Shown: piece after piece, positions 1 through 64,000 of the stretch
Layout of the letters: each line of letters opens with the position of its first letter
Position numbering within the stretch: the stretch's first letter is position 1
DNA from: a bacterium 1XD42-54
Lineage (GTDB): Bacteria; Bacillota; Clostridia; Lachnospirales; Lachnospiraceae
Reading direction: 5' to 3'
DNA: 64,000 nt
NCBI GenBank assembly: GCA_003612585.1
Contig: RAZH01000002.1
Coordinates: forward strand, 62,001-126,000
Program-made: the position numbers and the translations under genes
Notes under the pieces: model-generated
The model's input: the letters and a program-made list of their open reading frames with translations, nothing else
Databases searched by the model: none
What the model was told of the DNA's origin: nothing

Positions 1-2
1 AT

Positions 3-578
3 TACATTACAATTCATGTGCCGTTGCTGGATTCCACAAGAAAGATGATTGGCCGCGATGCGATTGCCAAAATGAAAAAGAATGCGGTAATTTTAAATTT
101 TGCACGGGATCTGCTTGTGGATGAGGAAGCTGTGATTGAAGCAATTGAGGCCGGGAAGATCCACCGCTATGTTTCTGATTTTCCGAATCCGGTGACGATC
201 GGGAAAAAGGGTGTGATTCTCACACCGCATCTTGGAGCGTCTACTGCGGAGTCCGAGGATAATTGTGCAGTTATGGCCGTGAAGGAGCTCAAAAATTTCC
301 TGGAAAACGGAAATATCCGTAACTCTGTGAATTATCCGAACTGTGATCTTGGCGCCTGCAATGCTGAAGCACGCGTTGCAATTTATCACAAAAATATGAA
401 AAAAATGATCGGGCGGTTTGCAGACATTCTGGCAGATACGAATATTAAAAATATGAGTAATACAAGCAAAGGCGATTATGCCTATACGCTGGTTGATCTG
501 GACACCCAGGTGGAGCCGGATGTGATCGAGCAGCTTCGCGCGACAGAAGGCGTTGTGAAAGTGCGTGTGATTAAATAA
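3..578 (+). CDS. serA: D-3-phosphoglycerate dehydrogenase, C-terminal part (5' end outside window)
   Basis: Catalyses the first committed step of serine synthesis, 3-phosphoglycerate to 3-phosphohydroxypyruvate with NAD. The reading frame is open from base 3, so the gene starts upstream of the window; about 191 residues remain. The visible part opens with ITIHVPLLDSTRKMIG, the end of the NAD-binding domain typical of 2-hydroxyacid dehydrogenases. It then shows NFARDLLVDE and TPHLGASTAESEDN, which carries the catalytic His of the family. From about window base 390 it runs into a short C-terminal ACT-type domain (VDLDTQVEPDVIEQL...VKVRVIK), which in this family can bind serine. The total length cannot be measured. 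The gene is followed 85 bp later by a DUF1015 gene, a pairing often seen in Clostridia. Confidence 0.93.
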   Translation, partial: YITIHVPLLDSTRKMIGRDAIAKMKKNAVILNFARDLLVDEEAVIEAIEAGKIHRYVSDFPNPVTIGKKGVILTPHLGASTAESEDNCAVMAVKELKNFLENGNIRNSVNYPNCDLGACNAEARVAIYHKNMKKMIGRFADILADTNIKNMSNTSKGDYAYTLVDLDTQVEPDVIEQLRATEGVVKVRVIK

Positions 579-663
579 CAGGTGCAAAGGAAGGAGCTGT
601 TTTGCAACAGCTCCGGATATTTTTTCGGGAAATGAGAGAACTGAAAGAAGAAAGGAAAAGAAC

Positions 664-1917
664 ATGGCAGATATCAAACCGTTTCAGGGACTTTGTCCAG
701 CAGATGCGTATGTATCACGAGTAGCAGCGCTTCCGTATGATGTATACAGCCGCGAAGAGGCGTATGTACAGGCAGCAAAAGACCGCCTTTCATTTTTGAA
801 TATTGACCGTCCGGAGACACAGTTTGCGCCGGATGCGGATATGTATGCGCCGGAAGTGTATGAGAAAGCAGGCAGTATGCTTCAGGAGCAGATCAGGAAT
901 GGAGTTTTTGTGCAGGAGGGGCAGGAGGTCTACTATCTTTATGAGCTGACGATGGACGGCCGTGCGCAGACCGGACTGGTGGCCTGCGCTTCTATTGATG
1001 ATTATATCGGCAATGTGATCAAAAAACACGAGAATACGAGAGCAGAAAAGGAGGCAGACCGCATCCGTCACGTGGATGTGTGCAGCGCACAGACTGGACC
1101 AATTTTTCTTGCTTATCGAAAAAATAAGATAATTCAGGCCGTGACCGAAACCAAAAAGGAGGAAGCTCCTGTTTTTGATTTTGTTTCAGAAGATGGAATA
1201 CGGCACAGGGGCTGGAAGATTGAGGATACACAGAGTATCGCGCAGATACGTGCGGCTTTTGCCGGGATTTCTGAGGTGTATATTGCAGACGGGCATCACC
1301 GGGCGGCATCTGCGGTCCGTGTCGGTCTGAAGCGGCGTGAGCAGCATCCGGGCTACAGCGGAAGCGAGGAGTTTAATTATTTTCTCTCTATTCTGTTTCC
1401 GGATGAAGAGCTGATGATTATGGACTATAACCGTGTAGTCAAAGATCTGAATGGTTTGTCCGAGCAGGAGTTCCTCAATAAAATTTCAGAAAAATGTACA
1501 GTCCGCAGCCTTGCGGCGGATGATTCCGCAAAAGAAACAAAGCCGGAAGAAAAGGGTGAGCTGATGATGTACCTCGGAGATACTTGGTATTATCTGACGA
1601 TCCGGGAAGAATACCGCAGTGCGGACCCGGTGGAGGGACTGGATGTATCAATTTTGCAAAAAGAGGTACTGGGCCCTATCCTTGGAATCGGAGACCCGCG
1701 GGTTGATGAAAGGATTGATTTTGTCGGAGGCATTCGCGGGTATGGGGAGCTTGAGCGAAGAGTACACTCGGACTGTGCCGTAGCATTTGCAATGTATCCG
1801 ACTGCTATTTCAGAACTGTTTGCAGTGGCAGATGCAGGGCTTTTGATGCCGCCGAAGTCAACCTGGTTTGAGCCGAAGCTTCGGAGTGGCCTGTTTATCC
1901 ATGAAATAGAAAAATGA
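664..1917 (+). CDS. DUF1015 family protein
   Basis: A 417-residue cytoplasmic protein of the DUF1015 family, whose biochemical activity is not established. The diagnostic feature is YIADGHHRAASAVRVGL in the middle of the protein, with NVIKKHENTRAEKEADR upstream and PKSTWFEPKLRSGLFIHEI at the C terminus, all conserved in the family. The ATG at 664 follows a purine-rich stretch (GAAAGGAAAAGAAC). There is no signal peptide or membrane segment. The gene lies downstream of serA in the same direction, and a strong terminator follows it, so serA and this gene probably form one transcript. Its repeated linkage to serA/serC suggests a role near serine metabolism, which is inference. Confidence 0.9.
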   Translation: MADIKPFQGLCPADAYVSRVAALPYDVYSREEAYVQAAKDRLSFLNIDRPETQFAPDADMYAPEVYEKAGSMLQEQIRNGVFVQEGQEVYYLYELTMDGRAQTGLVACASIDDYIGNVIKKHENTRAEKEADRIRHVDVCSAQTGPIFLAYRKNKIIQAVTETKKEEAPVFDFVSEDGIRHRGWKIEDTQSIAQIRAAFAGISEVYIADGHHRAASAVRVGLKRREQHPGYSGSEEFNYFLSILFPDEELMIMDYNRVVKDLNGLSEQEFLNKISEKCTVRSLAADDSAKETKPEEKGELMMYLGDTWYYLTIREEYRSADPVEGLDVSILQKEVLGPILGIGDPRVDERIDFVGGIRGYGELERRVHSDCAVAFAMYPTAISELFAVADAGLLMPPKSTWFEPKLRSGLFIHEIEK

Positions 1918-1939
1918 AAATAAAAAATGAAAATAGAGA

Positions 1940-1969
1940 AGAGCTGGGCAGGAGTCCAGCTCTTTTTTT
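1940..1969 (+). terminator. Rho-independent terminator after DUF1015 gene
   Basis: An 8-bp stem AGAGCTGG (1940-1947) pairs with CCAGCTCT (1956-1963), followed by a run of seven T. It ends the serA/DUF1015 transcript. Confidence 0.9.
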
Positions 1970-2511
1970 GTGTGAAAGTTGTGCGTGAAATAGAAAATAT
2001 TTTTGCATATCAGTCTGAAAATATCCTTTTTAATAACGATTTTATAAAATCTAAAGATGGCATATTTCTGGTTTGTAAAATTGTATGTTTTTATATTTTT
2101 ATTTAGAAAAATAATTGTTTTATTAAAAAAAATTTATATATAAAAGAAAAAATAAATTATATCATCTTTAAAGTTGGAAATTTTAGGGGGGGGGGGTAAA
2201 ATTAACATGAAAAACAGATTTTTTTTGAATTTTTTAAAAATTATAACAAAATCATGAAAAAAACTCGAAAAGGGTCTTGATTTTTAGCAAAAACAGGAAT
2301 AAGATAACCAACATATAAAGTTTCGGCCACATTTAAGATTTCAAGAGCTTCCTTGTTGTTTGCTAAGTAAACAGGCCGGGGGCTTTTTTGCTGCAAAAAG
2401 AGAGGGGTAACTTTTTGTCAGACAAATATTCTCTAGGTGAGGCTGTAAATTTTTTATGGAGCTGAAACGAACAAAACTATTTGCCAATAAAGAAAGAGAG
2501 GAGTGAAAGAT
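1970..2511 (+). other. Long AT-rich leader upstream of the giant surface protein
   Basis: About 540 bp without a gene. The first 300 bp are very AT-rich. They hold an 11-G run at 2186-2196 and A/T homopolymers. From about 2320 the composition changes and several short pairings appear: CGGCC (2324-2328) with GGCCG (2374-2378), TGTTT/AAACA around GCTAAG (2357-2373), and TTTGTC-A-GACAAA (2414-2426). This is compatible with a structured 5' leader, but I do not recognise a known riboswitch. No convincing -35/-10 pair was found. The purine-rich AGAGAGGAG at 2494-2502 is the ribosome binding site of the next gene. Confidence 0.5.
2186..2196 (+). repeat. Homopolymeric G tract (11 G)
   Basis: Eleven consecutive G in an otherwise very AT-rich region, about 315 bp upstream of the start of the large surface protein. 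Tracts of this length are prone to slipped-strand mispairing. Its position suggests possible phase variation of transcription, which is inference. Confidence 0.8.
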
Positions 2512-5500
2512 GTGCGTAATGCATGGAGAAGAGTAGTTAGTTTTGTTGTAAGTTTAGCTATGTTTCTGGGGGTATTTCATGGAGGAGGCCTTACTGTTTT
2601 TGCGGCAGGCATTGGCAGTAACCCGAAACCGGTAGTTGATATCGCGGTAAATGTACCGGAAGATTATCCTGGCACATTCCTGGATTTCAAGCAAGAACTT
2701 ACAGAAAAGCTGATCAGTCAGGGTATGGATCCGTCGACGTTTCGAATTACGACAACGGCGGCAAAGATCGATACAACAAATTTGAACGGTTGGTATGTAT
2801 ATGATCACTATTATAATCAGGCGCAGTACGATAGCCTGAATTTGTCCGCGGATCAGAAGTTGAAGCAGCCGTTCAGGGCAGCGGATAACTCGCATATCAG
2901 TGGCGGTGTCACTACGATAGAGGCAAGTGGGGCGCGTACCACAAATATTTCAGGCTGTCGAGCTTTCAAACAGCATATTGATTCCTTTGCAGATGCAAAC
3001 GGCAAGGCAAATATGGTATTTGCCGGTTATGGAACAAATCCTTTGATGGACTATATGTTTTATCCGGCCACAAGCGATTCCAGAAGAACGATCAGTTTTG
3101 ATATGGATGCGAGTGCCGTAGGTCCGCATACGCTTGCAGGCGCAGGCTTTTTGCTGAACTGTGGTATTGTGAATGGAAATCTGACAGGTTATGTTCTGTA
3201 TTTTACAGGCCTTACCTCACAGACACCTACAGCAGTAATCCGTGCGATTACTTTTCCGGTGAATTCAAACGAGCCTTCGATTCAGTCCGGTACTCAGCTT
3301 GGAAGTACAACGATAAACCTCGGCGCTCAGAAGAAGGCAAGACTTACGATTGATCTGAGAAAAGACAGAGTATCTGTTCAGTCACAGCCATACAGTGGCG
3401 GCACGCTCGGTACGCTGGTAACGAATTTTAATTCCATACCATTGACACCGAACGGACTGAATGGCTTCGGACCAGTGGTTGGATATACAAGCCATGGTTG
3501 TTCAGAGCTCACCATTTACCGTTTTATGGACCTGGAGATGCGTTATGAAGCTTCTGCGTTTGATGCACTGAAGCAGGTACAGTACTATGAAGGTGCGGAG
3601 TACAAATATTTCATCAACCTGGTAGGAGCTAGCAATAACCCGCAGGTACCGGATGAGAAGGATCCGACTTATGCAGACGGTATTAACCGTATGAATGAAA
3701 ACGAGATTTTCTATGTCAGTAACGGAAATGATGGAAAAGTAGTTACAGATTCTACGGAGGATCATCTCGGACTTGGCGCTGGAAACGGTTTTTATGCAAC
3801 CGGTGATGATTTCGTTGAAACAATGGCACAGTTCATTGCAACTAATTATTTTGAAGGAAATCATTTTCAGCAGGCGCAGGTAAAGAGTGAAATTCCGCTG
3901 GCAAATTTCTATATCAAGGATGTAAACAGCGGTGAGCAGGTCATGACAATCCACAAGCAGCATCTTGTGAATTCAAATGATACAGTTACAGTAAATATCT
4001 TTGATAAGTCAAAAACGGGTACAGGCGGAGAGAAGATTTCACAGTGGCAGCTGAAAATTTACGATCCAAATAACACTATCGTTTATGATTCCGGATGGAA
4101 AACAGATCCAAGCCAGATCGAGAATTTCGTTTATGATAAGACCAAGCCGGATGGCCGCTGGATTTTTGAACTGTCGGTTAAGGATGATAAGGGAAATGAA
4201 TCAAAAGCGTTCCAGACCTATCTGACTGCATTTCTGGATGACGTGGAGCCGGAGATTGCAGGAAGCAATACAGGAAGGAATGAAGCAACAATCACTCTGA
4301 CCGATAAGGGTGACGGTATTGATGAAGACGGTATTACACTGATTGAGGATGACAGAGGTTCCGGTGTTTCGGCTTATTACATTACCGATGACCCGAATGG
4401 CCCTGAGCCAGATGAGAGCGAGTGGATTTATCTTGATGCACCTGTTCATACATATGATTTCAAAGTAGATATCAGCGAGTATGTTGGAAAAGGAAAATCT
4501 CTTGTCATCTGGACAAAAGATGAGTGTGAAAATGTTGGAAACAAGGCAGTATTTAAACCAGTACATGTTATTGTTCAGAATCCGGACGATCCGGATGATC
4601 CTCTGGACGATTATTATGTAATTGGTGACAAGGAGATTATCGTACTTCCGGAACCGCCGGAACCGGATGATCCGGAATCAGAATTCCAGGTATGGAAGGA
4701 TGATGATGGAAATCCGATCACGCCGGGAACCCCAATCATTCCGCCGGATGATGATGATGAGCCGACGATTATTATTACACCGACCTATACAACAGATACC
4801 GGAGTGATCCAGTTTGATGCAAACGGTGGTAAGATTGGTGATAGTGAAAACAAAAAATATGTGGTAGCAGCATTAAGCAGTGTTCGTGAGCAGGTAATAA
4901 AATATAACCATGTACCTGTGCGAGAGGGGTATTTATTTACAGGCTGGACCATGGAAGACGGAACTGCGATTACAACGCAGCAGGTCGCAAAGGATCTGAC
5001 AACTGTCGTAAAAGCTCAGTGGCAGATTCAGTCTTACAAGCTGAAGTTCAATGCGAACGGTGGTTCTCTTGGCAGCGTGAAAGAGAAAGAACTTACTTAC
5101 GGTACTGCAATTAATCCAGAAGTGACTAAGCTGACTGGCCGAGAACTTCCGAGTAAACCTGGTTACATTTTCATGGGATGGAAAGCAGACGCTGCTGGAA
5201 CTACGGAAATCGGAAGTGCTACCATGCCGGCATCTGATTACACAGTATATGCACAGTGGCAGGCAGATGGCTCGAAGTTTGTAGTTCACTTTGACAGCGA
5301 CGGAGGAAGCCGGATTTCAGATCATGCGTATGTAACGGCATCGGCTACCAATTACGATAACTTCCTGAAGCCTTCGAAATCAGGTTATACGTTTGAAGGG
5401 TGGTTCTATAAAAACGACGATGGAAGCGAGACAAAATATGAGGGCGGCGAGCCGTTCATCAAGAAGTCAGAGCATACCTTTGTCGCACACTGGTCACCGA

Positions 5501-8500
5501 GAGCAGATACGCGTTACAATGTAGCTTATTATGTGAGAACTGATTCCAAGGATGCGGAAGGCAATTATACATACCGTAAAGTGGCCGAGGAAACTGTTTC
5601 TCATACAGGTACAACAGAGAGCAAGATTAGCATCAATGATTATCCGGAGGACCTGAAACAGACGCTGACGGTAAACGGCGAGGAATATTGGTACAATGCA
5701 GAGCTTGAAGGAAACGTACTGGAAGGTACGATTGTAGGAGGTACACCGACAGAGCTGAAGCTGTACTACAGTAAATATTTTAACCTGAATATTACCTCAA
5801 AAGGGGAAGGTAGTGTTGTTCCGGCTCTGAAACAGAAGGAAGGAACGACCCCGACTGTTACATGGAAAGCCGCAGCAGGCAGTCATGTAGTAAAGGTAAC
5901 AGTAGACGGCGTGGTTCGAGATGACCTGATTGGAGCAAATTCCTATACGCTGCAAAGAGAGATTCATGAGAATCACAGTGTTTATGTTGAGTTTGAAAAA
6001 GATCCGGTTGATCCGCCGATCGTCCCGGCTCCGGGGGAGGATGTACCTAAATTTTATCAGGTGAGGACCGTATTAGAAGGCTGCACAGACGGTTCCTGTG
6101 ATATCACACCGACAACGCGTCTTGCAGAAGGTGAAGATTTCACAGTTGCCTGGACACTTGGCGAGGGCTATGGCGTTGCTGCAATTGTAGTGGACGGAGT
6201 GGCATACACAGACCTGACAATAGCTTCCGTGGACTTTAAGGGACTTCAGGCAGACCACGAGGTTATCGTAAAAGTTTCCAAGCTTCCGACAATCGGTGGC
6301 CAAAAGACAGACGGTCAGTATACGGTAACAGTAAACCGTTATGGGGGAGATGCAAGCAGTTCTGTAAGTGGAAGTGCAACGGTTGCTTACAATGATTCGT
6401 ATACGCTTACCTGGAATGCAGGAGACAATTACCAGCTTTATCGTATCTTTGTCGATGGCGTGGAAAAGACAGAGAGCAAATTCCTGGAGGATTCTGGTTC
6501 CTGGAAATTCAAAGTGAAACAGAATACAGTTATTGACGTATACTTTATTGACGAGACGCAGGACAAAGAGACGATACCGACTTATGATGAGGATCAGTAC
6601 GTGAAAGTTACGACGCAGATTGTAGGCGGTCCTGGTGAAATATCAAGTGGTGCGGTTATTGAAGCGAACGGTAATTATGAAGTAGGTTGGGGAGTAACAG
6701 CAAATACAGCAGATCCGACTTCTGACGACTATACTTACTATGAGGTGGTCGATGTTCTTGTAAATGGAGAGAGCAAGGGAAGCGATCTCGATAAAGTAGA
6801 ACTGAATAATCTGACTGAGGATGCGCATGTTGTGGTACAGGTGGCTCCGGTATTTTATGATATCGATCTGTACAAGTACGGTGCAGGAACGATTTCCTCA
6901 TCAAAAACTGTTTATAAAGGACAGAGTTATGTGGGGATAAATGCTGCTCCGGAAGCTGGATACAGCATATCCAAAGTTACGATTGACGGAAAACTAGTAC
7001 TTGATACAGTAGAAAAAGAGACTGAATCAGAAACGGAATCCGAGACTGAATCAGAAACGAGTTCGACTCGGATGCCGGCCCGGGCGCCACAGATGTCCAG
7101 ACCGAATCTGGCTCCGCCAGCAGCGCTTCCGGATGAGACGACAGATGTTCCGGGTGCATGGGAGCCGGGGGCAGAAGAAACGGAATCGGAAGCAGCTGAG
7201 ACAGAAGAGGAGACTGTAAAAGTACCATCAGAAGCAGAGTCTGATGAAGTATCTGAGGCTTTGGAAAAATCTGAGGCATCCGCAGAACCGGAAACAACAG
7301 AAGTCTCAACAGAATCCGAGGCTACAGAAGGAACGGTAGAACCGGAAATGACGGAAGTATCTGAAGAGGTGAAGCCAGAAGAAACAGCGGCAGAACCGGA
7401 GACAGAACAGGCATCCGAAAAACTGGAAACAACAGAATTATCTACAGAGCAGCAGGCAACGGAAGGAACAGCAGAACCGATTACAGAAGAAGTGCTGAGC
7501 ACTGAGGCGATTACCGAGGCAATCTCAGAGGCAATTACGGAAAAAATGTCAGAGATGCCGGGACTGGTTCCGGTACCGGAGGCAATAGAACAGTCTTTAC
7601 AGGCGGCAGCCTATGCTGCAGAGACAGCGGGCGGACCGGCTGTGTATAAGGAAACTCAGGACGAGGAGACAGCTCCGGAAGTTACCGGTGATGTCATTGT
7701 CGGAGAAGCTTCTGGTCAGAGATCTGCTGCGGAGGATTCAGACAGTTCACTTTTGTTTGATATTGATGAAATCTCAGTGGTTGATTTGTCTGTTGGAAGC
7801 TATCATGCGGAAAACAGTACTGCAACAGAAGCGACGACCGAGACTGTAACCGAAGCAGTGACAGAAAGAATTACAGAAGCGGTATCTGAAACGGTAGTCG
7901 AACCGATGACAGAAAGCGTAACAGAAGCAGTATCCGAAACCGTAACGGAACCAGTGACAGAAACTGCAACCGAAACCGAGAACGTAACGGAAGCAATGAC
8001 AGAAGCTGTAACAGAAGAGGAGACAGGAGCCGCAACAGAACCGGTGACGGAAGCCGCAACAGAAATCGTAACGGAAGCGACAACCGAGGCAGTGACAGAA
8101 GTTACGATGGAAGACGGAATTATGTTGATTGATGATGAGGAATTGTTGGCAAATGCAGCGACTCAGAAAGATCTTATGCCGAAGGCAGAGGGAGACAAAT
8201 CCTATGAGACTGTCGTAACGATTCCGGATTCACTGGCTTCGGATATTGCAGTGCGTGAGGAAAATGTCACAAAAGGCCAGTTCCTGATGATGGTTGACCA
8301 GGCACAGGCTGATCATGTGATAGAGGTATTCTTCACAAAGAATGACGATGCTGACGGTCCGACACCGGCGCCGAAACCGGGAGATCTGCACAAGGTTGAG
8401 GTTGAGCTGGTTGGTGGTCCTGGTAGTGTAGAGAGTGGACAGGGATACTTTGCACCGGGCGATGATGACACAGTATCATGGAATGTTCCGAGCGGATATG

Positions 8501-9726
8501 AGATACAGGGTGTTACGGTAAATGGAGAGCCAATCGAGGCAAGTGGAAATAATCTGCTTCTTGCAGGAATTGACGGGGACAAGAAGGTTGTGATTGAGCT
8601 GAAGAAAAAAGGTCCTTCCAATGATCCGATTCCACCAACCTACAAGCAGGAAAAATTCTCGATTGAGACACAGCTTACCGGTGGAGCAAGCGGCACGATT
8701 ACCAACAGCTGTACGGTAGATGCAGGTGTTTCCAAGAAAGTGGAATGGACAGTGAAACAGGTTGAAGGCCATGATTACAAAGTGAAATATGTTATCGTGG
8801 ATGGTGTGGTAAGAACGGATCTTGTGACGGATGCAGCAGAGGGAAGTGTGGAGCTTCCGGCTAATGCAAATCACACAGTAGTCGTTGTTATTGATGAAAA
8901 GACCCCTGTGAATGTTGACACAGATGGAGACGGAAAGCCGGATATCAACAAGGATACGGATGGAGACGGAAAGCCGGATGTGGATATTGATACGGACGGC
9001 GATGGTGAGCCGGATATCAATAAAGATACGGATGGAGACGGAAAACCGGATGTGGATATTGACACAGACGGAGACGGAAAGCCGGATATCAACAAGGATA
9101 CAGATGGCGATGGAAAACCGGATGTAGATATTGATACAGACGGTGATAGAAAGCCGGATGTGAATGTTGATACAGATGGAGACGGAAAGCCGGATATCAA
9201 CAAAGATACAGATGGCGATGGAAAACCCGATGTAGATATTGATACAGATGGCGATGGAAAGCCGGATGTGAATGTTGATACAGATGGAGACGGAAAGCCG
9301 GATGTGAATATTGATACGGATGGCGACGGAAAACCAAATGTAAACGTTGATACGGACGGAGACGGAAAGCCGGATGTGAACATTGATACAAATGGCGATG
9401 GAAAACCGGATACGAATATTGATGCAAACGGCGACGGAATTCCGGACGACGAGCAGCAGACAGAAACGAACCCGCCGCAGACGGAGACAGACAAACAAAC
9501 TGAAACGGAGACCGAAACAGAGACAGAGACAGAAACGGAATCCGAGACAGAAAAGGGCGGCTCAAAAACAGCAGGTACCTCAGGTGCAGCGGGAACACCG
9601 GGCACAGCGGTAGCAACAGGAGATTCTACGCCGATCACAATGTGGCTGATAGCTTTTGCGGCATCTCTATGTGCACTGATAGCGGGAAGGTATACAGGTC
9701 TTCGCAGAAAGAAATACAATAAATAA
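2512..9726 (+). CDS. Giant cell-surface protein with InlB-like repeats, Thr/Glu stalk and calcium-type repeats
   Basis: About 2404 residues, secreted and probably wall-anchored. I chose GTG 2512 because AGGAG ends at 2502, nine bases upstream; the in-frame GTG at 2503 touches that site. The order is: signal peptide (basic WRR, hydrophobic stretch, cut near VFAAG); a large N-terminal domain of unknown fold; an Ig-like part near residues 570-700; three InlB/Listeria-Bacteroides-type repeats (FDANGG...GYLFTGW, FNANGG...GYIFMGW, FDSDGG...GYTFEGW) near 765-995; several further beta repeats of the type GGPGEISSG; a Thr/Glu/Ser-rich stalk near 1500-1870; two more beta repeats; fifteen DTDGDGKPD-type units (about 2136-2315); a TETETE linker; and a C-terminal TGDSTP, hydrophobic segment and RRKKYNK tail. 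The tail resembles the TGD-type sortase signals of this group but is not a canonical LPXTG. It probably acts as an adhesin or structural surface protein; the ligand is unknown. Confidence 0.88.
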   Translation: MRNAWRRVVSFVVSLAMFLGVFHGGGLTVFAAGIGSNPKPVVDIAVNVPEDYPGTFLDFKQELTEKLISQGMDPSTFRITTTAAKIDTTNLNGWYVYDHYYNQAQYDSLNLSADQKLKQPFRAADNSHISGGVTTIEASGARTTNISGCRAFKQHIDSFADANGKANMVFAGYGTNPLMDYMFYPATSDSRRTISFDMDASAVGPHTLAGAGFLLNCGIVNGNLTGYVLYFTGLTSQTPTAVIRAITFPVNSNEPSIQSGTQLGSTTINLGAQKKARLTIDLRKDRVSVQSQPYSGGTLGTLVTNFNSIPLTPNGLNGFGPVVGYTSHGCSELTIYRFMDLEMRYEASAFDALKQVQYYEGAEYKYFINLVGASNNPQVPDEKDPTYADGINRMNENEIFYVSNGNDGKVVTDSTEDHLGLGAGNGFYATGDDFVETMAQFIATNYFEGNHFQQAQVKSEIPLANFYIKDVNSGEQVMTIHKQHLVNSNDTVTVNIFDKSKTGTGGEKISQWQLKIYDPNNTIVYDSGWKTDPSQIENFVYDKTKPDGRWIFELSVKDDKGNESKAFQTYLTAFLDDVEPEIAGSNTGRNEATITLTDKGDGIDEDGITLIEDDRGSGVSAYYITDDPNGPEPDESEWIYLDAPVHTYDFKVDISEYVGKGKSLVIWTKDECENVGNKAVFKPVHVIVQNPDDPDDPLDDYYVIGDKEIIVLPEPPEPDDPESEFQVWKDDDGNPITPGTPIIPPDDDDEPTIIITPTYTTDTGVIQFDANGGKIGDSENKKYVVAALSSVREQVIKYNHVPVREGYLFTGWTMEDGTAITTQQVAKDLTTVVKAQWQIQSYKLKFNANGGSLGSVKEKELTYGTAINPEVTKLTGRELPSKPGYIFMGWKADAAGTTEIGSATMPASDYTVYAQWQADGSKFVVHFDSDGGSRISDHAYVTASATNYDNFLKPSKSGYTFEGWFYKNDDGSETKYEGGEPFIKKSEHTFVAHWSPRADTRYNVAYYVRTDSKDAEGNYTYRKVAEETVSHTGTTESKISINDYPEDLKQTLTVNGEEYWYNAELEGNVLEGTIVGGTPTELKLYYSKYFNLNITSKGEGSVVPALKQKEGTTPTVTWKAAAGSHVVKVTVDGVVRDDLIGANSYTLQREIHENHSVYVEFEKDPVDPPIVPAPGEDVPKFYQVRTVLEGCTDGSCDITPTTRLAEGEDFTVAWTLGEGYGVAAIVVDGVAYTDLTIASVDFKGLQADHEVIVKVSKLPTIGGQKTDGQYTVTVNRYGGDASSSVSGSATVAYNDSYTLTWNAGDNYQLYRIFVDGVEKTESKFLEDSGSWKFKVKQNTVIDVYFIDETQDKETIPTYDEDQYVKVTTQIVGGPGEISSGAVIEANGNYEVGWGVTANTADPTSDDYTYYEVVDVLVNGESKGSDLDKVELNNLTEDAHVVVQVAPVFYDIDLYKYGAGTISSSKTVYKGQSYVGINAAPEAGYSISKVTIDGKLVLDTVEKETESETESETESETSSTRMPARAPQMSRPNLAPPAALPDETTDVPGAWEPGAEETESEAAETEEETVKVPSEAESDEVSEALEKSEASAEPETTEVSTESEATEGTVEPEMTEVSEEVKPEETAAEPETEQASEKLETTELSTEQQATEGTAEPITEEVLSTEAITEAISEAITEKMSEMPGLVPVPEAIEQSLQAAAYAAETAGGPAVYKETQDEETAPEVTGDVIVGEASGQRSAAEDSDSSLLFDIDEISVVDLSVGSYHAENSTATEATTETVTEAVTERITEAVSETVVEPMTESVTEAVSETVTEPVTETATETENVTEAMTEAVTEEETGAATEPVTEAATEIVTEATTEAVTEVTMEDGIMLIDDEELLANAATQKDLMPKAEGDKSYETVVTIPDSLASDIAVREENVTKGQFLMMVDQAQADHVIEVFFTKNDDADGPTPAPKPGDLHKVEVELVGGPGSVESGQGYFAPGDDDTVSWNVPSGYEIQGVTVNGEPIEASGNNLLLAGIDGDKKVVIELKKKGPSNDPIPPTYKQEKFSIETQLTGGASGTITNSCTVDAGVSKKVEWTVKQVEGHDYKVKYVIVDGVVRTDLVTDAAEGSVELPANANHTVVVVIDEKTPVNVDTDGDGKPDINKDTDGDGKPDVDIDTDGDGEPDINKDTDGDGKPDVDIDTDGDGKPDINKDTDGDGKPDVDIDTDGDRKPDVNVDTDGDGKPDINKDTDGDGKPDVDIDTDGDGKPDVNVDTDGDGKPDVNIDTDGDGKPNVNVDTDGDGKPDVNIDTNGDGKPDTNIDANGDGIPDDEQQTETNPPQTETDKQTETETETETETETESETEKGGSKTAGTSGAAGTPGTAVATGDSTPITMWLIAFAASLCALIAGRYTGLRRKKYNK
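8917..9456 (+). repeat. 15 tandem 36-bp repeats encoding DxDGDGxPD units
   Basis: Exactly 15 units of 36 bp, each coding 12 residues such as DTDGDGKPDINK or DTDGDGKPDVDI. The DxDGDG loop is the type that binds calcium in thrombospondin type 3 and dockerin-like repeats. The first six units alternate INK and VDI endings, a 72-bp higher-order repeat. Later units drift (VNV, VNI, TNI), and the last reads DANGDGIPDDEQ. The low DNA divergence suggests recent expansion by unequal exchange. Confidence 0.95.
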
Positions 9727-9759
9727 AAAGCGGCAGTTTAGCAGTCGTGCAAGATGAAG

Positions 9760-9792
9760 CAACCGGGGAATGAAAATTCCCCGGTTGTTTTT
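9760..9792 (+). terminator. Rho-independent terminator after the giant surface protein
   Basis: An 11-bp stem CAACCGGGGAA (9760-9770) pairs with TTCCCCGGTTG (9777-9787), with a six-base loop and a following T run. Confidence 0.93.
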
Positions 9793-9932
9793 TGCTCTTG
9801 TGTTTCCGGTACTAAAATGGTACACTGTTTTTATCCGGAGTTATGACAGAGAGGTGTTTTGAATCGCATGATAAAAAGGCATTCTGCATATCGAAATCTC
9901 CGGGTAAATTTTATGCCGTGGAGGGATACTGT

Positions 9933-12344
9933 ATGGATAAAAAGCTATATGATTTAATGGACTGGGCAGGCGTGGAAGCGATTGTTTATTCGGAGGAAGA
10001 TCATCCCGAGAAATATCTGGGACCACATCAGACAGACGATGGTATTACAATACAGGCATTTTTCCCGGATGCGGCGAAGGTATCTGTACAGGTGAAGGAT
10101 ACCGGGGAGATTTATCCGATGGATATGGAGGATGAAGCCGGATTTTTTGCAGTGCTGCTTTTCCAAAAGCAGATTCCGCAATATTCATATCTGGTTACGT
10201 ATGAGGATGATACGGTAGAAGAAAAGCTGGATGCATATGCATATGCACCGCTGATTACAGAGAAAGAGGCAAAGCGATTTAACGCAGGTATCTGTTATGA
10301 TATTTATAAGAAACTGGGCGCGCACCCCGTAACGGTAGGCGACACAGAGGGTGTTTATTTTGCTGTATGGGCGCCGAATGCGATACGAGTCAGCATCGTC
10401 GGGGATTTCAACTTTTGGGATGGGCGCAGGCTTCCAATGAGACGTTTCGGTGATACCGGAATTTTTGAACTGTTCGTTCCGGGTATTCAAAAGGGAGCAC
10501 TCTATAAATATGAAGTGAAGGCAAAAGGAGGACTTACTTATCTGAAAGCGGACCCGTATGCAAATGCAGCGGAGCTTCGCCCGGATACTGCATCGGTAGT
10601 TGTTGACCTTCACGACTTTTCTTGGAATGACGAAGCCTGGATGGAGGAGCGAAAAAAACGCGATACAAAGACGGAGCCGATGTTTGTGTATGAACTGCAT
10701 CTTGGTTCATTTAAAAAACCGGAGGATGGACGCCCGTTTTACAATTATCGTGAACTTGCGCCAATGATTGCAGACTATGTAAAAGACATGGGATATACGC
10801 ATATCGAACTGCTTCCCGTAATGGAACATCCGTTTGACGGCTCATGGGGCTATCAGGTGACTGGATATTACGCTCCGACTGCCAGATACGGTTCACCGCA
10901 GGATTTCATGTATTTTATGAACTATATGCATGAAAATCATATTGGTGTAATTCTTGATTGGGTTCCGGCACATTTTCCCAGAGATACACATGGGCTGAGC
11001 AATTTTGACGGTACGTGTCTGTATGAGCATTTTGATCCGAGAAAGGGAAGTCATCCGCACTGGGGAACACTGATTTACAATTATGGTCGGCCGGAGGTAT
11101 CGAACTTTTTAATTGCCAATGCGTTATTCTGGAAAAATGTGTACCATGCAGACGGGATTCGCATGGATGCGGTTGCGTCTATGCTTTATCTGGACTATGG
11201 AAAAAATGACGGTGAGTGGGTGGCCAATATCTATGGTGGGAACGAAAACCTGGAGGCCGTGGAATTTTTCAAGCATCTGAATTCCATTTTCAAAAAAGAT
11301 GGAGACGGAGCAATTCTGATTGCAGAAGAATCTACCGCATGGCCCAAAATTACGGCTCCGGTTGAGGATAACGGTCTTGGGTTTGATTATAAATGGAATA
11401 TGGGCTGGATGAATGATTTCCTGGGCTATATGCAGTTGGACCCGTTTTTCCGGTCTTATCATCATGGAGAATTGACCTTCAGCATGATTTATGCGTACAG
11501 TGAGGATTTTATTCTGACAATCTCGCACGATGAAGTCGTACATGGGAAGGCATCCCTGATCGGAAAGATGCCGGGCAAGCGGAAGGCTAAGTTTGCGAAT
11601 CTGCGCGCCGCTTATGGATATATGATGACGCATCCGGGCAAAAAACTTTTGTTTATGGGACAGGATATTGCACAGTTTGATGAGTGGAGTGAGGAAAAAT
11701 CTGTGGAGTGGGGTCTGCTCGATTACGAGGAACATCGGCAGATGCAGACTTACATGAAAGCGCTGATTAGGCTGTACAAAGAGCAGCCGGCGCTGTTTAG
11801 TAAAGACTATGATTCGCAGGGATTCGAGTGGATTAACAGTATTTCCGCAGATGAAAATATGCTTGTTTTCATGCGCCGAGGTGAAAAACAGGAGAATGAC
11901 CTTCTCATTGTTGTGAATTTTTCACCGCTTGTATATGAAAAGCACAGGATTGGCGTTCCGTACAATGGTAAGTTCAAGGAAATTTTCAACAGTGACAGCA
12001 CTGAGTTTGGCGGAGAAGGAAATACGAACCCGCGTGCAAGATCTTCCAAAAAGAATGTTTGCGATGACCGTGAAAATTCGATCGAAATACTGGTGCCGCC
12101 AATGGGAATTTCTGTATTTCAATGTACGGAAGTAAAGGAAACAGCGAGAAAAGCAACAGTGAAGAAAGCTGCGGCGGGAAAAACGGCAGTGAAAAAAACA
12201 ACTGCACCGAAGAAAACGGCAGCAAAAACAACGAACGCAGCGGCAGAGCGAGAATCGGTGAAAGAAGACAGGGCAAAGGATCAGAAAAAAAGGACAGCAG
12301 GTAAAAAAGTGTCCGAAAAAAAGGATGTTAAGAAAAGGAATTAG
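9933..12344 (+). CDS. glgB: 1,4-alpha-glucan branching enzyme with basic C-terminal tail
   Basis: 803 residues. It transfers alpha-1,4-glucan segments to make alpha-1,6 branches in glycogen. ATG 9933 is preceded by GTGGAGGG at a normal distance, so the 30 upstream in-frame codons are probably not used. It has N-terminal CBM48-type modules (YFAVWAPNAIRVSIVGDFNFWDG) and a GH13 barrel with the four signature regions: GVILDWVPAHF; GIRMDAVAS with the nucleophile near Asp412; ILIAEEST with the acid/base near Glu465; and LTISHDEVVHGK with Asp near 533. A C-terminal beta domain follows. The last 70 or so residues (from about 734) are rich in Lys, Ala and Thr (KKAAAGKTAVKKTTAPKK), like a histone H1 tail; this is not part of the usual enzyme. 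glgA lies 42 kb away and no glgC is in the window. The csoR-like gene starts four bases after the stop. Confidence 0.95.
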   Translation: MDKKLYDLMDWAGVEAIVYSEEDHPEKYLGPHQTDDGITIQAFFPDAAKVSVQVKDTGEIYPMDMEDEAGFFAVLLFQKQIPQYSYLVTYEDDTVEEKLDAYAYAPLITEKEAKRFNAGICYDIYKKLGAHPVTVGDTEGVYFAVWAPNAIRVSIVGDFNFWDGRRLPMRRFGDTGIFELFVPGIQKGALYKYEVKAKGGLTYLKADPYANAAELRPDTASVVVDLHDFSWNDEAWMEERKKRDTKTEPMFVYELHLGSFKKPEDGRPFYNYRELAPMIADYVKDMGYTHIELLPVMEHPFDGSWGYQVTGYYAPTARYGSPQDFMYFMNYMHENHIGVILDWVPAHFPRDTHGLSNFDGTCLYEHFDPRKGSHPHWGTLIYNYGRPEVSNFLIANALFWKNVYHADGIRMDAVASMLYLDYGKNDGEWVANIYGGNENLEAVEFFKHLNSIFKKDGDGAILIAEESTAWPKITAPVEDNGLGFDYKWNMGWMNDFLGYMQLDPFFRSYHHGELTFSMIYAYSEDFILTISHDEVVHGKASLIGKMPGKRKAKFANLRAAYGYMMTHPGKKLLFMGQDIAQFDEWSEEKSVEWGLLDYEEHRQMQTYMKALIRLYKEQPALFSKDYDSQGFEWINSISADENMLVFMRRGEKQENDLLIVVNFSPLVYEKHRIGVPYNGKFKEIFNSDSTEFGGEGNTNPRARSSKKNVCDDRENSIEILVPPMGISVFQCTEVKETARKATVKKAAAGKTAVKKTTAPKKTAAKTTNAAAERESVKEDRAKDQKKRTAGKKVSEKKDVKKRN

Positions 12345-12348
12345 ATGT

Positions 12349-12771
12349 ATGAAGGATAAGACGCGACAGGAGCATGTGCACACACACGTAACAGCAGATG
12401 GGGTTCCATATGAACATATCCATGAGGAGACGGAGCCACATGCGCACAGCTCGGAAACAGGAGTGTCCGTGCACAGCCATTCTTTGAAAGAAGGCCATGT
12501 GCATACGCATACACATGAAAATACCCGTGCTGTGTTGAACCGTCTTTCCCGCGTGATTGGACATGTAGAATCCATTAAACGTATGGTAGAAGACGGCAGA
12601 GATTGCAGTGAAGTCTTGATTCAGCTTTCTGCCGTGAAAGCTGCGATCAATAATGCGGGAAAAGTAATTTTGCAGGATCATATCAAGCATTGTCTGGTGG
12701 ATGCGATTGAGTCCGGAGATATGCATGAAATAGAGGAATTGAACAAAGCAATAGACCGTTTTATTAAATAA
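12349..12771 (+). CDS. CsoR/RcnR-family metal-sensing repressor with His-rich N-terminal extension
   Basis: 140 residues from ATG 12349 (AAGGAA eight bases upstream). The C-terminal 80 residues form the all-helical DUF156 DNA-binding fold (NRLSRVIGHVESIKRMVEDG). The ligand set is Cys86, His111 and Cys115, with spacings of 25 and 4 residues, which match the Cu(I)-binding C-H-C set of CsoR. The first 58 residues are an added segment with 13 His in HxH patterns (EHVHTH, EHIH, PHAH, VHSH, GHVHTHTH), a likely metal-binding arm for Cu, Zn or Ni. No copper ATPase or other metal exporter is in the neighbourhood, so the regulated gene is unknown. Co-transcription with glgB is likely because only four bases separate them. 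Confidence 0.88.
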   Translation: MKDKTRQEHVHTHVTADGVPYEHIHEETEPHAHSSETGVSVHSHSLKEGHVHTHTHENTRAVLNRLSRVIGHVESIKRMVEDGRDCSEVLIQLSAVKAAINNAGKVILQDHIKHCLVDAIESGDMHEIEELNKAIDRFIK

Positions 12772-12810
12772 AGCGGTCTATAAAAAAGATAGTGGATAAA
12801 TTAATATATA

Positions 12811-12840
12811 AAAAAAGCCTTGCAATAGCAAGGCTTTTTT
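12811..12840 (+). terminator. Bidirectional Rho-independent terminator
   Basis: Stem GCCTTGC (12817-12823) / GCAAGGC (12828-12834), flanked by AAAAAA on the left and TTTTTT on the right. It can serve the glgB/csoR transcript and the minus-strand tRNA. A second hairpin, TAGACCG/CGGTCTA, spans the stop codon of the repressor gene (12752-12780) but lacks a T run. Confidence 0.88.
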
Positions 12841-12842
12841 TC

Positions 12843-12915
<73 letters not shown>

Positions 12916-13032
12916 ATACATACGGCGTTCCAACCGACTAGAATATTATATAAAATTACTGGAAATTTTGCAAGTGTTTTTTTGTATTTTTTTAATTTCA
13001 TAAAGGAAAAAATGTAAAAAATAGATGAAATA

Positions 13033-13065
13033 ATTATTGACATATGTCAATAATAAAACTATACT
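13033..13065 (+). promoter_or_regulatory. Sigma-A promoter with 22-bp palindromic operator over the -35 box
   Basis: TTGACA (13037-13042), 17-bp spacer, TATACT (13060-13065): a near-consensus promoter for the DUF134/NifX gene 34 bp downstream. The -35 box sits inside a perfect 22-bp inverted repeat (13033-13054) with half-site ATTATTGACAT. A protein bound there would block RNA polymerase, so this is a strong operator candidate. The regulator is not known; autoregulation by the downstream HTH protein is possible. Confidence 0.85.
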
Positions 13066-13098
13066 GGGATTATAAAAAGGAAAAAAGAGAGGAAGGCA

Positions 13099-13866
13099 AT
13101 GCCAAGACCATGTAAAAAAAGACGCATTTGTGCCGTGCCTTCCTGCCGCAGTTTTGGTCCCAGAGCAGAAAGGCCTGAGATGAAGCGTACGGCTATGACG
13201 CTGGATGAATATGAGTGTGTCCGGCTGATCGACTATGAGGGGCTGACACAGGAGCAGTGCGCGGTACAGATGGATGTTGCGCGAACGACGGTCCAGGCGA
13301 TATACAGCAGCGCCAGATTGAAAATAGCTTCCTGCATTGTTGAGGGACGCATGCTTGATATAGCAGGTGGCGATTTTATCCTGTGTGCAAAGCAGGAGGG
13401 GTGTTGCCATCGTTATTGCAGCGATGGGATGCAGATGATTCACAGAAAAGGAGAGAAAAACACGATGAGAATTGGAGTAACTTACGATAACGGAGAAATT
13501 TTTCAGCATTTTGGACATACAGAACAGTTCAAAATTTATGATGTAGAGGGTGATAAAGTAACCCAGTCGCTGGTGGTTGATACGAACGGCAGTGGCCATG
13601 GCGCACTTGCAGGCTTTTTGCGGGCAAATCAGGTGGATGTTCTGATCTGCGGAGGAATAGGCGGGGGCGCACAGAATGCACTTGCATCGGCTGGCATCCG
13701 TCTGTACTGTGGCGTGACAGGAGCTGCCGATGCGGCAGTAGATGCACTGCTTGCAGGTACCCTTGCATATTCCACAGAGGCGAACTGCAGCCATCATGAG
13801 CATGGGCATTCGGAAGGCGCGTGTGGAAGTCATGGGTGCGGATCACATGGCTGTCATCATGAGTAA
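13099..13866 (+). CDS. DUF134 helix-turn-helix / NifX-type FeMo-cofactor domain fusion protein
   Basis: 255 residues from ATG 13099. The first 105 residues are a DUF134 protein: MPRPCKKRRIC start, Cys-containing segment, MTLDEYECVRLIDYEGLTQ and a sigma-70 region 4-like HTH (QEQCAVQMDVARTTVQAIY). Residues 122-225 form the dinitrogenase iron-molybdenum cofactor (NifX/NifB C-terminal) domain: MRIGVTYDNGEIFQHFGHTEQFKIYDV, then NQVDVLICGGIGGGAQNAL. The tail is rich in His, Cys and Gly (HHEHGHSEGACGSHGCGSHGCHH), a probable metal-binding end. The two domains occur separately or fused in anaerobes and are linked to Mrp/NBP35-type Fe-S proteins; no nitrogenase genes are present here. A metal- or Fe-S-responsive regulator is a reasonable inference. 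Confidence 0.88.
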   Translation: MPRPCKKRRICAVPSCRSFGPRAERPEMKRTAMTLDEYECVRLIDYEGLTQEQCAVQMDVARTTVQAIYSSARLKIASCIVEGRMLDIAGGDFILCAKQEGCCHRYCSDGMQMIHRKGEKNTMRIGVTYDNGEIFQHFGHTEQFKIYDVEGDKVTQSLVVDTNGSGHGALAGFLRANQVDVLICGGIGGGAQNALASAGIRLYCGVTGAADAAVDALLAGTLAYSTEANCSHHEHGHSEGACGSHGCGSHGCHHE

Positions 13867-13934
13867 GGTACACAGAAGAACATTACGAGAAAATTTAGTT
13901 TTCATTGGTTTCAGGGCCTGAAGTTTGGCCTTAT

Positions 13935-13969
13935 AAAGGAAGCTCCACGGTAAAGGAGCTTCCTTTTTT
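13935..13969 (+). terminator. Rho-independent terminator after DUF134/NifX gene
   Basis: A 12-bp stem AAAGGAAGCTCC (13935-13946) pairs with GGAGCTTCCTTT (13955-13966), an eight-base loop and a T run. Confidence 0.93.
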
Positions 13970-14043
13970 AATGCTACTTGCTATTTTTCAGTTTGTTTTA
14001 CTGCATTTTAACCGAAAGAAATGGCATCTTAGCTCATTTTGTG

Positions 14044-14071
14044 TTGTAATATTTTCAGAGAATGTTAAAAT
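14044..14071 (+). promoter_or_regulatory. Possible promoter of the LytTR operon
   Basis: TTGTAA (14044-14049), 16-bp spacer, TAAAAT (14066-14071), 30 bp before the LytTR gene start. Moderate match to sigma-A consensus only. Confidence 0.4.
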
Positions 14072-14100
14072 GAACAAAATGAGAAGAAGGAGGAGCTTTG

Positions 14101-14553
14101 ATGAAGCTTACGTTACATCAGATCACGGAGGGAGAGGACGAAATCGTGATCTGCTACCGGAGCATGACGCCGAGAATAGAAACTCTGGTGGAATTTGTAC
14201 GTGGAGATGTGCAGAAGATACCTGCGGTCTGGGAAGAACAGACGGTTTATCTTGCTCCGGAGGAGATTTTTTATCTGGAAAATGTTGATGGGATAACGTA
14301 TGCTTATCTGGCGGATAAGGTAGCAAGGATTTCTTCGAGTTTAAAGGCGCTGGAACTGCGATATACCAGAAGAGGCTTTTTTCGATGCGCGAAAGCAATG
14401 ATTTTGAATATCAATAAAATCAGTTATCTGAAAAGTGAACCTGGAGGTCGGATACGGGCAACGATGGAGAATGGGGAACAGGTAATTATTTCGCGGAAAT
14501 ATGGAAAAGAGCTGCGGAGGATACTGAAAGGAGGCGAGGAAGATGTGGAATAG
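14101..14553 (+). CDS. LytTR-family DNA-binding transcriptional regulator
   Basis: 150 residues from ATG 14101, preceded by AAGGAGGAGC. It is a short regulator without a receiver domain. After about 45 residues of N-terminal beta/helix sequence comes a LytTR domain: LAPEEIFYLENVDGITYAYL, then KALELRYTRRGFFRCAKAMILNI and the strongly family-typical NINKISYL, ending in GEQVIISRKYGKELRRIL. Proteins of this layout commonly sit beside a DUF3021 membrane protein, and here the next gene is exactly that (overlap of 11 bp). The ABC exporter genes downstream are probably its targets. Autoregulation is likely from family knowledge but no binding site was proved. Confidence 0.9.
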   Translation: MKLTLHQITEGEDEIVICYRSMTPRIETLVEFVRGDVQKIPAVWEEQTVYLAPEEIFYLENVDGITYAYLADKVARISSSLKALELRYTRRGFFRCAKAMILNINKISYLKSEPGGRIRATMENGEQVIISRKYGKELRRILKGGEEDVE

Positions 14554-15064
14554 ACTGGGGTGTTATTTCGAAGCGCATATGAGGTGTTGGAGGAGATTAA
14601 AACGTTATTTAAGTACAGAAATTATGATTGAATACAGAGCGTGTCTGTATTTTTGCTGTATTTTGTTTTTTTACTGCTGCTATCTTGGGTTGCACGGAGA
14701 TTTTTTCGCCAGGGTTCCAGTTTTGGTAGAGATGATTTTGCTTACGTATGCGATGTGTTATCTGCAACTTTATGTGTTTCAAAATTTTGACGAGACAGAT
14801 CATCTTGGACGGTGGGGCCTGGCCGGGATTTTGGTTTGTTCTGTCTGTTATACAGCGGCCTCCTGGATTTTTCTATGGTTTGACCGAAAAAAAACGGTGA
14901 CGGCACTTTTTTGTATTTATATGGTGATGGTTTATGTGAGTGTCCGTCTGGCAAACAAGATAAAGCGGAGGATTGATACGGAGCTGCTGAATCAGATGCT
15001 GGATAAATATAAGTCAGAGCAGAAGAAGGGCGGTCAGGAACCGGAAAAAAGTGCTGTGTCATAA
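14543..15064 (+). CDS. DUF3021 family membrane protein
   Basis: 173 residues with about four hydrophobic segments (near residues 32-50, 58-76, 92-113 and 120-137), a basic N terminus and a charged C-terminal tail (KIKRRIDTELLNQMLDKYKSEQKKGG). This size and topology match DUF3021 proteins, which are paired with LytTR regulators and are thought to control them at the membrane. It overlaps the LytTR gene by 11 bp, so translation is probably coupled. The molecular role is not established. Confidence 0.82.
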   Translation: MWNRLGCYFEAHMRCWRRLKRYLSTEIMIEYRACLYFCCILFFYCCYLGLHGDFFARVPVLVEMILLTYAMCYLQLYVFQNFDETDHLGRWGLAGILVCSVCYTAASWIFLWFDRKKTVTALFCIYMVMVYVSVRLANKIKRRIDTELLNQMLDKYKSEQKKGGQEPEKSAVS

Positions 15065-15139
15065 CAGGCAGTTGTGAAATTTCGTGAGATAAGAAGAAAC
15101 ACAGAACGATTGTTCCACAATGAGAAAGGGAGACTGGAT

Positions 15140-15976
15140 ATGGAATATGCTGTAGATATCAATCATCTGACAAAGTTTTATGGAAAACACAGGGGAATAA
15201 AAGATATATCGCTTCAAGTTGAAAAAGGAGATATATTTGGCTTTCTTGGTCCAAACGGGGCAGGGAAATCGACTACGATTCGGAGCATGCTTGGATTTTT
15301 GAGGTATCAGGAGGGAAGCATTCGGCTGCTTGGAATGGATGCTTCCACACAGCACCGGGATCTGATGCGGAGGGTTGGTTACATGCCGTCGGAGCCGTTT
15401 TTTTATCCGGATATGAAGGTCAAAGATGTAATTTCCTTTGCAGCCGGGGCACAGGGGAAAGACTGCAAGAAGATGTCGCATCGGATGTGCGAAATGTTTG
15501 AGGTGGAGCAGGAGAAGCGCATACGTGAGCTTTCGCTCGGTAATCGCAAAAAGGTAAGCATTGTCTGCGCCATGCAGCATGAGCCAGAGCTTCTGATTCT
15601 GGATGAGCCGACTTCCGGGCTGGATCCGCTTATGCAGGACGCGTTTTTTCATCTTCTTCTGGAATACAAAGAAAAAGGAACCACTTGTTTTTTGTCCTCC
15701 CATGTGCTTTCTGAGGTTAAGCGGTACTGTCAGAATGCAGCGATTATACGGGAAGGAGAGCTGATACGGGTAGATTCCGTGGAAAATCTCTCCAGGTCAC
15801 GGGTTCGGCGTGTGCGTGTGTGGAAAAACGGGAAAGAGGAGCATTTTTCCTGGTATCAAAGTGCACAGGAGTTGATTCATAAGCTTGAGGAAGAAAAGGT
15901 AGATGACGTACTGATCGAAGAACCGTCGCTGGATGAGCTGTTTTCAGCATATTATGAGAAAGGAACGGAAAAATGA
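15140..15976 (+). CDS. ABC transporter ATP-binding protein (ABC-2 export type)
   Basis: 278 residues from ATG 15140 (AAAGGGA upstream); an earlier in-frame ATG at 15074 has no ribosome binding site. Walker A is GPNGAGKST (near residue 36), the signature is LSLGNRKKVS (an LSxGN variant), and Walker B is LLILDEPTSGLD with SSHVLSEV as the H-loop. The C-terminal 70 residues extend beyond the core, as in drug- or lantibiotic-type exporters. It overlaps the permease gene by four bases (ATGA), so the two form one transporter. The substrate is unknown; antimicrobial peptide or drug export is a family-based guess. Confidence 0.93.
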   Translation: MEYAVDINHLTKFYGKHRGIKDISLQVEKGDIFGFLGPNGAGKSTTIRSMLGFLRYQEGSIRLLGMDASTQHRDLMRRVGYMPSEPFFYPDMKVKDVISFAAGAQGKDCKKMSHRMCEMFEVEQEKRIRELSLGNRKKVSIVCAMQHEPELLILDEPTSGLDPLMQDAFFHLLLEYKEKGTTCFLSSHVLSEVKRYCQNAAIIREGELIRVDSVENLSRSRVRRVRVWKNGKEEHFSWYQSAQELIHKLEEEKVDDVLIEEPSLDELFSAYYEKGTEK

Positions 15977-16761
15977 TACTGTGGAAGCATGAACTGAGAA
16001 TGAATAAAAAGGTGCTGCTCTTTTGGTCGTTTGGTGTGGGGATCATCTGTTTCGGATGCCTGTTGCTCTTTGAAAGCCTGGCAGATACGATTGCGCAGAT
16101 GGCCGGATTTTACGCCAGTCTCGGTATGTTTGCAAAGGCGTTTGGCATGGATCGTCTGAATATCGGGACCGTAGAGGGATTTTATGCAACGGAAATTGCA
16201 ATGGTTTTTTCAATCGGAGGTGCGATGTTTGCAGCGCAGATTGGAGCGTCTCTCTTAGCGAAAGAGGAGGAAGGGCATACTGGAGAATTTTTGCATACGC
16301 TTCCGTTTACAAGAACAGCGGTAGTGGGATGGAAATACCTGGCTATGCTTGCGATGCTTCTGGTGTTCCAGATGATCTGCATGCTCTGGGAGCTGGCAGG
16401 TATGGCGCTGATTGGAGGAATGCCGAATCTGAAATCGTATGTCTGGTATCATGCAGCGCAAATCCTGCTGCAATTTGAGGTGGGCAGTATTTGTTTCCTG
16501 ATTTCAGCAATCAGCCGGAAAAAACAGCTTGGAGGAGTATTTAGCCTTGCCGTATTTTTATATCTTGCAGATATGCTTTGCCGTGTTATACCGGGAATTG
16601 AGTGGCTGAAATACGTAACGCCTTACTATTTTTCCAATGCGGCAGATATTTTTACAAAAGGCAAACCGGATGCTGTTCTGGCAGCAGTTTGTTGTGCAGT
16701 GACAGTACTAACCGGAATCGGGGCGCTAGTAGTCTACAAGAGGCGGGATTTAGCCAGTTAA
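15973..16761 (+). CDS. ABC-2 type transporter permease
   Basis: 262 residues with six probable membrane segments: LLFWSFGVGIICFGCLLLF, IAMVFSIGGAMFAAQIGASLL, YLAMLAMLLVFQMICMLW, LLQFEVGSICFLISAI, GGVFSLAVFLYLADMLC and LAAVCCAVTVLTGIGALVV. The motif LLAKEEEGHTGEFLHTLPFTR after the second segment is typical of ABC-2 permeases. It is the last gene of the LytTR-DUF3021-ABC cluster and its start overlaps the stop of the ATPase gene. Confidence 0.9.
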   Translation: MILWKHELRMNKKVLLFWSFGVGIICFGCLLLFESLADTIAQMAGFYASLGMFAKAFGMDRLNIGTVEGFYATEIAMVFSIGGAMFAAQIGASLLAKEEEGHTGEFLHTLPFTRTAVVGWKYLAMLAMLLVFQMICMLWELAGMALIGGMPNLKSYVWYHAAQILLQFEVGSICFLISAISRKKQLGGVFSLAVFLYLADMLCRVIPGIEWLKYVTPYYFSNAADIFTKGKPDAVLAAVCCAVTVLTGIGALVVYKRRDLAS

Positions 16762-16782
16762 ATAAACATTCTTTCAAAATTA

Positions 16783-16855
16783 AAACCTGGGAGAAATACG
16801 TAAGCATAGGGTGCTTTTTGTTTTGGAACCCCACTTATATATTCCTCCCAGGTTT
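16783..16855. terminator. Long inverted repeat between convergent genes
   Basis: AAACCTGGGAG (16783-16793) pairs perfectly with CTCCCAGGTTT (16845-16855), and GGGT/ACCC pairs inside. No clean T run follows on either strand. It lies between the ABC permease and the convergent DUF4358 gene and probably ends or stabilises both transcripts. Confidence 0.55.
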
Positions 16856-16909
16856 ATCCTGTTTTATAAGATTTTACAACCTGTCCTTTGCTATAAAATT
16901 CAGAAAGGA

Positions 16910-17380
16910 CTAAAATCCGTAATCTTTCAGAATATCGTTTGCTTTATCCGGATCATCGCAGACGCACAGTACAGTGTAAGAACCGGCGCTTTTGATAATA
17001 GCCTCATCGAGCTTTTTCACTTCGCCTTCATTGTAAGAAGCGTAAAGGCTGGACTGATTATCCACTCTTGTCTGGAAGAGTTTTTCTACATTGGCCGTAT
17101 CTTTGGCGTCTTTACTTTTTACAACAGCGATCTCACATGCGGTAGCGCCGGAGCTTGCATATGCAGCGCCTTCTTCGATTACGCCGTCTTCAAAGAAATA
17201 AATGGAAGAAAGCATATCAGAAGCTGTCTCACTGAGTGTGTCTGAAGTAACTGCAGCCTGAAGCTCATTCGCAAGCTTGGCGGTGTCTACTGTGATGTCT
17301 TTTTCCTTTCCGCCGCCGCAGGCTGTCAGGCAGAGTGCCATGGAAGCGGTGCAGAGGATTGTGGTAAATTTTTTCATCAT
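16910..17380 (-). CDS. DUF4358 family lipoprotein
   Basis: 156 residues with a lipoprotein signal: basic MMKK, hydrophobic core and lipobox LTAC with Cys near residue 20. The mature part matches the DUF4358 pattern: a conserved DxAKLANEL start, one globular domain, and an ending built on CDDPDKANDILKDYGF. AGGGGAA lies six bases before ATG. It is anchored outside the membrane. Its function is unknown, but DUF4358 lipoproteins recur beside MBOAT, SGNH and DHHW genes in Lachnospiraceae, and here it follows the SGNH gene by 53 bp on the same strand. Confidence 0.82.
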   Translation of the reverse strand: MMKKFTTILCTASMALCLTACGGGKEKDITVDTAKLANELQAAVTSDTLSETASDMLSSIYFFEDGVIEEGAAYASSGATACEIAVVKSKDAKDTANVEKLFQTRVDNQSSLYASYNEGEVKKLDEAIIKSAGSYTVLCVCDDPDKANDILKDYGF

Positions 17381-17433
17381 AAAGTTCCCCTCTCTATATG
17401 TTTGTTTCGCATCTGTATGCCGATATCGTCTGT

Positions 17434-18432
17434 TTAAACAGAATCATCAGCATCAGTTGTTGCCTCTGTTTCATCGGAAGATGTGTCGTCCGGCTGGTTG
17501 ACCGGAATGTAATGGCTTTTGAGGTAATCGAGCATCTGTTTACAGTAATCCGGGTAAATATGCACTCCGTCACTGGAAGCACCGTCGATCAGAGCACCAT
17601 AGCCATTGGACAGAAATTCATTCAAATTCAGATAATGATAACCCTGTTCCTCACAGATATCAAGCAGGATGGAGTTGATTTTGTCGACATTCGCATTGTT
17701 GACATACTGTGTGGAATCAACCTTGGATTCTTCTACATAAATAACGCTGCATATATAAATGAGCGCGCCTGGCTGAATTTCCTGGAAACGTTTCACTGCG
17801 GATACGAATCCGTCCTGGAAAGAGTTCCAGTCATATTCACCGAGGTCATTTGTGCCGAGCATGATATAGATTTTGTTGTAGGTTCCTCCCGAGAGTGCCG
17901 CTGCAACTGTGATATTTCCATCCGGTGTCTGGATGATATTTTCACTTCGCATGGAAGAAAGAGACATTCCGACGCTTGTGAAAAAACGGCCCTGTGTGAT
18001 GCCGGAAGCGTTTCGGAAACCTTCCATTCTGGAGTCACCAATAAAAACGGCATCTGAAAAATAGGAATCATCGACAGGTGTTGAGGCCTTTGGAACAACT
18101 GCGTTGCTCGAAGGGGCCGATGTAGTGGAATGATCAGAACCTTCCGGAATACTCAGGTTCCCCGGAAGACCTGCAAGGGAAGCCTCCATGGAAGAAGATC
18201 CATTTGTCGTGGAAGCGTTTTCTGTCTGCTGCGATTCTGTCATACTGCCCGTTGACGAGGCAGATGTGCCTGACTGAGCAGTAACAGGGGAAGCATTTGT
18301 GACAGAACGGTATGTAAACATTGTCACAACGAGGCGGCCTTCAAAAACGACCAGAACTACCGTGACTAAAATCAGAAGATTTAGGATAAGATGATCCTGC
18401 TTCTTTGCGCGTTTGCGCTTCGGTTTACCCAT
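17434..18432 (-). CDS. Membrane-anchored SGNH/GDSL hydrolase-type protein
   Basis: 332 residues from the ATG ending at 18432 (AGGAGA seven bases upstream). It has a basic N terminus (KPKRKRAKK) and one membrane anchor (residues 15-31). A Ser/Thr-rich linker (45-120) leads to an extracellular SGNH domain. The catalytic blocks are IGDSRMEGF (Ser134), Gly182, GTNDLG (Asn195) and DGVHIYPDY (Asp288, His291). Such proteins remove or transfer acyl groups on surface carbohydrates. It is divergent from the MBOAT/DHHW genes 311 bp away, and together they resemble a wall or exopolysaccharide O-acetylation set. Confidence 0.88.
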   Translation of the reverse strand: MGKPKRKRAKKQDHLILNLLILVTVVLVVFEGRLVVTMFTYRSVTNASPVTAQSGTSASSTGSMTESQQTENASTTNGSSSMEASLAGLPGNLSIPEGSDHSTTSAPSSNAVVPKASTPVDDSYFSDAVFIGDSRMEGFRNASGITQGRFFTSVGMSLSSMRSENIIQTPDGNITVAAALSGGTYNKIYIMLGTNDLGEYDWNSFQDGFVSAVKRFQEIQPGALIYICSVIYVEESKVDSTQYVNNANVDKINSILLDICEEQGYHYLNLNEFLSNGYGALIDGASSDGVHIYPDYCKQMLDYLKSHYIPVNQPDDTSSDETEATTDADDSV

Positions 18433-18544
18433 AAATTGTCTCCTGCACTTCTTGTAATCTATAATATATGAACAGTAATTTGTTTTGATGCTGTCTGCAA
18501 CTGGCAAAGGCAGGGATGTCCCTGTCAGGCAGGCATACGGATAT

Positions 18545-18572
18545 ATTATATAAGAAACAGGGGTAAAGTCAA
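18545..18572 (-). promoter_or_regulatory. Promoter for SGNH/DUF4358 genes
   Basis: On the minus strand TTGACT (18572-18567), 16-bp spacer, TATAAT (18550-18545). It reads toward the SGNH gene about 110 bp away. Confidence 0.7.
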
Positions 18573-18628
18573 GTGGTTCACAAAGCAGAAATCAAATTAT
18601 AGGGAAAAAAGTCGCAGGAAAATTTAAT

Positions 18629-18657
18629 TTGCTAATCTGACTTCTTTATTATATAAT
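18629..18657 (+). promoter_or_regulatory. Promoter for MBOAT/DHHW genes
   Basis: TTGCTA (18629-18634), 17-bp spacer, TATAAT (18652-18657), about 85 bp before the MBOAT start. With the minus-strand promoter it makes a divergent control region. Confidence 0.65.
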
Positions 18658-18743
18658 CGGCCTTAGAGCGTTCCGGACGCGGCGGTGGAAGAGTACTGCT
18701 TGCAGGGTCTGTGACGTTGCAGTAAAATTACAGGAGAAAAGAT

Positions 18744-20165
18744 ATGGTTTTCAGCAGTTTACTGTTTCTGTTCCGGTTTTTGCCGGCAGTTCTTGTTGTG
18801 TACTATCTGGCGCCGCGTTCTCTGCGGAATCTGGCGCTTCTGTTATTCAGCCTTTTGTTTTATGCATGGGGGGAGCCGGTTTATATTATTCTGATGCTGG
18901 TTTCCATTCTTGTGTCCTATATGGGCGGAATTATGGTCGACCAGATGAAACAAAAGAACCGCGAAAAGGGGGCAAAGTTTGCGCTTGTGGCGTCTTCCGT
19001 TGTCAGTCTGTCGTTGCTCGGTTTTTTTAAATATGCGGATTTTGCCATTGATACGGCAAACAGCCTCACAGGAGCCGGACTGGATCTTCTTCATGTTGCG
19101 CTGCCGATCGGAATTTCTTTTTATACGTTTCAGACCATGTCTTATACGATTGACGTATATCGGGGAGAGGCGCGAGTACAGAAAAATCTGATTTCTTTCG
19201 GGGCTTATGTCACGATGTTTCCACAGCTGATTGCAGGTCCGATTGTTCAGTATAAAACGATTGATGAACAGCTCAGAAGCAGAAAGGAAACTTCGATTCA
19301 GTTTGCAGAGGGTGTAAACCGTTTTATGCTGGGGCTTGGGAAGAAGGTGCTTCTGGCAAACAATGCGGGACAGCTCTGGAACAGTATTCAGACAATGTCC
19401 GTCGCGCAGCTGCCGGTACTTACCGCCTGGATGGGCCTTGCGGCGTATACGTTTCAGCTGTATTTTGATTTTTCTGCATATTCTGATATGGCGATTGGCC
19501 TGGGGCACATGTTCGGGTTCCGCTTTCTGGAAAATTTTAATTATCCGTATGTATCAAAAAGTATCACGGAATTCTGGCGCAGATGGCATATTTCTCTGGG
19601 CACGTGGTTTCGGGATTACGTGTATATTCCGCTCGGCGGCAACCGCGTGAGCCGACTGTTTCATGTACGCAACATTCTGGTGGTATGGCTTCTTACCGGA
19701 ATTTGGCACGGAGCAAGCTGGAACTTTGTGATCTGGGGAGTCTACTACGGAGTATTATTGTTAATTGAAAAATTTTTCCTTGGGAAATATCTGAAAAAAC
19801 TGCCGTCCGCCATTCAGCATGTGTATTGTCTCTTTTTTGTGATGCTTGGCTGGAATCTTTTTGTGTTTGAAGATATGGGAGCAGGTCTTGCTTATATGAG
19901 GGCCTTGTTTGGCGGCTACGGAAGTGGAGTCGTGAACCGGGAGTTTGTATATCTTCTATATAATAATGCGGTTTTGTTGCTACTTCTGATTTTGGGCAGC
20001 ACACAGCTTCCGAAACGAATCGGCGGATGGATTTGCCGCGTACTTTCTGGGAATGATATTGCAGTGATCGTGGTCCGGAATCTGTTTTATGCCGGTATTT
20101 TTCTGCTCTCGGTGGCGTGGCTGGTGGATGCTTCATTTAATCCGTTTTTGTATTTCCGCTTTTAA
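18744..20165 (+). CDS. MBOAT family O-acyltransferase (AlgI-like)
   Basis: 473 residues with about ten membrane segments. It carries the MBOAT hallmark: TEFWRRWHISLGTWFRDYVY with His282, PLGGNR, and the active-site GIWHGASWNF with His322. The N-terminal LAPRSLRNLALLLFSLLFYAWGE is also typical of the AlgI/DltB group. The enzyme moves an acyl group (usually acetyl) from the cytoplasm to an extracytoplasmic acceptor. The DHHW gene follows 41 bp later and is its likely partner. The acceptor polymer cannot be told from the sequence. Confidence 0.94.
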   Translation: MVFSSLLFLFRFLPAVLVVYYLAPRSLRNLALLLFSLLFYAWGEPVYIILMLVSILVSYMGGIMVDQMKQKNREKGAKFALVASSVVSLSLLGFFKYADFAIDTANSLTGAGLDLLHVALPIGISFYTFQTMSYTIDVYRGEARVQKNLISFGAYVTMFPQLIAGPIVQYKTIDEQLRSRKETSIQFAEGVNRFMLGLGKKVLLANNAGQLWNSIQTMSVAQLPVLTAWMGLAAYTFQLYFDFSAYSDMAIGLGHMFGFRFLENFNYPYVSKSITEFWRRWHISLGTWFRDYVYIPLGGNRVSRLFHVRNILVVWLLTGIWHGASWNFVIWGVYYGVLLLIEKFFLGKYLKKLPSAIQHVYCLFFVMLGWNLFVFEDMGAGLAYMRALFGGYGSGVVNREFVYLLYNNAVLLLLLILGSTQLPKRIGGWICRVLSGNDIAVIVVRNLFYAGIFLLSVAWLVDASFNPFLYFRF

Positions 20166-20206
20166 GGAAATCAGAAACTTATCATTGAGAAATAAAGAGA
20201 GGTATT

Positions 20207-21346
20207 ATGAACAGAAAACAGGCGTGGAATGTGATTACATTGTTCTGTATTATGATTTTTGGATTTACTGTTGCAACGTTTTTAAAACCGGATGCACAGC
20301 ATTCAGAATCTGAAAACAGGGACCTTGCGCAGATGCCGAAGGTTACGCTGGAGTCGGTTTTGAGCGGGGACTTTGAAGCCGATTACGAGAAATACCTGAC
20401 GGATCAGTTCGTGGGGCGCGACGGCTGGATTGGCCTTAAGACAGGTGTGGAGCGGGCGATCGGGCGCAGGGAGAGCAAAGATATTTATTTTGCGAAAGAT
20501 GATTATCTCATTGAAAAACATACCGGTTCTTTTACGACCGATACGGCACGACAGAATGTTCGGGTGCTGGGGCAGTTCGCCAAGCAGTATCAGGACAGAT
20601 TTGAGAGTGGGCATATGACCTTTATGGTGATACCGAATGCGGTGGATATTTTAAGCGATAAGCTTCCGCCGTTTGCGTCGCCGTATGACGAGGAGCAGTA
20701 TTTGAAGGAGCTGGAAGCGGTTTTACCAGAGGGTATGTGGTTTGATGCGGCCGCTGTTTTGCGGGAGCATAAGGAAGAAGAGATTTATTACCGTACGGAT
20801 CACCACTGGACGACGCTGGCCGCCTTTTATACGTACCAGGCGTGGGCAGGGCAGCAGGGGGGTGTGGTGCCTTCACAGGATGATTATGAGATAGAGACTG
20901 TGACAGACAGTTTTGAGGGAACCATTCAGTCCAAACTTGGCATTCGCACGGAACAGGATTCGATCGAACTGTATCAGCACAAAGAAGATATCTTTTATAC
21001 AGTGGAGAAAAACGGAAATCCGGAAATCACATACAGCCTGTATGATTATCCGTCTTTGCGTACAAAGAGTAAATACAATGTCTTTTTTGGAGGAAATCAT
21101 GCGCTGGTCAAAATTGCCACGCGCCAGAATACCGGAAAACGGATTCTTGTTGTCAAAGACTCTTACGCACATTGCTTTGTGCCGTTTCTGTTAGATGGAT
21201 ATGACCAGATTGATATGCTGGATATCCGTTACTACAATCAAAAGCTAAGTGAGCTGATTGCAGAAGGGGAATATACGGATTTTCTGTTTTTGTATAATGC
21301 GTCTGGATTTGCAGAGGACACGGGAATCAGCCGACTCATTTATTGA
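20207..21346 (+). CDS. DHHW family protein (AlgJ/AlgX-like acyl-transfer partner)
   Basis: 379 residues with an N-terminal signal anchor (VITLFCIMIFGFTVATFL). The diagnostic motif YYRTDHHWTTLAAF is present with Asp198-His199-His200-Trp201. Other family features are SENRDLAQMPKVT after the anchor, FEADYEKYLTDQFVGRDGWIG and ILVVKDSYAHCFVPFL, which holds the probable catalytic Ser of the SGNH-like fold. The protein is extracytoplasmic and is expected to receive acyl groups from the MBOAT channel upstream and place them on a surface glycan. Confidence 0.9.
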   Translation: MNRKQAWNVITLFCIMIFGFTVATFLKPDAQHSESENRDLAQMPKVTLESVLSGDFEADYEKYLTDQFVGRDGWIGLKTGVERAIGRRESKDIYFAKDDYLIEKHTGSFTTDTARQNVRVLGQFAKQYQDRFESGHMTFMVIPNAVDILSDKLPPFASPYDEEQYLKELEAVLPEGMWFDAAAVLREHKEEEIYYRTDHHWTTLAAFYTYQAWAGQQGGVVPSQDDYEIETVTDSFEGTIQSKLGIRTEQDSIELYQHKEDIFYTVEKNGNPEITYSLYDYPSLRTKSKYNVFFGGNHALVKIATRQNTGKRILVVKDSYAHCFVPFLLDGYDQIDMLDIRYYNQKLSELIAEGEYTDFLFLYNASGFAEDTGISRLIY

Positions 21347-21393
21347 GCAGGCTTTAGAAAGATCAACTTAGGAAGACAGACAGGAGGATATTT

Positions 21394-22242
21394 ATGAGTT
21401 ACGCTGACAAGATTTTTAAGGAAATGTGCCTGGATATTCTGGAGCATGGTGTGAGTACAGAGGGGGAGAAGGTTCGTCCTAAATGGGAGGATGGTTCCAG
21501 TGCCTATACGGTGAAGCGATTTGGTGTGGTGAATCGCTATGATCTTCGCAAAGAGTTTCCAGCCATGACGCTGCGCCGCACGGGGATTAAAAATGCTTTT
21601 GACGAGCTTTTGTGGATCTGGCAGAAAAAGTCAAACAATATCCATGAGCTGAACAGTCATATCTGGGACAGCTGGGCGGATGAGACAGGGAGTATCGGGA
21701 AAGCTTACGGGTACCAGCTTGGTGTGAAGCATCAGTACCGGGAAGGCCTGATGGATCAGGTGGACCGAGTACTGTATGATCTGAAGAATAATCCGTACAG
21801 CCGAAGGATTATGACGAATATTTACGTTCATGCGGACCTGCATGAAATGAACCTTTATCCGTGTGCCTACAGTATGACATTCAGCGTGACGAAAGAGGCG
21901 GATGACGACCGCCTGGTTTTGAATGCGATTCTGAATCAGAGATCGCAGGATGTCCTGACTGCAAATAACTGGAATGTTGTGCAGTATGCACTTCTGGTGC
22001 ATATGATTGCGCAGTGCTGTGATATGCAGGTGGGAGAGCTGGTACATGTGATTGCGGATGCGCACATTTATGACAGACACATTCCACTTGTGAGAGAATT
22101 GATTACGCGGGAAGAGCATCCGGCGCCGAAGGTATGGTTGACGCCTGGAATCAAAGATTTTTATGCATTTACGGTGGAGGATTTGCACGTGGAAGATTAT
22201 GCAACGGGACCGCAGATTCGTAATATTCCGGTGGCTGTGTAG
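21394..22242 (+). CDS. thyA: Thymidylate synthase
   Basis: 282 residues. It makes dTMP from dUMP using methylene-tetrahydrofolate. ATG 21394 is preceded by CAGGAGGA. Visible motifs are TLRRTGIKNAFDELLWIWQ, NPYSRRIM (phosphate-binding Arg pair near 137-138), the nucleophile in NLYPCAYSMTF (Cys157), NQRSQDVLTANNWN (Asn194) and ADAHIYDRHI. The residue after the active Cys is Ala, where the textbook family has His, so this is the divergent form seen in some Clostridia. The DUF3783 gene and folA follow in the same direction, so the dTMP/folate cycle genes are together. Confidence 0.93.
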   Translation: MSYADKIFKEMCLDILEHGVSTEGEKVRPKWEDGSSAYTVKRFGVVNRYDLRKEFPAMTLRRTGIKNAFDELLWIWQKKSNNIHELNSHIWDSWADETGSIGKAYGYQLGVKHQYREGLMDQVDRVLYDLKNNPYSRRIMTNIYVHADLHEMNLYPCAYSMTFSVTKEADDDRLVLNAILNQRSQDVLTANNWNVVQYALLVHMIAQCCDMQVGELVHVIADAHIYDRHIPLVRELITREEHPAPKVWLTPGIKDFYAFTVEDLHVEDYATGPQIRNIPVAV

Positions 22243-22308
22243 GTGCAATAAGGCTTCTGAGCGGTCAGTTTGAACGATATACTGGCCTGTGATGGAAAGG
22301 AACAGAGT

Positions 22309-22740
22309 GTGAAGATGCAGGATTTGGCTTTTATTTTATGTTATACCGAAGAGGATAGGAAATGGGAGCAGATTGAGGCGCTTTGCAGTCGCCTGGGATG
22401 CGGTGCAAGGCGGCTTTGCGCTGCGGATATTGAGCGGCGCGTCGGTGTTCTTGCCGGGATGAAAGCGGGCGAATTGCAGGGGGTGCAGGAGAAAAGAAAA
22501 GCGCCGGCCGTGTATCATCAGGCGGAAATTCTTGTGTTTGTGGCATTTTCAGAGGAGAAGCTGGATTTGTTTTTGCGAGCTTATCGGCAGACTGGGATTG
22601 CACCGATTCCGCTGAAAGCAGTTCTCACGCCGCATAACTGTAGCTGGAGTGTTTACGAGCTTACGCAGGAGCTGATGCGGGAGCATATCGCGATGATGGA
22701 GAGGAGAAATACAGATGAATCTGATCGTGGCAGTAGATAA
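22309..22740 (+). CDS. DUF3783 family protein
   Basis: 143 residues if translation starts at GTG 22309 (GGAAAGGAA upstream); ATG 22315 is an alternative. It starts with a beta strand (LAFILCYTEEDRKWEQIEALC). A central Lys/Arg-rich stretch follows, then AEILVFVAFSEEKLDLFLRAYRQTGIAPIPLKAVLTPHNCSW, the part that defines DUF3783. No catalytic motif can be named. The gene overlaps folA by 26 bp and follows thyA, so translational coupling in a thyA-DUF3783-folA unit is likely. The function is unknown. Confidence 0.75.
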   Translation: MKMQDLAFILCYTEEDRKWEQIEALCSRLGCGARRLCAADIERRVGVLAGMKAGELQGVQEKRKAPAVYHQAEILVFVAFSEEKLDLFLRAYRQTGIAPIPLKAVLTPHNCSWSVYELTQELMREHIAMMERRNTDESDRGSR

Positions 22741-23224
22741 AAACTGGGGAATTGGAAAGGGAAACAAGCTTCTTGTGAGTATTCCGTCCGATATGAAATT
22801 TTTTCGGGAGACAACTTCCGGCAAAGTAGTGGTAATGGGGAGAAAGACGCTTGAGAGTTTTCCGAACGGACTTCCTTTAAAAAACAGGACCAATATTGTG
22901 CTGACAAAACGTCCGGATTATCAGGTAAAAGACGCGATTGTTTTGCACACGGTGGAGGAGGTTCTGAAAGAGCTGAAAAAGTATGAAAGCGATGATATTT
23001 ATATTATCGGAGGAGAAAGCATTTACCGGCAGTTCCTGCCGTACTGCAACACGGCTCATGTGACAAAGATTAACCACGCGTATGAGGCAGACGTTTATTT
23101 TCCAGATCTCGATGCAATGGATGAGTGGGAGATTACGGCAGATAGCGAGGAGCAGACGTATTTTGATTTGGAATATGTGTTTTTGAAATATGAGAGGGTA
23201 GTGAAAGGCGGAGGTATGGATTAA
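22715..23224 (+). CDS. folA: Dihydrofolate reductase
   Basis: 169 residues. It reduces dihydrofolate to tetrahydrofolate with NADPH. ATG 22715 is preceded by GGAGAGGAG. Family landmarks are MNLIVAVDKNWGIGKGNKL, IPSDMKFFRETTSGKVVVMGRKTLESFP, RTNIVLTKRPDY and DDIYIIGGESIYRQFLPYC, all in order, plus the C-terminal YEADVYFPDLD. Asp26, in SDMKFF, is the usual substrate-binding acid. The length is normal. It pairs metabolically with the ThyA gene upstream. Confidence 0.95.
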   Translation: MNLIVAVDKNWGIGKGNKLLVSIPSDMKFFRETTSGKVVVMGRKTLESFPNGLPLKNRTNIVLTKRPDYQVKDAIVLHTVEEVLKELKKYESDDIYIIGGESIYRQFLPYCNTAHVTKINHAYEADVYFPDLDAMDEWEITADSEEQTYFDLEYVFLKYERVVKGGGMD

Positions 23225-23231
23225 TCCGGAC

Positions 23232-23378
23232 GCCCGGGAGGGGACGGCTGCCCCTCGCAAACGCGCTTTCGCTCCGTTCGGCACGCAGCGGTACTAAATT
23301 CGTTTGGCGCTTCGCTTAAACTCATTAAATACCGGCGGCCTTACAGGGTTTGCGTTGAGCAGTCGTCCCCTCTCGGGC
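23232..23378. repeat. Large palindromic intergenic element
   Basis: Between the convergent folA and pyrI genes. The 20-bp outer arms at 23232-23251 (GCCCGGGAGGGG...) and 23359-23378 (...CCCCTCTCGGGC) pair with only two mismatches, both tolerated as G-U in RNA. Inside, CGCAAAC pairs with GTTTGCG, and there are further short G+C stems and a TTTGGCGCTTCGCTTAAAC part. The base composition is richer in GC than the flanks. It looks like a dispersed REP/MITE-like element and may also end both transcripts. Confidence 0.75.
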
Positions 23379-23428
23379 TGTTTCTGTGTTAAGAATTCAA
23401 ATTGTTAAATTTTGTAGTGGGTGGTTTT

Positions 23429-23869
23429 TTAGTTTTTTTTGCGGGAGCTGCGGTATTTTTCTTCGCAGTACATGCAGCGGTAGGTTTCGCGTTCTTCGTC
23501 GGCGAGGAAGAAGATTTGGTCTAGTTCCTGTTCGATGGAGGTGATGCACCGCGGGTTTTTGCAGTGGATGATGTTGATGAGTTTTTTGGGTAGTTTCAGG
23601 TCTTTTTTTGCTACGATTGCGCCGTTTTGGATGATGTTGACTGTGATGCGGTGGTCAATGAAGCCGAGAACGTTCAGGTCAAGTTCATCAATCGGGCATT
23701 CTACTTTGATGATGTCTTTTTTTCCCATCTTGTTGCTGTGGGCGTTTTTGATGATTGCGACACAGCAGTCCATCTGGTCGAGTTTCAGGTATTTGTAAAT
23801 TGACATGCTTTTTCCGGCTTCTATGTGGTCAAGTACCACGCCTTCGTTTAATTGTCCGACATTTAACAT
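23429..23869 (-). CDS. pyrI: Aspartate carbamoyltransferase regulatory subunit
   Basis: 146 residues. It binds nucleotide effectors and joins catalytic trimers in the ATCase holoenzyme. The N-terminal allosteric domain shows [19 protein letters not shown], with Asp and His in the nucleotide-binding pattern. The zinc domain has four Cys at 103, 108, 132 and 135 (HCKNPRC...YRCMYC). ATG overlaps the end of pyrB by 7 bp, so production of the two subunits is coupled. It is slightly shorter than the E. coli protein. Confidence 0.95.
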
Positions 23870-24783
23870 ACTTTTACCTCCAACAGTGTGAGAATCAGTG
23901 CCATTCTGACGTATACGCCGTATTGTACCTGTTTGAAATAGGCAGCGCGGGGATCGTCGTCAATATCGACGGAAATTTCGTTTACCCTGGGAAGTGGGTG
24001 GAGAACGATCATGTCCGGTCCGGCCAGTTTCATTTTTTCACGGTCAAGAATGTAGAAATCTTTCATGCGCACGTAATCTTCTTCGTTGAAGAAACGCTCT
24101 TTCTGGACTCTTGTCATGTAGAGAAGGTCCAGATCAGGCAGCGCGTCCTCGAGGCGGACGACTTCTTTGAAATTCTGGTGGTTCCGGCGCAGGACGTCCT
24201 CGCGGATATTATCGGGAATGCGGAGCTCTTCCGGTGAAATCAGGATGAAATTGACATCAGGGTAGCGGATTAGAGCCTGAATCAGAGAATGTACCGTGCG
24301 GCCGAATTTGAGATCACCGCACAGGCCGATCGTAAATTTGCCGAGACGTCCCTTGAGGGAGCGGATGGTCAGCAGGTCTGTAAGTGTCTGAGTCGGATGC
24401 TGGTGGCCGCCGTCTCCGGCATTGATGACCGGAATACGGGATTTTGTGGAGGCTACAAGCGGGGCACCTTCTTTTGGGTGACGCATCGCGCAGATGTCTG
24501 CGTAGCAGGAGATGACGCGGATCGTGTCAGAAACGCTCTCTCCTTTGGCCGCTGAGCTGGAATCAGCCGAAGAAAAACCAAGTACGCTACCACCCAGGTT
24601 CAGCATCGCTGCTTCAAAACTGAGTCGTGTACGTGTACTTGGTTCATAAAATAAAGTGGCTAATTTCCTGCCGGAACAGGCATGTGCATATTTTTCAGGA
24701 TTTGCTTCAATGTCGTTTGCCAGATCGAGAAGACGGTCAAGCTCCTCTACCGAGAAGTCCAAAGGACTCATTAAGTGTCTCAT
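23863..24783 (-). CDS. pyrB: Aspartate carbamoyltransferase catalytic subunit
   Basis: 306 residues. It condenses carbamoyl phosphate with aspartate in pyrimidine synthesis. The carbamoyl phosphate motif [14 protein letters not shown] is present near residues 50-63, with [50 protein letters not shown] and [10 protein letters not shown], all in family order. ATG is preceded by AAGGAGG. pyrI is directly downstream with an overlap. No PyrR-type attenuator hairpin is evident in the short leader. Confidence 0.96.
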
Positions 24784-24839
24784 GTTATCCTCCTTGCTTT
24801 ATAGCTTCGGTAAAAAATACTCCAGTTTTCTTTCGCCAT

Positions 24840-24868
24840 ATCATACCGTATCTGAACTGGAAATTCAA
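24840..24868 (-). promoter_or_regulatory. Promoter for pyrBI
   Basis: On the minus strand TTGAAT (24868-24863), 17-bp spacer, TATGAT (24845-24840), about 57 bp before the pyrB start. Confidence 0.6.
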
Positions 24869-24888
24869 GAGAAAAGATAAATTTTTTC

Positions 24889-24917
24889 TTGTCTTCGTTT
24901 TTGAAATACGTTATAAT
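24889..24917 (+). promoter_or_regulatory. Promoter for PH-domain gene
   Basis: TTGTCT (24889-24894), 17-bp spacer, TATAAT (24912-24917), about 120 bp before the downstream ATG. It forms a divergent pair with the pyrBI promoter. Confidence 0.7.
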
Positions 24918-25035
24918 TTTCGAAATAAAGACAGTGTAAGGATTTGAATGCAGATGTTCCCTATGTATTTTCAGGGAACTGATTTTGAATGAGAGTTTCG
25001 CAATTGGTTCATATTCAGAGACAAGGAGGAATGTT

Positions 25036-25419
25036 ATGTCATATAAAGAGAAAAAGCGGTGGGCTTTTCTGGGGCTGCCCCTGACATTTACCACTTATAT
25101 AGTGCAGGAAGAGATCATTACTGTGAATTCAGGTTTTCTGAAACGGGTGGAAAATGACTGCTACATGTATAAAGTAGTGGATGTGCGGCTGGAGACGAGT
25201 CTTCTGGAGCGTATTTTCGGGTTGGGAACTGTGCATTGCTTCAGCGGCGATGTGACGGACCCGGATTTGCGTTTGATGCATATTAAAAATGCAAAAGAGA
25301 TCAAAAATTATATTTTGAAACAGTCGGAGGAAGAGCGGCTTCGAAGAAAGACGCTGAATACGCAGAGCCTTGACGGGACGCCGGGTCTCGGGACTGAGGA
25401 CAGCTGTGATTTCGATTGA
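25036..25419 (+). CDS. Small bacterial PH-domain-like protein
   Basis: 127 residues from ATG 25036, preceded by AAGGAGG. The sequence LGLPLTFTTYIVQEEIITVNSGFLKRVENDCYMYKVVDVRLETSLLERIFGLGTVHCFSGD has the strand order of the bPH2 (YdbS-type) PH domain: input strand, a reference to the protein that carries it, then a strand over the loop. No membrane segment is present, unlike longer YdbS proteins. The C-terminal 30 residues are charged and likely disordered. A terminator follows, so it is monocistronic. Function is unknown. Confidence 0.7.
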   Translation: MSYKEKKRWAFLGLPLTFTTYIVQEEIITVNSGFLKRVENDCYMYKVVDVRLETSLLERIFGLGTVHCFSGDVTDPDLRLMHIKNAKEIKNYILKQSEEERLRRKTLNTQSLDGTPGLGTEDSCDFD

Positions 25420-25428
25420 CAGTTTTGT

Positions 25429-25459
25429 AAAGCCCTGTTAGAATAAGCAGGGCTTTTAA
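25429..25459 (+). terminator. Rho-independent terminator after PH-domain gene
   Basis: AAAGCCCTG (25429-25437) pairs with CAGGGCTTT (25448-25456), with T residues after it. Confidence 0.85.
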
Positions 25460-25503
25460 TCGTTTTATAAGAGGTCTGAAAAAAACAGTTGGAGGGAAAT
25501 GCT

Positions 25504-27090
25504 GTGGGCAATATAAAAGAAGAGATTACGAAAAGACGGACGTTTGCCATCATTTCGCACCCGGACGCAGGAAAGACGACGCTGACGGAAAAATTCCTGC
25601 TTTACGGCGGAGCGATCAATCTAGCCGGTTCGGTAAAAGGAAAGGCGACGGCGCGCCATGCTGTTTCAGACTGGATGGAGATAGAGAAGGAGAGAGGTAT
25701 TTCGGTTACTTCTTCCGTGTTGCAGTTTAATTATGGCGGATACTGCATTAACATTCTGGATACTCCGGGACATCAGGATTTCTCGGAGGATACGTACCGC
25801 ACGCTGATGGCAGCCGATTCTGCCGTGATGGTGATCGACGCTTCAAAGGGCGTGGAGGCACAGACGAGAAAGCTTTTTAAGGTCTGTGTGATGCGGCATA
25901 TTCCGATTTTTACCTTTATTAATAAGATGGATCGCGATGCGAACGATACGTTTGAGCTTCTGGATGACATCGAGAAGGAGCTGGGGATTGCAACGTGTCC
26001 GATCAACTGGCCGATCGGTTCAGGTAAAAATTTCAAGGGTGTTTATGAGCGCGGGACGCGGAAAGTGACAACATTTACGGACACTCAGAAGGGAACGAAG
26101 GCCGGGGTAGCTACAGAGATTGACGTGGATGCGCCGGAGCTTGAGGAATTTATCGGCACACAGAATAAAGAAACTCTGATGGAGGAGATTGAGCTGCTGG
26201 ACGGCGCTTCCGCGGAGTTTGACCAGGAACTGGTCAGCCAGGGTAAGCTGTCGCCGGTATTTTTCGGTTCGGCTTTAACGAATTTCGGAGTGGAGATTTT
26301 TCTGAAGCATTTCCTGTCCATGACAACATCACCGCTGCCCAGAACAGCAGACTGCGGTGTGGTTGATCCGATGGAGGAGGATTTTTCCGCTTTTGTATTT
26401 AAAATTCAGGCAAATATGAATAAGGCGCATCGTGACAGGATTGCATTCATGCGCATCTGTTCCGGAAAATTTGATGCCGGGATGGAGGTGTATCACGTGC
26501 AGGGGGAACGCAGACAGCGTTTGTCGCAGCCGCAGCAGATGATGGCACAGGAGCGTCATATCGTAACCGAGGCGTATGCGGGCGATATTATTGGCGTGTT
26601 CGATCCGGGGATTTTTTCGATCGGTGATACCATCTGTATGCCGGGCAAAAAATTTGCATACGAGGGGATTCCGACCTTTGCTCCGGAGCATTTCGCACGG
26701 GTGCGGCAGCTTGATACAATGAAACGAAAACAGTTTGTCAAGGGTATCAATCAGATTGCGCAGGAAGGCGCCATTCAGATTTTCCAGGAGTACAATACCG
26801 GAATGGAAGAGATTATTGTCGGCGTTGTCGGCGTCTTGCAGTTTGACGTGCTCAAATACCGTCTGGAAAATGAATATAATGTAGATATTCGTCTGGAAAT
26901 GCTGCCGTACGAGCATATCCGCTGGATTGAAAATGAGGAGATTGACCTGAACCGGATTGTCGGTACATCTGATATGAAGAAGATCAAGGATCTGAAAGAC
27001 AGGCCGCTTTTACTGTTCGTGAACAGCTGGTCCGTGGGCATGGTGCTGGAGCGAAATGAAGGTTTGATTCTGTCAGAATTTGGCCGGTAA
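25504..27090 (+). CDS. prfC: Peptide chain release factor 3
   Basis: 528 residues from GTG 25504; TGGAGGG lies seven bases upstream, so the in-frame TTG at 25489, which overlaps that site, is not used. It is a translational GTPase that removes RF1/RF2 from the ribosome after termination. G motifs: SHPDAGKTTLTEK (P-loop), the switch I region with RGISVTSS, DTPGHQDFSEDTYR (G3) and NKMDRD (G4). The segment AINLAGSVKG is typical of RF3 rather than EF-G. Domain III, with ERHIVTEAYAGDIIGVFDPG, and the C-terminal GVVGVLQFDVLKYRLENEYNV are also RF3-typical. Confidence 0.94.
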   Translation: MGNIKEEITKRRTFAIISHPDAGKTTLTEKFLLYGGAINLAGSVKGKATARHAVSDWMEIEKERGISVTSSVLQFNYGGYCINILDTPGHQDFSEDTYRTLMAADSAVMVIDASKGVEAQTRKLFKVCVMRHIPIFTFINKMDRDANDTFELLDDIEKELGIATCPINWPIGSGKNFKGVYERGTRKVTTFTDTQKGTKAGVATEIDVDAPELEEFIGTQNKETLMEEIELLDGASAEFDQELVSQGKLSPVFFGSALTNFGVEIFLKHFLSMTTSPLPRTADCGVVDPMEEDFSAFVFKIQANMNKAHRDRIAFMRICSGKFDAGMEVYHVQGERRQRLSQPQQMMAQERHIVTEAYAGDIIGVFDPGIFSIGDTICMPGKKFAYEGIPTFAPEHFARVRQLDTMKRKQFVKGINQIAQEGAIQIFQEYNTGMEEIIVGVVGVLQFDVLKYRLENEYNVDIRLEMLPYEHIRWIENEEIDLNRIVGTSDMKKIKDLKDRPLLLFVNSWSVGMVLERNEGLILSEFGR

Positions 27091-27111
27091 AGGAAGAATG
27101 CGAAATCTTTC

Positions 27112-27140
27112 TTGCCAAATATGATTTTGTTCACTATAAT
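27112..27140 (+). promoter_or_regulatory. Promoter for the Asp23-family gene
   Basis: TTGCCA (27112-27117), 17-bp spacer, TATAAT (27135-27140). A second TATAAT at 27213-27218 lies nearer to the gene but lacks a clear -35 box. A GCATG-GAA-CATGC hairpin lies between them. Confidence 0.65.
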
Positions 27141-27260
27141 ATAGGTTATGGAAAGCTGCAAATGCAGATCTCCATAAAAGGCATGGAACATGCCGCGCGT
27201 TTTGTTATATGGTATAATATAGACAATGAACAATTATAATTGATCTTTTGGAGGTATCTC

Positions 27261-27641
27261 ATGGAAAATACAGAACTTCATACACATAAATTAGAAAATG
27301 AAGAGAAATTTGGCGAAGTTCGCATTGCAGATGAAGTGGTCGCTATTATTGCGGGGCTTGCGGCATCGGAGGTGGACGGCGTTGCCTCGATGGCAGGGAA
27401 TGTGACGCGTGATCTGATCGCAAAGCTTGGTACAAAAGGACTTTCCAAAGGTGTTAAGATTACGATGGATGAGAATACGGTACACGTAGCGCTTGCTATC
27501 AATATTCACTATGGCTACAGCGTTCCGGCGACCAGCTCCAAGATTCAGGAAAAGGTAAAGACAGCGATTGAGACAATGACAGGTCTTGAAGTTGCAGAAG
27601 TGAACATTAAAATCGTAAATGTTTTAATGGATAAGAACTAA
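27261..27641 (+). CDS. Asp23/Gls24 family envelope stress protein
   Basis: 126 residues from ATG 27261 (TTGGAGG upstream). The family pattern is clear: GEVRIADEVVAIIAGLAASEVDGVASMAG at the N terminus, a middle KGVKITMDENTVHVALAINIHYGYSVPATSSKIQEKVKTAIETMTGLEVAEVNIKIVNV. In Clostridia this gene is regularly found just upstream of nusB, as here. It is a small cytoplasmic protein, implicated in envelope stress from work on relatives; its role here is not known. Confidence 0.9.
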   Translation: MENTELHTHKLENEEKFGEVRIADEVVAIIAGLAASEVDGVASMAGNVTRDLIAKLGTKGLSKGVKITMDENTVHVALAINIHYGYSVPATSSKIQEKVKTAIETMTGLEVAEVNIKIVNVLMDKN

Positions 27642-27647
27642 ACAGAG

Positions 27648-27778
27648 GCTGCTGCACAAATCGTTTTTCATACAGACGGTAATAGATCAGAGGCTTTCCG
27701 GCCGGAGTTTTTCTATTCTCTATTCGGGAAGTACTCTGAATCGGTCTGCGTGTGAACATTTTGTGAAGCAGCTTTTTT
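27648..27778 (+). ncRNA. Structured intergenic RNA / large-loop terminator before nusB
   Basis: GCTGCTGCACAAA (27648-27660) pairs with TTTGTGAAGCAGC (27760-27772) with one mismatch over 13 bp, and the right arm runs into TTTTTTAT. The roughly 100-base interior holds CAGAC/GTCTG and a GGCTTTCCGGCCGGAG hairpin. The whole looks like a terminator closing a folded domain, as in attenuator leaders. No known RNA family is recognised. Confidence 0.5.
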
Positions 27779-27839
27779 ATATCAAAGAAAAGTATTACGT
27801 GGCAGGATTCTTATTTCATAAGAGGAGAAAGAGCGGGAT

Positions 27840-28235
27840 ATGAAAAGAAGTGAAATCAGGGAGCATATTTTCAAACTTGTTTTCTGCGGAGAGTTTTACA
27901 GCAGCAGTGAGATTCCGGAACAGGTAGAGCGGTATTTTGCGAATTTGCCGGAAGCGACGCAGGAAGAACATGATTATATGACAGAAAAATTTGGGCATAT
28001 TAAAGATCAGATCCCGGAACTGGATGGGAAAATCAATGAAGTGGCAAAAGGATGGAAAACAGACCGGATGGGAAAGACCGATCTGGCAGTCCTTCGGCTG
28101 GCTGTATATGAAATGCTGCATGACGATGAGGTTCCGGTAAAGGTTGCCATCAATGAGGCGGTAGAGCTTGCCAAGAAATATGGCGGAGATGATTCTCCCT
28201 CTTTTGTGAATGGAGTTCTGGCAAAGCTGGCATAA
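27840..28235 (+). CDS. nusB: Transcription antitermination factor NusB
   Basis: 131 residues. An RNA-binding all-helical protein that works with NusE in antitermination of rRNA operons. [19 protein letters not shown] at the start, [18 protein letters not shown] in the middle and [26 protein letters not shown] at the end are the NusB signature. It is the first gene of the long housekeeping operon that runs to recN; xseA starts 16 bp after its stop. Confidence 0.93.
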
Positions 28236-28251
28236 CAGAGGTTTGACTTAT

Positions 28252-29454
28252 ATGCAGAAAGTTTATTCCGTTGGTCAGATCAACACGTACATCAAAAATA
28301 TGTTTTCACAGGATTTTGTACTGAACAGAATCAGTGTCAGGGGAGAGGTCTCGAACTGTAAATATCATACGTCGGGACATATCTATTTTTCGCTGAAAGA
28401 TGCGGTTGGTACGATTGCCTGTATTATGTTTGCCGGTGCCAGAAAGGGACTGGCTTTTCGGATGTCTGACGGACAGCAGGTGGTGGTGGAAGGCAGTGTA
28501 AATGTCTACGAGCGTGATGGCAAGTATCAGCTGTATGCGAATCGCATTCAGCTGGACGGTGCGGGAGTTCTGTACGAACGTTTTCTGGCGCTGAAACAGG
28601 AGCTCGAAGAGATGGGCATGTTTTCACGGGAATATAAAAAAGCCATTCCGTCTTATGTGCGCCGGATGGGGATTGTGACGGCTCCGACCGGAGCGGCCGT
28701 GCGGGACATTATCAATATCTCCACACGCCGTAATCCCGGGATTGAGCTGATTTTATATCCGGCCAGGGTTCAGGGAGAAGGTGCGGCGCAGAGTGTGGCT
28801 GACGGGCTTGCAAAGCTGGATGCACTTGGACTGGATGTAATTATTGTCGGGCGCGGTGGCGGCTCGATTGAGGATTTGTGGGCGTTTAACGAAGAACTTG
28901 TGGCGCGGGCTATTTTTGCCTGTCATACGCCTGTGATTTCGGCAGTGGGACACGAGACAGATACGACGATTGCAGATTATGTTGCGGATTTGCGGGCGCC
29001 TACGCCTTCCGCGGCGGCTGAGCTTGCAGTTATGGATGTACGTGGAGTGCAGGAACGGCTGCAGGACGAACGCAGGCGCATGGAACGGCTGCTCTGGTAT
29101 CGGATTGAAAGCAGCCGGATGCGGCTCGATGAAAAGAGAATGCGGCTTGAGCATTTAAGCCCGGTACAGCGTGTCCGGGAATTGAGAATGCGTGCGGCAG
29201 ATCTGGAGGAACAGCTTGAGACGCAGATGAAAATGTCGCTGCAAGAGCGGCGGCATCAGATGGCGGTCTATATTGAGCGTATGAAAGGACTTTCGCCGCT
29301 TGAAAAGCTGGCGCAGGGTTACGCGGCTGTGACAGATGGAGCGGGCAAACGTGTATTTTCCGTTGAGCAGGTCCATAAGGATGAAGAACTGGAACTGCTT
29401 GTGAGCGATGGCAAGATTGTGGCGCAGGTGATGCGGACCGAAAAGATTCGCTAG
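28252..29454 (+). CDS. xseA: Exodeoxyribonuclease VII large subunit
   Basis: 400 residues from ATG 28252, placed after the nusB stop. The N-terminal OB-fold reads YSVGQINTYIKNMFSQDFVLNRISVRGEVSNCKYHTSGHIYFSLKD. The catalytic domain shows PTGAAVRDIINISTRRNPG, DVIIVGRGGGSIEDLWAFNEE, SAVGHETDTTIADYVADLRAPTPSAAAEL, and a coiled-coil region after it that binds the small subunits. It degrades single-stranded DNA from both ends. The next gene encodes its partner. Confidence 0.95.
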   Translation: MQKVYSVGQINTYIKNMFSQDFVLNRISVRGEVSNCKYHTSGHIYFSLKDAVGTIACIMFAGARKGLAFRMSDGQQVVVEGSVNVYERDGKYQLYANRIQLDGAGVLYERFLALKQELEEMGMFSREYKKAIPSYVRRMGIVTAPTGAAVRDIINISTRRNPGIELILYPARVQGEGAAQSVADGLAKLDALGLDVIIVGRGGGSIEDLWAFNEELVARAIFACHTPVISAVGHETDTTIADYVADLRAPTPSAAAELAVMDVRGVQERLQDERRRMERLLWYRIESSRMRLDEKRMRLEHLSPVQRVRELRMRAADLEEQLETQMKMSLQERRHQMAVYIERMKGLSPLEKLAQGYAAVTDGAGKRVFSVEQVHKDEELELLVSDGKIVAQVMRTEKIR

Positions 29455-29475
29455 TAATGCGGAGGTGGGACAGCT

Positions 29476-29790
29476 ATGCAGGAGCAAGATAAGAAATCGA
29501 AAGAGATGACGCTGGAGGAAAACGTGGAGCAGGGCAAAAAGACGGAAGAGACGATGCTGGAGGAGACCGTAGAACAGGGCAAAAAGACGGAAGAGTTGAC
29601 ACTCGAAGCGTCCTTTGCCCGGCTGGATGAAATGCTGGAAAAAATGGAAGACCGTGAGCTTCCTCTGGAAGAATCTTTCCGGCTGTATCAGCAGGGGATG
29701 GAGCTTCTGGCCAGCTGTAATGAAAAGATAGATGTGGTTGAGAAAAAAATACGTATCATGAATGGGGATGGTGGATTTGACGAATTTTGA
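29476..29790 (+). CDS. xseB: Exodeoxyribonuclease VII small subunit with duplicated N-terminal extension
   Basis: 104 residues. The last 60 residues are a normal XseB: LTLEASFARLDEMLEKMEDRELPLEESFRLYQQGMELLASCNEKID. In front of them are about 35 extra residues, mostly two copies of a 15-residue unit (LEENVEQGKKTEETM and LEETVEQGKKTEELT) that also resembles the start of the core domain. The DNA copies are nearly identical over 45 bp, so the extension came from a recent tandem duplication. It overlaps the next gene by 29 bp. Confidence 0.9.
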   Translation: MQEQDKKSKEMTLEENVEQGKKTEETMLEETVEQGKKTEELTLEASFARLDEMLEKMEDRELPLEESFRLYQQGMELLASCNEKIDVVEKKIRIMNGDGGFDEF

Positions 29791-30667
29791 CAGTCAGATG
29801 AAGAAACGCGTGACAGAGATAAAGAGCATTATCCAGAGCTACCTTCCGGAGGAAAAAGGATTTCAGCGGACGCTTCTGGAGGCTGTGGATTACAGTATGC
29901 TGGTTGGCGGGAAAAAACTGCGCCCGCTTTTGATGCAGCAGACGTACGTTATGTTTGGCGGTTCGTCTGCGGTGATTCAGCCTTTTATGGCAGCGATTGA
30001 GATGATTCACACCCATTCGCTGATTCATGACGACCTTCCGGCAATGGACAATGACGAATATCGCCGAGGAAAGAAGACGACACACGTTGTTTATGGAGAG
30101 GCGATGGCGATCCTGGCAGGCGACGCGCTGTTGAATCTGGCGTATGAAACTGCTTCCAGGGCTTTTGATATGGAACCGGAGAATCCGGGAATAGGCAGGG
30201 CGTTTCAGATTCTTTCCGGGAAAACCGGATACGACGGCATGATCGGAGGGCAGTCTGTAGACGTAGAGTATGTCAATCAGCCGCTGACGCAGGAACAGCT
30301 CTATTTTATTTACCGGCTGAAGACAGGCGCTCTGATTGAGGCGTCTATGATGATCGGCGCGGTTCTGGCCGGAGCGTCTGAAGCAGAAATTGAAAAGGTA
30401 CAGCAGATTGCAAGGAATGTCGGGCTTGCTTTTCAGATTCAGGATGACATACTGGATGTGATTGGAGAGCAGGAAACGCTTGGCAAACCGGTCAACAGCG
30501 ATGAGAAAAATAACAAGACGACATACGTGACGGTTAAAGGACTGGAAAAAGCACAGGAGGATGTGGCAGCATACTCAGAGGAGGCCATAAAGATTCTGGA
30601 TGAATTGTCCTGCGACAATGAATTTTTGCGGGAATTGATTCTGAATCTGATTCATCGCAGTGCGTAA
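29762..30667 (+). CDS. ispA: Polyprenyl (farnesyl/geranylgeranyl) diphosphate synthase
   Basis: 301 residues. It condenses isopentenyl diphosphate with allylic diphosphates in isoprenoid synthesis. The first Asp-rich motif is IHDDLPAMDNDEYRRGKKT, the second is FQIQDDILDV, and GGKKLRPLL, GGQSVDVEY and KTGALIEASMMIGA fit the family. The residues before the first Asp motif (EMIHTHSLIHDD) favour a short-chain product such as farnesyl diphosphate. ATG 29768 is an alternative start. dxs follows 6 bp later, so pathway genes are clustered. Confidence 0.92.
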   Translation: MGMVDLTNFDSQMKKRVTEIKSIIQSYLPEEKGFQRTLLEAVDYSMLVGGKKLRPLLMQQTYVMFGGSSAVIQPFMAAIEMIHTHSLIHDDLPAMDNDEYRRGKKTTHVVYGEAMAILAGDALLNLAYETASRAFDMEPENPGIGRAFQILSGKTGYDGMIGGQSVDVEYVNQPLTQEQLYFIYRLKTGALIEASMMIGAVLAGASEAEIEKVQQIARNVGLAFQIQDDILDVIGEQETLGKPVNSDEKNNKTTYVTVKGLEKAQEDVAAYSEEAIKILDELSCDNEFLRELILNLIHRSA

Positions 30668-30673
30668 GGAAGG

Positions 30674-32545
30674 ATGGCGTTTATTCTGTTAGAGAAAATA
30701 AATGAAGTAAACGATATCAAAAAGATAGAAAAAGAGAAGCTTCCGGAGCTTGCGCAGGAAATCCGTGATTTTCTGATTGAAAATATCAGCAGGACCGGAG
30801 GGCATCTGGCGTCCAATCTGGGGGTTGTGGAGCTTACGATGGCGCTTCACCTGAGCTTTGATCTGCCGCGCGACAAGATGATCTGGGACGTCGGGCACCA
30901 GGCTTATACGCATAAGATTCTGACCGGCCGCAAGGATGGATTTGATAGTCTGCGTAAATTCGGCGGTATGAGCGGCTTTCCGAAGCGAAAAGAAAGCGAT
31001 TGTGATGCATTTGATACGGGGCACAGCTCCACTTCGATATCAGCCGGACTTGGCTATGTCTGTGCGCGGGATGTGCGCGGCGAGGATTACTCGGTGGTCT
31101 CTGTGATTGGTGACGGGGCGCTGACCGGCGGGATGGCATATGAGGCGCTCAACAATGCGGCGCAGCTGAAGACGAATTTTATCATTGTTCTGAATGACAA
31201 TGAGATGTCTATATCCCGGAATGTAGGCGGCATTTCCGCGTATCTGAGCAATATCAGGACCGCGGAAAAATATACTGGTTTGAAGCTGGGTGTGGAGAAT
31301 ACCTTGAATAAAATTCCAGTGTATGGCGGAAAACTGGTCAGAGGGCTGCGCAATACGAAACAGGGAATCAAACAGTTTTTCGTGCCGGGAATGTTTTTTG
31401 AGGAGATGGGAATCACGTACCTCGGACCGGTGGACGGGTATAACATTCCACGGATGATGCGTGTTTTTCAGGATGCAAAACGAGTAAACGGTCCGGTTCT
31501 TGTGCACGTACTGACGAAAAAAGGAAAAGGCTATGCTCCGGCAGAGCGGATGCCGTCACGGTTCCATGGAGCGGAGCCATTTGATGTGGAGACAGGGCTG
31601 CCGCTAAAGCGAAAGAAAAAAGCGGCGTATACAGATGTGTTTTCCACTGTGATGTGCAAGATGGGCGCGCGGGAGGAAAAGCTGGTGGCTGTAACGGCAG
31701 CGATGCCGGACGGTACAGGGTTGAAACGTTTCCGGAATATGTACCCTGAACGTTTTTTCGATGTCGGAATTGCAGAGGGACATGCGGTGACGTTTGCCGC
31801 TGGGCTGGCTGCGGGCGGTTTAAAGCCTGTAGTGGCTGTCTATTCGTCTTTTTTGCAGCGTGGATTTGACCAGGTGATTCATGACGTCTGTATCCAGAAT
31901 CTTCCGGTTGTGTTTGCAGTGGACCGCGCAGGGCTGGTGGGAAGCGACGGAGAGACACATCAGGGGCTTTTTGATTTGTCCTATCTTTCCAGTATTCCGA
32001 ATATGTGCGTCATGGCGCCAAAAAACAAATGGGAATTGGCCGATATGCTGAAATATGCCATTGCATATGATGGGCCGATTGCACTGCGTTACCCGCGGGG
32101 AGAGGCATATGACGGATTACAGGAGTTTCGTGCGCCTGTAGTATATGGGAAAAGTGAGATACTTTATGATGAAAACGGGCTTGCGCTTGTGGCGGTCGGG
32201 AGTATGATCGAGACGGCGCTGGAGGTTCGTGACCGGATGAAAGAGCTGGGCTATCATTGCAGTATTGTAAACGCCCGGTTTGTAAAACCAATAGATGAAA
32301 AGATGCTGGATTATCTGGCGCAGGATCACCGGCTGGTGGTTACAATGGAGGAAAATGTCAAAAACGGCGGTTTTGGAGAAAAGGTACTGGAATACTATCA
32401 TGAAACCGGTGCAGATCTTCATGTGTTGCAGGTGGCATTGCCAGATGATTACATTGAGCATGGAAATGTGGAGGTGCTCAGAAAAGAGGCCTGCGTTGAT
32501 GCAGATTCTATATTTAAGAAGATCATTGCGCAGTATCAGCAGTAG
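30674..32545 (+). CDS. dxs: 1-Deoxy-D-xylulose-5-phosphate synthase
   Basis: 623 residues. A thiamine diphosphate enzyme that makes DXP from pyruvate and glyceraldehyde 3-phosphate, the entry step of the MEP isoprenoid pathway. The N-terminal part has GGHLASNLGVVELTMALH, DVGHQAYTHKILTGR and the ThDP/Mg motif VIGDGALTGGMAYEALNNA...LNDNEMSIS. The middle pyrimidine-binding domain has DVGIAEGHAVTFAAGLA and VAVYSSFLQRGFDQVIHDV, then DRAGLVGSDGETHQG. The C-terminal transketolase domain ends NGGFGEKVLEYY. The length is normal. Confidence 0.96.
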   Translation: MAFILLEKINEVNDIKKIEKEKLPELAQEIRDFLIENISRTGGHLASNLGVVELTMALHLSFDLPRDKMIWDVGHQAYTHKILTGRKDGFDSLRKFGGMSGFPKRKESDCDAFDTGHSSTSISAGLGYVCARDVRGEDYSVVSVIGDGALTGGMAYEALNNAAQLKTNFIIVLNDNEMSISRNVGGISAYLSNIRTAEKYTGLKLGVENTLNKIPVYGGKLVRGLRNTKQGIKQFFVPGMFFEEMGITYLGPVDGYNIPRMMRVFQDAKRVNGPVLVHVLTKKGKGYAPAERMPSRFHGAEPFDVETGLPLKRKKKAAYTDVFSTVMCKMGAREEKLVAVTAAMPDGTGLKRFRNMYPERFFDVGIAEGHAVTFAAGLAAGGLKPVVAVYSSFLQRGFDQVIHDVCIQNLPVVFAVDRAGLVGSDGETHQGLFDLSYLSSIPNMCVMAPKNKWELADMLKYAIAYDGPIALRYPRGEAYDGLQEFRAPVVYGKSEILYDENGLALVAVGSMIETALEVRDRMKELGYHCSIVNARFVKPIDEKMLDYLAQDHRLVVTMEENVKNGGFGEKVLEYYHETGADLHVLQVALPDDYIEHGNVEVLRKEACVDADSIFKKIIAQYQQ

Positions 32546-32560
32546 AAATAGGAGCAGAAA

Positions 32561-33361
32561 ATGAAGGAACGATTGGATGTACTTTTGGTACAGCAGGGAC
32601 TGGCGTCTTCCAGGGAAAAGGCGAAAGCGGTGATTATGGCCGGTAATGTTCTGGTAAATGGTCAGCGCGAGGATAAAGCCGGGACAATGATTGACATAAA
32701 AGCGGAGATTACAGTAAAGGGAAACCAGCTCAGATATGTGAGCAGGGGAGGTCTGAAGCTTGAAAAAGCAATGGAGCATTTCGGACTCTCTTTGGAAGGC
32801 TGCGTCTGTATGGACGTCGGCGCATCTACGGGAGGATTTACGGACTGCATGCTGCAAAACGGCGCTGTGAAAGTATATTCTGTTGACGTTGGCCATGGTC
32901 AGCTTGACTGGAAGCTGCGCAACGATGAACATGTGGTCTGCATGGAAAAGACAAATATCCGGTATGTGGTTCCGGAAGATATTCAGGAAAGGCCGTCGTT
33001 TGTGTCGATTGACGTTTCGTTTATTTCTCTGACGAAGGTACTGCTTCCGGTGCGGGAGCTCACGACAGAGGATGCGCAGATTGTCTGCCTGATTAAGCCG
33101 CAGTTTGAAGCCGGGCGGGAAAAGGTCGGAAAAAAGGGCGTTGTGAGAGATCCGAAGGTGCATGAAGAGGTCATTTACAAGGTGATTGATTATGCCGGGA
33201 CAATCGGTCTTTGCGCTTTGGCGCTGGAGTTTTCACCGATCAAAGGGCCGGAGGGAAACATTGAGTATCTGCTGCACCTGAAAAAGACAGCAGAATCGTC
33301 TGTTCTGGAACAAGGAGCTGTGGAGAAAATCGTAGCTCTGGCACATGAAACGCTTGACTGA
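32561..33361 (+). CDS. tlyA: TlyA family RNA methyltransferase
   Basis: 266 residues. It has an N-terminal S4 RNA-binding domain (RLDVLLVQQGLASSREKAKAVIMAGNVLVNG) and a FtsJ-type SAM-dependent methyltransferase domain (CMDVGASTGGFTDCML, then VYSVDVGHGQL and VSIDVSFISLTKVL). TlyA proteins methylate rRNA 2'-O-ribose in other bacteria; some were first named hemolysins. It lies between dxs and nadK, its usual clostridial position. ATG 32561 follows AGGAG. Confidence 0.92.
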   Translation: MKERLDVLLVQQGLASSREKAKAVIMAGNVLVNGQREDKAGTMIDIKAEITVKGNQLRYVSRGGLKLEKAMEHFGLSLEGCVCMDVGASTGGFTDCMLQNGAVKVYSVDVGHGQLDWKLRNDEHVVCMEKTNIRYVVPEDIQERPSFVSIDVSFISLTKVLLPVRELTTEDAQIVCLIKPQFEAGREKVGKKGVVRDPKVHEEVIYKVIDYAGTIGLCALALEFSPIKGPEGNIEYLLHLKKTAESSVLEQGAVEKIVALAHETLD

Positions 33362-33369
33362 GGGTACCG

Positions 33370-34305
33370 ATGAATAAATTTTATGTGATTACAAATTGTC
33401 TGAAAGATCCGGAATGCAGGACAGCCGGATACATAAAGGAGTATCTGGAGTCCCGGGGAAAGACCTGCTATATCCACCAGGAGGAGCAAAGAGGTCTGTC
33501 TGTGCGGCCGGATGGAGAACCAGAGCAGTATACGCAAGAGGAAGGCAGTGGAAATAATGCGTATTACGGAGTTTCGTGTGGCTACCGCTATACAGATGCC
33601 GGTTGCATTCCGGCGGATGTGGAATGCGTTCTGGTGCTCGGCGGCGATGGGACGCTTTTGCAGGCGGCCAGAGATCTTGTGGAGACAGAGCTGCCGCTGC
33701 TTGGCGTAAATATGGGAACACTTGGATATCTGGCTGAGATTGAGCACCGCAGTATCCAGCCCGCGCTTGATAAGCTGATGGAAGGGGCGTATTCGCTCGA
33801 ACACCGGATGATGATTCAGGGGGCTGCCTGGCATCAGAATCGAAAGCTGCTGGAGGATATTGCACTGAATGATATTGTGATTTCCAGAAACGGACGTCTC
33901 CGGATGGTTGATTTCAATATTTATGTGGACGGCGTTTTTTTAACCTCGTATTCCGCAGACGGAGTGATCATAGCAACGCCGACCGGTTCGACCGGGTATA
34001 ACCTGTCGGCAGGCGGGCCGATTGTGGCGCCGCAGGCGTCGCTGATGCTGCTGACGGCGATTGCACCGCATACTTTAAATTCCAGGCCGATTGTACTGCC
34101 GGACGGAGTGGAGATTACGATTGAGATTGCTTCCGGTCACAGCACGGATGTCGACGGTGCGGAGGCTACGTTTGACGGAGATACGTCAGTGAAACTGAAT
34201 ACAGGGGATAAGATCGTAATAACGAAATCAGAACGCAGAGCTTCGATGGTTAAAATGAAAAATACGAGTTTTCTGGAAATTTTGCGTGAGAAAATGAATA
34301 AATAG
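33370..34305 (+). CDS. nadK: NAD kinase
   Basis: 311 residues. It phosphorylates NAD to NADP. LVLGGDGTLLQAAR contains the GGDG motif, NMGTLGYLAEIE follows, and TPTGSTGYNLSAGGPIV is the second hallmark; RPIVLPDGVEITIEI follows. Between the N-terminal strand and GGDG there is an extra stretch of about 50 residues (EEQRGLSVRPDGEPEQ...) that is longer than in short forms. The start lies 9 bp after tlyA. Confidence 0.94.
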   Translation: MNKFYVITNCLKDPECRTAGYIKEYLESRGKTCYIHQEEQRGLSVRPDGEPEQYTQEEGSGNNAYYGVSCGYRYTDAGCIPADVECVLVLGGDGTLLQAARDLVETELPLLGVNMGTLGYLAEIEHRSIQPALDKLMEGAYSLEHRMMIQGAAWHQNRKLLEDIALNDIVISRNGRLRMVDFNIYVDGVFLTSYSADGVIIATPTGSTGYNLSAGGPIVAPQASLMLLTAIAPHTLNSRPIVLPDGVEITIEIASGHSTDVDGAEATFDGDTSVKLNTGDKIVITKSERRASMVKMKNTSFLEILREKMNK

Positions 34306-34318
34306 AGAGGGTTTTGCT

Positions 34319-34774
34319 ATGAAAATCGGAAGACATGCCAAAATTGTCGATCTGATCGGAAAATATGATATTGAGACACAGGAAGAACTGGCGGAGTACC
34401 TGAAACGTGAAGGCTACCGTGTGACGCAGGCTACGATATCCCGCGATATACGGGAACTGAAGCTGACAAAAATTGCAACGAACGACGGCAGACAGAAATA
34501 TGCGCTGATGCAGAGCCAGAGCAGCGGAATGAATGAAAAATACTTGCGTGTTCTGAAGGATGGTTTTGTATCCATGGACATGGCACAAAATATTCTTGTG
34601 GTGAAAACGGTTTCCGGTATGGCAATGGCGGTAGCGGCCGCGATTGACGCGATGCACTGGGGCGAAGTGGCAGGGTGTATCGCGGGGGATGATACGATCA
34701 TGTGTGCGATTCGCAGCGTAGACGATACAATCATTGTTATGGAAAAGATCAGCCGGATTGTCGGACGGAAATGA
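34319..34774 (+). CDS. argR: Arginine repressor
   Basis: 151 residues. An arginine-dependent regulator of arginine genes. The N-terminal winged HTH reads RHAKIVDLIGKYDIETQEELAEYLKREGYRVTQATISRDIRELKL. The C-terminal oligomerisation/arginine-binding domain has AGDDTIMCAIRSVDD, with GDDT typical of ArgR. It lies between nadK and recN, which is its normal place in Clostridia (ahrC in Bacillus). Confidence 0.95.
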   Translation: MKIGRHAKIVDLIGKYDIETQEELAEYLKREGYRVTQATISRDIRELKLTKIATNDGRQKYALMQSQSSGMNEKYLRVLKDGFVSMDMAQNILVVKTVSGMAMAVAAAIDAMHWGEVAGCIAGDDTIMCAIRSVDDTIIVMEKISRIVGRK

Positions 34775-34820
34775 AAAGAAACGTATGGCATAGGCCGTTC
34801 GGGAGAGAGCAGGGAAAGAT

Positions 34821-36503
34821 ATGTTAGTCAGTTTACACGTAAAAAATATGGCTCTGATTCATGAGGCAGAGGTAGATTTCGGCCCGGGACTGAACATCAT
34901 GACAGGTGAGACAGGGGCGGGTAAATCCATTGTGATCGGTTCCGTCAATATCGCGCTTGGAACCGGGAATTTCAGGGATTATGTTCCGGAAGATGCAGAT
35001 TATGCTCTGGTGGAGCTTCTGTTTTCGACTCGAAATCCCCGAGTGCTGAAGAAGATGGAGGAGCAGGAAATTGCCTGTCCGGACGGAGAAATTATTATCA
35101 CACGAAAATATAAGAGCGGGCGCAGCGTCAGCAAAATAAACGGCGAGACGGTTCCGGTTTCTGTCGTGCGGGAATTGGCCGGTGAGCTGATTGATATTCA
35201 TGGGCAGCATGAGCATCAGTCGCTGTTATATGCGAAAAATCATCTGGCGATTCTGGACGGTTTTGCGGGAGAACAGCTGGAAGAAAAGATTCGGCGGTGC
35301 CGGGAGCTTCACCGCTCATATCAGAAAGCGAAACGCGACTGGAAAAAGGCAAATGAGGACGAAAGTGCGCGCGCAAAAGAGCTTGATTTTTTACAGTTTG
35401 AGATTCACGAGATGGAGTCAGCCGCTTTGCGGCCGGGAGAAGATGAGGAGCTGGAAGGAGCCTATCGCCGCATGACAAATAGCCAGCGCATTATGGAAGC
35501 GCTTTCTGAGGCAGCGGCGCTCACCGGGGCAGACAGCTATTCAGGAGCCAGCGAAGAGATTGGCCGTGCTGCACGTGCGATTGGCTCTGTGCGGGCTTTT
35601 GACGGGCCGTTGGCAGAGCTTGACCGTATGCTGGCAGATATCGAAGATCTGCTTGGAGATTTTAACCGTAGTCTGTCTGATTACATGGATGAGCTTTCGT
35701 TTGACGAGCAGGAGCTCGGCAGTACACAGGAGCGGCTGGATCTGATCAATCATTTAAAGACAAAATATGGAAAAACGATAGAGCAGATTCAAAAGGTCGA
35801 GCAGGAAAAAAGGGAACGTCTGGAGATTCTGGAAAATTATGAAGGATATCTGGAACAGCTTCGGATTTCTTATGAAAAAAAGAAACAGGAACTTTGGAAA
35901 TTAGCGGATGAAATTTCTAAAATCCGCAAATCCTATGCAAAACAGTTATCTGCAAGGATTACAGAAGCACTGGTTGATTTGAATTTCCTGGAAGTACGTT
36001 TTGCAATTGATTTTAAAGAACTTGAGGAGCCTGTAGAAAATGGAAAAGATGAAATCTGTTTTCTGATTTCCACGAATCCGGGGCTTCCGCTGCGGCCGCT
36101 GGGAAGCGTTGCATCCGGAGGCGAGCTTTCCAGAATTATGCTGGCGATCAAGGCTGTGATGGCAGATAAAGACGCGGTGGAGACGTTGATTTTTGATGAG
36201 ATTGATACCGGAATCAGCGGAAGAACGGCGCAGAAGGTTTCAGAAAAAATGGCGGTGATTGCCGGAAACCATCAGATAATCTGTATCACGCACCTGGCAC
36301 AGATTGCAGCTATGGCTGATCAACATTACATTATCGAAAAAAAGCCGGCAAACAGCAAAACCGTTACTAATATTGGACTGTTGTCCGAGGAAGAACGTAT
36401 TTCAGAGCTGGCGCGTATTCTTGGAGGTGCAAAGATTACAGATACGGTACTGGAAAGTGCGCGCGAAATGAAAGAACTGGCAAAAAACGCAAAAAAATAC
36501 TAG
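34821..36503 (+). CDS. recN: DNA repair protein RecN
   Basis: 560 residues. An SMC-like ATPase that acts early at DNA double-strand breaks. Walker A is TGETGAGKSIVIGSVNIALG near residues 29-48. Other signs are LIDIHGQHEHQSLL, coiled-coil segments near 170-230 and 310-370, the signature VASGGELSRIMLAIK, and Walker B LIFDEIDTGISG, ending in ITHLAQIAAMADQHYII. The length is normal. A terminator follows and separates it from spoIVB. Confidence 0.95.
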   Translation: MLVSLHVKNMALIHEAEVDFGPGLNIMTGETGAGKSIVIGSVNIALGTGNFRDYVPEDADYALVELLFSTRNPRVLKKMEEQEIACPDGEIIITRKYKSGRSVSKINGETVPVSVVRELAGELIDIHGQHEHQSLLYAKNHLAILDGFAGEQLEEKIRRCRELHRSYQKAKRDWKKANEDESARAKELDFLQFEIHEMESAALRPGEDEELEGAYRRMTNSQRIMEALSEAAALTGADSYSGASEEIGRAARAIGSVRAFDGPLAELDRMLADIEDLLGDFNRSLSDYMDELSFDEQELGSTQERLDLINHLKTKYGKTIEQIQKVEQEKRERLEILENYEGYLEQLRISYEKKKQELWKLADEISKIRKSYAKQLSARITEALVDLNFLEVRFAIDFKELEEPVENGKDEICFLISTNPGLPLRPLGSVASGGELSRIMLAIKAVMADKDAVETLIFDEIDTGISGRTAQKVSEKMAVIAGNHQIICITHLAQIAAMADQHYIIEKKPANSKTVTNIGLLSEEERISELARILGGAKITDTVLESAREMKELAKNAKKY

Positions 36504-36532
36504 AGTGTTTTGCACACGAAATCCACATACTG

Positions 36533-36569
36533 AAAGCAGAGACTGAGAAATTGAGGGCTCTGCTTTTTT
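36533..36569 (+). terminator. Rho-independent terminator between recN and spoIVB
   Basis: AAAGCAGAG (36533-36541) pairs with CTCTGCTTT (36558-36566), followed by T residues. It ends the nusB-recN operon. Confidence 0.9.
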
Positions 36570-36598
36570 GATATGGAATTTAAAGTGAGGTGCAAAAG

Positions 36599-37891
36599 AT
36601 GAATGTCAGGAAGAACTACAGAAAATTTGTTCTTTTTTTACTTATTTTGAGTATGATTGCGCTCGGATACAGTGGGGTAGAGCTGCTTAAAAATCAAATC
36701 CCGGATCAGATTCTGGTATCGGAGGAGGAAGAATTTTCAGCCATTTTTCCAAGTGTATTCAAAGGTCTGATCCAGACAGAGAGAGTGAGCAATAAGGAGT
36801 CGTCTGATTCTTTAGGCAAAGAAGCTTCTGGTGATGAGGCGGCAAAAGAAGCTTCTTTATCAGGCAATGAATCAAAAAGAAATGAGGCGGAAGAAGCTGT
36901 TCAGGTTTCTTGCAGTCTGCTTGGACAGATTCGGCTGAAGACGGTGAATGTGACGATGGTTCCCCGCGACCATGTTTATGCCGGAGGAACTCCGATCGGA
37001 ATCTATTTGGAAACGGATGGAGTGCTGGTCGTTGATACCGGCGCGATTACAGGAATGGATGGCAGAGAATGTTGTCCGGCAGAGAATATCGTGAAATCCG
37101 GCGACTATATACAATCCGTAAATGGCAGGCAGGTATCCACGAAGGAAGAGTTGATTTCGCGTATTGGAGAGTGCGACGGTTCGGATGTAATTCTCGCAGT
37201 GGCTCGTGGAGAGGAAAAAATCAGCCTTCGCGTTACGCCGGTGCAGGACGCAGATGGAAACTATCGTGCGGGAATCTGGGTGCGAAACGATACGCAGGGA
37301 ATTGGAACGCTGACGTATCTGGAAGAGGACGGAAGTTTCGGAGCACTCGGACATGGAATCAGTGATATTGATACCGGAGAAATATTGGATGTACGCGGCG
37401 GTACGTTGTACGATGCGGATGTGGTTTCGGTTGTAAAAGGACAGCAGGGAGTTCCAGGCGAGCTGTCCGGTGTGATTCATTACAGTGAAGGCTACAAAAT
37501 CGGAGAAATCAAAACCAACTCTCAGAATGGGATTTTCGGGACAGTCAGCAACCTGCCGGGATTAATCGGAGAAAAGCAGCTCTACGAGACTGCCCACAAG
37601 CAGGAGGTTGAGACCGGCAAGGCCGCGATTTTGAGTTCTGTGGATGGAACCTGCCGTGAATATGAAATCATCATCAAAGAGATACGCCTGAATGGAAAAG
37701 AAGAAAATAAAGGTATGGTACTGGAAGTGACAGATGAGGAGCTTCTTGAAAAAACGGGAGGTATTGTGCAGGGCATGTCGGGGTCTCCGATTATCCAGAA
37801 CGGAAGAGTGATCGGGGCAGTGACCCATGTTTTTGTGAATGATCCCACGAAAGGGTATGGGATTTTTATTGAAAATATGTTGGAGCATTGA
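36599..37891 (+). CDS. spoIVB: SpoIVB sporulation serine peptidase
   Basis: 430 residues from ATG 36599 (GAGGTG at a normal distance). It is secreted from the forespore and cuts SpoIVFA to switch on sigma-K in the mother cell. It has an N-terminal signal anchor (KFVLFLLILSMIALGYSGV), a Glu/Ser-rich linker (60-100), a PDZ domain (VKSGDYIQSVNGRQVSTKEEL) and an S55 peptidase domain. Catalytic residues are visible: His252 in FGALGHGISD and Ser394 in QGMSGSPII; Asp lies in VFVNDPTKGYG. Normally spo0A follows directly, but here it is 15.5 kb away. Confidence 0.93.
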   Translation: MNVRKNYRKFVLFLLILSMIALGYSGVELLKNQIPDQILVSEEEEFSAIFPSVFKGLIQTERVSNKESSDSLGKEASGDEAAKEASLSGNESKRNEAEEAVQVSCSLLGQIRLKTVNVTMVPRDHVYAGGTPIGIYLETDGVLVVDTGAITGMDGRECCPAENIVKSGDYIQSVNGRQVSTKEELISRIGECDGSDVILAVARGEEKISLRVTPVQDADGNYRAGIWVRNDTQGIGTLTYLEEDGSFGALGHGISDIDTGEILDVRGGTLYDADVVSVVKGQQGVPGELSGVIHYSEGYKIGEIKTNSQNGIFGTVSNLPGLIGEKQLYETAHKQEVETGKAAILSSVDGTCREYEIIIKEIRLNGKEENKGMVLEVTDEELLEKTGGIVQGMSGSPIIQNGRVIGAVTHVFVNDPTKGYGIFIENMLEH

Positions 37892-38080
37892 GCCGTGCGG
37901 CACCAGACAAAAAAGGACTTTAATCGGGGAAAAGCAGAGCTTAATTGCCGGTTGTATATTGATATCTGTGCGTGTTACAATAGCTTAAATATAACCGGGA
38001 TACCTGCGGTGCACAGGAAATTTATATAAAGAATAATTCTGGCTTAATTTCAGGATTCAGACCCAGTAAAGGAGGATAAG

Positions 38081-38425
38081 GTGAGCATCTGCAATAATCA
38101 TCGTAAGACTGCAATCATTGTTTTCTTTTCGCTTATTCTCCTCTTATTTTTGTCTCTCCATTTTCATATCTGGAGCGGAAATTATATAGAGGGCGACCTG
38201 GAGAGTATGGTCAAACAGCATATGGACGTACTTGACAATGGGAGCACAGAAGCAGAAGCACTGGATCTAAAACCACATCGGGATTTTTTGGACACAGCGT
38301 ATTTGCCTTACAGGGAAATAAATGCATGGTTCCAGTCTGTTTATTTGACGGAAAAGTGTTTTTCTTATTATTTTTTTCGTCCAAGTATCACGCTATGCAG
38401 CTTGTCGGTGCGTATGGATGATTGA
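38081..38425 (+). CDS. Small membrane protein of unknown function
   Basis: 114 residues from GTG 38081, with AAAGGAGG six bases upstream, a strong site. One N-terminal membrane segment (TAIIVFFSLILLLFLSLHFHIW) leads to a 75-residue external part with HMDVLDNG and DFLDTAYLPYREINAWF. I do not recognise a family; the end (FRPSITLCSLSVRMDD) may be a frameshifted or shortened tail. It sits 61 bp before an ABC pair in the same direction, so it may be an accessory or substrate of that transporter. Confidence 0.5.
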   Translation: MSICNNHRKTAIIVFFSLILLLFLSLHFHIWSGNYIEGDLESMVKQHMDVLDNGSTEAEALDLKPHRDFLDTAYLPYREINAWFQSVYLTEKCFSYYFFRPSITLCSLSVRMDD

Positions 38426-38486
38426 ATTTTTCTGATCTTTCATATTTTTTTCGCAAAAAGATAGGAATCGAATCAGGAGGATTCAT

Positions 38487-39248
38487 ATGTTAGCACTTCA
38501 TGCAAGCAATATTTCAAAAAGTTATAAATCATCAGGTCAAACAATAGAAGTTTTGCGCCATGTAGATCTGCAAATTGCCAGTGGTGAAATGGTCGCCATC
38601 ATGGGACCGTCCGGAAGCGGTAAAACGACGCTTCTGCATGTGCTCGCAGGCGTGGATGTACCAGATAGCGGAACGGTGGAACTGGGAGGGGAGGATTTTA
38701 GCGGATTAACAGAAGAGGAAAAAGCATTCTTTCGAAGAACGCATATAGGTATGGTTTTTCAGGATTTTCAATTGCTGGAGAGCCTGACAGTGAAAGAAAA
38801 TATTCTGCTGCCTTTAATTTTGAATCAAAAGGACGTTTACTGGCAGGATAAGGCATTGAAAAAAGTGATGGAAGCACTTGAACTGGCGGAGTTTGCAGAT
38901 AAAAGGATTGCAGAGTTGTCCGGTGGGCAGAAGCAGCGGGTAGCAATTGGAAGAGCATTGATTCATGAACCGGGAATTGTGTTCGGGGATGAGCCGACTG
39001 GAAGCCTGGATTTGAAAACGACCAGGGATGTTATGTGCTGCATGGTACAGATGAACCGGAAGTTCGGCAGCAGTTTTCTGCTTGTGACACATGATGCGTA
39101 TGCAGCGTCTTATTGTGACAGAGCGCTCCTTTTGCAGGATGGAAAATTGAAATCAGAAGTCAGAAAGCAGGAGAGCAATGCATCATTTCGGGAGGACATT
39201 CTGAACATGTGGTGTTGTCTGGGAGGTGAAGCGGATGACTTTTTATGA
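38487..39248 (+). CDS. ABC transporter ATP-binding protein (BceA/MacB type)
   Basis: 253 residues, ATG 38487 after AGGAGG. Walker A is GPSGSGKTTLLH, the Q-loop region MVFQDFQLLESLTVKENI, signature LSGGQKQRVAIGRAL and Walker B IVFGDEPTGSLD, in the arrangement of LolD/MacB/BceA subunits. It overlaps the permease gene by 14 bp. Proteins of this kind with a single large FtsX-type permease often confer resistance to peptide antibiotics. No BceRS-type two-component system is next to it, so the role is inferred only from family. Confidence 0.93.
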   Translation: MLALHASNISKSYKSSGQTIEVLRHVDLQIASGEMVAIMGPSGSGKTTLLHVLAGVDVPDSGTVELGGEDFSGLTEEEKAFFRRTHIGMVFQDFQLLESLTVKENILLPLILNQKDVYWQDKALKKVMEALELAEFADKRIAELSGGQKQRVAIGRALIHEPGIVFGDEPTGSLDLKTTRDVMCCMVQMNRKFGSSFLLVTHDAYAASYCDRALLLQDGKLKSEVRKQESNASFREDILNMWCCLGGEADDFL

Positions 39249-40965
39249 GGTTTCCCAGAAAATGCTGTTGGCGAATTTTAGCAGATACCGGATATACTTT
39301 TTCAGCAATTTATTTGCTGCAGCTCTGTTTTACTGTTTTGCTTCCATTTTTACAAACCAATCATTTATGAATGGGAAGATTGTAAATCCATTGATATCCA
39401 GCAATATTTATTTTCCCAGCATTTTGGCTGCCCTGTTTTTGCTTTTCTTTCTGCCGCTTTCCTGCCAGGTGTTCGTTGCGGCCAGAAAAAAAGAGTATGG
39501 AATCCTGTTTTCCCTGGGCATGAGCCGGAGAGAGGCATTCTGGAGACAGTTTTGCGAGAATGTACTGGTAACGGCTTTGGCCCTGGCAGCAGCGTTGGCA
39601 GCAGGAACTTTGCTGTCATGGTTGTTTTTTGGAATCATTCGATATGGAATCGGCATTGTTGGAGTAAAGTGGGGATTGAGTCTGGAACCATATAAAATTA
39701 CAGCGTTTCTATACCTTGTGGCTTTAGCGCCCGCGTTTATTTTTCATGCAGGTAGCATATTGCGTGAAAAAATCAGTTTTTTACTGAAAGCACCGGCTCT
39801 TTCCGAGAAGGAAGGAGTGCTTTATCGGATGTTATGCAGATGCTGTTCGGGATATATGAGGAGACATATGGCAGAGTGGTCCTTTCTGAGGCGACACAGC
39901 CGCGAATGGAGGATTCGCTCTGTGCTTGCATTTGTGATTGTTTCCTGTTCTGTTATACTGGTGAGCGTAAGTGTAACCATGAGCATGGCTTTTTTAAGAG
40001 ATGCAAAAAGCTATTCACCCTACGATATGGTATATTCGGAAATGGACGAACGGCATCGGGTATTGGAAGGAAATGTAGCAGGAATTCTGGCAGAGTATGG
40101 TGTTGTGGTGGAACAGATAATTCGAATTCCATATGTGAGAAATGCCAGCTTTAATTGTTTTCCCGTGGAAAAAGTAAATCAATATTTTCAATGTGCGTAT
40201 CAGGTCAAAGACGGCCAGTTCCTGAATCTGTTTCAATATGATTTGCAGGACGGATATGAGCATGAGATGCAGCCGATTTCTGAAATTACATACAATGGGA
40301 ACAGGCAGCTGCGTTCGGCCGGAAGTGATGTGAGAATTTTATGGAATCAGAATCCGGCTTTTGCAGACAGGACACTGCTTGTCAGTGATTCTGATTTTGA
40401 AAAGCTCCAAAAGGATGCGGAATTTCAGGTCGGTGTGGCTCATTGGTTTTTGTTTGACCAGTGGGAGGACTCTTACGACGGAATCTGTGCAGTAAAAGAA
40501 TATATGAGTGAAACGAATCAGAACGCAGAATCAGAGGCAGCCTATTATGAAGTGTCCTCAAAGGTGGAATATTATCAGGATGCACAAAAATCGGGCCGGT
40601 TTTTGATCTTTTTAATCGCATTCATAGTAGGGCTCATGATGATGGCAGAATTTTTGCTGATTCATTTTCGCATCCAGGCAGAACAGGAGGAAAATAACAG
40701 GGCGGTTCTCAGTCTGCGGATGATTGGCGTGACGGACCAGGAAGTCTTAAACGATATGAAATATAAAAACAGGCTGCGTTTTATTCTTCCAGTGATTCTG
40801 GGGACTGTGTTTTCTTTTCTGCCGTGCTATTTTTTGAACGAAGCTTACAGTGCAGGCTTTCAGGGAGCATTTGCAGGAGCTGTATTTGGAATTGGAGCCG
40901 CGGGGGCAGAGGTTGTGATTTTAGGCTGGTATTCGAAAAGGGAATTTAAGGCAATGAAAGGCTGA
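39235..40965 (+). CDS. FtsX-like ABC permease (BceB type)
   Basis: 576 residues from ATG 39235 (GGGAGGTGA upstream). Membrane segments are near residues 20-40, 56-76, 105-130, 150-170 and 230-255, and three more at the C-terminal end. KKEYGILFSLGMSRREAFWRQF between the second and third segments is the usual FtsX/BceB cytoplasmic motif. The large extracellular domain between about 260 and 450 fits the peptide-sensing region of BceB proteins, although the protein is a little shorter than BceB. A terminator follows. Confidence 0.88.
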   Translation: MTFYEVSQKMLLANFSRYRIYFFSNLFAAALFYCFASIFTNQSFMNGKIVNPLISSNIYFPSILAALFLLFFLPLSCQVFVAARKKEYGILFSLGMSRREAFWRQFCENVLVTALALAAALAAGTLLSWLFFGIIRYGIGIVGVKWGLSLEPYKITAFLYLVALAPAFIFHAGSILREKISFLLKAPALSEKEGVLYRMLCRCCSGYMRRHMAEWSFLRRHSREWRIRSVLAFVIVSCSVILVSVSVTMSMAFLRDAKSYSPYDMVYSEMDERHRVLEGNVAGILAEYGVVVEQIIRIPYVRNASFNCFPVEKVNQYFQCAYQVKDGQFLNLFQYDLQDGYEHEMQPISEITYNGNRQLRSAGSDVRILWNQNPAFADRTLLVSDSDFEKLQKDAEFQVGVAHWFLFDQWEDSYDGICAVKEYMSETNQNAESEAAYYEVSSKVEYYQDAQKSGRFLIFLIAFIVGLMMMAEFLLIHFRIQAEQEENNRAVLSLRMIGVTDQEVLNDMKYKNRLRFILPVILGTVFSFLPCYFLNEAYSAGFQGAFAGAVFGIGAAGAEVVILGWYSKREFKAMKG

Positions 40966-41012
40966 GGCAGGTTTTGCGTTTTGAAAACAGGCTGAAGAAC
41001 GTGCAAGGCAGC

Positions 41013-41043
41013 AAAGGGCTTTCCAACCAGGGAGGCCCTTTTT
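41013..41043 (+). terminator. Terminator after the BceB-like permease
   Basis: AAAGGGCTTTCC pairs with GGGAGGCCCTTTTT around an AACCA loop (about 41013-41043) with a T run. Confidence 0.7.
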
Positions 41044-41167
41044 GTAAGAAAGTGGATGAAAATTCGGTGACAGGGCAGTGAAAATCGCTTATAATGAATT
41101 AGGAGACAGTTAGGGAATAATGATTAACAGATAAAATATTTGGTCTTGTATTCAAAGGGAGAACAAA

Positions 41168-41404
41168 TGATAGCAGGTGGATTGAAAGAGAAGGGATTGT
41201 TTTATATGAAAAATTTTGAAATCTGCCTATCAAATCGGGATAATAAAAGACGAAAATATCTGGTTGGAGGCACTTGCAACAAGAAATAATATGGCGCATG
41301 CATATAATCAGGTGATAGCGATAGAGATTGTCAGAAATACAAAAGCAAAATATTACAATATGTTTTGCAAATTGAAAGAAGAAATAGAAAATAATTGGAT
41401 TTAA
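41168..41404 (+). pseudogene. Remnant of an HI0074-type (nucleotidyltransferase substrate-binding) gene
   Basis: The frame from 41216 reads KSAYQIGIIKDENIWLEALATRNNMAHAYNQ, the C-terminal half of the HI0074 (HEPN/HepT-like) helical family, ending in KAKYYNMFCKLKEEIENNW. The preceding helix GGLKEKGLFYMK lies in a different frame (41168-41215), and the frame of the C-terminal half has a stop at 41207. The break falls in AAAAATTTTGAA. The N-terminal half and a nucleotidyltransferase partner gene are absent. It is a degraded relic of a MNT/HEPN toxin-antitoxin type pair. Confidence 0.7.
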
Positions 41405-41543
41405 ATTTGGGCAGACAAGGCTGGCGCAGGATGATGGTACACAGAAAGTTTTATAAATTTTGATTTATAGCATGGCTGTGGCAAATGCTTAAACTTGCGG
41501 AAAACAGTGTGAAAAATGAGACAATTTTATGCGGGGAACAAAA

Positions 41544-42182
41544 ATGGAAGCGAAATACAGGATCTCCAATTACGAAAAAATGAAAGATGATATGGCAACT
41601 GTGTTTTTACAGTACGATCAGGAAAAAATGATCCGAAAGTTTGCACTGGAGCACGACGAAACATACCTTTATATTTCTTTTGTTGGGAGAAAGTATCGCA
41701 TTAATCGTCTGACAGGCAGTGTAGTCTGGTCGGAGGATGCTTTTCGGACAGAGCAAATGGCAGATTACAATGAAGCTATGACCATATATGACGTGCTGTG
41801 CTATTCCAAAGAATCGTGTCAGCCTGCAAATGAGTGGATCAATGTGGGAAGTCTTTCCGGCATTCAAGGTGGAACCCTGGCAAAAGGAAGCAACTTCTTT
41901 CAGGATGCTGGTGCATATTTTGACGGGAAAACACGATTGTTGATTCAGGCATGTGAGTCATTGGGAGGAAGAAGAGTAAAAAAAGGAGATGTGGCATTTG
42001 AACTGGATTTGTTTCCGTTTCTTACAATAGCACTGCATTTCTGGGAATCCGACGAGGACTTTCCCGCAAGTTTGCAAATTCTGGTGGATAAAAACATTCT
42101 TGATTATATGCATTATGAAACAGTAATGTTTGCGGTCACACATGTGCTTGGCTGTTTAAGAAGTAAGTGTGAAGTGCTTTGA
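41544..42182 (+). CDS. DUF3786 family protein
   Basis: 212 residues from ATG 41544. Members of DUF3786 are found in anaerobes and have no established function. Visible here: a Tyr/Asp-rich N terminus with KYRINRLTGSVVWSE, then YDVLCYSKESCQPANEWINVGSLSGIQGG, and a C-terminal part KGDVAFELDLFPFLTIALHFWESDEDFPASLQILVDKNILDYMHYETV. Four Cys and several His make metal binding conceivable. Distant similarity of the family to cobalamin/CO-dehydrogenase-linked proteins is noted in the literature from memory only. The next gene is 56 bp away. Confidence 0.75.
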   Translation: MEAKYRISNYEKMKDDMATVFLQYDQEKMIRKFALEHDETYLYISFVGRKYRINRLTGSVVWSEDAFRTEQMADYNEAMTIYDVLCYSKESCQPANEWINVGSLSGIQGGTLAKGSNFFQDAGAYFDGKTRLLIQACESLGGRRVKKGDVAFELDLFPFLTIALHFWESDEDFPASLQILVDKNILDYMHYETVMFAVTHVLGCLRSKCEVL

Positions 42183-42238
42183 TCACTTTCCGGTTTAGGC
42201 AGGCAAATCAAAGACAAAATAGTTTTGGGGGTTATAGA

Positions 42239-42769
42239 ATGAATTTGAAAATACGCAAAGCGGTACCGGAAGATCTTGAAGATGTGGCAAAAATTTATGA
42301 AAAAATTCATTTGGCAGAGGAAAAGGGAGAGGCGCAGATCGGATGGGAAAGAGGCGTCTATCCGGAGAAGGCTACAGCACAGGAGGCTCTCGCCAGAAAT
42401 GATTTGTTCGTTGAAGAGCTGGACGGCAATATCGTTGGCACAGCAATATTAAATCAGGCACAGGTCGATATCTATGAGAAAGCGAATTGGAGATATGATG
42501 TACCTGCAGAGCAGGTAATGGTAATGCACACGCTTGTCGTAGACCCGGATATCAAAGGGAAGGGACTTGGCAGAGCTTTTGCAGAGTTTTATGAAAAATA
42601 TGCAGTGCAGCAAGGCTGCCATTATTTGCGGATTGATACGAATGAGAAAAACACAAATGCCCGGAAGTTTTACAAAAAACTGCAGTACGAAGAAATTGAT
42701 ATTTTGCCATGCACTTTTAATGGTTTGGAAGGGGTTAACCTGGTATTGTTGGAAAAAAGGATAGAATGA
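42239..42769 (+). CDS. GNAT family N-acetyltransferase
   Basis: 176 residues from ATG 42239, with a GGGGGT site upstream. IRKAVPEDLEDVAKIYEKIH is the usual N-terminal strand and helix. The acetyl-CoA loop is MHTLVVDPDIKGKGLGRAFAEFYEKYA, with V-x-P-x-x-K-G-K-G-L-G, and the end has RIDTNEKNTNARKFYKKLQYEE. The substrate cannot be told. It is the last gene before a terminator. Confidence 0.88.
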   Translation: MNLKIRKAVPEDLEDVAKIYEKIHLAEEKGEAQIGWERGVYPEKATAQEALARNDLFVEELDGNIVGTAILNQAQVDIYEKANWRYDVPAEQVMVMHTLVVDPDIKGKGLGRAFAEFYEKYAVQQGCHYLRIDTNEKNTNARKFYKKLQYEEIDILPCTFNGLEGVNLVLLEKRIE

Positions 42770-42817
42770 AGACAATGGATTGACTGATATAACGAGAAAT
42801 CAAATAGATTCGAAAAC

Positions 42818-42868
42818 GGACGCGTGGTATGACACCGGGATGGTGATGTGCCATGCGTCCTTGTTTTT
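42818..42868 (+). terminator. Rho-independent terminator after the GNAT gene
   Basis: GGACGCGTGG (42818-42827) pairs with CCATGCGTCC (42851-42860), with TTGTTTTT after it. Confidence 0.82.
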
Positions 42869-43015
42869 GAAAAAGTCTGCAAAAAGGGAAAATAGTAAGC
42901 CTGGCTATCCGTTTGGAGAGTGGACTTGTTCATAAGGATAAAGTAAAATAAAAAATATATATAATAAAAAATCAGGGAAATTGTTACCAAGAATGTAAAA
43001 AGAAGGTGGGGGTAG

Positions 43016-45427
43016 TTGGATAAAAGCTATATAGCTCCGGAGGTTGCGCTTCGGAAACTGAGGGCTGCGCGGGGCTTGCAGCAGACGATATATATTTACG
43101 GAGCGACCGGCTACGGCAAAACAGAGCTTGTACGGCAGTATCTCTCTAATCGCAGATATCAGTATTTTTCCTGCAGGGAAGACAGAGAAAAACCGGAAGA
43201 AATATTTAGCTTTTGGCCGGAGCGTGAAAAGGGAGCTGGGAAACCGCGTGAAAAAAGAAACACAAAAGATCAGGCTTCCGTCATTGTAGTGGATGACCTT
43301 CATTTGCTGAAAAGCGAGGAGGGACGCGCGCAGATTCTGGAAACGATTGGACGCGGGGAGGTATGGCTGATTTTGATTGGCAGGAGTCCCATGCCGCTCT
43401 GGTTGATGCAGACCTATGTAAAAGAAGGCTTTCTGATTGTTACAGAAGAGGATCTGCGCCTCAAGAAAAAAGAAATTGCAGAATATTTCCAGAGGCAGCA
43501 GCTTTCTTTTACAGAGGAGGAGGCTGCGTACGTTTGGGAACAGACCCAGGGAAACGGCTACGTGGTACGGCACACGGCACTTAAGATGCAGGAGGGAAAA
43601 CGGCCGGGCCCGCAGCTGACACAGGAGATTCAGGAAGCTTTTGTAGATTATCTGGAAAGCTGTATTCTTGTTGAATGGGACAGCGATTTGCTGGAATTTC
43701 TGATGAAGATCAGTGTGGTAGAAGAATTCACCTTGCCGATGGCGGAGCTGGTTTCGGGAGACAGCAGAGTATCAGAGCTTTTGGAACGGGCTTTGGAGGC
43801 GGGGAATTTTCTGACTTGTGAAGAAGGTGTTTACCGGCTCCGTCCGGAGCTGGTGGGTGCGCTCCGAAAAAGGGCGGCAAAAGTATTTGGTTCTGATAAG
43901 ATGGCGGATTATGCTTATAATGCAGGGCTGTATTATGAAATGCATGATCAGATTGTACCTGCGCTTGTGATGTTTGAACAGTGCGGCAGAAAGGAACGCG
44001 TAAAAGATTTGTTGGTTCGCAACGCGCGCTTGAATCCGGGTAACGGACATTATTTTGAACTGCGCCGGTATTATTTACAGATGCGGGAAGAAGAGGTAGA
44101 AGAAAGTGCTGTTTTAATGGCAGGGATGAGTATGCTGTATTCGTTGCTGTTGCAGGAAGACGAGAGCGAATACTGGTATGACAAACTGAAATTGTTTGTG
44201 CAGAAGACAAAAGGAGGCCAGAGGCGGGAAGCACTGAGCAGACTTGTTTATCTTGACATAGCGCTGCCTCACCGCGGGAGCATAGATATGCTTGAGATTA
44301 TGAAACGGGTTCCTTCCCTGCTGTTTAAACGGGGCATTCGGCTGCCGGAATTTTCGGTCACGAGCAATTGTCCGAGTACGATGAATGGAGGAAAAGATTT
44401 TTGCCATTGGAGTAAAGATGACCGGAAGCTGGCAGTTACGGTTGGGAGACTTGTTGAGCGGGTACTGGGGCGTTACGGAAAAGGGCTTGTAAAGGCTGCC
44501 CTTGGCGAAAGCCTGTATGAAAAGGGTGGAGATACGTATGAAATACTGACTCTTCTGACACGCGCGCAGATGGAGACAGAAGGCAGCGGGATGATGGAGA
44601 TAGAATTTGCCGCTGTTGGCCTGCAGGTACGCCTGAATGTTTTTCACGGGGAAATGCAGACTGCCAAAGCGCTGCTCGGCGCTTTTGATGGAAAGGTACG
44701 GGAACAGAGAGCCCTGCAGCTTTTGCCTAATATAGCGGCTTTGAAGTGCCGTCTGGCGTTGTATGAGGGTGACAGGAATACGGTGGAAACCTGGATGGAG
44801 ACAGCACCAGATGAGAAAAAGGAATTTTATGTGATGGAGCGTTACCGGTATTTGACGAAGGTGCGTTGTTATATATTTGCAGGGGCTTATCTTGAAGCAC
44901 AATCCCTCCTGGAAAAACTGAGGTATTACGCAGAGAAATTTCACCGTATTTATATACGTATGGAGGTCAATCTGCTTTCTGCAATTGTAAAGCAGCGTAT
45001 GGGAGGAGAATGGAAAGAAGACTTTCTGGCAGCTCTCAAAGAGGCGGGGAAGTATCATTTCTTTCGTCTGATCAGTGAAGAGGGAGCAGCGGTAAAAGCG
45101 CTGTTTGCATCTGCGGGACGGTCTTTTTTGGAGCAGGAGCTGCCAGATAAAGAATGGTTCTCACGCCTGTTATTGGAAACCGGGGAGGTGGCAGTGCGTT
45201 ATCCGGTTTATCTGAAACGACAGCTTGCGCAGATGCCGGATTTCTGTGAGACGGCATTAGCCATTCTTCGGTTACAGGCAGAAGGACTGAGTGTGAACCA
45301 GATTTCGGAGCGGCTTTCCATGAAAGCAGCAACCGTGAAATATCATACAAAAGAGAATTACCGGAAGCTTGGAGTGTCGGGGAAAACGGATGCTGTGCTG
45401 GCTGCACGGAATCTTGGGATTTTATAG
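43016..45427 (+). CDS. MalT-like LuxR family (LAL) transcriptional regulator
   Basis: 803 residues from TTG 43016 (AAGGTGGGGG upstream). A P-loop, YGATGYGKTELVR, lies near residues 28-40, with Walker B-type VIVVDDLHLL and IGRSPMPLWLMQ in a STAND ATPase layout. Residues 290-700 are helical, TPR-like repeats, typical of MalT. The last 65 residues are a LuxR HTH: ILRLQAEGLSVNQISERLSMKAATVKYHTKENYRKLGV. It is a large ATP- and ligand-dependent activator. The 1443-residue surface protein gene starts 24 bp later in the same direction, so it may be co-transcribed or regulated by it. Confidence 0.9.
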   Translation: MDKSYIAPEVALRKLRAARGLQQTIYIYGATGYGKTELVRQYLSNRRYQYFSCREDREKPEEIFSFWPEREKGAGKPREKRNTKDQASVIVVDDLHLLKSEEGRAQILETIGRGEVWLILIGRSPMPLWLMQTYVKEGFLIVTEEDLRLKKKEIAEYFQRQQLSFTEEEAAYVWEQTQGNGYVVRHTALKMQEGKRPGPQLTQEIQEAFVDYLESCILVEWDSDLLEFLMKISVVEEFTLPMAELVSGDSRVSELLERALEAGNFLTCEEGVYRLRPELVGALRKRAAKVFGSDKMADYAYNAGLYYEMHDQIVPALVMFEQCGRKERVKDLLVRNARLNPGNGHYFELRRYYLQMREEEVEESAVLMAGMSMLYSLLLQEDESEYWYDKLKLFVQKTKGGQRREALSRLVYLDIALPHRGSIDMLEIMKRVPSLLFKRGIRLPEFSVTSNCPSTMNGGKDFCHWSKDDRKLAVTVGRLVERVLGRYGKGLVKAALGESLYEKGGDTYEILTLLTRAQMETEGSGMMEIEFAAVGLQVRLNVFHGEMQTAKALLGAFDGKVREQRALQLLPNIAALKCRLALYEGDRNTVETWMETAPDEKKEFYVMERYRYLTKVRCYIFAGAYLEAQSLLEKLRYYAEKFHRIYIRMEVNLLSAIVKQRMGGEWKEDFLAALKEAGKYHFFRLISEEGAAVKALFASAGRSFLEQELPDKEWFSRLLLETGEVAVRYPVYLKRQLAQMPDFCETALAILRLQAEGLSVNQISERLSMKAATVKYHTKENYRKLGVSGKTDAVLAARNLGIL

Positions 45428-45451
45428 AAAACGAAACTAGGAGGAATAAGG

Positions 45452-48400
45452 ATGCAAGGATCAGGAAAAAGGTTTCTGGCAATTCTGGTTAGCGCAGCTA
45501 TGCTGACTGCAACAGCCGGAGCACCGGTTAGCGCGGCAGAAAAAGAAGAAATAGCGGCCGCATTGGAAAACGGGGAACAGAAGGCTACAGAGACGGCAGA
45601 AATATCGAAAGAGGAGGCCGTGACCTCAGAGACGAAAGCATCGGAGGAAACAGAGACAAAACCGGAGGAAACGGAAACGCCAAAGCTGCCAGAGACATCA
45701 GATACGTCCGAAGGACAATCAGAACCAGAGACACCGGAAATGCCGCAGCAGTCGGAAGTGTCGTCAGAAACAAAGCCGCCGAAGACAGAGGAGACATCAA
45801 ATGTGTCTGAAGGACAATCAGAATCAGAGACTTTGGAAACACCGCAAGGGCCGAAAGAGCCATCCGAAAATGGGAAGCCAGAGACTGTAGATACATCAGA
45901 TAAACCTGAAACACCATCCGAAACGCCGGGAATTTTGAATATGACACAAGCCCTGGCAGCGGAATCTGCCGGGCTGCCTGACACGGATACATCTGTACCG
46001 GAAGTTTCAGGAAAAACGGTACTTTCCGGTGAGGAGAATACATCGGGAATGATTGATGTACCAGAACCGTCTGAATTATCAAAGCCGGAGTTTTATGCGC
46101 TCAATGATGCGTTTGAAGTGGACGGAATCAAATATAAGGAAGTCGGAGCAGGCAGGGTTCGCCTGATGGAAGGCAAACAGGCAAGCGGGAACCTGGTTAT
46201 ACCGGAAATGGTCAAAAAGCCCGGAACACAGAAAGAATATCGGGTGGTTTCGATTGAAGGAAGGGCATTTGCAAGCAACAAAAATCTGACTGGAATTACT
46301 CTTCCCTCAAGCCTGACCAGCATTGGAACTTATGCATTTTCAGGGTGCAGCGCTCTGACAGGGAACCTGGTTTTACCTGAAGGCCTGGCGGAGCTCGGGG
46401 ATTATGCATTTCAGAGCTGTGCAGGTCTTTCCGGGGATATCAGACTGCCGGACAGCCTGTTGAATATTGGAATCAGTGCTTTTTATGGATGCAGCGGTTT
46501 TAATGGAAGCCTGGTTCTGCCGGGAAATCTGACTTACCTTGGAAAGAGTACGTTCGATGGATGCAGCGGGCTGCAGGGAACCGTGCTTCTGCCGGACAGC
46601 CTGAATGTAATCGAGACATACGCTTTTTCGAGATGCCAGTTTACGTGTGAGGCATCATCAGAATCAGTTGCAGCACTGGCGTATGGTTCAGGATATCGTA
46701 ACATAACGCTGAATGGCGTTCTGTATGAACCGGCGCCGATAAACACTTCTACTTTTCGTGTTGATGACTTTTATTATAAAATAATTGATAAAGAAAAAGG
46801 ATATGTTCAATTAAGTTCGTCTCCAAGCACGGTATCAGGCGTTGTGACAATTCCGGATCGTGTCACGTATCAGGAAAAAACGTATCAGGTAACAGAAATC
46901 GGGCCAATGGCCTTTCATTCGAAAAAGAATATAACCGGAGTGATTTTTCCGGAAGGCCTGCTTCATATAGGAGATTCTGCTTTTGACTACTGTACTGGCC
47001 TTAGCGGAACCCTGACATTGCCGGACAGCCTGGTCAGCATCGGGGCAGAGGCTTTCATGGAATGTACCGGCCTGAGTGGGAATCTGATTTTTCCAGAAAA
47101 TATGAAAAGCATAGGAAAATTTGCTTTTATGAATTGTACAGGCTTCAATGGATCTTTACAATTACCGGACAGCATTACAAATATCGGGGAAAGTGCCTTT
47201 TTTAACTGCTGTAACCTGAGAGGAACTCTGACATTGCCGTCTGGTCTGACGAAAATATCTCAGAATGCATTTTATAATTGCAGCCGTCTGACTGGAATAC
47301 TGACAATTCCGGACAGTGTTACGGGACTGGGCAGCACGGCATTTCAGCTGTGCAGCGGTATTACAGAGTTTCAGGTTGGAAAAGGGGTACAGAGTATCGG
47401 AAGTTCCGCGTTTCCTTCTGGAGCCAAGCTGGTGACGGGCAGCCCTCAGGTTCAGCTTTTGCTGGTAGAATATCTGAGATTGAATGAGATCCCGGCCGCT
47501 TTTTGGGACGGGCAGGAAGATGTGCCGGGCGGTGCGATAGTTACCGTAGAGAAAGATGCTGTGATTTCCGGTGACATTACGATTGGTGAGGAAGCGCAGG
47601 TAAGGATTGCTCCGGATGTTACGGTCACTGTTTCCGGAAAGCTGACAGTGGAAGGAACTGTTACCGTGGAAGGAATTTTGCTGGCAGACGGCACAATTAA
47701 TGTCACAGAAACAGGTACGATTGTCAGGAGAAAACAGGAGCAGCTTGAGATTCAGGATATAGGGAACAGAACGTATGGGGATGACAGCTTTACACTGGCT
47801 GTAAACGGCGGAAGTGGTGTAGGTGCTGTGACATTTGAAAGTTCTGATCCGTCTGTGCTGAGTATTTCAGGTAATACAGCGACAATCCGAAAGGCAGGAA
47901 CTGTTGTTATTACGGCGACAAAATCGGAGGATTATACATTTAAAGAAACGTCAGCGATACAGCCTGTTGATATTGAACGGAAAAGAGTTACAATTCAGGC
48001 AGAAAATATTTCTGTGAAGAAAGAAGAGCAGCTCCCGGGATTCACGTATGTGCCCTTGACACTGGCGTATCAAGATCGTATCGAAACAGAGCCGGTATTA
48101 ACCAGCAGTGTAATAGATACAGGGGTGATCGGTGAATATTCAATTGAGATTAAAGGAGCAGTACTGACCAATCATGACAGCTATGTGATTGAATATGTTC
48201 CGGGGATTTTGAGGGTGACAGATAATCTCTATACACTTAAGGTAAATAACAGTGGGGATGGAGCAACAGCATCAGGAGAGTTCCATCCAGGAGAACGGAT
48301 TGAGCTTCATGCCGGAACCAGAAATGAGTATGTGTTTGATGGCTGGATTTCTGACAATGGCGGTGTGTTTGAGGACGCAGCTTCACCGGATACTGGTTTT

Positions 48401-49783
48401 ATTATGCCAAAAGCGGATGTAGTGATTACTGCAAACTGGAAAAAAGAAGAGGGACCTTCTGATAATAATGAAGGAGGAACCGGCGGCAACGGAGGAACCG
48501 GAAGTAACGAAGAGGGAACCGGCGGCAACGGAGGAACCGGAAGTAACGAAGAGGGAACCGGCGGCAACGGAGGTTCCGGAAGCAATGAAGGAGGAACTGG
48601 CGGTAACGGAGGTTCCGGCGATAACGAAGGAAACAAGAAACCGGACAATGACAAAAAAACAGAAGAAAAAAGAAAAGATGATAGAAAGGTGACAGAGCCT
48701 GCAATCGGAACTGTTTCCGTAGATGCTGAGAAGGATGGTAAGGATGGAACTATTTCTGTGAACATAACAGAAGCACATATCAGTCAGGCGGTTCAGGCAG
48801 CAAAGGATGCAGCAGCAGACAGGGATGTAAATGCAGGAGATATTTCAATTAAGATTCAGGTTACATTTGAGGAAGATGGTTCAGATGAGAATAGGGTGAA
48901 TCATCTGAAAGTCAATCTTTCGTCTGAGGTACAGAAGCAGATGAAAGACAATAAAATCAGCCGGGTTACGTTTGCAGCCGAAAAGCCGGGCATCTCCGTA
49001 GGGCTTGATCTGAATGCTGTCGTGGCAGTCAATGATCAGGCGAAAGGAGATGTGCAGCTGGTCATCACGTGCGCAGATTCCACCAAGCTTTCCGGGGAAG
49101 CACAGGTTGCAATTGGAAGCCGTCCGGCGTTTGAACTGAACATTTTATACGGCAGTGATCAGCAGATGATCACAGATTTTGGTTCCGGGAAAATGCACGT
49201 TGCAGTTCCATATGAATTACAGAAAGAAGAAAATCCGGGAGGAATGCAGGCAGTTTACGTGAGCGAAGAGGGAGAAGCCACGTATTTGATTAATTCTGTT
49301 TACAGCAGCGGCAAAAAGGTGGCGTATTTTGCAGCAGACTGTCCCGGAATCTATGGACTGGGGTATCGAACACCAGCTTCCTGCAAAGATGTGAAAACCC
49401 ACCCGGCAAAAGATGATATGGAATTTGTAATCAGCCGGAAACTGATGGAACCGCTTGAAGATGGGGTGTTCGGCCCGGAAGAACCGGTAACGGTGGAGCA
49501 GTTTACCGCTTGTTTTGAAAAACTGACTGGGATAGATGTGACCACTGGCCTTGAACGTTATTTTGCCGGAGCAGATACATGGCAGACTCTTACGCGTGCA
49601 CAGGCGTGCTGTCTGCTGCGCCATTATACGGAACATACCATTTCTGGTTCTGTATCAGAAGGCTGGCTGAGAAATACTTCCGGCAGTTGGGCATACTATC
49701 AGGATGGCAGAAAGCTGACCGGAATTCATACCATAGACGGGTTGTGGTATGAATTTGGTAAAGACGGTTTGCTGAAAGGATAA
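45452..49783 (+). CDS. Secreted BspA-like leucine-rich-repeat surface protein
   Basis: 1443 residues, ATG 45452 after AGGAGGAATAAGG. Signal peptide (KRFLAILVSAAMLTATAGAPVSA). A Glu/Thr/Ser/Pro-rich stalk covers about 30-210. Two LRR_5 (BspA-type) blocks follow, near 270-400 and 485-645, each opened by the same kind of cap: DGIKYKEV...VSIEGRAFASNKNLTGI and DDFYYKII...TEIGPMAFHSKKNITGV. So cap plus repeats was duplicated. After this come MBG/Ig-like parts (QDIGNRTYGDDSFTLAVNGG; RKRVTIQAENISVKKEE), an InlB-like repeat (RNEYVFDGWISDNGG), a Gly/Asn linker of four 13-residue repeats, an unknown domain, an SLH-like part near 1315-1395 and a choline-binding-type repeat (GLWYEFGKDG) at the C-terminal end. 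It has no membrane anchor at the end, so it would be held non-covalently. It may bind host or bacterial glycans; the ligand is unknown. Confidence 0.88.
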   Translation: MQGSGKRFLAILVSAAMLTATAGAPVSAAEKEEIAAALENGEQKATETAEISKEEAVTSETKASEETETKPEETETPKLPETSDTSEGQSEPETPEMPQQSEVSSETKPPKTEETSNVSEGQSESETLETPQGPKEPSENGKPETVDTSDKPETPSETPGILNMTQALAAESAGLPDTDTSVPEVSGKTVLSGEENTSGMIDVPEPSELSKPEFYALNDAFEVDGIKYKEVGAGRVRLMEGKQASGNLVIPEMVKKPGTQKEYRVVSIEGRAFASNKNLTGITLPSSLTSIGTYAFSGCSALTGNLVLPEGLAELGDYAFQSCAGLSGDIRLPDSLLNIGISAFYGCSGFNGSLVLPGNLTYLGKSTFDGCSGLQGTVLLPDSLNVIETYAFSRCQFTCEASSESVAALAYGSGYRNITLNGVLYEPAPINTSTFRVDDFYYKIIDKEKGYVQLSSSPSTVSGVVTIPDRVTYQEKTYQVTEIGPMAFHSKKNITGVIFPEGLLHIGDSAFDYCTGLSGTLTLPDSLVSIGAEAFMECTGLSGNLIFPENMKSIGKFAFMNCTGFNGSLQLPDSITNIGESAFFNCCNLRGTLTLPSGLTKISQNAFYNCSRLTGILTIPDSVTGLGSTAFQLCSGITEFQVGKGVQSIGSSAFPSGAKLVTGSPQVQLLLVEYLRLNEIPAAFWDGQEDVPGGAIVTVEKDAVISGDITIGEEAQVRIAPDVTVTVSGKLTVEGTVTVEGILLADGTINVTETGTIVRRKQEQLEIQDIGNRTYGDDSFTLAVNGGSGVGAVTFESSDPSVLSISGNTATIRKAGTVVITATKSEDYTFKETSAIQPVDIERKRVTIQAENISVKKEEQLPGFTYVPLTLAYQDRIETEPVLTSSVIDTGVIGEYSIEIKGAVLTNHDSYVIEYVPGILRVTDNLYTLKVNNSGDGATASGEFHPGERIELHAGTRNEYVFDGWISDNGGVFEDAASPDTGFIMPKADVVITANWKKEEGPSDNNEGGTGGNGGTGSNEEGTGGNGGTGSNEEGTGGNGGSGSNEGGTGGNGGSGDNEGNKKPDNDKKTEEKRKDDRKVTEPAIGTVSVDAEKDGKDGTISVNITEAHISQAVQAAKDAAADRDVNAGDISIKIQVTFEEDGSDENRVNHLKVNLSSEVQKQMKDNKISRVTFAAEKPGISVGLDLNAVVAVNDQAKGDVQLVITCADSTKLSGEAQVAIGSRPAFELNILYGSDQQMITDFGSGKMHVAVPYELQKEENPGGMQAVYVSEEGEATYLINSVYSSGKKVAYFAADCPGIYGLGYRTPASCKDVKTHPAKDDMEFVISRKLMEPLEDGVFGPEEPVTVEQFTACFEKLTGIDVTTGLERYFAGADTWQTLTRAQACCLLRHYTEHTISGSVSEGWLRNTSGSWAYYQDGRKLTGIHTIDGLWYEFGKDGLLKG
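48476..48631 (+). repeat. Four 39-bp tandem repeats encoding a Gly/Asn linker
   Basis: Four units of 39 bp coding GTGGNGGTGSNEE with small changes (S for T, G for E) between 48476 and 48631. They form a flexible linker inside the BspA-like protein. Copy number is probably variable between strains. Confidence 0.92.
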
Positions 49784-49824
49784 TTAAATCTTCAGGTAAG
49801 ACTTCAGGCAAATGAAGTTGGAAT

Positions 49825-49880
49825 GAAAAAAGGCATATGGAATAGCAAAGGAAAGAAGCTTTGTGATCCATATGCTTTTT
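49825..49880 (+). terminator. Rho-independent terminator after the LRR surface protein
   Basis: GCATATGGA (49833-49841) pairs with TCCATATGC (49867-49875), with A residues before and T residues after. It can work on both strands. Confidence 0.85.
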
Positions 49881-50025
49881 TGTAGCCCATTCAAGAGACA
49901 ATGTGTAAGGGAATCAAGCTTCCTTTTGCCTGCGTGGCTTGAAATATGGCAGACTTCATGATAAGATAATTTTAATCGTTGGAAATATTTTGATAATAAA
50001 AAACAGAGCGCATGAGGTGTTGCGG

Positions 50026-50403
50026 ATGCAGATTAATTTAAGTTCAGATGGTTACGAGATCGTTGACAGCAGGCAGGTTTTTCTATTTGAGGCGAGTAAG
50101 GATTTAAAGCTGGATATCAGAGCAGATAACGGCTTTTCTTTTTCTGTTGTTTTAGTTTTTTTGAAGGATTCCTCAGGGAAACAGGAGATTAGGCAGGAAG
50201 TTAGGGAAAATACGCTTCATCTGTCGTGTATGAATTTTATGGATAAGGGAACCGGCCTTATTACACCAAAAAAGATAGCAGAGATCGAAGACAGAGCGCT
50301 GTTTTTGATGTTTTGGTCTTCCGTGCACGGAGATCTGAACGGGAAGGTCAGAAGTGTAAGATATACCCTGTTTTTTGAAAGACAGCCGGAGGAGAGTGAA
50401 TAA
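50026..50403 (+). CDS. Small beta-rich protein, similar to DUF6864
   Basis: 125 residues from ATG 50026, with GAGGTG seven bases upstream. It appears to be all beta: MQINLSSDGYEIVDSRQVFLFEASKDLKLDIRADNGFSF, then NTLHLSCMNFMDKGTGLITPKKIAEI, then RALFLMFWSSVH and RSVRYTLFFE. The pattern matches the DUF6864 family as I remember it, but this is not certain. The stop codon touches the start of the HipA-like kinase gene with no gap, so the two are translated together. It may be a partner or inhibitor of that kinase. Confidence 0.6.
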   Translation: MQINLSSDGYEIVDSRQVFLFEASKDLKLDIRADNGFSFSVVLVFLKDSSGKQEIRQEVRENTLHLSCMNFMDKGTGLITPKKIAEIEDRALFLMFWSSVHGDLNGKVRSVRYTLFFERQPEESE

Positions 50404-51645
50404 ATGGGAGCGAATCGGCTGATTACAAACGGGTCGTATGTATTAAATGAGAAAGCGGTTCAAAACAAAACCAAAAAACGGCTTGCGTATGAAGTGATGC
50501 ACATGGACCGGCGGGTGGCAAGTATTTCGTCCATTGGGAATGTAAAGATTTTTGATGAGGCTTTTATGCCATTTGACCTTTATCTTGAGCAGGAAGAGGA
50601 ACACGACATTGAGACAATGATGAACAATGTCAACAATTTTTACCATTGGTGTGCATCGCGTGTTCTGTCGCTGGACCGGAAATATGCAAAGGAAATTTTA
50701 AACAGTATCGGTGTGGCTCAGGCTGTGACAGATAAGGACCGCGCAGAGATTTCTCTGTCATATCACTGCGTCTCTCTGACGGATGTTTTCTGGGTCAGGG
50801 GCCAGGAGGAAGATGTTGCATTTGCAGAGCTGAATCTGTACGACAATACATTAAATGAGGCAGTTGTAGAGCTGTCCTTGAAAGGCCGGCAGATGACAGT
50901 CACAAATGAGGAGCTGGCGCCGGATTTATCAACAAAAGGCTGCTTTCCCAAAGCATGGATCCGCGGTGAAGGCGGCTTTCGTCTCCTGAAAGGGGGAAAC
51001 GAATCTGCCGTGAACAGGGAATTGCTGGCAAGCGCGGTCTGCCAGTGTTTTGATGTCAGGCAGGTGAGGTACCGAAAGCATATTTATGAGGGGCAGGTGG
51101 TTACGGAGAGCGATATCATAACGTCAAAGGAATACTCTATGGTTTCAAAGATGGCGTTTGATATTTATGCGTGTAATCATGATCTGGATACACTTGAGAT
51201 CTGTAAGCGTCTGGACCCGGTAACTTATTATGGTATGAATATTCTGGATTATCTGACCGGGAATACGGACCGCCATCCGGAAAACTGGGGGTTTTTGGTG
51301 GATAACAGCACAAATCAGTGTATTTCTCTGTATCCGCTGATGGATTTTAATCAGTGTTTTTTGTCTTATGACAATCTGGAAGGTGCAAGCTGCCAGACCG
51401 TATTACCGCTTCGAATGACACAGAGAGAGGCGGCTATCGAAGCAGTCAAAGCGATCGGGCTGCGGCAGATCGCAAAGATCGATATGGGCTGGTTTGGGAC
51501 AATGGAAAAAGAAGCAGAAATGTTTCTGTTACGGCTTGCAGAATTGAAACATTATGAATCGAAACGTTATGAATCAAAACGTGACGAAAGGACAGAAAAG
51601 GATGAATCTGATACAAAAGATAGAAGCGTACCGTCCATGGAATGA
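50404..51645 (+). CDS. HipA-like Ser/Thr protein kinase
   Basis: 413 residues, ATG 50404 directly after the preceding stop. The kinase part has GGFRLLKGG (ATP-binding Lys196), SAVNRELLASAVC (Glu206), YYGMNILDYLTGNTDRHPENWGF with the catalytic Asp289-x-His291-xx-Asn294, and PLMDFNQCF with the metal-binding Asp314. This is the HipA/CtkA fold. The N-terminal 170 residues differ from classical HipA and include YHCVSLTDVFWVRGQEEDV. The last 30 residues are charged (KRYESKRDERTEKDESDTK) and overlap the Nudix gene by 44 bp. No HipB-type HTH antitoxin is present beside it. It probably phosphorylates a cell protein; target unknown. Confidence 0.85.
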   Translation: MGANRLITNGSYVLNEKAVQNKTKKRLAYEVMHMDRRVASISSIGNVKIFDEAFMPFDLYLEQEEEHDIETMMNNVNNFYHWCASRVLSLDRKYAKEILNSIGVAQAVTDKDRAEISLSYHCVSLTDVFWVRGQEEDVAFAELNLYDNTLNEAVVELSLKGRQMTVTNEELAPDLSTKGCFPKAWIRGEGGFRLLKGGNESAVNRELLASAVCQCFDVRQVRYRKHIYEGQVVTESDIITSKEYSMVSKMAFDIYACNHDLDTLEICKRLDPVTYYGMNILDYLTGNTDRHPENWGFLVDNSTNQCISLYPLMDFNQCFLSYDNLEGASCQTVLPLRMTQREAAIEAVKAIGLRQIAKIDMGWFGTMEKEAEMFLLRLAELKHYESKRYESKRDERTEKDESDTKDRSVPSME

Positions 51646-52162
51646 ACAGGAAGCAAAGGACCGGGAGCTGATTCTGGAATGCCTGCGCCGGGAACCGGAT
51701 ATTTTTACAAGAAAAAATGTCCTGGCGCATATGACAGCTTCAGGCTGGGTGGTGAATCCGGCGCGGGACAGAGTATTGATGGCGTATCACAGGATTTTTG
51801 ATTCCTGGTCATGGCTTGGCGGACATGCGGACGGGCAGGAGGATCTGCTGGCTGTGGCAGTACGTGAAGTGCAGGAGGAGAGTGGGCTTCAGGAAGTATG
51901 TCCGGTATCAGAGGATATTTTTTCTCTGGAGGTGTTGACCGTAGACGGCCATATAAAGCGTGGGGCATATGTGGCTTCTCATCTGCATTTGAATGTTACG
52001 TATCTTCTGGAGGCTTCCGATGAGGAAGCGTTGTCTGTGAAAGAGGATGAAAACAGCGCTGTGGCCTGGTTTGGCCTGCAGGAGACCGTGAAGGTTTCCA
52101 CGGAGCCATGGCTTCGGGAGCACATTTACGGAAAATTAAACGAAAAACTTCATTTCATGTAA
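51602..52162 (+). CDS. Nudix hydrolase
   Basis: 186 residues, ATG 51602, with AAAAGG just before it. The Nudix box is complete: GGHADGQEDLLAVAVREVQEESGL, matching GX5EX7REUXEEXGU. The N-terminal part includes ILECLRREPDIFTRKNVLAHMTASGWVV and DRVLMAYHRIFDSWSWLGGHADG, which resembles the NADH pyrophosphatase/MutT-like group found in Lachnospiraceae. It removes a nucleoside diphosphate from some substrate. It begins inside the HipA-like gene, so these belong to one transcript, but whether the functions are linked is open. Confidence 0.88.
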   Translation: MNLIQKIEAYRPWNEQEAKDRELILECLRREPDIFTRKNVLAHMTASGWVVNPARDRVLMAYHRIFDSWSWLGGHADGQEDLLAVAVREVQEESGLQEVCPVSEDIFSLEVLTVDGHIKRGAYVASHLHLNVTYLLEASDEEALSVKEDENSAVAWFGLQETVKVSTEPWLREHIYGKLNEKLHFM

Positions 52163-52188
52163 GGTTATGAGAGAGGAAAAGTACGAAA

Positions 52189-53049
52189 ATGAGCTTTGAC
52201 TGGAAAAAAGACGGAAAAAGAATTTTGATTATCTGCATTGCGGCTGTGATTTCAGCGGTGAATATCAAGACATTTGTGCGCACAGGCGGACTGTATCCGG
52301 GCGGAGCAACGGGACTTACGATTCTGATACAGCGCATCGGAGAACGCTATCTGAATGTGGAAATTCCGTATACAGTTATCAATCTGCTGTTGAACGCAGT
52401 TCCGGCTTATATTGGATTCCGATTTATCGGAAAGAAATTTACCCTGTATTCCTGTCTGATGTTTTTTCTGACCGGTCTTCTTACAGATGTGATTCCGGCG
52501 CAGGTAATCACGTATGATACGCTGTTGATTAGTATTTTTGGCGGTATTATCAACGGATTTACGATAAGCTTATGTCTGCGTGAGAATGCGACGACCGGAG
52601 GCACCGATTTTATCAGTATTTATTTGTCGGACCGGACCGGAATGGACTCTTTTAATGTGATTCTTGGCATTAATGTTGTGATTATCGGAATTGCAGGCGT
52701 TCTGTTCGGATGGGATAAGGCGCTGTATTCCATTATCTATCAGTACGCCTCCACACAGGTATTGCATACGCTTTATCAGAAATATCAGAAAAAAACGTTG
52801 TTTATTGTAACAAACAGGCCAAAGGAAATCTGTGAGGTCATTAAAGAGATGAGCCATCACGGTGCGACGATTCTGGAAGGGGAAGGGTCCTATGAAGGGT
52901 GTACGCGCGATGTTGTTTATTCTGTCATATCAAGTGCGGAATGCAAACAGGTAACGCGCGCAGTGCGTGAAGTCGATCCGAAAGCGTTTATCAATGCAAT
53001 GAGGACCGAGGAACTGACGGGACGTTTTTATCAGAAGCCGACAGAATGA
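52189..53049 (+). CDS. YitT family membrane protein
   Basis: 286 residues. It has five to six membrane segments: LIICIAAVISAVNIKTFV, GLYPGGATGLTIL, IPYTVINLLLNAVPAYIGF, LYSCLMFFLTGLLTDVIPA, LLISIFGGIINGFTISLCL and VILGINVVIIGIAGVLFG. The C-terminal soluble domain is DUF2179 (KTLFIVTNRPKEICEVIKEMSHHGATILEGEGSYEG). This is the full YitT layout. The function is unknown. It sits right before the spo0A promoter region. Confidence 0.92.
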   Translation: MSFDWKKDGKRILIICIAAVISAVNIKTFVRTGGLYPGGATGLTILIQRIGERYLNVEIPYTVINLLLNAVPAYIGFRFIGKKFTLYSCLMFFLTGLLTDVIPAQVITYDTLLISIFGGIINGFTISLCLRENATTGGTDFISIYLSDRTGMDSFNVILGINVVIIGIAGVLFGWDKALYSIIYQYASTQVLHTLYQKYQKKTLFIVTNRPKEICEVIKEMSHHGATILEGEGSYEGCTRDVVYSVISSAECKQVTRAVREVDPKAFINAMRTEELTGRFYQKPTE

Positions 53050-53264
53050 TGCCCGACGTATGTCCGGAACGCTGTTTTTTCCAGCAGATTTTCCGTATTG
53101 CGTTTATTCGACGGCAATCGGAGAAAAAAATTTCGTGATTTTCAGACTTTTTTTTATTTTCTGCGTCACTAATCGATTCCTATTACGTTATAGTATTATG
53201 TGACGTGTGCATTTTACGGCAGAAACAGGGGAGCTTTCTGTCGTTTTTGGGGGACAAGATTTTC

Positions 53265-53292
53265 TTGCCATCACGCGAGGTTGTTATATAAT
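53265..53292 (+). promoter_or_regulatory. Promoter of spo0A
   Basis: TTGCCA (53265-53270), 16-bp spacer, TATAAT (53287-53292), about 97 bp before the spo0A start. The rest of the 340-bp gap between yitT-like and spo0A is AT-rich, and only weak 0A-box-like sites are seen. Confidence 0.68.
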
Positions 53293-53389
53293 ACAAGTAG
53301 TTTTTGTACATGACAATTTTTGGTAAGGGCCCACAAAAAATGCAGCGGTGCAACGACAGAAAATTCATAGGATTGAGAGGAGTATTACG

Positions 53390-54187
53390 ATGGAAAAGCT
53401 GAATATTGCGATTGCTGACGACAATGAGAGAATGGTGCAGCTGCTTGATCAGATTGTGAGTAGTGACGAGGAGCTGCAGGTGGTTGGAAAGGCCGGAAAC
53501 GGAGAGGATCTGATTGAGATCATCCGAGAGAAGAAACCGGATGTTGTGCTGCTGGATATTATCATGCCGAAACTGGACGGACTTACTGTAATGGACAGAG
53601 TCAATCAGGATTCCAATCTGAGAAAGCCTGCGTTTATCGTGATATCTGCGGTTAGTCAGGAAAAGATGACAGAGGATGCGTTTGAGCTGGGAGCGGATTA
53701 TTATATTTTAAAGCCGTTTGACAATGACACTGTGGTGAACCGGATCAAACGTGTGCGTACAAGACAGCTTCGAAACGCGTCAAAGACAAAAAAGATAAGC
53801 GCATACGAAAGCCAGAAAGCATATATGGAACATAATCTGGAAACAGATGTGACAAATATCATACATGAAGTCGGCGTTCCGGCACATATTAAAGGATATC
53901 AGTACTTAAGAGATGCGATTATCATGTCTGTGAATGATATGGAAATGCTGAATTCCATTACAAAAATCCTCTATCCGACAATAGCAAAGCGTCATCAGAC
54001 AACGCCGAGCAGAGTCGAGCGTGCAATCCGGCATGCGATTGAGGTAGCATGGAGCCGCGGTAAAATGGATACGATTGAAGAGCTGTTTGGCTACACGGTC
54101 AGCGGTGGAAAAGGGAAACCCACGAATTCAGAATTTATTGCGTTGATTGCGGATAAGATACGTCTGGAATATAAAAACCGGGCCTGA
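53390..54187 (+). CDS. spo0A: Stage 0 sporulation protein A
   Basis: 265 residues from ATG 53390 (GAGAGGAG upstream). The master response regulator of sporulation. The receiver domain has Asp10-Asp11 (IADDNERM), phosphorylated Asp56 ([11 protein letters not shown]), Ser86 and Lys108 (ILKPFD). The linker is Lys/Arg-rich. The Spo0A DNA-binding domain contains [21 protein letters not shown] and [20 protein letters not shown], the recognition helix that is almost unchanged among spore formers. It normally follows spoIVB, but here it is 15.5 kb away. Confidence 0.97.
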
Positions 54188-54268
54188 ACAAATGTAAATA
54201 AAGTCTTTTCATTGCGCCGAAAATGAGTTATAATTTTTATAATATTCGTAATGAGCGGAGGTTCGTAT

Positions 54269-55714
54269 ATGAAAAGAATACTTTATGTTGCTTCTGAAGC
54301 AGTGCCGTTTATCAAGACAGGAGGACTTGCCGATGTAGTAGGTTCTCTTCCGAAATGTTTTAATAAAGATGAGTATGATGTCCGTGTAATTCTTCCCAAA
54401 TATATGTGCATGAGCGAAGAGTGGAAGAGTAAAATGAACTATGTGACGCATTTTTATATGGATCTTGCATGGCGTTCTCAGTATGTCGGCGTTTTGGAGA
54501 TGCAGTATGACGGCATACAGTTTTACTTTATTGACAATGAATATTATTTTTCCGGTGCCAAGCCATACGGAAACATTTATCAGGATATCGAAAAATTTGC
54601 ATTCTTTTCAAAAGCAGCCCTTTCCGCACTTCCGCTGATCGGCTTTCAGCCGGATATCGTTCACTGCCATGACTGGCAGACGGGGTTGGTTCCGGTGCTT
54701 CTTAAGGATAAGTTTCATGAGGGTGAGTTTTTCCGGAATATGAAGTCCGTGATCACGATCCACAACCTGAAATTCCAGGGTGTGTGGGATGTCAAGACTG
54801 TACGTGATATTACAGGACTTCCGGCATATTATTTCACACCGGATAAGCTGGAGGCCTATGGCGACGCAAATTATCTCAAAGGCGGTATTGTCTATGCAGA
54901 TGCGATCACAACAGTGAGCGACACGTATGCGGAGGAGATCAAGACGCCGTTTTACGGAGAAGGCCTGGATGGTCTGATGCGTGCGCGTTCGGGGAGCCTG
55001 CGAGGGATTGTAAACGGTATTGATTACGATGTATTTAATCCTGAGACAGATACGCTGATTGAGAACAACTACAACAGCCGTAACTTCCGTAAAGAAAAGA
55101 TCAAAAACAAGAGAGCATTGCAGCGCGAGCTTGGCCTTGAGCAGAATGACGGCACCTTTATGGTGGGAATCGTATCGAGACTGACAGACCAGAAAGGCTT
55201 TGATCTGATTGCTTATATGATGGATGAGATGTGCCAGAATAACATCCAGATTGTTGTGCTTGGTACAGGCGAAGAAAAATACGAAAATATGTTCCGGCAC
55301 TTTGCATGGAAGTATCAGGGCAAGGTATCGGCCAATATTTTCTATTCAGAAGCTCTGTCGCATAAGGTTTACGCTGCCTGTGATGCGTTTCTGATGCCGT
55401 CACTGTTTGAGCCGTGCGGTTTGTCACAGCTTATGAGCTTGCGCTATGGTACTGTGCCGATTGTCCGCGAGACCGGCGGACTGAAGGACACGGTGATTCC
55501 GTACAACGAGTATGAGAGCACAGGAACAGGCTTTAGCTTTGCAAATTACAATGCACACGAGATGTATTTTACGTTGCAGTATGCAATGAACATTTATTAC
55601 AACAAAAAGCGTGAATGGAATAAACTGATTGACCGCGGTATGGCAGCTGATTTCTCCTGGAATCACTCTGCGAGCAAATATCAGGAAATGTACGACTGGC
55701 TGTGTTCTTACTGA
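54269..55714 (+). CDS. glgA: Glycogen synthase
   Basis: 481 residues from ATG 54269 (GCGGAGG upstream). It adds glucose from ADP-glucose to glycogen (GT5). The N-terminal VASEAVPFIKTGGLADVVGSLPK holds the KTGGL motif. DIVHCHDWQTGLVP, TIHNLKFQGVW and GIVNGIDYDVFNPETD follow. The second Rossmann domain has FMVGIVSRLTDQKGFDLI and the C-terminal FLMPSLFEPCGLSQLMSLRYG with the E-x7-E pattern near LFEPCGLSQL. The length is normal. glgB is at 9933; no ADP-glucose pyrophosphorylase gene is here. Confidence 0.96.
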   Translation: MKRILYVASEAVPFIKTGGLADVVGSLPKCFNKDEYDVRVILPKYMCMSEEWKSKMNYVTHFYMDLAWRSQYVGVLEMQYDGIQFYFIDNEYYFSGAKPYGNIYQDIEKFAFFSKAALSALPLIGFQPDIVHCHDWQTGLVPVLLKDKFHEGEFFRNMKSVITIHNLKFQGVWDVKTVRDITGLPAYYFTPDKLEAYGDANYLKGGIVYADAITTVSDTYAEEIKTPFYGEGLDGLMRARSGSLRGIVNGIDYDVFNPETDTLIENNYNSRNFRKEKIKNKRALQRELGLEQNDGTFMVGIVSRLTDQKGFDLIAYMMDEMCQNNIQIVVLGTGEEKYENMFRHFAWKYQGKVSANIFYSEALSHKVYAACDAFLMPSLFEPCGLSQLMSLRYGTVPIVRETGGLKDTVIPYNEYESTGTGFSFANYNAHEMYFTLQYAMNIYYNKKREWNKLIDRGMAADFSWNHSASKYQEMYDWLCSY

Positions 55715-55787
55715 TTCTGAGAGAATTTTGTCAGAACTATTTTTGGTCAGAACTACATTTTTGGTTTTTCTGTCAGGATGCATATTT

Positions 55788-55847
55788 TCCCTCCTGTCCG
55801 GAGATACTGAGATCGTAACTCAAGTATCCGGAAGGAGGGATTTTTTT
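55788..55847 (+). promoter_or_regulatory. Hairpin serving as glgA terminator and covering the next ribosome binding site
   Basis: TCCCTCC (55788-55794) pairs with GGAGGGA (55834-55840). Inside, CCGG with ATACT/AGTAT and GAG/CTC extends the stem with small bulges. Seven T follow (55841-55847) and ATG of the coat gene starts at 55848. The right arm contains the AAGGAGGGA ribosome binding site of that gene. So the element has the form of an intrinsic terminator and also hides a start site. Confidence 0.85.
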
Positions 55848-56033
55848 ATGAATCAGATATCAGAGCTTGACCTTCAGAACCTTCGCCACCTGATTGGCGG
55901 ATTTTCCACGACCCATTGTAAAATGCAGGCTTATGCACAGCAGGCAACAGACCCGGGCGTGAAGCAGTTTTTCCAGAAATCTGCGCAGTCTGCAATGCAG
56001 AGCAAGCAGCAGCTGATGCAGTTTTTGCAGTAA
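55848..56033 (+). CDS. Small CotF-type spore coat-like protein
   Basis: 61 residues from ATG 55848 (AAGGAGGGA). The sequence NQISELDLQNLRHLIGGFSTTHCKMQAYAQQATDPGVKQFFQKSAQSAMQSKQQLMQFL is a helical hairpin with no catalytic motif. It resembles the short relatives of the CotF/ferritin-like coat proteins. The CotF-family gene follows 24 bp downstream, so the pair is probably expressed during sporulation. Confidence 0.7.
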   Translation: MNQISELDLQNLRHLIGGFSTTHCKMQAYAQQATDPGVKQFFQKSAQSAMQSKQQLMQFLQ

Positions 56034-56057
56034 GAGATAAATAAGGAGGAAACAGAC

Positions 56058-56306
56058 ATGGACGAGAAAACAATGGTATCCGATACGCTGGCTGGCATCA
56101 ATGGCGAGCTGGTACGCTACGGAGAGATGATTCCGCAGACAGAGAATGCACAGCTGAAGCAGACTCTGAAGCAGTTCCGCAATCAGTGTGAGCAGTCTCA
56201 GGAAGAGATTTATCAGATTGCAAGAAGCAAACAGTACTATGTTCCGGCAGCACAGGCAACCAGAGAAGAAATTGAGCATGTAAAATCAATACTGTCTCAG
56301 ATGTAA
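56058..56306 (+). CDS. CotF family spore coat protein
   Basis: 82 residues, with AAGGAGGAAAC upstream. The sequence MVSDTLAGINGELVRYGEMIPQTENAQLKQTLKQFRNQCEQSQEEIYQIARSKQYYVPA is the usual helix pair of CotF proteins, with the YYVPA element. It is expected in the spore coat. No membrane segment is present. Confidence 0.82.
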   Translation: MDEKTMVSDTLAGINGELVRYGEMIPQTENAQLKQTLKQFRNQCEQSQEEIYQIARSKQYYVPAAQATREEIEHVKSILSQM

Positions 56307-56399
56307 TCAGGGAATAGAACCAGGGAATGATAACAGAAATCCTGCCATGAGGCCGATGTAAATGAGTTTCAGGTACAGACGGCACATTTTTGGATAGGA

Positions 56400-56440
56400 C
56401 TGTCGCATGAAAGAGGGACGATTCTTTTTTCATGCGGCAG
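56400..56440. terminator. Hairpin between convergent coat and flippase genes
   Basis: CTGTCGCATG (56400-56409) pairs with CATGCGGCAG (56431-56440) with one G-T pair. A T run lies in the loop side. A shared 3' end for the two convergent transcripts is likely. Confidence 0.55.
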
Positions 56441-56488
56441 CCCTGCTCTGAAAGGACAGGAGAAAGATCAGTCTGTTTCAGAAGTGTT

Positions 56489-58099
56489 TTATGAGCGTCT
56501 GGTTCCATGATTTTTTGTGGAAGCAAATCTGGAATGACGCAGAAGCTTTTGAGGCAGCATGCTCTGCGGCAGCAGGAAAAAGCACGGGATCAGAAATGAG
56601 ATGCCAAAAAGCACCGCCAAAAGGAGCGTTCCGCCCCAGGAAGGTACAGAAAAACGGGGGCAAAACAGGCGCAGAGCGGTCAGTCCGGCTCCGCACAGGA
56701 TGCATAAAAGGGCAGGTTTTAACAGAGCGTCCGTGAGGCTTGCAGTAAAGCCGACAGCACGGTGCAGCGTGATCAGGGAACAGACTACGATAAAAGCCTG
56801 GCTGACCAGCATTCCGATAAAGTAACCGTCAATGCCGATGTCCGGTACCAGAAAAAGAATACATAGAAGCCGGACGCAAAACCCTGCCGTATTCCACACA
56901 GAAGCAGCGGCTGTTTTTCCCATTCCGTGCAAAACGCTTATAAGTGTCGTGTTGATATAGACGAAGGGACAAAGCAGCGCCAGTTTTCTCGTAAAAACTC
57001 CGGCCAGGGAGCTGTGGAATAAAAGCGTCCCCAGATCATTTCCGAAAAGTAAAAAACCAGTTAAAAAGAAATAACCTAAAAGAAGGCTGCCCTGAAAACT
57101 GGCATTGATCGTGTCAGTTATTTTTTTGTCCTGATTCAGTGCACGTGCTTCTGAAACGGCCGGAAGGAGCAGCGTTCCGATGGCGCTTGTTACTGCGGTT
57201 GGAAACATGAGAAGCGGCAGTGCCATGCCAGTCAGGGTGCCATATACGGCGAGCGCATCCAGGGAGCTGTGACCGAACTGACCAAGCATTTGCGGGAGCA
57301 GTGCGGCTTCAATTCCCTGTAGGACGCAGAGGAGCATTCGGCTCAGACCAAGCGGCGCCGAAACTGCCAGTGTTTTTTTTGTATCGCGGCGAATTAAGCG
57401 AAAGAAGGAATGGCGCCGGATCACGGAAAGTGCCGGAGATGCCATCTGTTCTTCCTGGAGTTGGTGTTTTCCAAAGACAAGGTGATAAATACAAAACAGG
57501 GCAGCGGCCAGTTCTCCGGCAAGCTGACCAAGTGCCATGATATTGGCGTTTGCGGTGCGCCCGCTTTTCTTGAAAATCATATAGAAAAGCATAACCGCAG
57601 TGATGCGCAACAGCTGCTCGATCAGCTGAGATGCCGCAGAAACGGGAATATTTTTCTTCCCGATAAAAAATCCGTTCAGACAGCCATGGATGGCAGAAAA
57701 AGGCAGAGAAAAAGCAATGATTTGCAGCAGAGGAGCACAGCTTGGCTCTAAAAGAAAATAAGTAGCCAGCCAGAGTGAACCACCAAAAAGCGCGGCACAG
57801 CACACCGTAGATAAGGTGATGGAAAGGAACAGCGCGCAGGCGAGAATACGGATTGCGGATTTCTGGTCTTTTTCTGCATAATATTCCGCAGTGAAGCGGG
57901 AAACGGCAGTCTGAATGCCGCCGCAGGAAAGGGCGGAGCAAAATGCCAAAACAGGAAAAGTGAGTTGAAATCGTCCGATTTCGGCTGCACCGATTGTACG
58001 GGATAGGAATATTTTATAGAAGAACCCCGCTGCTCTGGTAAGTAGCCCTGCCACAGTCAGAAGAAAAGTGCCTTTTAAAAGATAATGTCGTTCATTCAT
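56489..58099 (-). CDS. SpoVB/MurJ-like polysaccharide flippase
   Basis: 536 residues from the ATG ending at 58099. About 14 membrane segments. The N terminus LLKGTFLLTVAGLLTRAAGFFYKIFLSRTIGAAEIGRFQL is the SpoVB signature (MOP/MATE-like), followed by ALSCGGIQTAVSRFTAEYYAEKD. It moves lipid-linked precursors across the membrane. Several members of this family are needed for the spore cortex. The charged ends and full length argue for a working gene. A specific SpoVB assignment is likely but paralogues are common. Confidence 0.85.
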   Translation of the reverse strand: MNERHYLLKGTFLLTVAGLLTRAAGFFYKIFLSRTIGAAEIGRFQLTFPVLAFCSALSCGGIQTAVSRFTAEYYAEKDQKSAIRILACALFLSITLSTVCCAALFGGSLWLATYFLLEPSCAPLLQIIAFSLPFSAIHGCLNGFFIGKKNIPVSAASQLIEQLLRITAVMLFYMIFKKSGRTANANIMALGQLAGELAAALFCIYHLVFGKHQLQEEQMASPALSVIRRHSFFRLIRRDTKKTLAVSAPLGLSRMLLCVLQGIEAALLPQMLGQFGHSSLDALAVYGTLTGMALPLLMFPTAVTSAIGTLLLPAVSEARALNQDKKITDTINASFQGSLLLGYFFLTGFLLFGNDLGTLLFHSSLAGVFTRKLALLCPFVYINTTLISVLHGMGKTAAASVWNTAGFCVRLLCILFLVPDIGIDGYFIGMLVSQAFIVVCSLITLHRAVGFTASLTDALLKPALLCILCGAGLTALRLFCPRFSVPSWGGTLLLAVLFGISFLIPCFFLLPQSMLPQKLLRHSRFASTKNHGTRRS

Positions 58100-58175
58100 G
58101 AATAAATCCTGTCTCAGTGTTTGTTCAATATATGCAGATTGGAAGAGCGGATAGTACGAATTCCGCAAAACAGGC

Positions 58176-58204
58176 TTGACAGGAAAGAAAACGAGTGTTA
58201 TTCT
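58176..58204 (+). promoter_or_regulatory. Promoter of the Rrf2-iscS operon
   Basis: TTGACA (58176-58181), 17-bp spacer, TATTCT (58199-58204), about 67 bp before the Rrf2 gene start. Confidence 0.75.
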
Positions 58205-58213
58205 GAACAAGAA

Positions 58214-58234
58214 ATCCGAGTAAAACACTCGGAT
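58214..58234 (+). promoter_or_regulatory. Inverted repeat, probable Rrf2 operator
   Basis: ATCCGAGT (58214-58221) and ACTCGGAT (58227-58234), a perfect 8-bp inverted repeat with a 5-bp spacer, starts 10 bp after the -10 box. This is where an autoregulating Rrf2/IscR-type repressor would be expected to bind. Confidence 0.65.
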
Positions 58235-58270
58235 ATAAGAGCAGTTTTATCTTCTGTAAAGGAGAAAAAG

Positions 58271-58741
58271 ATGAAATTATCAACAAAAGGAAGATATGGC
58301 CTTCGCGCTATGATCGATCTGGCACAGTACAGTGAGCATGAGGCTGTGTCGATCAGCAGTATTTCCCAGAGACAGAATATTTCAGAAAGTTATCTGGAGC
58401 AGCTTGTGGCAAAGCTTCGAAAGGCAGAGCTGGTTACGGGCATTCGGGGCGCGCAGGGAGGGTATCGCCTGATGCGCGCGGCAGATACGATTTCTGTCGG
58501 AGATGTGCTGCGGGCACTGGAAGGGAATCTGTCTATGGTCGAATGTTCGGAACACACAGATGAGGGATGTGTCGGAGCAGATCTTTGTGTCACAAAATAT
58601 GTTTGGCAAAAGATTAATGAGAGTATCACAAGAACTGTAGATGAGATCATGCTGAGCCAGCTTGTGGAAGAAAGCAGAAAAGCACAGAAAAACAGGGAGA
58701 CCCAGCCTCCGGATTACGGCAGCAGAAGCTGCCTGGGGTAG
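58271..58741 (+). CDS. Rrf2 family (IscR-like) transcriptional regulator
   Basis: 156 residues from ATG 58271 (AAAGGAGA). The winged HTH is MKLSTKGRYGLRAMIDLAQYSEHEAVSISSISQRQNISESYLEQLVAKLRKAELV, then GIRGAQGGYRLMRAADTISVGDVLRALEG. Three Cys (92, 100, 106) with CSEHTDEGCVGADLC form the Fe-S cluster site of IscR proteins. The C-terminal tail is extra. It is the first gene of an operon with iscS (29 bp later) and probably iscU and mnmA, and senses the cell's Fe-S status. Confidence 0.93.
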   Translation: MKLSTKGRYGLRAMIDLAQYSEHEAVSISSISQRQNISESYLEQLVAKLRKAELVTGIRGAQGGYRLMRAADTISVGDVLRALEGNLSMVECSEHTDEGCVGADLCVTKYVWQKINESITRTVDEIMLSQLVEESRKAQKNRETQPPDYGSRSCLG

Positions 58742-58769
58742 ATGGCCAGGATCAAAGGAGAGTAGAAAT

Positions 58770-59957
58770 ATGGATAGATTTGTTTATCTGGACAATGCAG
58801 CAACGACAAAAACTTCGCCGACCGTGCTGGAAGCGATGCTTCCGTATTTTTCGGAGCTTTATGGAAATGCGTCCAGCATTTACAGCATTGGCGTAGAGAG
58901 CAAAGAAGCGATTACACAAAGCAGGGAAATGATTGCCTCAACTTTGGGGGCAAAACCTGAGGAAATTTATTTTACAGCGGGCGGCACGGAGGCAGATAAC
59001 TGGGCGCTCAAGGCGACGGCAGAGGCTTATGGAGGAAAAGGAAAGCATATCATTACGTCTAAAATCGAACACCATGCGATCCTGCATACGTGTGCGAATC
59101 TGGAAAAATGCGGCTATGAAGTCACGTATATTGATGTGGATGAAAACGGCGTCATCAAACTGGAAGAACTGAAAAAAGCAATCCGGCCGGATACGATTCT
59201 GATTTCTGTGATGTTTGCAAATAATGAAATCGGGACGATTCAGCCGATTCGTGCGATTGGCGAGCTGGCGGCGCAGCATGGCATTTTGTTCCATACGGAT
59301 GCTGTGCAGGCATACGGACAGCTTCCGATTAATGTAGATGAGCTGCACATTGATATGCTTAGCTCCAGCGCGCATAAGGTAAACGGACCGAAGGGTATCG
59401 GATTTCTGTATATCCGCAAGGGAGTGAAAATCCGCTCTTTCATACATGGGGGCGCGCAGGAACGGAAACGCCGCGCAGGCACAGAAAATGTTCCGGCTAT
59501 TGTCGGTTATGGCCAGGCTGCGAAGGAAGCATTTTCTTCCATGCAGGAGCGGACAGCCGGGGAAAGAGAGCTGAGAGATTACCTGATTGATCGTATGGAA
59601 AAGGAAATCCCGTTTACGAGGCTGAACGGAGACCGCAAAAACCGTCTTCCGAACAATGCGAATTTCAGTTTTCAGTTTATTGAGGGAGAATCTCTTCTGA
59701 TTATGCTTGACATGGAAGGGATCTGCGCATCCAGTGGTTCTGCCTGTACCTCAGGGTCTCTTGACCCGTCCCATGTGCTTCTTGCGATTGGGCTTCCGCA
59801 TGAAATCGCACATGGCTCGCTGCGCCTCACGCTCGGTGCAGATACGACAAAAGAGGATATTGACTATGTGGTGGAAAAGACGAAGGGAATCGTCGAACGG
59901 CTGCGCAGTATGTCACCGCTTTATGAAGATTTCTTAAAAAAATGTCAAAAGCGATAA
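58770..59957 (+). CDS. iscS: Cysteine desulfurase
   Basis: 395 residues from ATG 58770 (AAAGGAGA). It takes sulfur from cysteine for Fe-S clusters and thiolation. The PLP Lys203 lies in SSAHKVNGPKG, with the upstream HTDAVQAYGQL. The catalytic Cys326 lies in SSGSACTSGSLDPSHVLLAIG. YLDNAATTKTSPTVLEAM at the N terminus and the roughly 395-residue length fit the class I (IscS/NifS) group. It is next to the Rrf2 regulator and iscU. Confidence 0.95.
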   Translation: MDRFVYLDNAATTKTSPTVLEAMLPYFSELYGNASSIYSIGVESKEAITQSREMIASTLGAKPEEIYFTAGGTEADNWALKATAEAYGGKGKHIITSKIEHHAILHTCANLEKCGYEVTYIDVDENGVIKLEELKKAIRPDTILISVMFANNEIGTIQPIRAIGELAAQHGILFHTDAVQAYGQLPINVDELHIDMLSSSAHKVNGPKGIGFLYIRKGVKIRSFIHGGAQERKRRAGTENVPAIVGYGQAAKEAFSSMQERTAGERELRDYLIDRMEKEIPFTRLNGDRKNRLPNNANFSFQFIEGESLLIMLDMEGICASSGSACTSGSLDPSHVLLAIGLPHEIAHGSLRLTLGADTTKEDIDYVVEKTKGIVERLRSMSPLYEDFLKKCQKR

Positions 59958-60150
59958 TACAAGATCCCAATGGGACAAAAAACAAATAACAAAAGATATC
60001 AATTACACAAGCTATTCATAACACAAAATATAAATTAAGAGAAAGTTCCCGTAACGAGTAAATACAGATAAAATAGAGGAAAACAGGACAAAATAGGACT
60101 AATACAGAAAGAATGGAAAAAGCAGCACGGGAATTTGGAGGAGATGAATT

Positions 60151-60591
60151 ATGTACTCAGAAAAAGTAATGGATCATTTTCAGAATCCGCGAAATGTCGG
60201 CGAAATAGAAAATGCCAGCGGAGTCGGTACGGTTGGAAACGCGAAGTGCGGAGATATTATGAGGATTTATCTTGACATTGACGAAAACGATATCATCCGA
60301 GATTGTAAATTTAAAACATTTGGTTGTGGCGCAGCAGTGGCAACGAGCAGTATGGCGACAGAGCTTGTAAAGGGAAAATCCATCCAGGAGGCGCTTCAGG
60401 TGACCAATAAGGCGGTGATGGAGGCACTTGACGGGCTTCCTCCTGTGAAGGTTCACTGTTCTTTGCTTGCGGAAGAGGCGATTCACGCAGCTCTTTGGGA
60501 TTATGCGGAAAAGCATGGAATCAAGATTGAGGGTCTGGAAAAACCGAAGTCGGATATTCATGAGGACGAAGAAGAGGAAGAAGAGTATTAA
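60151..60591 (+). CDS. iscU: Fe-S cluster assembly scaffold IscU/NifU
   Basis: 146 residues, with GGAGGAG upstream. Conserved Cys33 (NAKCGD, with Asp35), Cys59 (TFGCGAA) and Cys103 (KVHCSLLAEEAIHAAL) form the scaffold site. The C-terminal 12 residues are acidic (EDEEEEEEY), which is an unusual addition. The sulfur comes from the IscS gene 193 bp upstream. The gap between them (59958-60150) is AT-rich and shows no clear gene or terminator. Confidence 0.95.
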   Translation: MYSEKVMDHFQNPRNVGEIENASGVGTVGNAKCGDIMRIYLDIDENDIIRDCKFKTFGCGAAVATSSMATELVKGKSIQEALQVTNKAVMEALDGLPPVKVHCSLLAEEAIHAALWDYAEKHGIKIEGLEKPKSDIHEDEEEEEEY

Positions 60592-60618
60592 GGCAGTTTC
60601 GGGAGGGAGACCACAGGA

Positions 60619-61707
60619 ATGGGAAAGAAGAAGGTTGTCGTAGGGATGTCTGGCGGCGTGGATTCCTCCGTTGCTGCATATCTGTTGCAGAAACAAGGCT
60701 ACGATGTGATCGGTGTGACCATGCAGATCTGGCAGAAAGAGGAAGATGAGGCGGCGAGCGAAAACGGAGGATGCTGTGGGCTGAGCGCAGTGGAGGATGC
60801 CAGGAAAGTGGCTTTTGGGCTTGGAATTCCTCATTATGTGATGAATTTCCGGGATGAATTCCAGGACAAGGTGATTGATTATTTTATGGAAGAGTATCTG
60901 GCTGGCCGTACTCCGAATCCCTGCATAGCCTGCAACCGCTATGTAAAGTGGGAGTCGCTGCTTCGCCGGAGCCTGCAGATTGGCGCTGATTACATTGCGA
61001 CCGGACATTATGCGAGAATTGCTCAGTTGCCGGGAGGGCGTTATGCGCTGCAGCGCTCTGCTACGGCTGCGAAAGACCAGACGTATGCATTGTACAATCT
61101 GACGCAGGAACAGCTTTCGCGCACCTTGATGCCGGTCGGTGATTATGAGAAAGACCAGATTCGGGAGATTGCACAGGAGCTTGACCTTTCCGTGGCACAG
61201 AAGCCGGACAGCATGGAGATCTGTTTTGTGCCGGATCAGGACTATGCTGGTTTTATTCAGAAAAACAGTGGCCAGAAGATTGCAGAGGGGAATTTTGTCA
61301 CATCGGACGGAACAGTCGTCGGTCGCCACAAAGGAATTACCCATTATACGATCGGTCAGAGAAAAGGACTGAATCTGTCCATGGGACATCCGGTGTTTGT
61401 AACGGAAATCAGACCGGAGACGAATGAAGTTGTGATCGGGGAACATGAGGATGTTTTTACGGATCGTCTGGTATGTACGAATCTGAATTTTATGAGTGTT
61501 CCGGACATTTGTGATGAAGTATCGGTTATCGCGAAGATACGTTACAATCATCAGGGCACACCTGCGGTTGTACGAAAAATCGGGCCGGATCAGGCAGAGG
61601 TTGTTTTTGACGAGCCAGTGCGGGCTGTCACGCCGGGACAGGCTGTCGTGTTTTATGACCACGATTATGTGCTTGGAGGCGGAACAATCGTAACGGGCAG
61701 AAAGTAG
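60619..61707 (+). CDS. mnmA: tRNA-specific 2-thiouridylase
   Basis: 362 residues. It makes the 2-thio group of uridine 34 in Lys, Glu and Gln tRNAs. The ATP-PPase loop is GMSGGVDSSVAAYLL, and the active Cys pair is Cys102 (TPNPCIACNRYVKWE) and Cys202 (DSMEICFVPDQDY). GHYARI and YTIGQRKGLNL also fit. The sulfur is delivered through IscS, two genes upstream. Confidence 0.96.
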   Translation: MGKKKVVVGMSGGVDSSVAAYLLQKQGYDVIGVTMQIWQKEEDEAASENGGCCGLSAVEDARKVAFGLGIPHYVMNFRDEFQDKVIDYFMEEYLAGRTPNPCIACNRYVKWESLLRRSLQIGADYIATGHYARIAQLPGGRYALQRSATAAKDQTYALYNLTQEQLSRTLMPVGDYEKDQIREIAQELDLSVAQKPDSMEICFVPDQDYAGFIQKNSGQKIAEGNFVTSDGTVVGRHKGITHYTIGQRKGLNLSMGHPVFVTEIRPETNEVVIGEHEDVFTDRLVCTNLNFMSVPDICDEVSVIAKIRYNHQGTPAVVRKIGPDQAEVVFDEPVRAVTPGQAVVFYDHDYVLGGGTIVTGRK

Positions 61708-61751
61708 TATACTGAAATAAGTATGGAAAACCGGAGGGACAAGCTGAGTTT

Positions 61752-62714
61752 ATGGAAGAGAGAAGCAAAAAAAGGTATAGCAGGCGGAATCACAGGCAGA
61801 CATTCTATGTCTGTCTTGTTGTTTTTTTCCTGCTTGTAGCAATCTGCGTTTTTGTTACGATGTTTCTGTATCGGAGTAGTGAACGCGGTCGCGTACCCGG
61901 AACAGGGGAACCAGCTTCTGTGATTCATACGGTAGATCTGGAATTGCTGGACAGTCCGTATGCGATTTTGCTGGATGCAGATACTGGGGAGGTGCTGTCT
62001 TCGAGGCGTGGAGAAGAGAAGATTTTTCCGGCATCTATGGTAAAGATTATGACAGTTTTAACTGCAATTGAGCAAATTGAGGATTTGGACCGGAAGATTA
62101 CAATGTCGTATGATTATTATGATATGCTTTACGAGCGGGATGCATCGCGGGCCGGATTTGAGCCAGGTGAAGAAGCGGTGATCCGCGACCTGCTTTACGG
62201 GGCCCTGCTTCCGTCGGGAGCTGAGTGCTGTATGGAACTGGCCGTGCAGGCAGCAGGATCAGAATCAGCCTTTACGGAGTTGATGAATGAGCGCGCCCGA
62301 AGTCTCGGACTGACACAGACACACTTTACAAATTGTACGGGACTTCACAATGACGAGCAGTATTCAACTGCAAAGGAGATTGCGCAGATTCTCTGTGAAG
62401 CAATCAAAAATAAAACGTTTTACCAAGTGTTTACCACACCGTCCTATACGGTAAAGGCTACGGATCTCCATCCGGATGGATTTACGTTCTGGAGCACAAT
62501 GTTTAAAACCATGGAATCTTCGGAGGTGACGGATGGTAAGATTGTTGGTGGTAAGACAGGTTATACCGACGAAGCGGGGCGATGTCTTGCCAGCATGGCT
62601 GAAATTGACGGACATGGCTATATTCTTGTGACCGCAGGCTGGGCTGCCGAGCCGCGTACGGAGCAGTATCATGTGAACGATGCGTTTCTGGCATATAATC
62701 AGATTGGCGATTAA
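61752..62714 (+). CDS. D-alanyl-D-alanine carboxypeptidase family protein (S11) with changed SxN motif
   Basis: 320 residues. It has a basic N terminus (KKRYSRRNHR), one membrane segment (TFYVCLVVFFLLVAICVFVTMFLY), then an extracytoplasmic penicillin-binding domain. SxxK is SMVK (Ser95, Lys98), and KTG is GGKTGYTDEAG (Lys268). Where the family normally has Ser-x-Asn the sequence is LLPSGAECC (Ser155, Gly156, Ala157), so the Asn is replaced by Ala. The enzyme may still cut the stem peptide of peptidoglycan, but activity could be lower. The start follows GGAGGG by about 12 bases, a rather long distance. Confidence 0.9.
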   Translation: MEERSKKRYSRRNHRQTFYVCLVVFFLLVAICVFVTMFLYRSSERGRVPGTGEPASVIHTVDLELLDSPYAILLDADTGEVLSSRRGEEKIFPASMVKIMTVLTAIEQIEDLDRKITMSYDYYDMLYERDASRAGFEPGEEAVIRDLLYGALLPSGAECCMELAVQAAGSESAFTELMNERARSLGLTQTHFTNCTGLHNDEQYSTAKEIAQILCEAIKNKTFYQVFTTPSYTVKATDLHPDGFTFWSTMFKTMESSEVTDGKIVGGKTGYTDEAGRCLASMAEIDGHGYILVTAGWAAEPRTEQYHVNDAFLAYNQIGD

Positions 62715-62847
62715 AAGCGCAAATTATGGCAGTCTGATCACAAATATTTGCATGGTAAAGTCAGGTATTCAGAGATGTTTCCTTTTTTGCAGTGTTGTAT
62801 AATGAACACGTAACAAAAACTGGTTTGTTCAAAAAAGGAGGAAAGAC

Positions 62848-64000
62848 ATGAGGAAGAGGATTTTGGTTGGAACATTTCTTGGAACGCTGGCGTTCGCATC
62901 CGGAACTGTGTTTGCGGGCGAGACAGCAGGTAGTGAAATTGAATCTGTAAAAGTGAACTGTTCCGTACAGTCTCCGGGACAGCGTCTTGATACGATTGAG
63001 GTAAAGGTAAAGAATCCGGAAGTGCTGAATGGTATTCAGGCAACGGCATTTACGATGGAAGGGAAATCATATGGCTGGGGATATGAAAAGGAGGACGGCT
63101 TCCGTTCGCCTGATGTCCATGATTTCACAGCTACAATAGCAGGCGCCGTAGTGGAAGAGGATACTCTTATTTTAAGCATTTCTGATTTTAATGAGAAATA
63201 TTACTATGTAGACAGCTATACGGTTACTTGCAGCAGCAACGAAGCACTAACATTTACGAAAGATCAGGTGACGGAAGTAGTGACGCCGGTTGCAGATGAT
63301 TTTGAGCAGCTGACAAAGAGCTTTGATGGACAGCCGGACCTTGTTTATAATCTTTATACACCGGAGAAAGCTGATGAGCCGATGCCTCTGGTACTGGCCT
63401 TCCATGGTTCCGGAGATCAGGAGAATACGAGAGCGAACCGTGTGGTTACCGCATGGGCAGAGCCGGCACAGCAGGCAAAATATCCGTCTTACGTACTGGC
63501 GCCGGTGCTCAGCGATCAGTCGGCAGAGGGACAGGACATCAATGTGGCGCAGGCTGTTTCTGTGGTAAGAGAAATGATCGAAGACGGAAAGGTAGACGCA
63601 GACCGCGTATACGTGACCGGCAAGTCACTCGGAGGAGGAAATACGGTTCATGCGGCAGCTACAAACAGCGATCTGTTTGCGGCAGCGCTTCCGCTTTGCC
63701 CGGCAGCTAAGCGTTTTGAAAACGATGATCTCACCGTGCTTTCAGATATGCCGGTATGGTTTGTCCAGGGTACGAACGACCAGGCAGTTCCGATTGAGGG
63801 AACAAGAGACGCTTATCAGACGATTTTAGGCACGGGAAGCTACAAAGTTAAGATGAAAGAGTATTCTCAGGAAGAGATGGCAGCAAGGGGAATCGCAGAT
63901 GAGAAGCATCATGATGTGGAAATCATTTCCCTTGAAGATGACAAATACGCTGACTGGCTGTTTGCTCAGAAAAAGTCAGATGTGAATGACGCAGTGGATT
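62848..64000 (+). CDS. Secreted esterase/PHB-depolymerase-like protein (3' end outside window)
   Basis: 384 residues are visible. AGGAGGAAAGAC lies before ATG 62848. The N-terminal signal peptide is KRILVGTFLGTLAFASGTVFAGE. An N-terminal domain of about 140 residues follows. The catalytic part shows LVLAFHGSGDQ (oxyanion loop), the nucleophile elbow VTGKSLGGGNT (Ser260) and VQGTNDQAVP (acid). His of the triad is likely in EKHHDVEI. This is the fold of feruloyl-esterase and PHB-depolymerase-like enzymes, so it may remove acyl groups from dietary or host glycans. The substrate is unknown. A TATAAT at 62798-62803 lies upstream without a clear -35 box. Confidence 0.85.
   Translation, partial: MRKRILVGTFLGTLAFASGTVFAGETAGSEIESVKVNCSVQSPGQRLDTIEVKVKNPEVLNGIQATAFTMEGKSYGWGYEKEDGFRSPDVHDFTATIAGAVVEEDTLILSISDFNEKYYYVDSYTVTCSSNEALTFTKDQVTEVVTPVADDFEQLTKSFDGQPDLVYNLYTPEKADEPMPLVLAFHGSGDQENTRANRVVTAWAEPAQQAKYPSYVLAPVLSDQSAEGQDINVAQAVSVVREMIEDGKVDADRVYVTGKSLGGGNTVHAAATNSDLFAAALPLCPAAKRFENDDLTVLSDMPVWFVQGTNDQAVPIEGTRDAYQTILGTGSYKVKMKEYSQEEMAARGIADEKHHDVEIISLEDDKYADWLFAQKKSDVNDAVD

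Follow-up and report, generated by a model that had tools for sequence, protein, structure and literature searches.

The described systems closest to the locus reported here pair a HipA-like kinase with a DUF3037 protein (PDC-M66, DS-6 and HipAD). According to the cited passages of PMC12548924, such a pair protects against a phage, the kinase being required and deletion of DUF3037 being toxic, and those of PMC13092281 describe the DS-6/HipAD pair, in which a kinase residue is needed for defence. HipA-homologous kinase families and their antitoxin contexts are treated in PMC8262856, in the cited passages of which the word CtkA is absent. The locus lies in the window, the whole 64 000 nt stretch analysed, which comes from a genome of 3.7 Mb. 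As far as the cited passages go, it shares with the DUF3037 systems a HipA-like kinase, a partner other than HipB and a two-gene organization. In contrast, its partner belongs to DUF6864 and not DUF3037 (Pfam gave no DUF3037 match in the pair at E up to 1), and the pair is known from its genes, whereas the DUF3037 pairs are known from defence assays. The locus fits the kind of system that joins a HipA-like kinase to a non-HipB partner, while neither this partner nor this branch of kinases occurs in the cited passages.

HipBA and the window kinase have in common the kinase fold, the Asp-Arg-His-xx-Asn loop and the metal-binding Asp. Unlike HipBA, the window pair has no helix–turn–helix (HTH) antitoxin, its partner is modelled without helices, and its kinase reaches only 18.2 bits for HipA_C, below the curated cut-off of 30.5; no Couple_hipA match was listed for the kinase at E up to 1 (Pfam). 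HipBST is like the pair in that the kinase goes with a separate small protein (presumed, in the window pair, to be regulatory), and there is a weak match to HipT(Lp); a Pfam search of the partner sequence at E up to 1 found no HipB- or HipS-type (N-subdomain-1-like) domain. The best PDB match of the window kinase, by sequence and by fold, is the Helicobacter pylori kinase CtkA, called proinflammatory in PDB entry titles. We know of no DUF6864 partner for CtkA. Against the PADLOC models, the kinase matched PDC-M03A of the candidate system PDC-M03 (best E 1.6e-8), covering only 28–44 residues around the catalytic loop, and the DUF6864 protein matched no model at E up to 1; no paper naming PDC-M03 was found in the literature searched.

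Organization of the locus

The features of the locus are collected in Table 1. The stop codon of the DUF6864 gene, a TAA ending at 50403, is followed directly by the kinase ATG at 50404, just as an earlier, sequence-only reading of this DNA had it; that reading also placed the start of a Nudix gene inside the kinase gene, and the overlap is real, although likelier 44 nt than 92.

Table 1. Features of the DUF6864–kinase locus and the adjoining Nudix gene, in window coordinates
Feature	Position	Strand	Length	Basis or remark
DUF6864 (PF21732) protein gene	50026..50403	+	125 aa	Pfam, AlphaFold2 model, selection; candidate kinase regulator/antitoxin
HipA/CtkA-like protein kinase gene	50404..51645	+	413 aa	Alignment, profile search, Foldseek
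Kinase N-terminal motif, residues 4–17	50413..50454	+		Proposed docking peptide for DUF6864; motif comparison of linked and solo kinases
Catalytic loop Asp289-Arg-His-Pro-Glu-Asn294 (Asp-Arg-His-x-x-Asn)	51268..51285	+		45-row alignment
Metal-binding Asp314	51343..51345	+		Invariant in 45 alignment rows
Extra kinase C-terminal tail, ~residues 386–413	51559..51645	+		Imperfect direct repeat; runs into Nudix gene
Nudix hydrolase gene	51602..52162 (frame open from 51554)	+		NUDIX match E 5.9e-10 (Pfam); judged a neighbour, outside the pair
Nudix box	51821–51886	+		Within Nudix hydrolase gene, from sequence

Upstream of the DUF6864 gene, Pfam identified a BspA-like leucine-rich surface protein (window 45452–49783; 1443 residues with leucine-rich repeats, an SLH domain and a Gly/Asn/Glu-rich repeat stretch), and farther upstream in the window lie a RecN/SMC-domain gene and a SpoIVB gene. 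A YitT-type membrane protein and then Spo0A (Pfam) follow the Nudix gene. The spoIVB and spo0A genes are usually close neighbours in Clostridia; here (window 36590–53348) they are separated by about 15 kb of other genes. Elsewhere the window holds a single open frame of 2407 residues with a GTG start (2503–9726).

The kinase and its partner

D289, R290, H291, N294 and D314 are invariant in 45 aligned kinase rows, which bears out the catalytic Asp-x-His-xx-Asn and metal-binding Asp read earlier from the sequence; the metal-binding role of Asp314 is one that we assume by analogy with HipA. A profile of these 45 rows matched CtkA (E 5.5e-10), with weak matches also to PI4 kinases and HipT(Lp) (E 0.034 for the latter), and in a Foldseek search the AlphaFold2 model of the kinase (pLDDT 82) matched CtkA (E 8.2e-8) and then HipA (E 4.8e-7). 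Taken with the HipA_C match below its cut-off, these profile and fold matches and the invariant catalytic residues show the window kinase to be a distant HipA/CtkA-type kinase and not HipA itself. HipA-like kinase genes also occur in twos: at one locus (L024, 1495–3935) two are adjacent on the same strand, and at another (L119, 2992–6442) two on the same strand have four small genes between them.

The small protein is a member of DUF6864 well over the curated Pfam cut-off (102.5 bits against 27, E 1.6e-29), its residues 5–118 spanning positions 2–114 of the 114 in the profile. Its AlphaFold2 model has nine strands and no helix (mean pLDDT 89), in keeping with the beta-rich protein recognized in the sequence-only reading. 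No confident PDB match was obtained, either by sequence profile or by fold, and neither the Pfam scan nor the model of the small protein revealed a DNA-binding domain for autoregulation. The absence of a HipB antitoxin beside the kinase, noted earlier from the sequence, holds up: no adjoining HTH antitoxin was found among the Pfam-scanned neighbours (DUF6864, Nudix, YitT, Spo0A and the BspA-like protein), and the partner matches DUF6864 alone and has a helix-free model. Pfam lists DUF6864 as of function unknown, and the literature searched yielded no paper naming it.

Distribution of the pair

Among 299 genomes sampled from the family, the kinase (counted at 47% identity or more, whole or in fragments) is present in 25 and DUF6864 in six, at seven places. 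The two genes adjoin one another in four of the 25 kinase-bearing genomes (G000, G028, G090 and G201); in the other 21 the kinase has no adjacent DUF6864, and one of these (G152) carries DUF6864 elsewhere. The sequence-only reading had held that separation of the two genes in most genomes would speak against a pair. That reading's refuting test is borne out by half, the two being apart in 21 of 25 genomes. Their adjacency recurs in scattered lineages, which supports the proposed association of a HipA-like kinase with a beta-rich partner.

A search of genome contigs returned 36 kinase loci, with patterns drawn from the window kinase and hence biased to close relatives. DUF6864 stands directly upstream in 12 of them, nine times whole and three times broken; beyond these 12, a doubtful trace (E 0.13) precedes the kinase of locus L052, and two loci (L034 and L035) are almost identical. 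Seen from the other gene, 10 of the 14 DUF6864 loci from all whole-genome searches adjoin the kinase, two an AAA ATPase and two a small membrane-type protein. The 10 take in one remnant below the Pfam cut-off (G1036), included because the kinase comes next, and the 14 leave out two matches below that cut-off (G677 and G740), at whose loci a custom DUF6864 profile gave no match (E up to 1) and no kinase was found. Over the cut-off DUF6864 is rare, occurring in 6/299 family, 2/392 order, 1/398 phylum and 7/47 genus genomes, each count including the window's own genome. The order of DUF6864 followed by the kinase recurs in 11 lineages, with a gap of 0–42 nt in the nine pairs measured. At the loci whose ORF lists were inspected by eye, the surroundings are chromosomal genes of housekeeping type, with no evident defence islands. 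The DUF6864–kinase pair is a real, conserved two-gene module, but most kinase relatives stand alone.

Selection and decay

For four linked pairs belonging to a single clade (L035, L037, L041 and L057), five Nei–Gojobori comparisons gave dN/dS values of 0.063–0.109 for the kinase and 0.085–0.273 for DUF6864. In two wider comparisons with the window the kinase was saturated, and DUF6864 gave 0.30–0.37. Both genes of the pair are under purifying selection, and the low dN/dS of each, together with the strength of the DUF6864 match, indicates that the gene pair is not a product of chance. Solo kinases gave 0.055–0.072 in four comparisons. Since solo kinases are common and purifying selection acts on them too, absence of DUF6864 does not in general make the kinase lethal.

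Either gene can decay. The kinase is broken beside an intact DUF6864 at L021, L049 and L117, DUF6864 is broken beside an intact kinase frame at L032 (the same as L113) and L056 (the same as L115), and both are broken at L064 and L114; many of these loci are from draft assemblies, and part of the breaks may be errors. An intact kinase frame beside a broken DUF6864 counts against a strict toxin–antitoxin reading.

The kinase N-terminal motif

Kinases linked to DUF6864 start about 27–32 residues ahead of a conserved Ile-Met-His stretch, whereas many solo kinases start later and the others carry unrelated sequence before it. This leading segment of the linked kinases contains a motif (N/S/D, x, L/I, a mostly hydrophobic position, four residues, F/Y/V/I, x, L/A, D/N, x, N) that is one residue longer in some of them. 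The motif was scored in 11 linked lineages, a set that excludes L035, L037 and L057 as close kin of L041 and includes L021, L049, L056 and L114 despite one broken partner. They were compared with 34 solo kinases, among which are near copies (such as L042, L043 and L045) and L052; a duplicate of L033 (L002) and loci for which the ORF table had no full kinase frame (L009, L048, L060 and fragments) were removed. In leave-one-out scoring with a matrix aligned by eye, all 11 linked lineages reached at least 0.41 and all 25 scorable solos stayed at or below 0.19, nine solos being too short to score; against shuffles, 10 of the 11 had P values of 0.014 or less, and L053 was weak (P 0.15). When the test was made by leave-one-out with MAFFT and a profile HMM, 10 of 11 linked lineages outscored all 34 solos. 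The one to fail was L004, whose score was reached by 9 of the 34 solos and by 34 of 200 shuffles.

On the kinase tree, many forks of which are weak, linked and solo genes are interleaved (linked L053, for example, sits next to solo L063), and so kinship alone does not account for the motif. By these comparisons the motif tracks the DUF6864 partner; we infer that it is a putative docking tag for DUF6864. The motif was not found in the other partners of DUF6864, the AAA ATPase and the small membrane-type proteins. In Vescimonas fastidiosa, a plasmid-borne distant kinase relative (L120, 2788–4197) carries a HipB-like HTH_3 domain as an N-terminal fusion, which indicates that a regulator can occupy this end of the protein.

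Proposed function of the pair

The kinase is most likely under DUF6864 control. Our best single guess as to the form of that control, with a probability of about 0.45 and ahead of an adaptor or sensor role, is a toxin–antitoxin-like module in which DUF6864 would restrain the kinase. DUF6864 would bind the N-terminal peptide and keep the kinase inactive; its removal or displacement, for instance in phage infection, would free the kinase to phosphorylate a cell target, and growth would slow. An all-beta DUF6864 would then stand in the place of HipB, HipS or DUF3037. This reading draws on the recurrence of the pair (12 of 36 kinase loci and 10 of 14 DUF6864 loci), the motif test, the dN/dS values, the kinship with CtkA, HipA and HipT, the Vescimonas fusion and the precedent of DUF3037. 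Counted against it are the 21 of 25 genomes with unpaired kinases, the selection on solo kinases, the broken copies of DUF6864, the lack of a DNA-binding domain, the housekeeping-type sites, and the scores of L004 and L053 in the motif tests. By its likeness to the HipA-like kinase/DUF3037 pair of the cited passages, a role in toxin–antitoxin function or phage defence is plausible.

Several of these counter-arguments suit a different arrangement, possible but less likely, in which the kinase takes part in signalling and is not toxic, DUF6864 acting on it as an adaptor or sensor that switches it on or aims it; the solo kinases would be regulatory, and in some lineages DUF6864 would feed in a further input by way of the N-terminal peptide. 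In favour of this, kinases without the partner are frequent and conserved, the kinase frame stays intact at two loci where DUF6864 is broken, the genes around the loci look by eye like housekeeping genes, and the N-terminal motif would suit an adaptor no less than an antitoxin. However, HipA and HipT, among the structurally known bacterial relatives, are growth-inhibiting toxins, and the patchy presence of the pair with its many broken copies resembles an accessory module more than the core of a signalling pathway. Patchiness and the frequent decay of either gene would also be expected if the pairing were a historical accident, the genes travelling together as one insertion without a physical or functional link. 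This we consider improbable, given that the motif of the linked kinases is missing in the solo kinases scored, that purifying selection acts on both genes, and that gene order and close spacing have been kept across lineages.

The adjoining Nudix gene

The Nudix protein is close to PDB 3fcm (E 1e-58). Nine homologues from other genomes begin to align at residue 11–19 of the long ORF, so that ATG 51602 (residue 17) is a likelier start than 51554, and the later start reduces the overlap with the kinase gene from 92 to 44 nt. The overlap exists because the kinase has a C-terminal tail that relatives lack or have in shorter form: most kinases in the alignment shown end near residue 384–391, and the extra tail is shared by a sister of the window locus (L031, a 99% match). 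By eye, an imperfect direct repeat (~15 nt) can be made out in the tail region (window 51540–51600).

A homologue of the Nudix gene is present in 11 of 40 genus genomes, and the kinase is beside it just in the window genome and in its near copy G1061, whose Nudix gene, in the same three-gene arrangement, is split by contig ends. In the remaining nine, the flanks retrieved (1.5 kb upstream for eight genomes, 0.3 kb for one) contained no kinase. Of the 69 kinase loci, a count with duplicates, 62 offer 600 nt or more of downstream sequence, and a Nudix box adjoins the kinase in two of these, the window and L052. The Nudix-box ORF of L052 (7110–7697) starts 21 nt downstream of the kinase and encodes a different protein, with no tblastn match to the window Nudix at E 1e-3.

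The close packing and overlap, repeated in G1061, and the neighbouring ORF of L052 are what favours one functional set of three genes, with the Nudix enzyme acting on the product or signal of the kinase, but we rejected that set as highly improbable, since most genus homologues show no kinase in the flanks retrieved, a Nudix box is rare beside the kinase (two of 62 loci) and belongs to a different protein at L052, and the overlap stems from a tail that has no counterpart in relatives. Of the tight three-gene unit proposed in the sequence-only reading, the DUF6864–kinase pair survives and the Nudix gene becomes a bystander.

Other neighbours of DUF6864

At two loci of the window's genus (L071, 138–1848, and L112, 174–1851, both on the minus strand) DUF6864 lies directly upstream of a defence-type AAA ATPase. 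The ATPase of L071 matches the PADLOC models PDC-M55A (E 1.1e-40) and NsnB (E 8e-39), and that of L112 is 94% identical to it. At two further loci (L072, 1441–2117, and L073, 1158–1842 on the minus strand) DUF6864 is upstream of small proteins of 103 and 109 residues, membrane-like by eye, amid genes with phage-family matches; the small protein of L072 has a weak PycTM match (E 0.0015), and the L073 locus is also present in an IMG/VR viral contig. Because DUF6864 also stands beside an AAA ATPase and small prophage proteins, though in small counts, a broader reading suggests itself, which we regard as rather doubtful: DUF6864 may be a transferable control module, acting as antitoxin or as sensor of infection and adopted by several unrelated effectors, namely the HipA/CtkA-like kinase through its N-terminal docking peptide, the PDC-M55A/NsnB-type AAA ATPase and the small membrane-type prophage proteins.

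The N-terminal motif makes DUF6864 directly testable as a partner of the kinase. If DUF6864 works as an antitoxin, it would represent a further, unrelated means of control over HipA-type kinases in addition to HipB, HipS and DUF3037, and the other genes that it stands beside would hint at a control part used repeatedly in defence genes.
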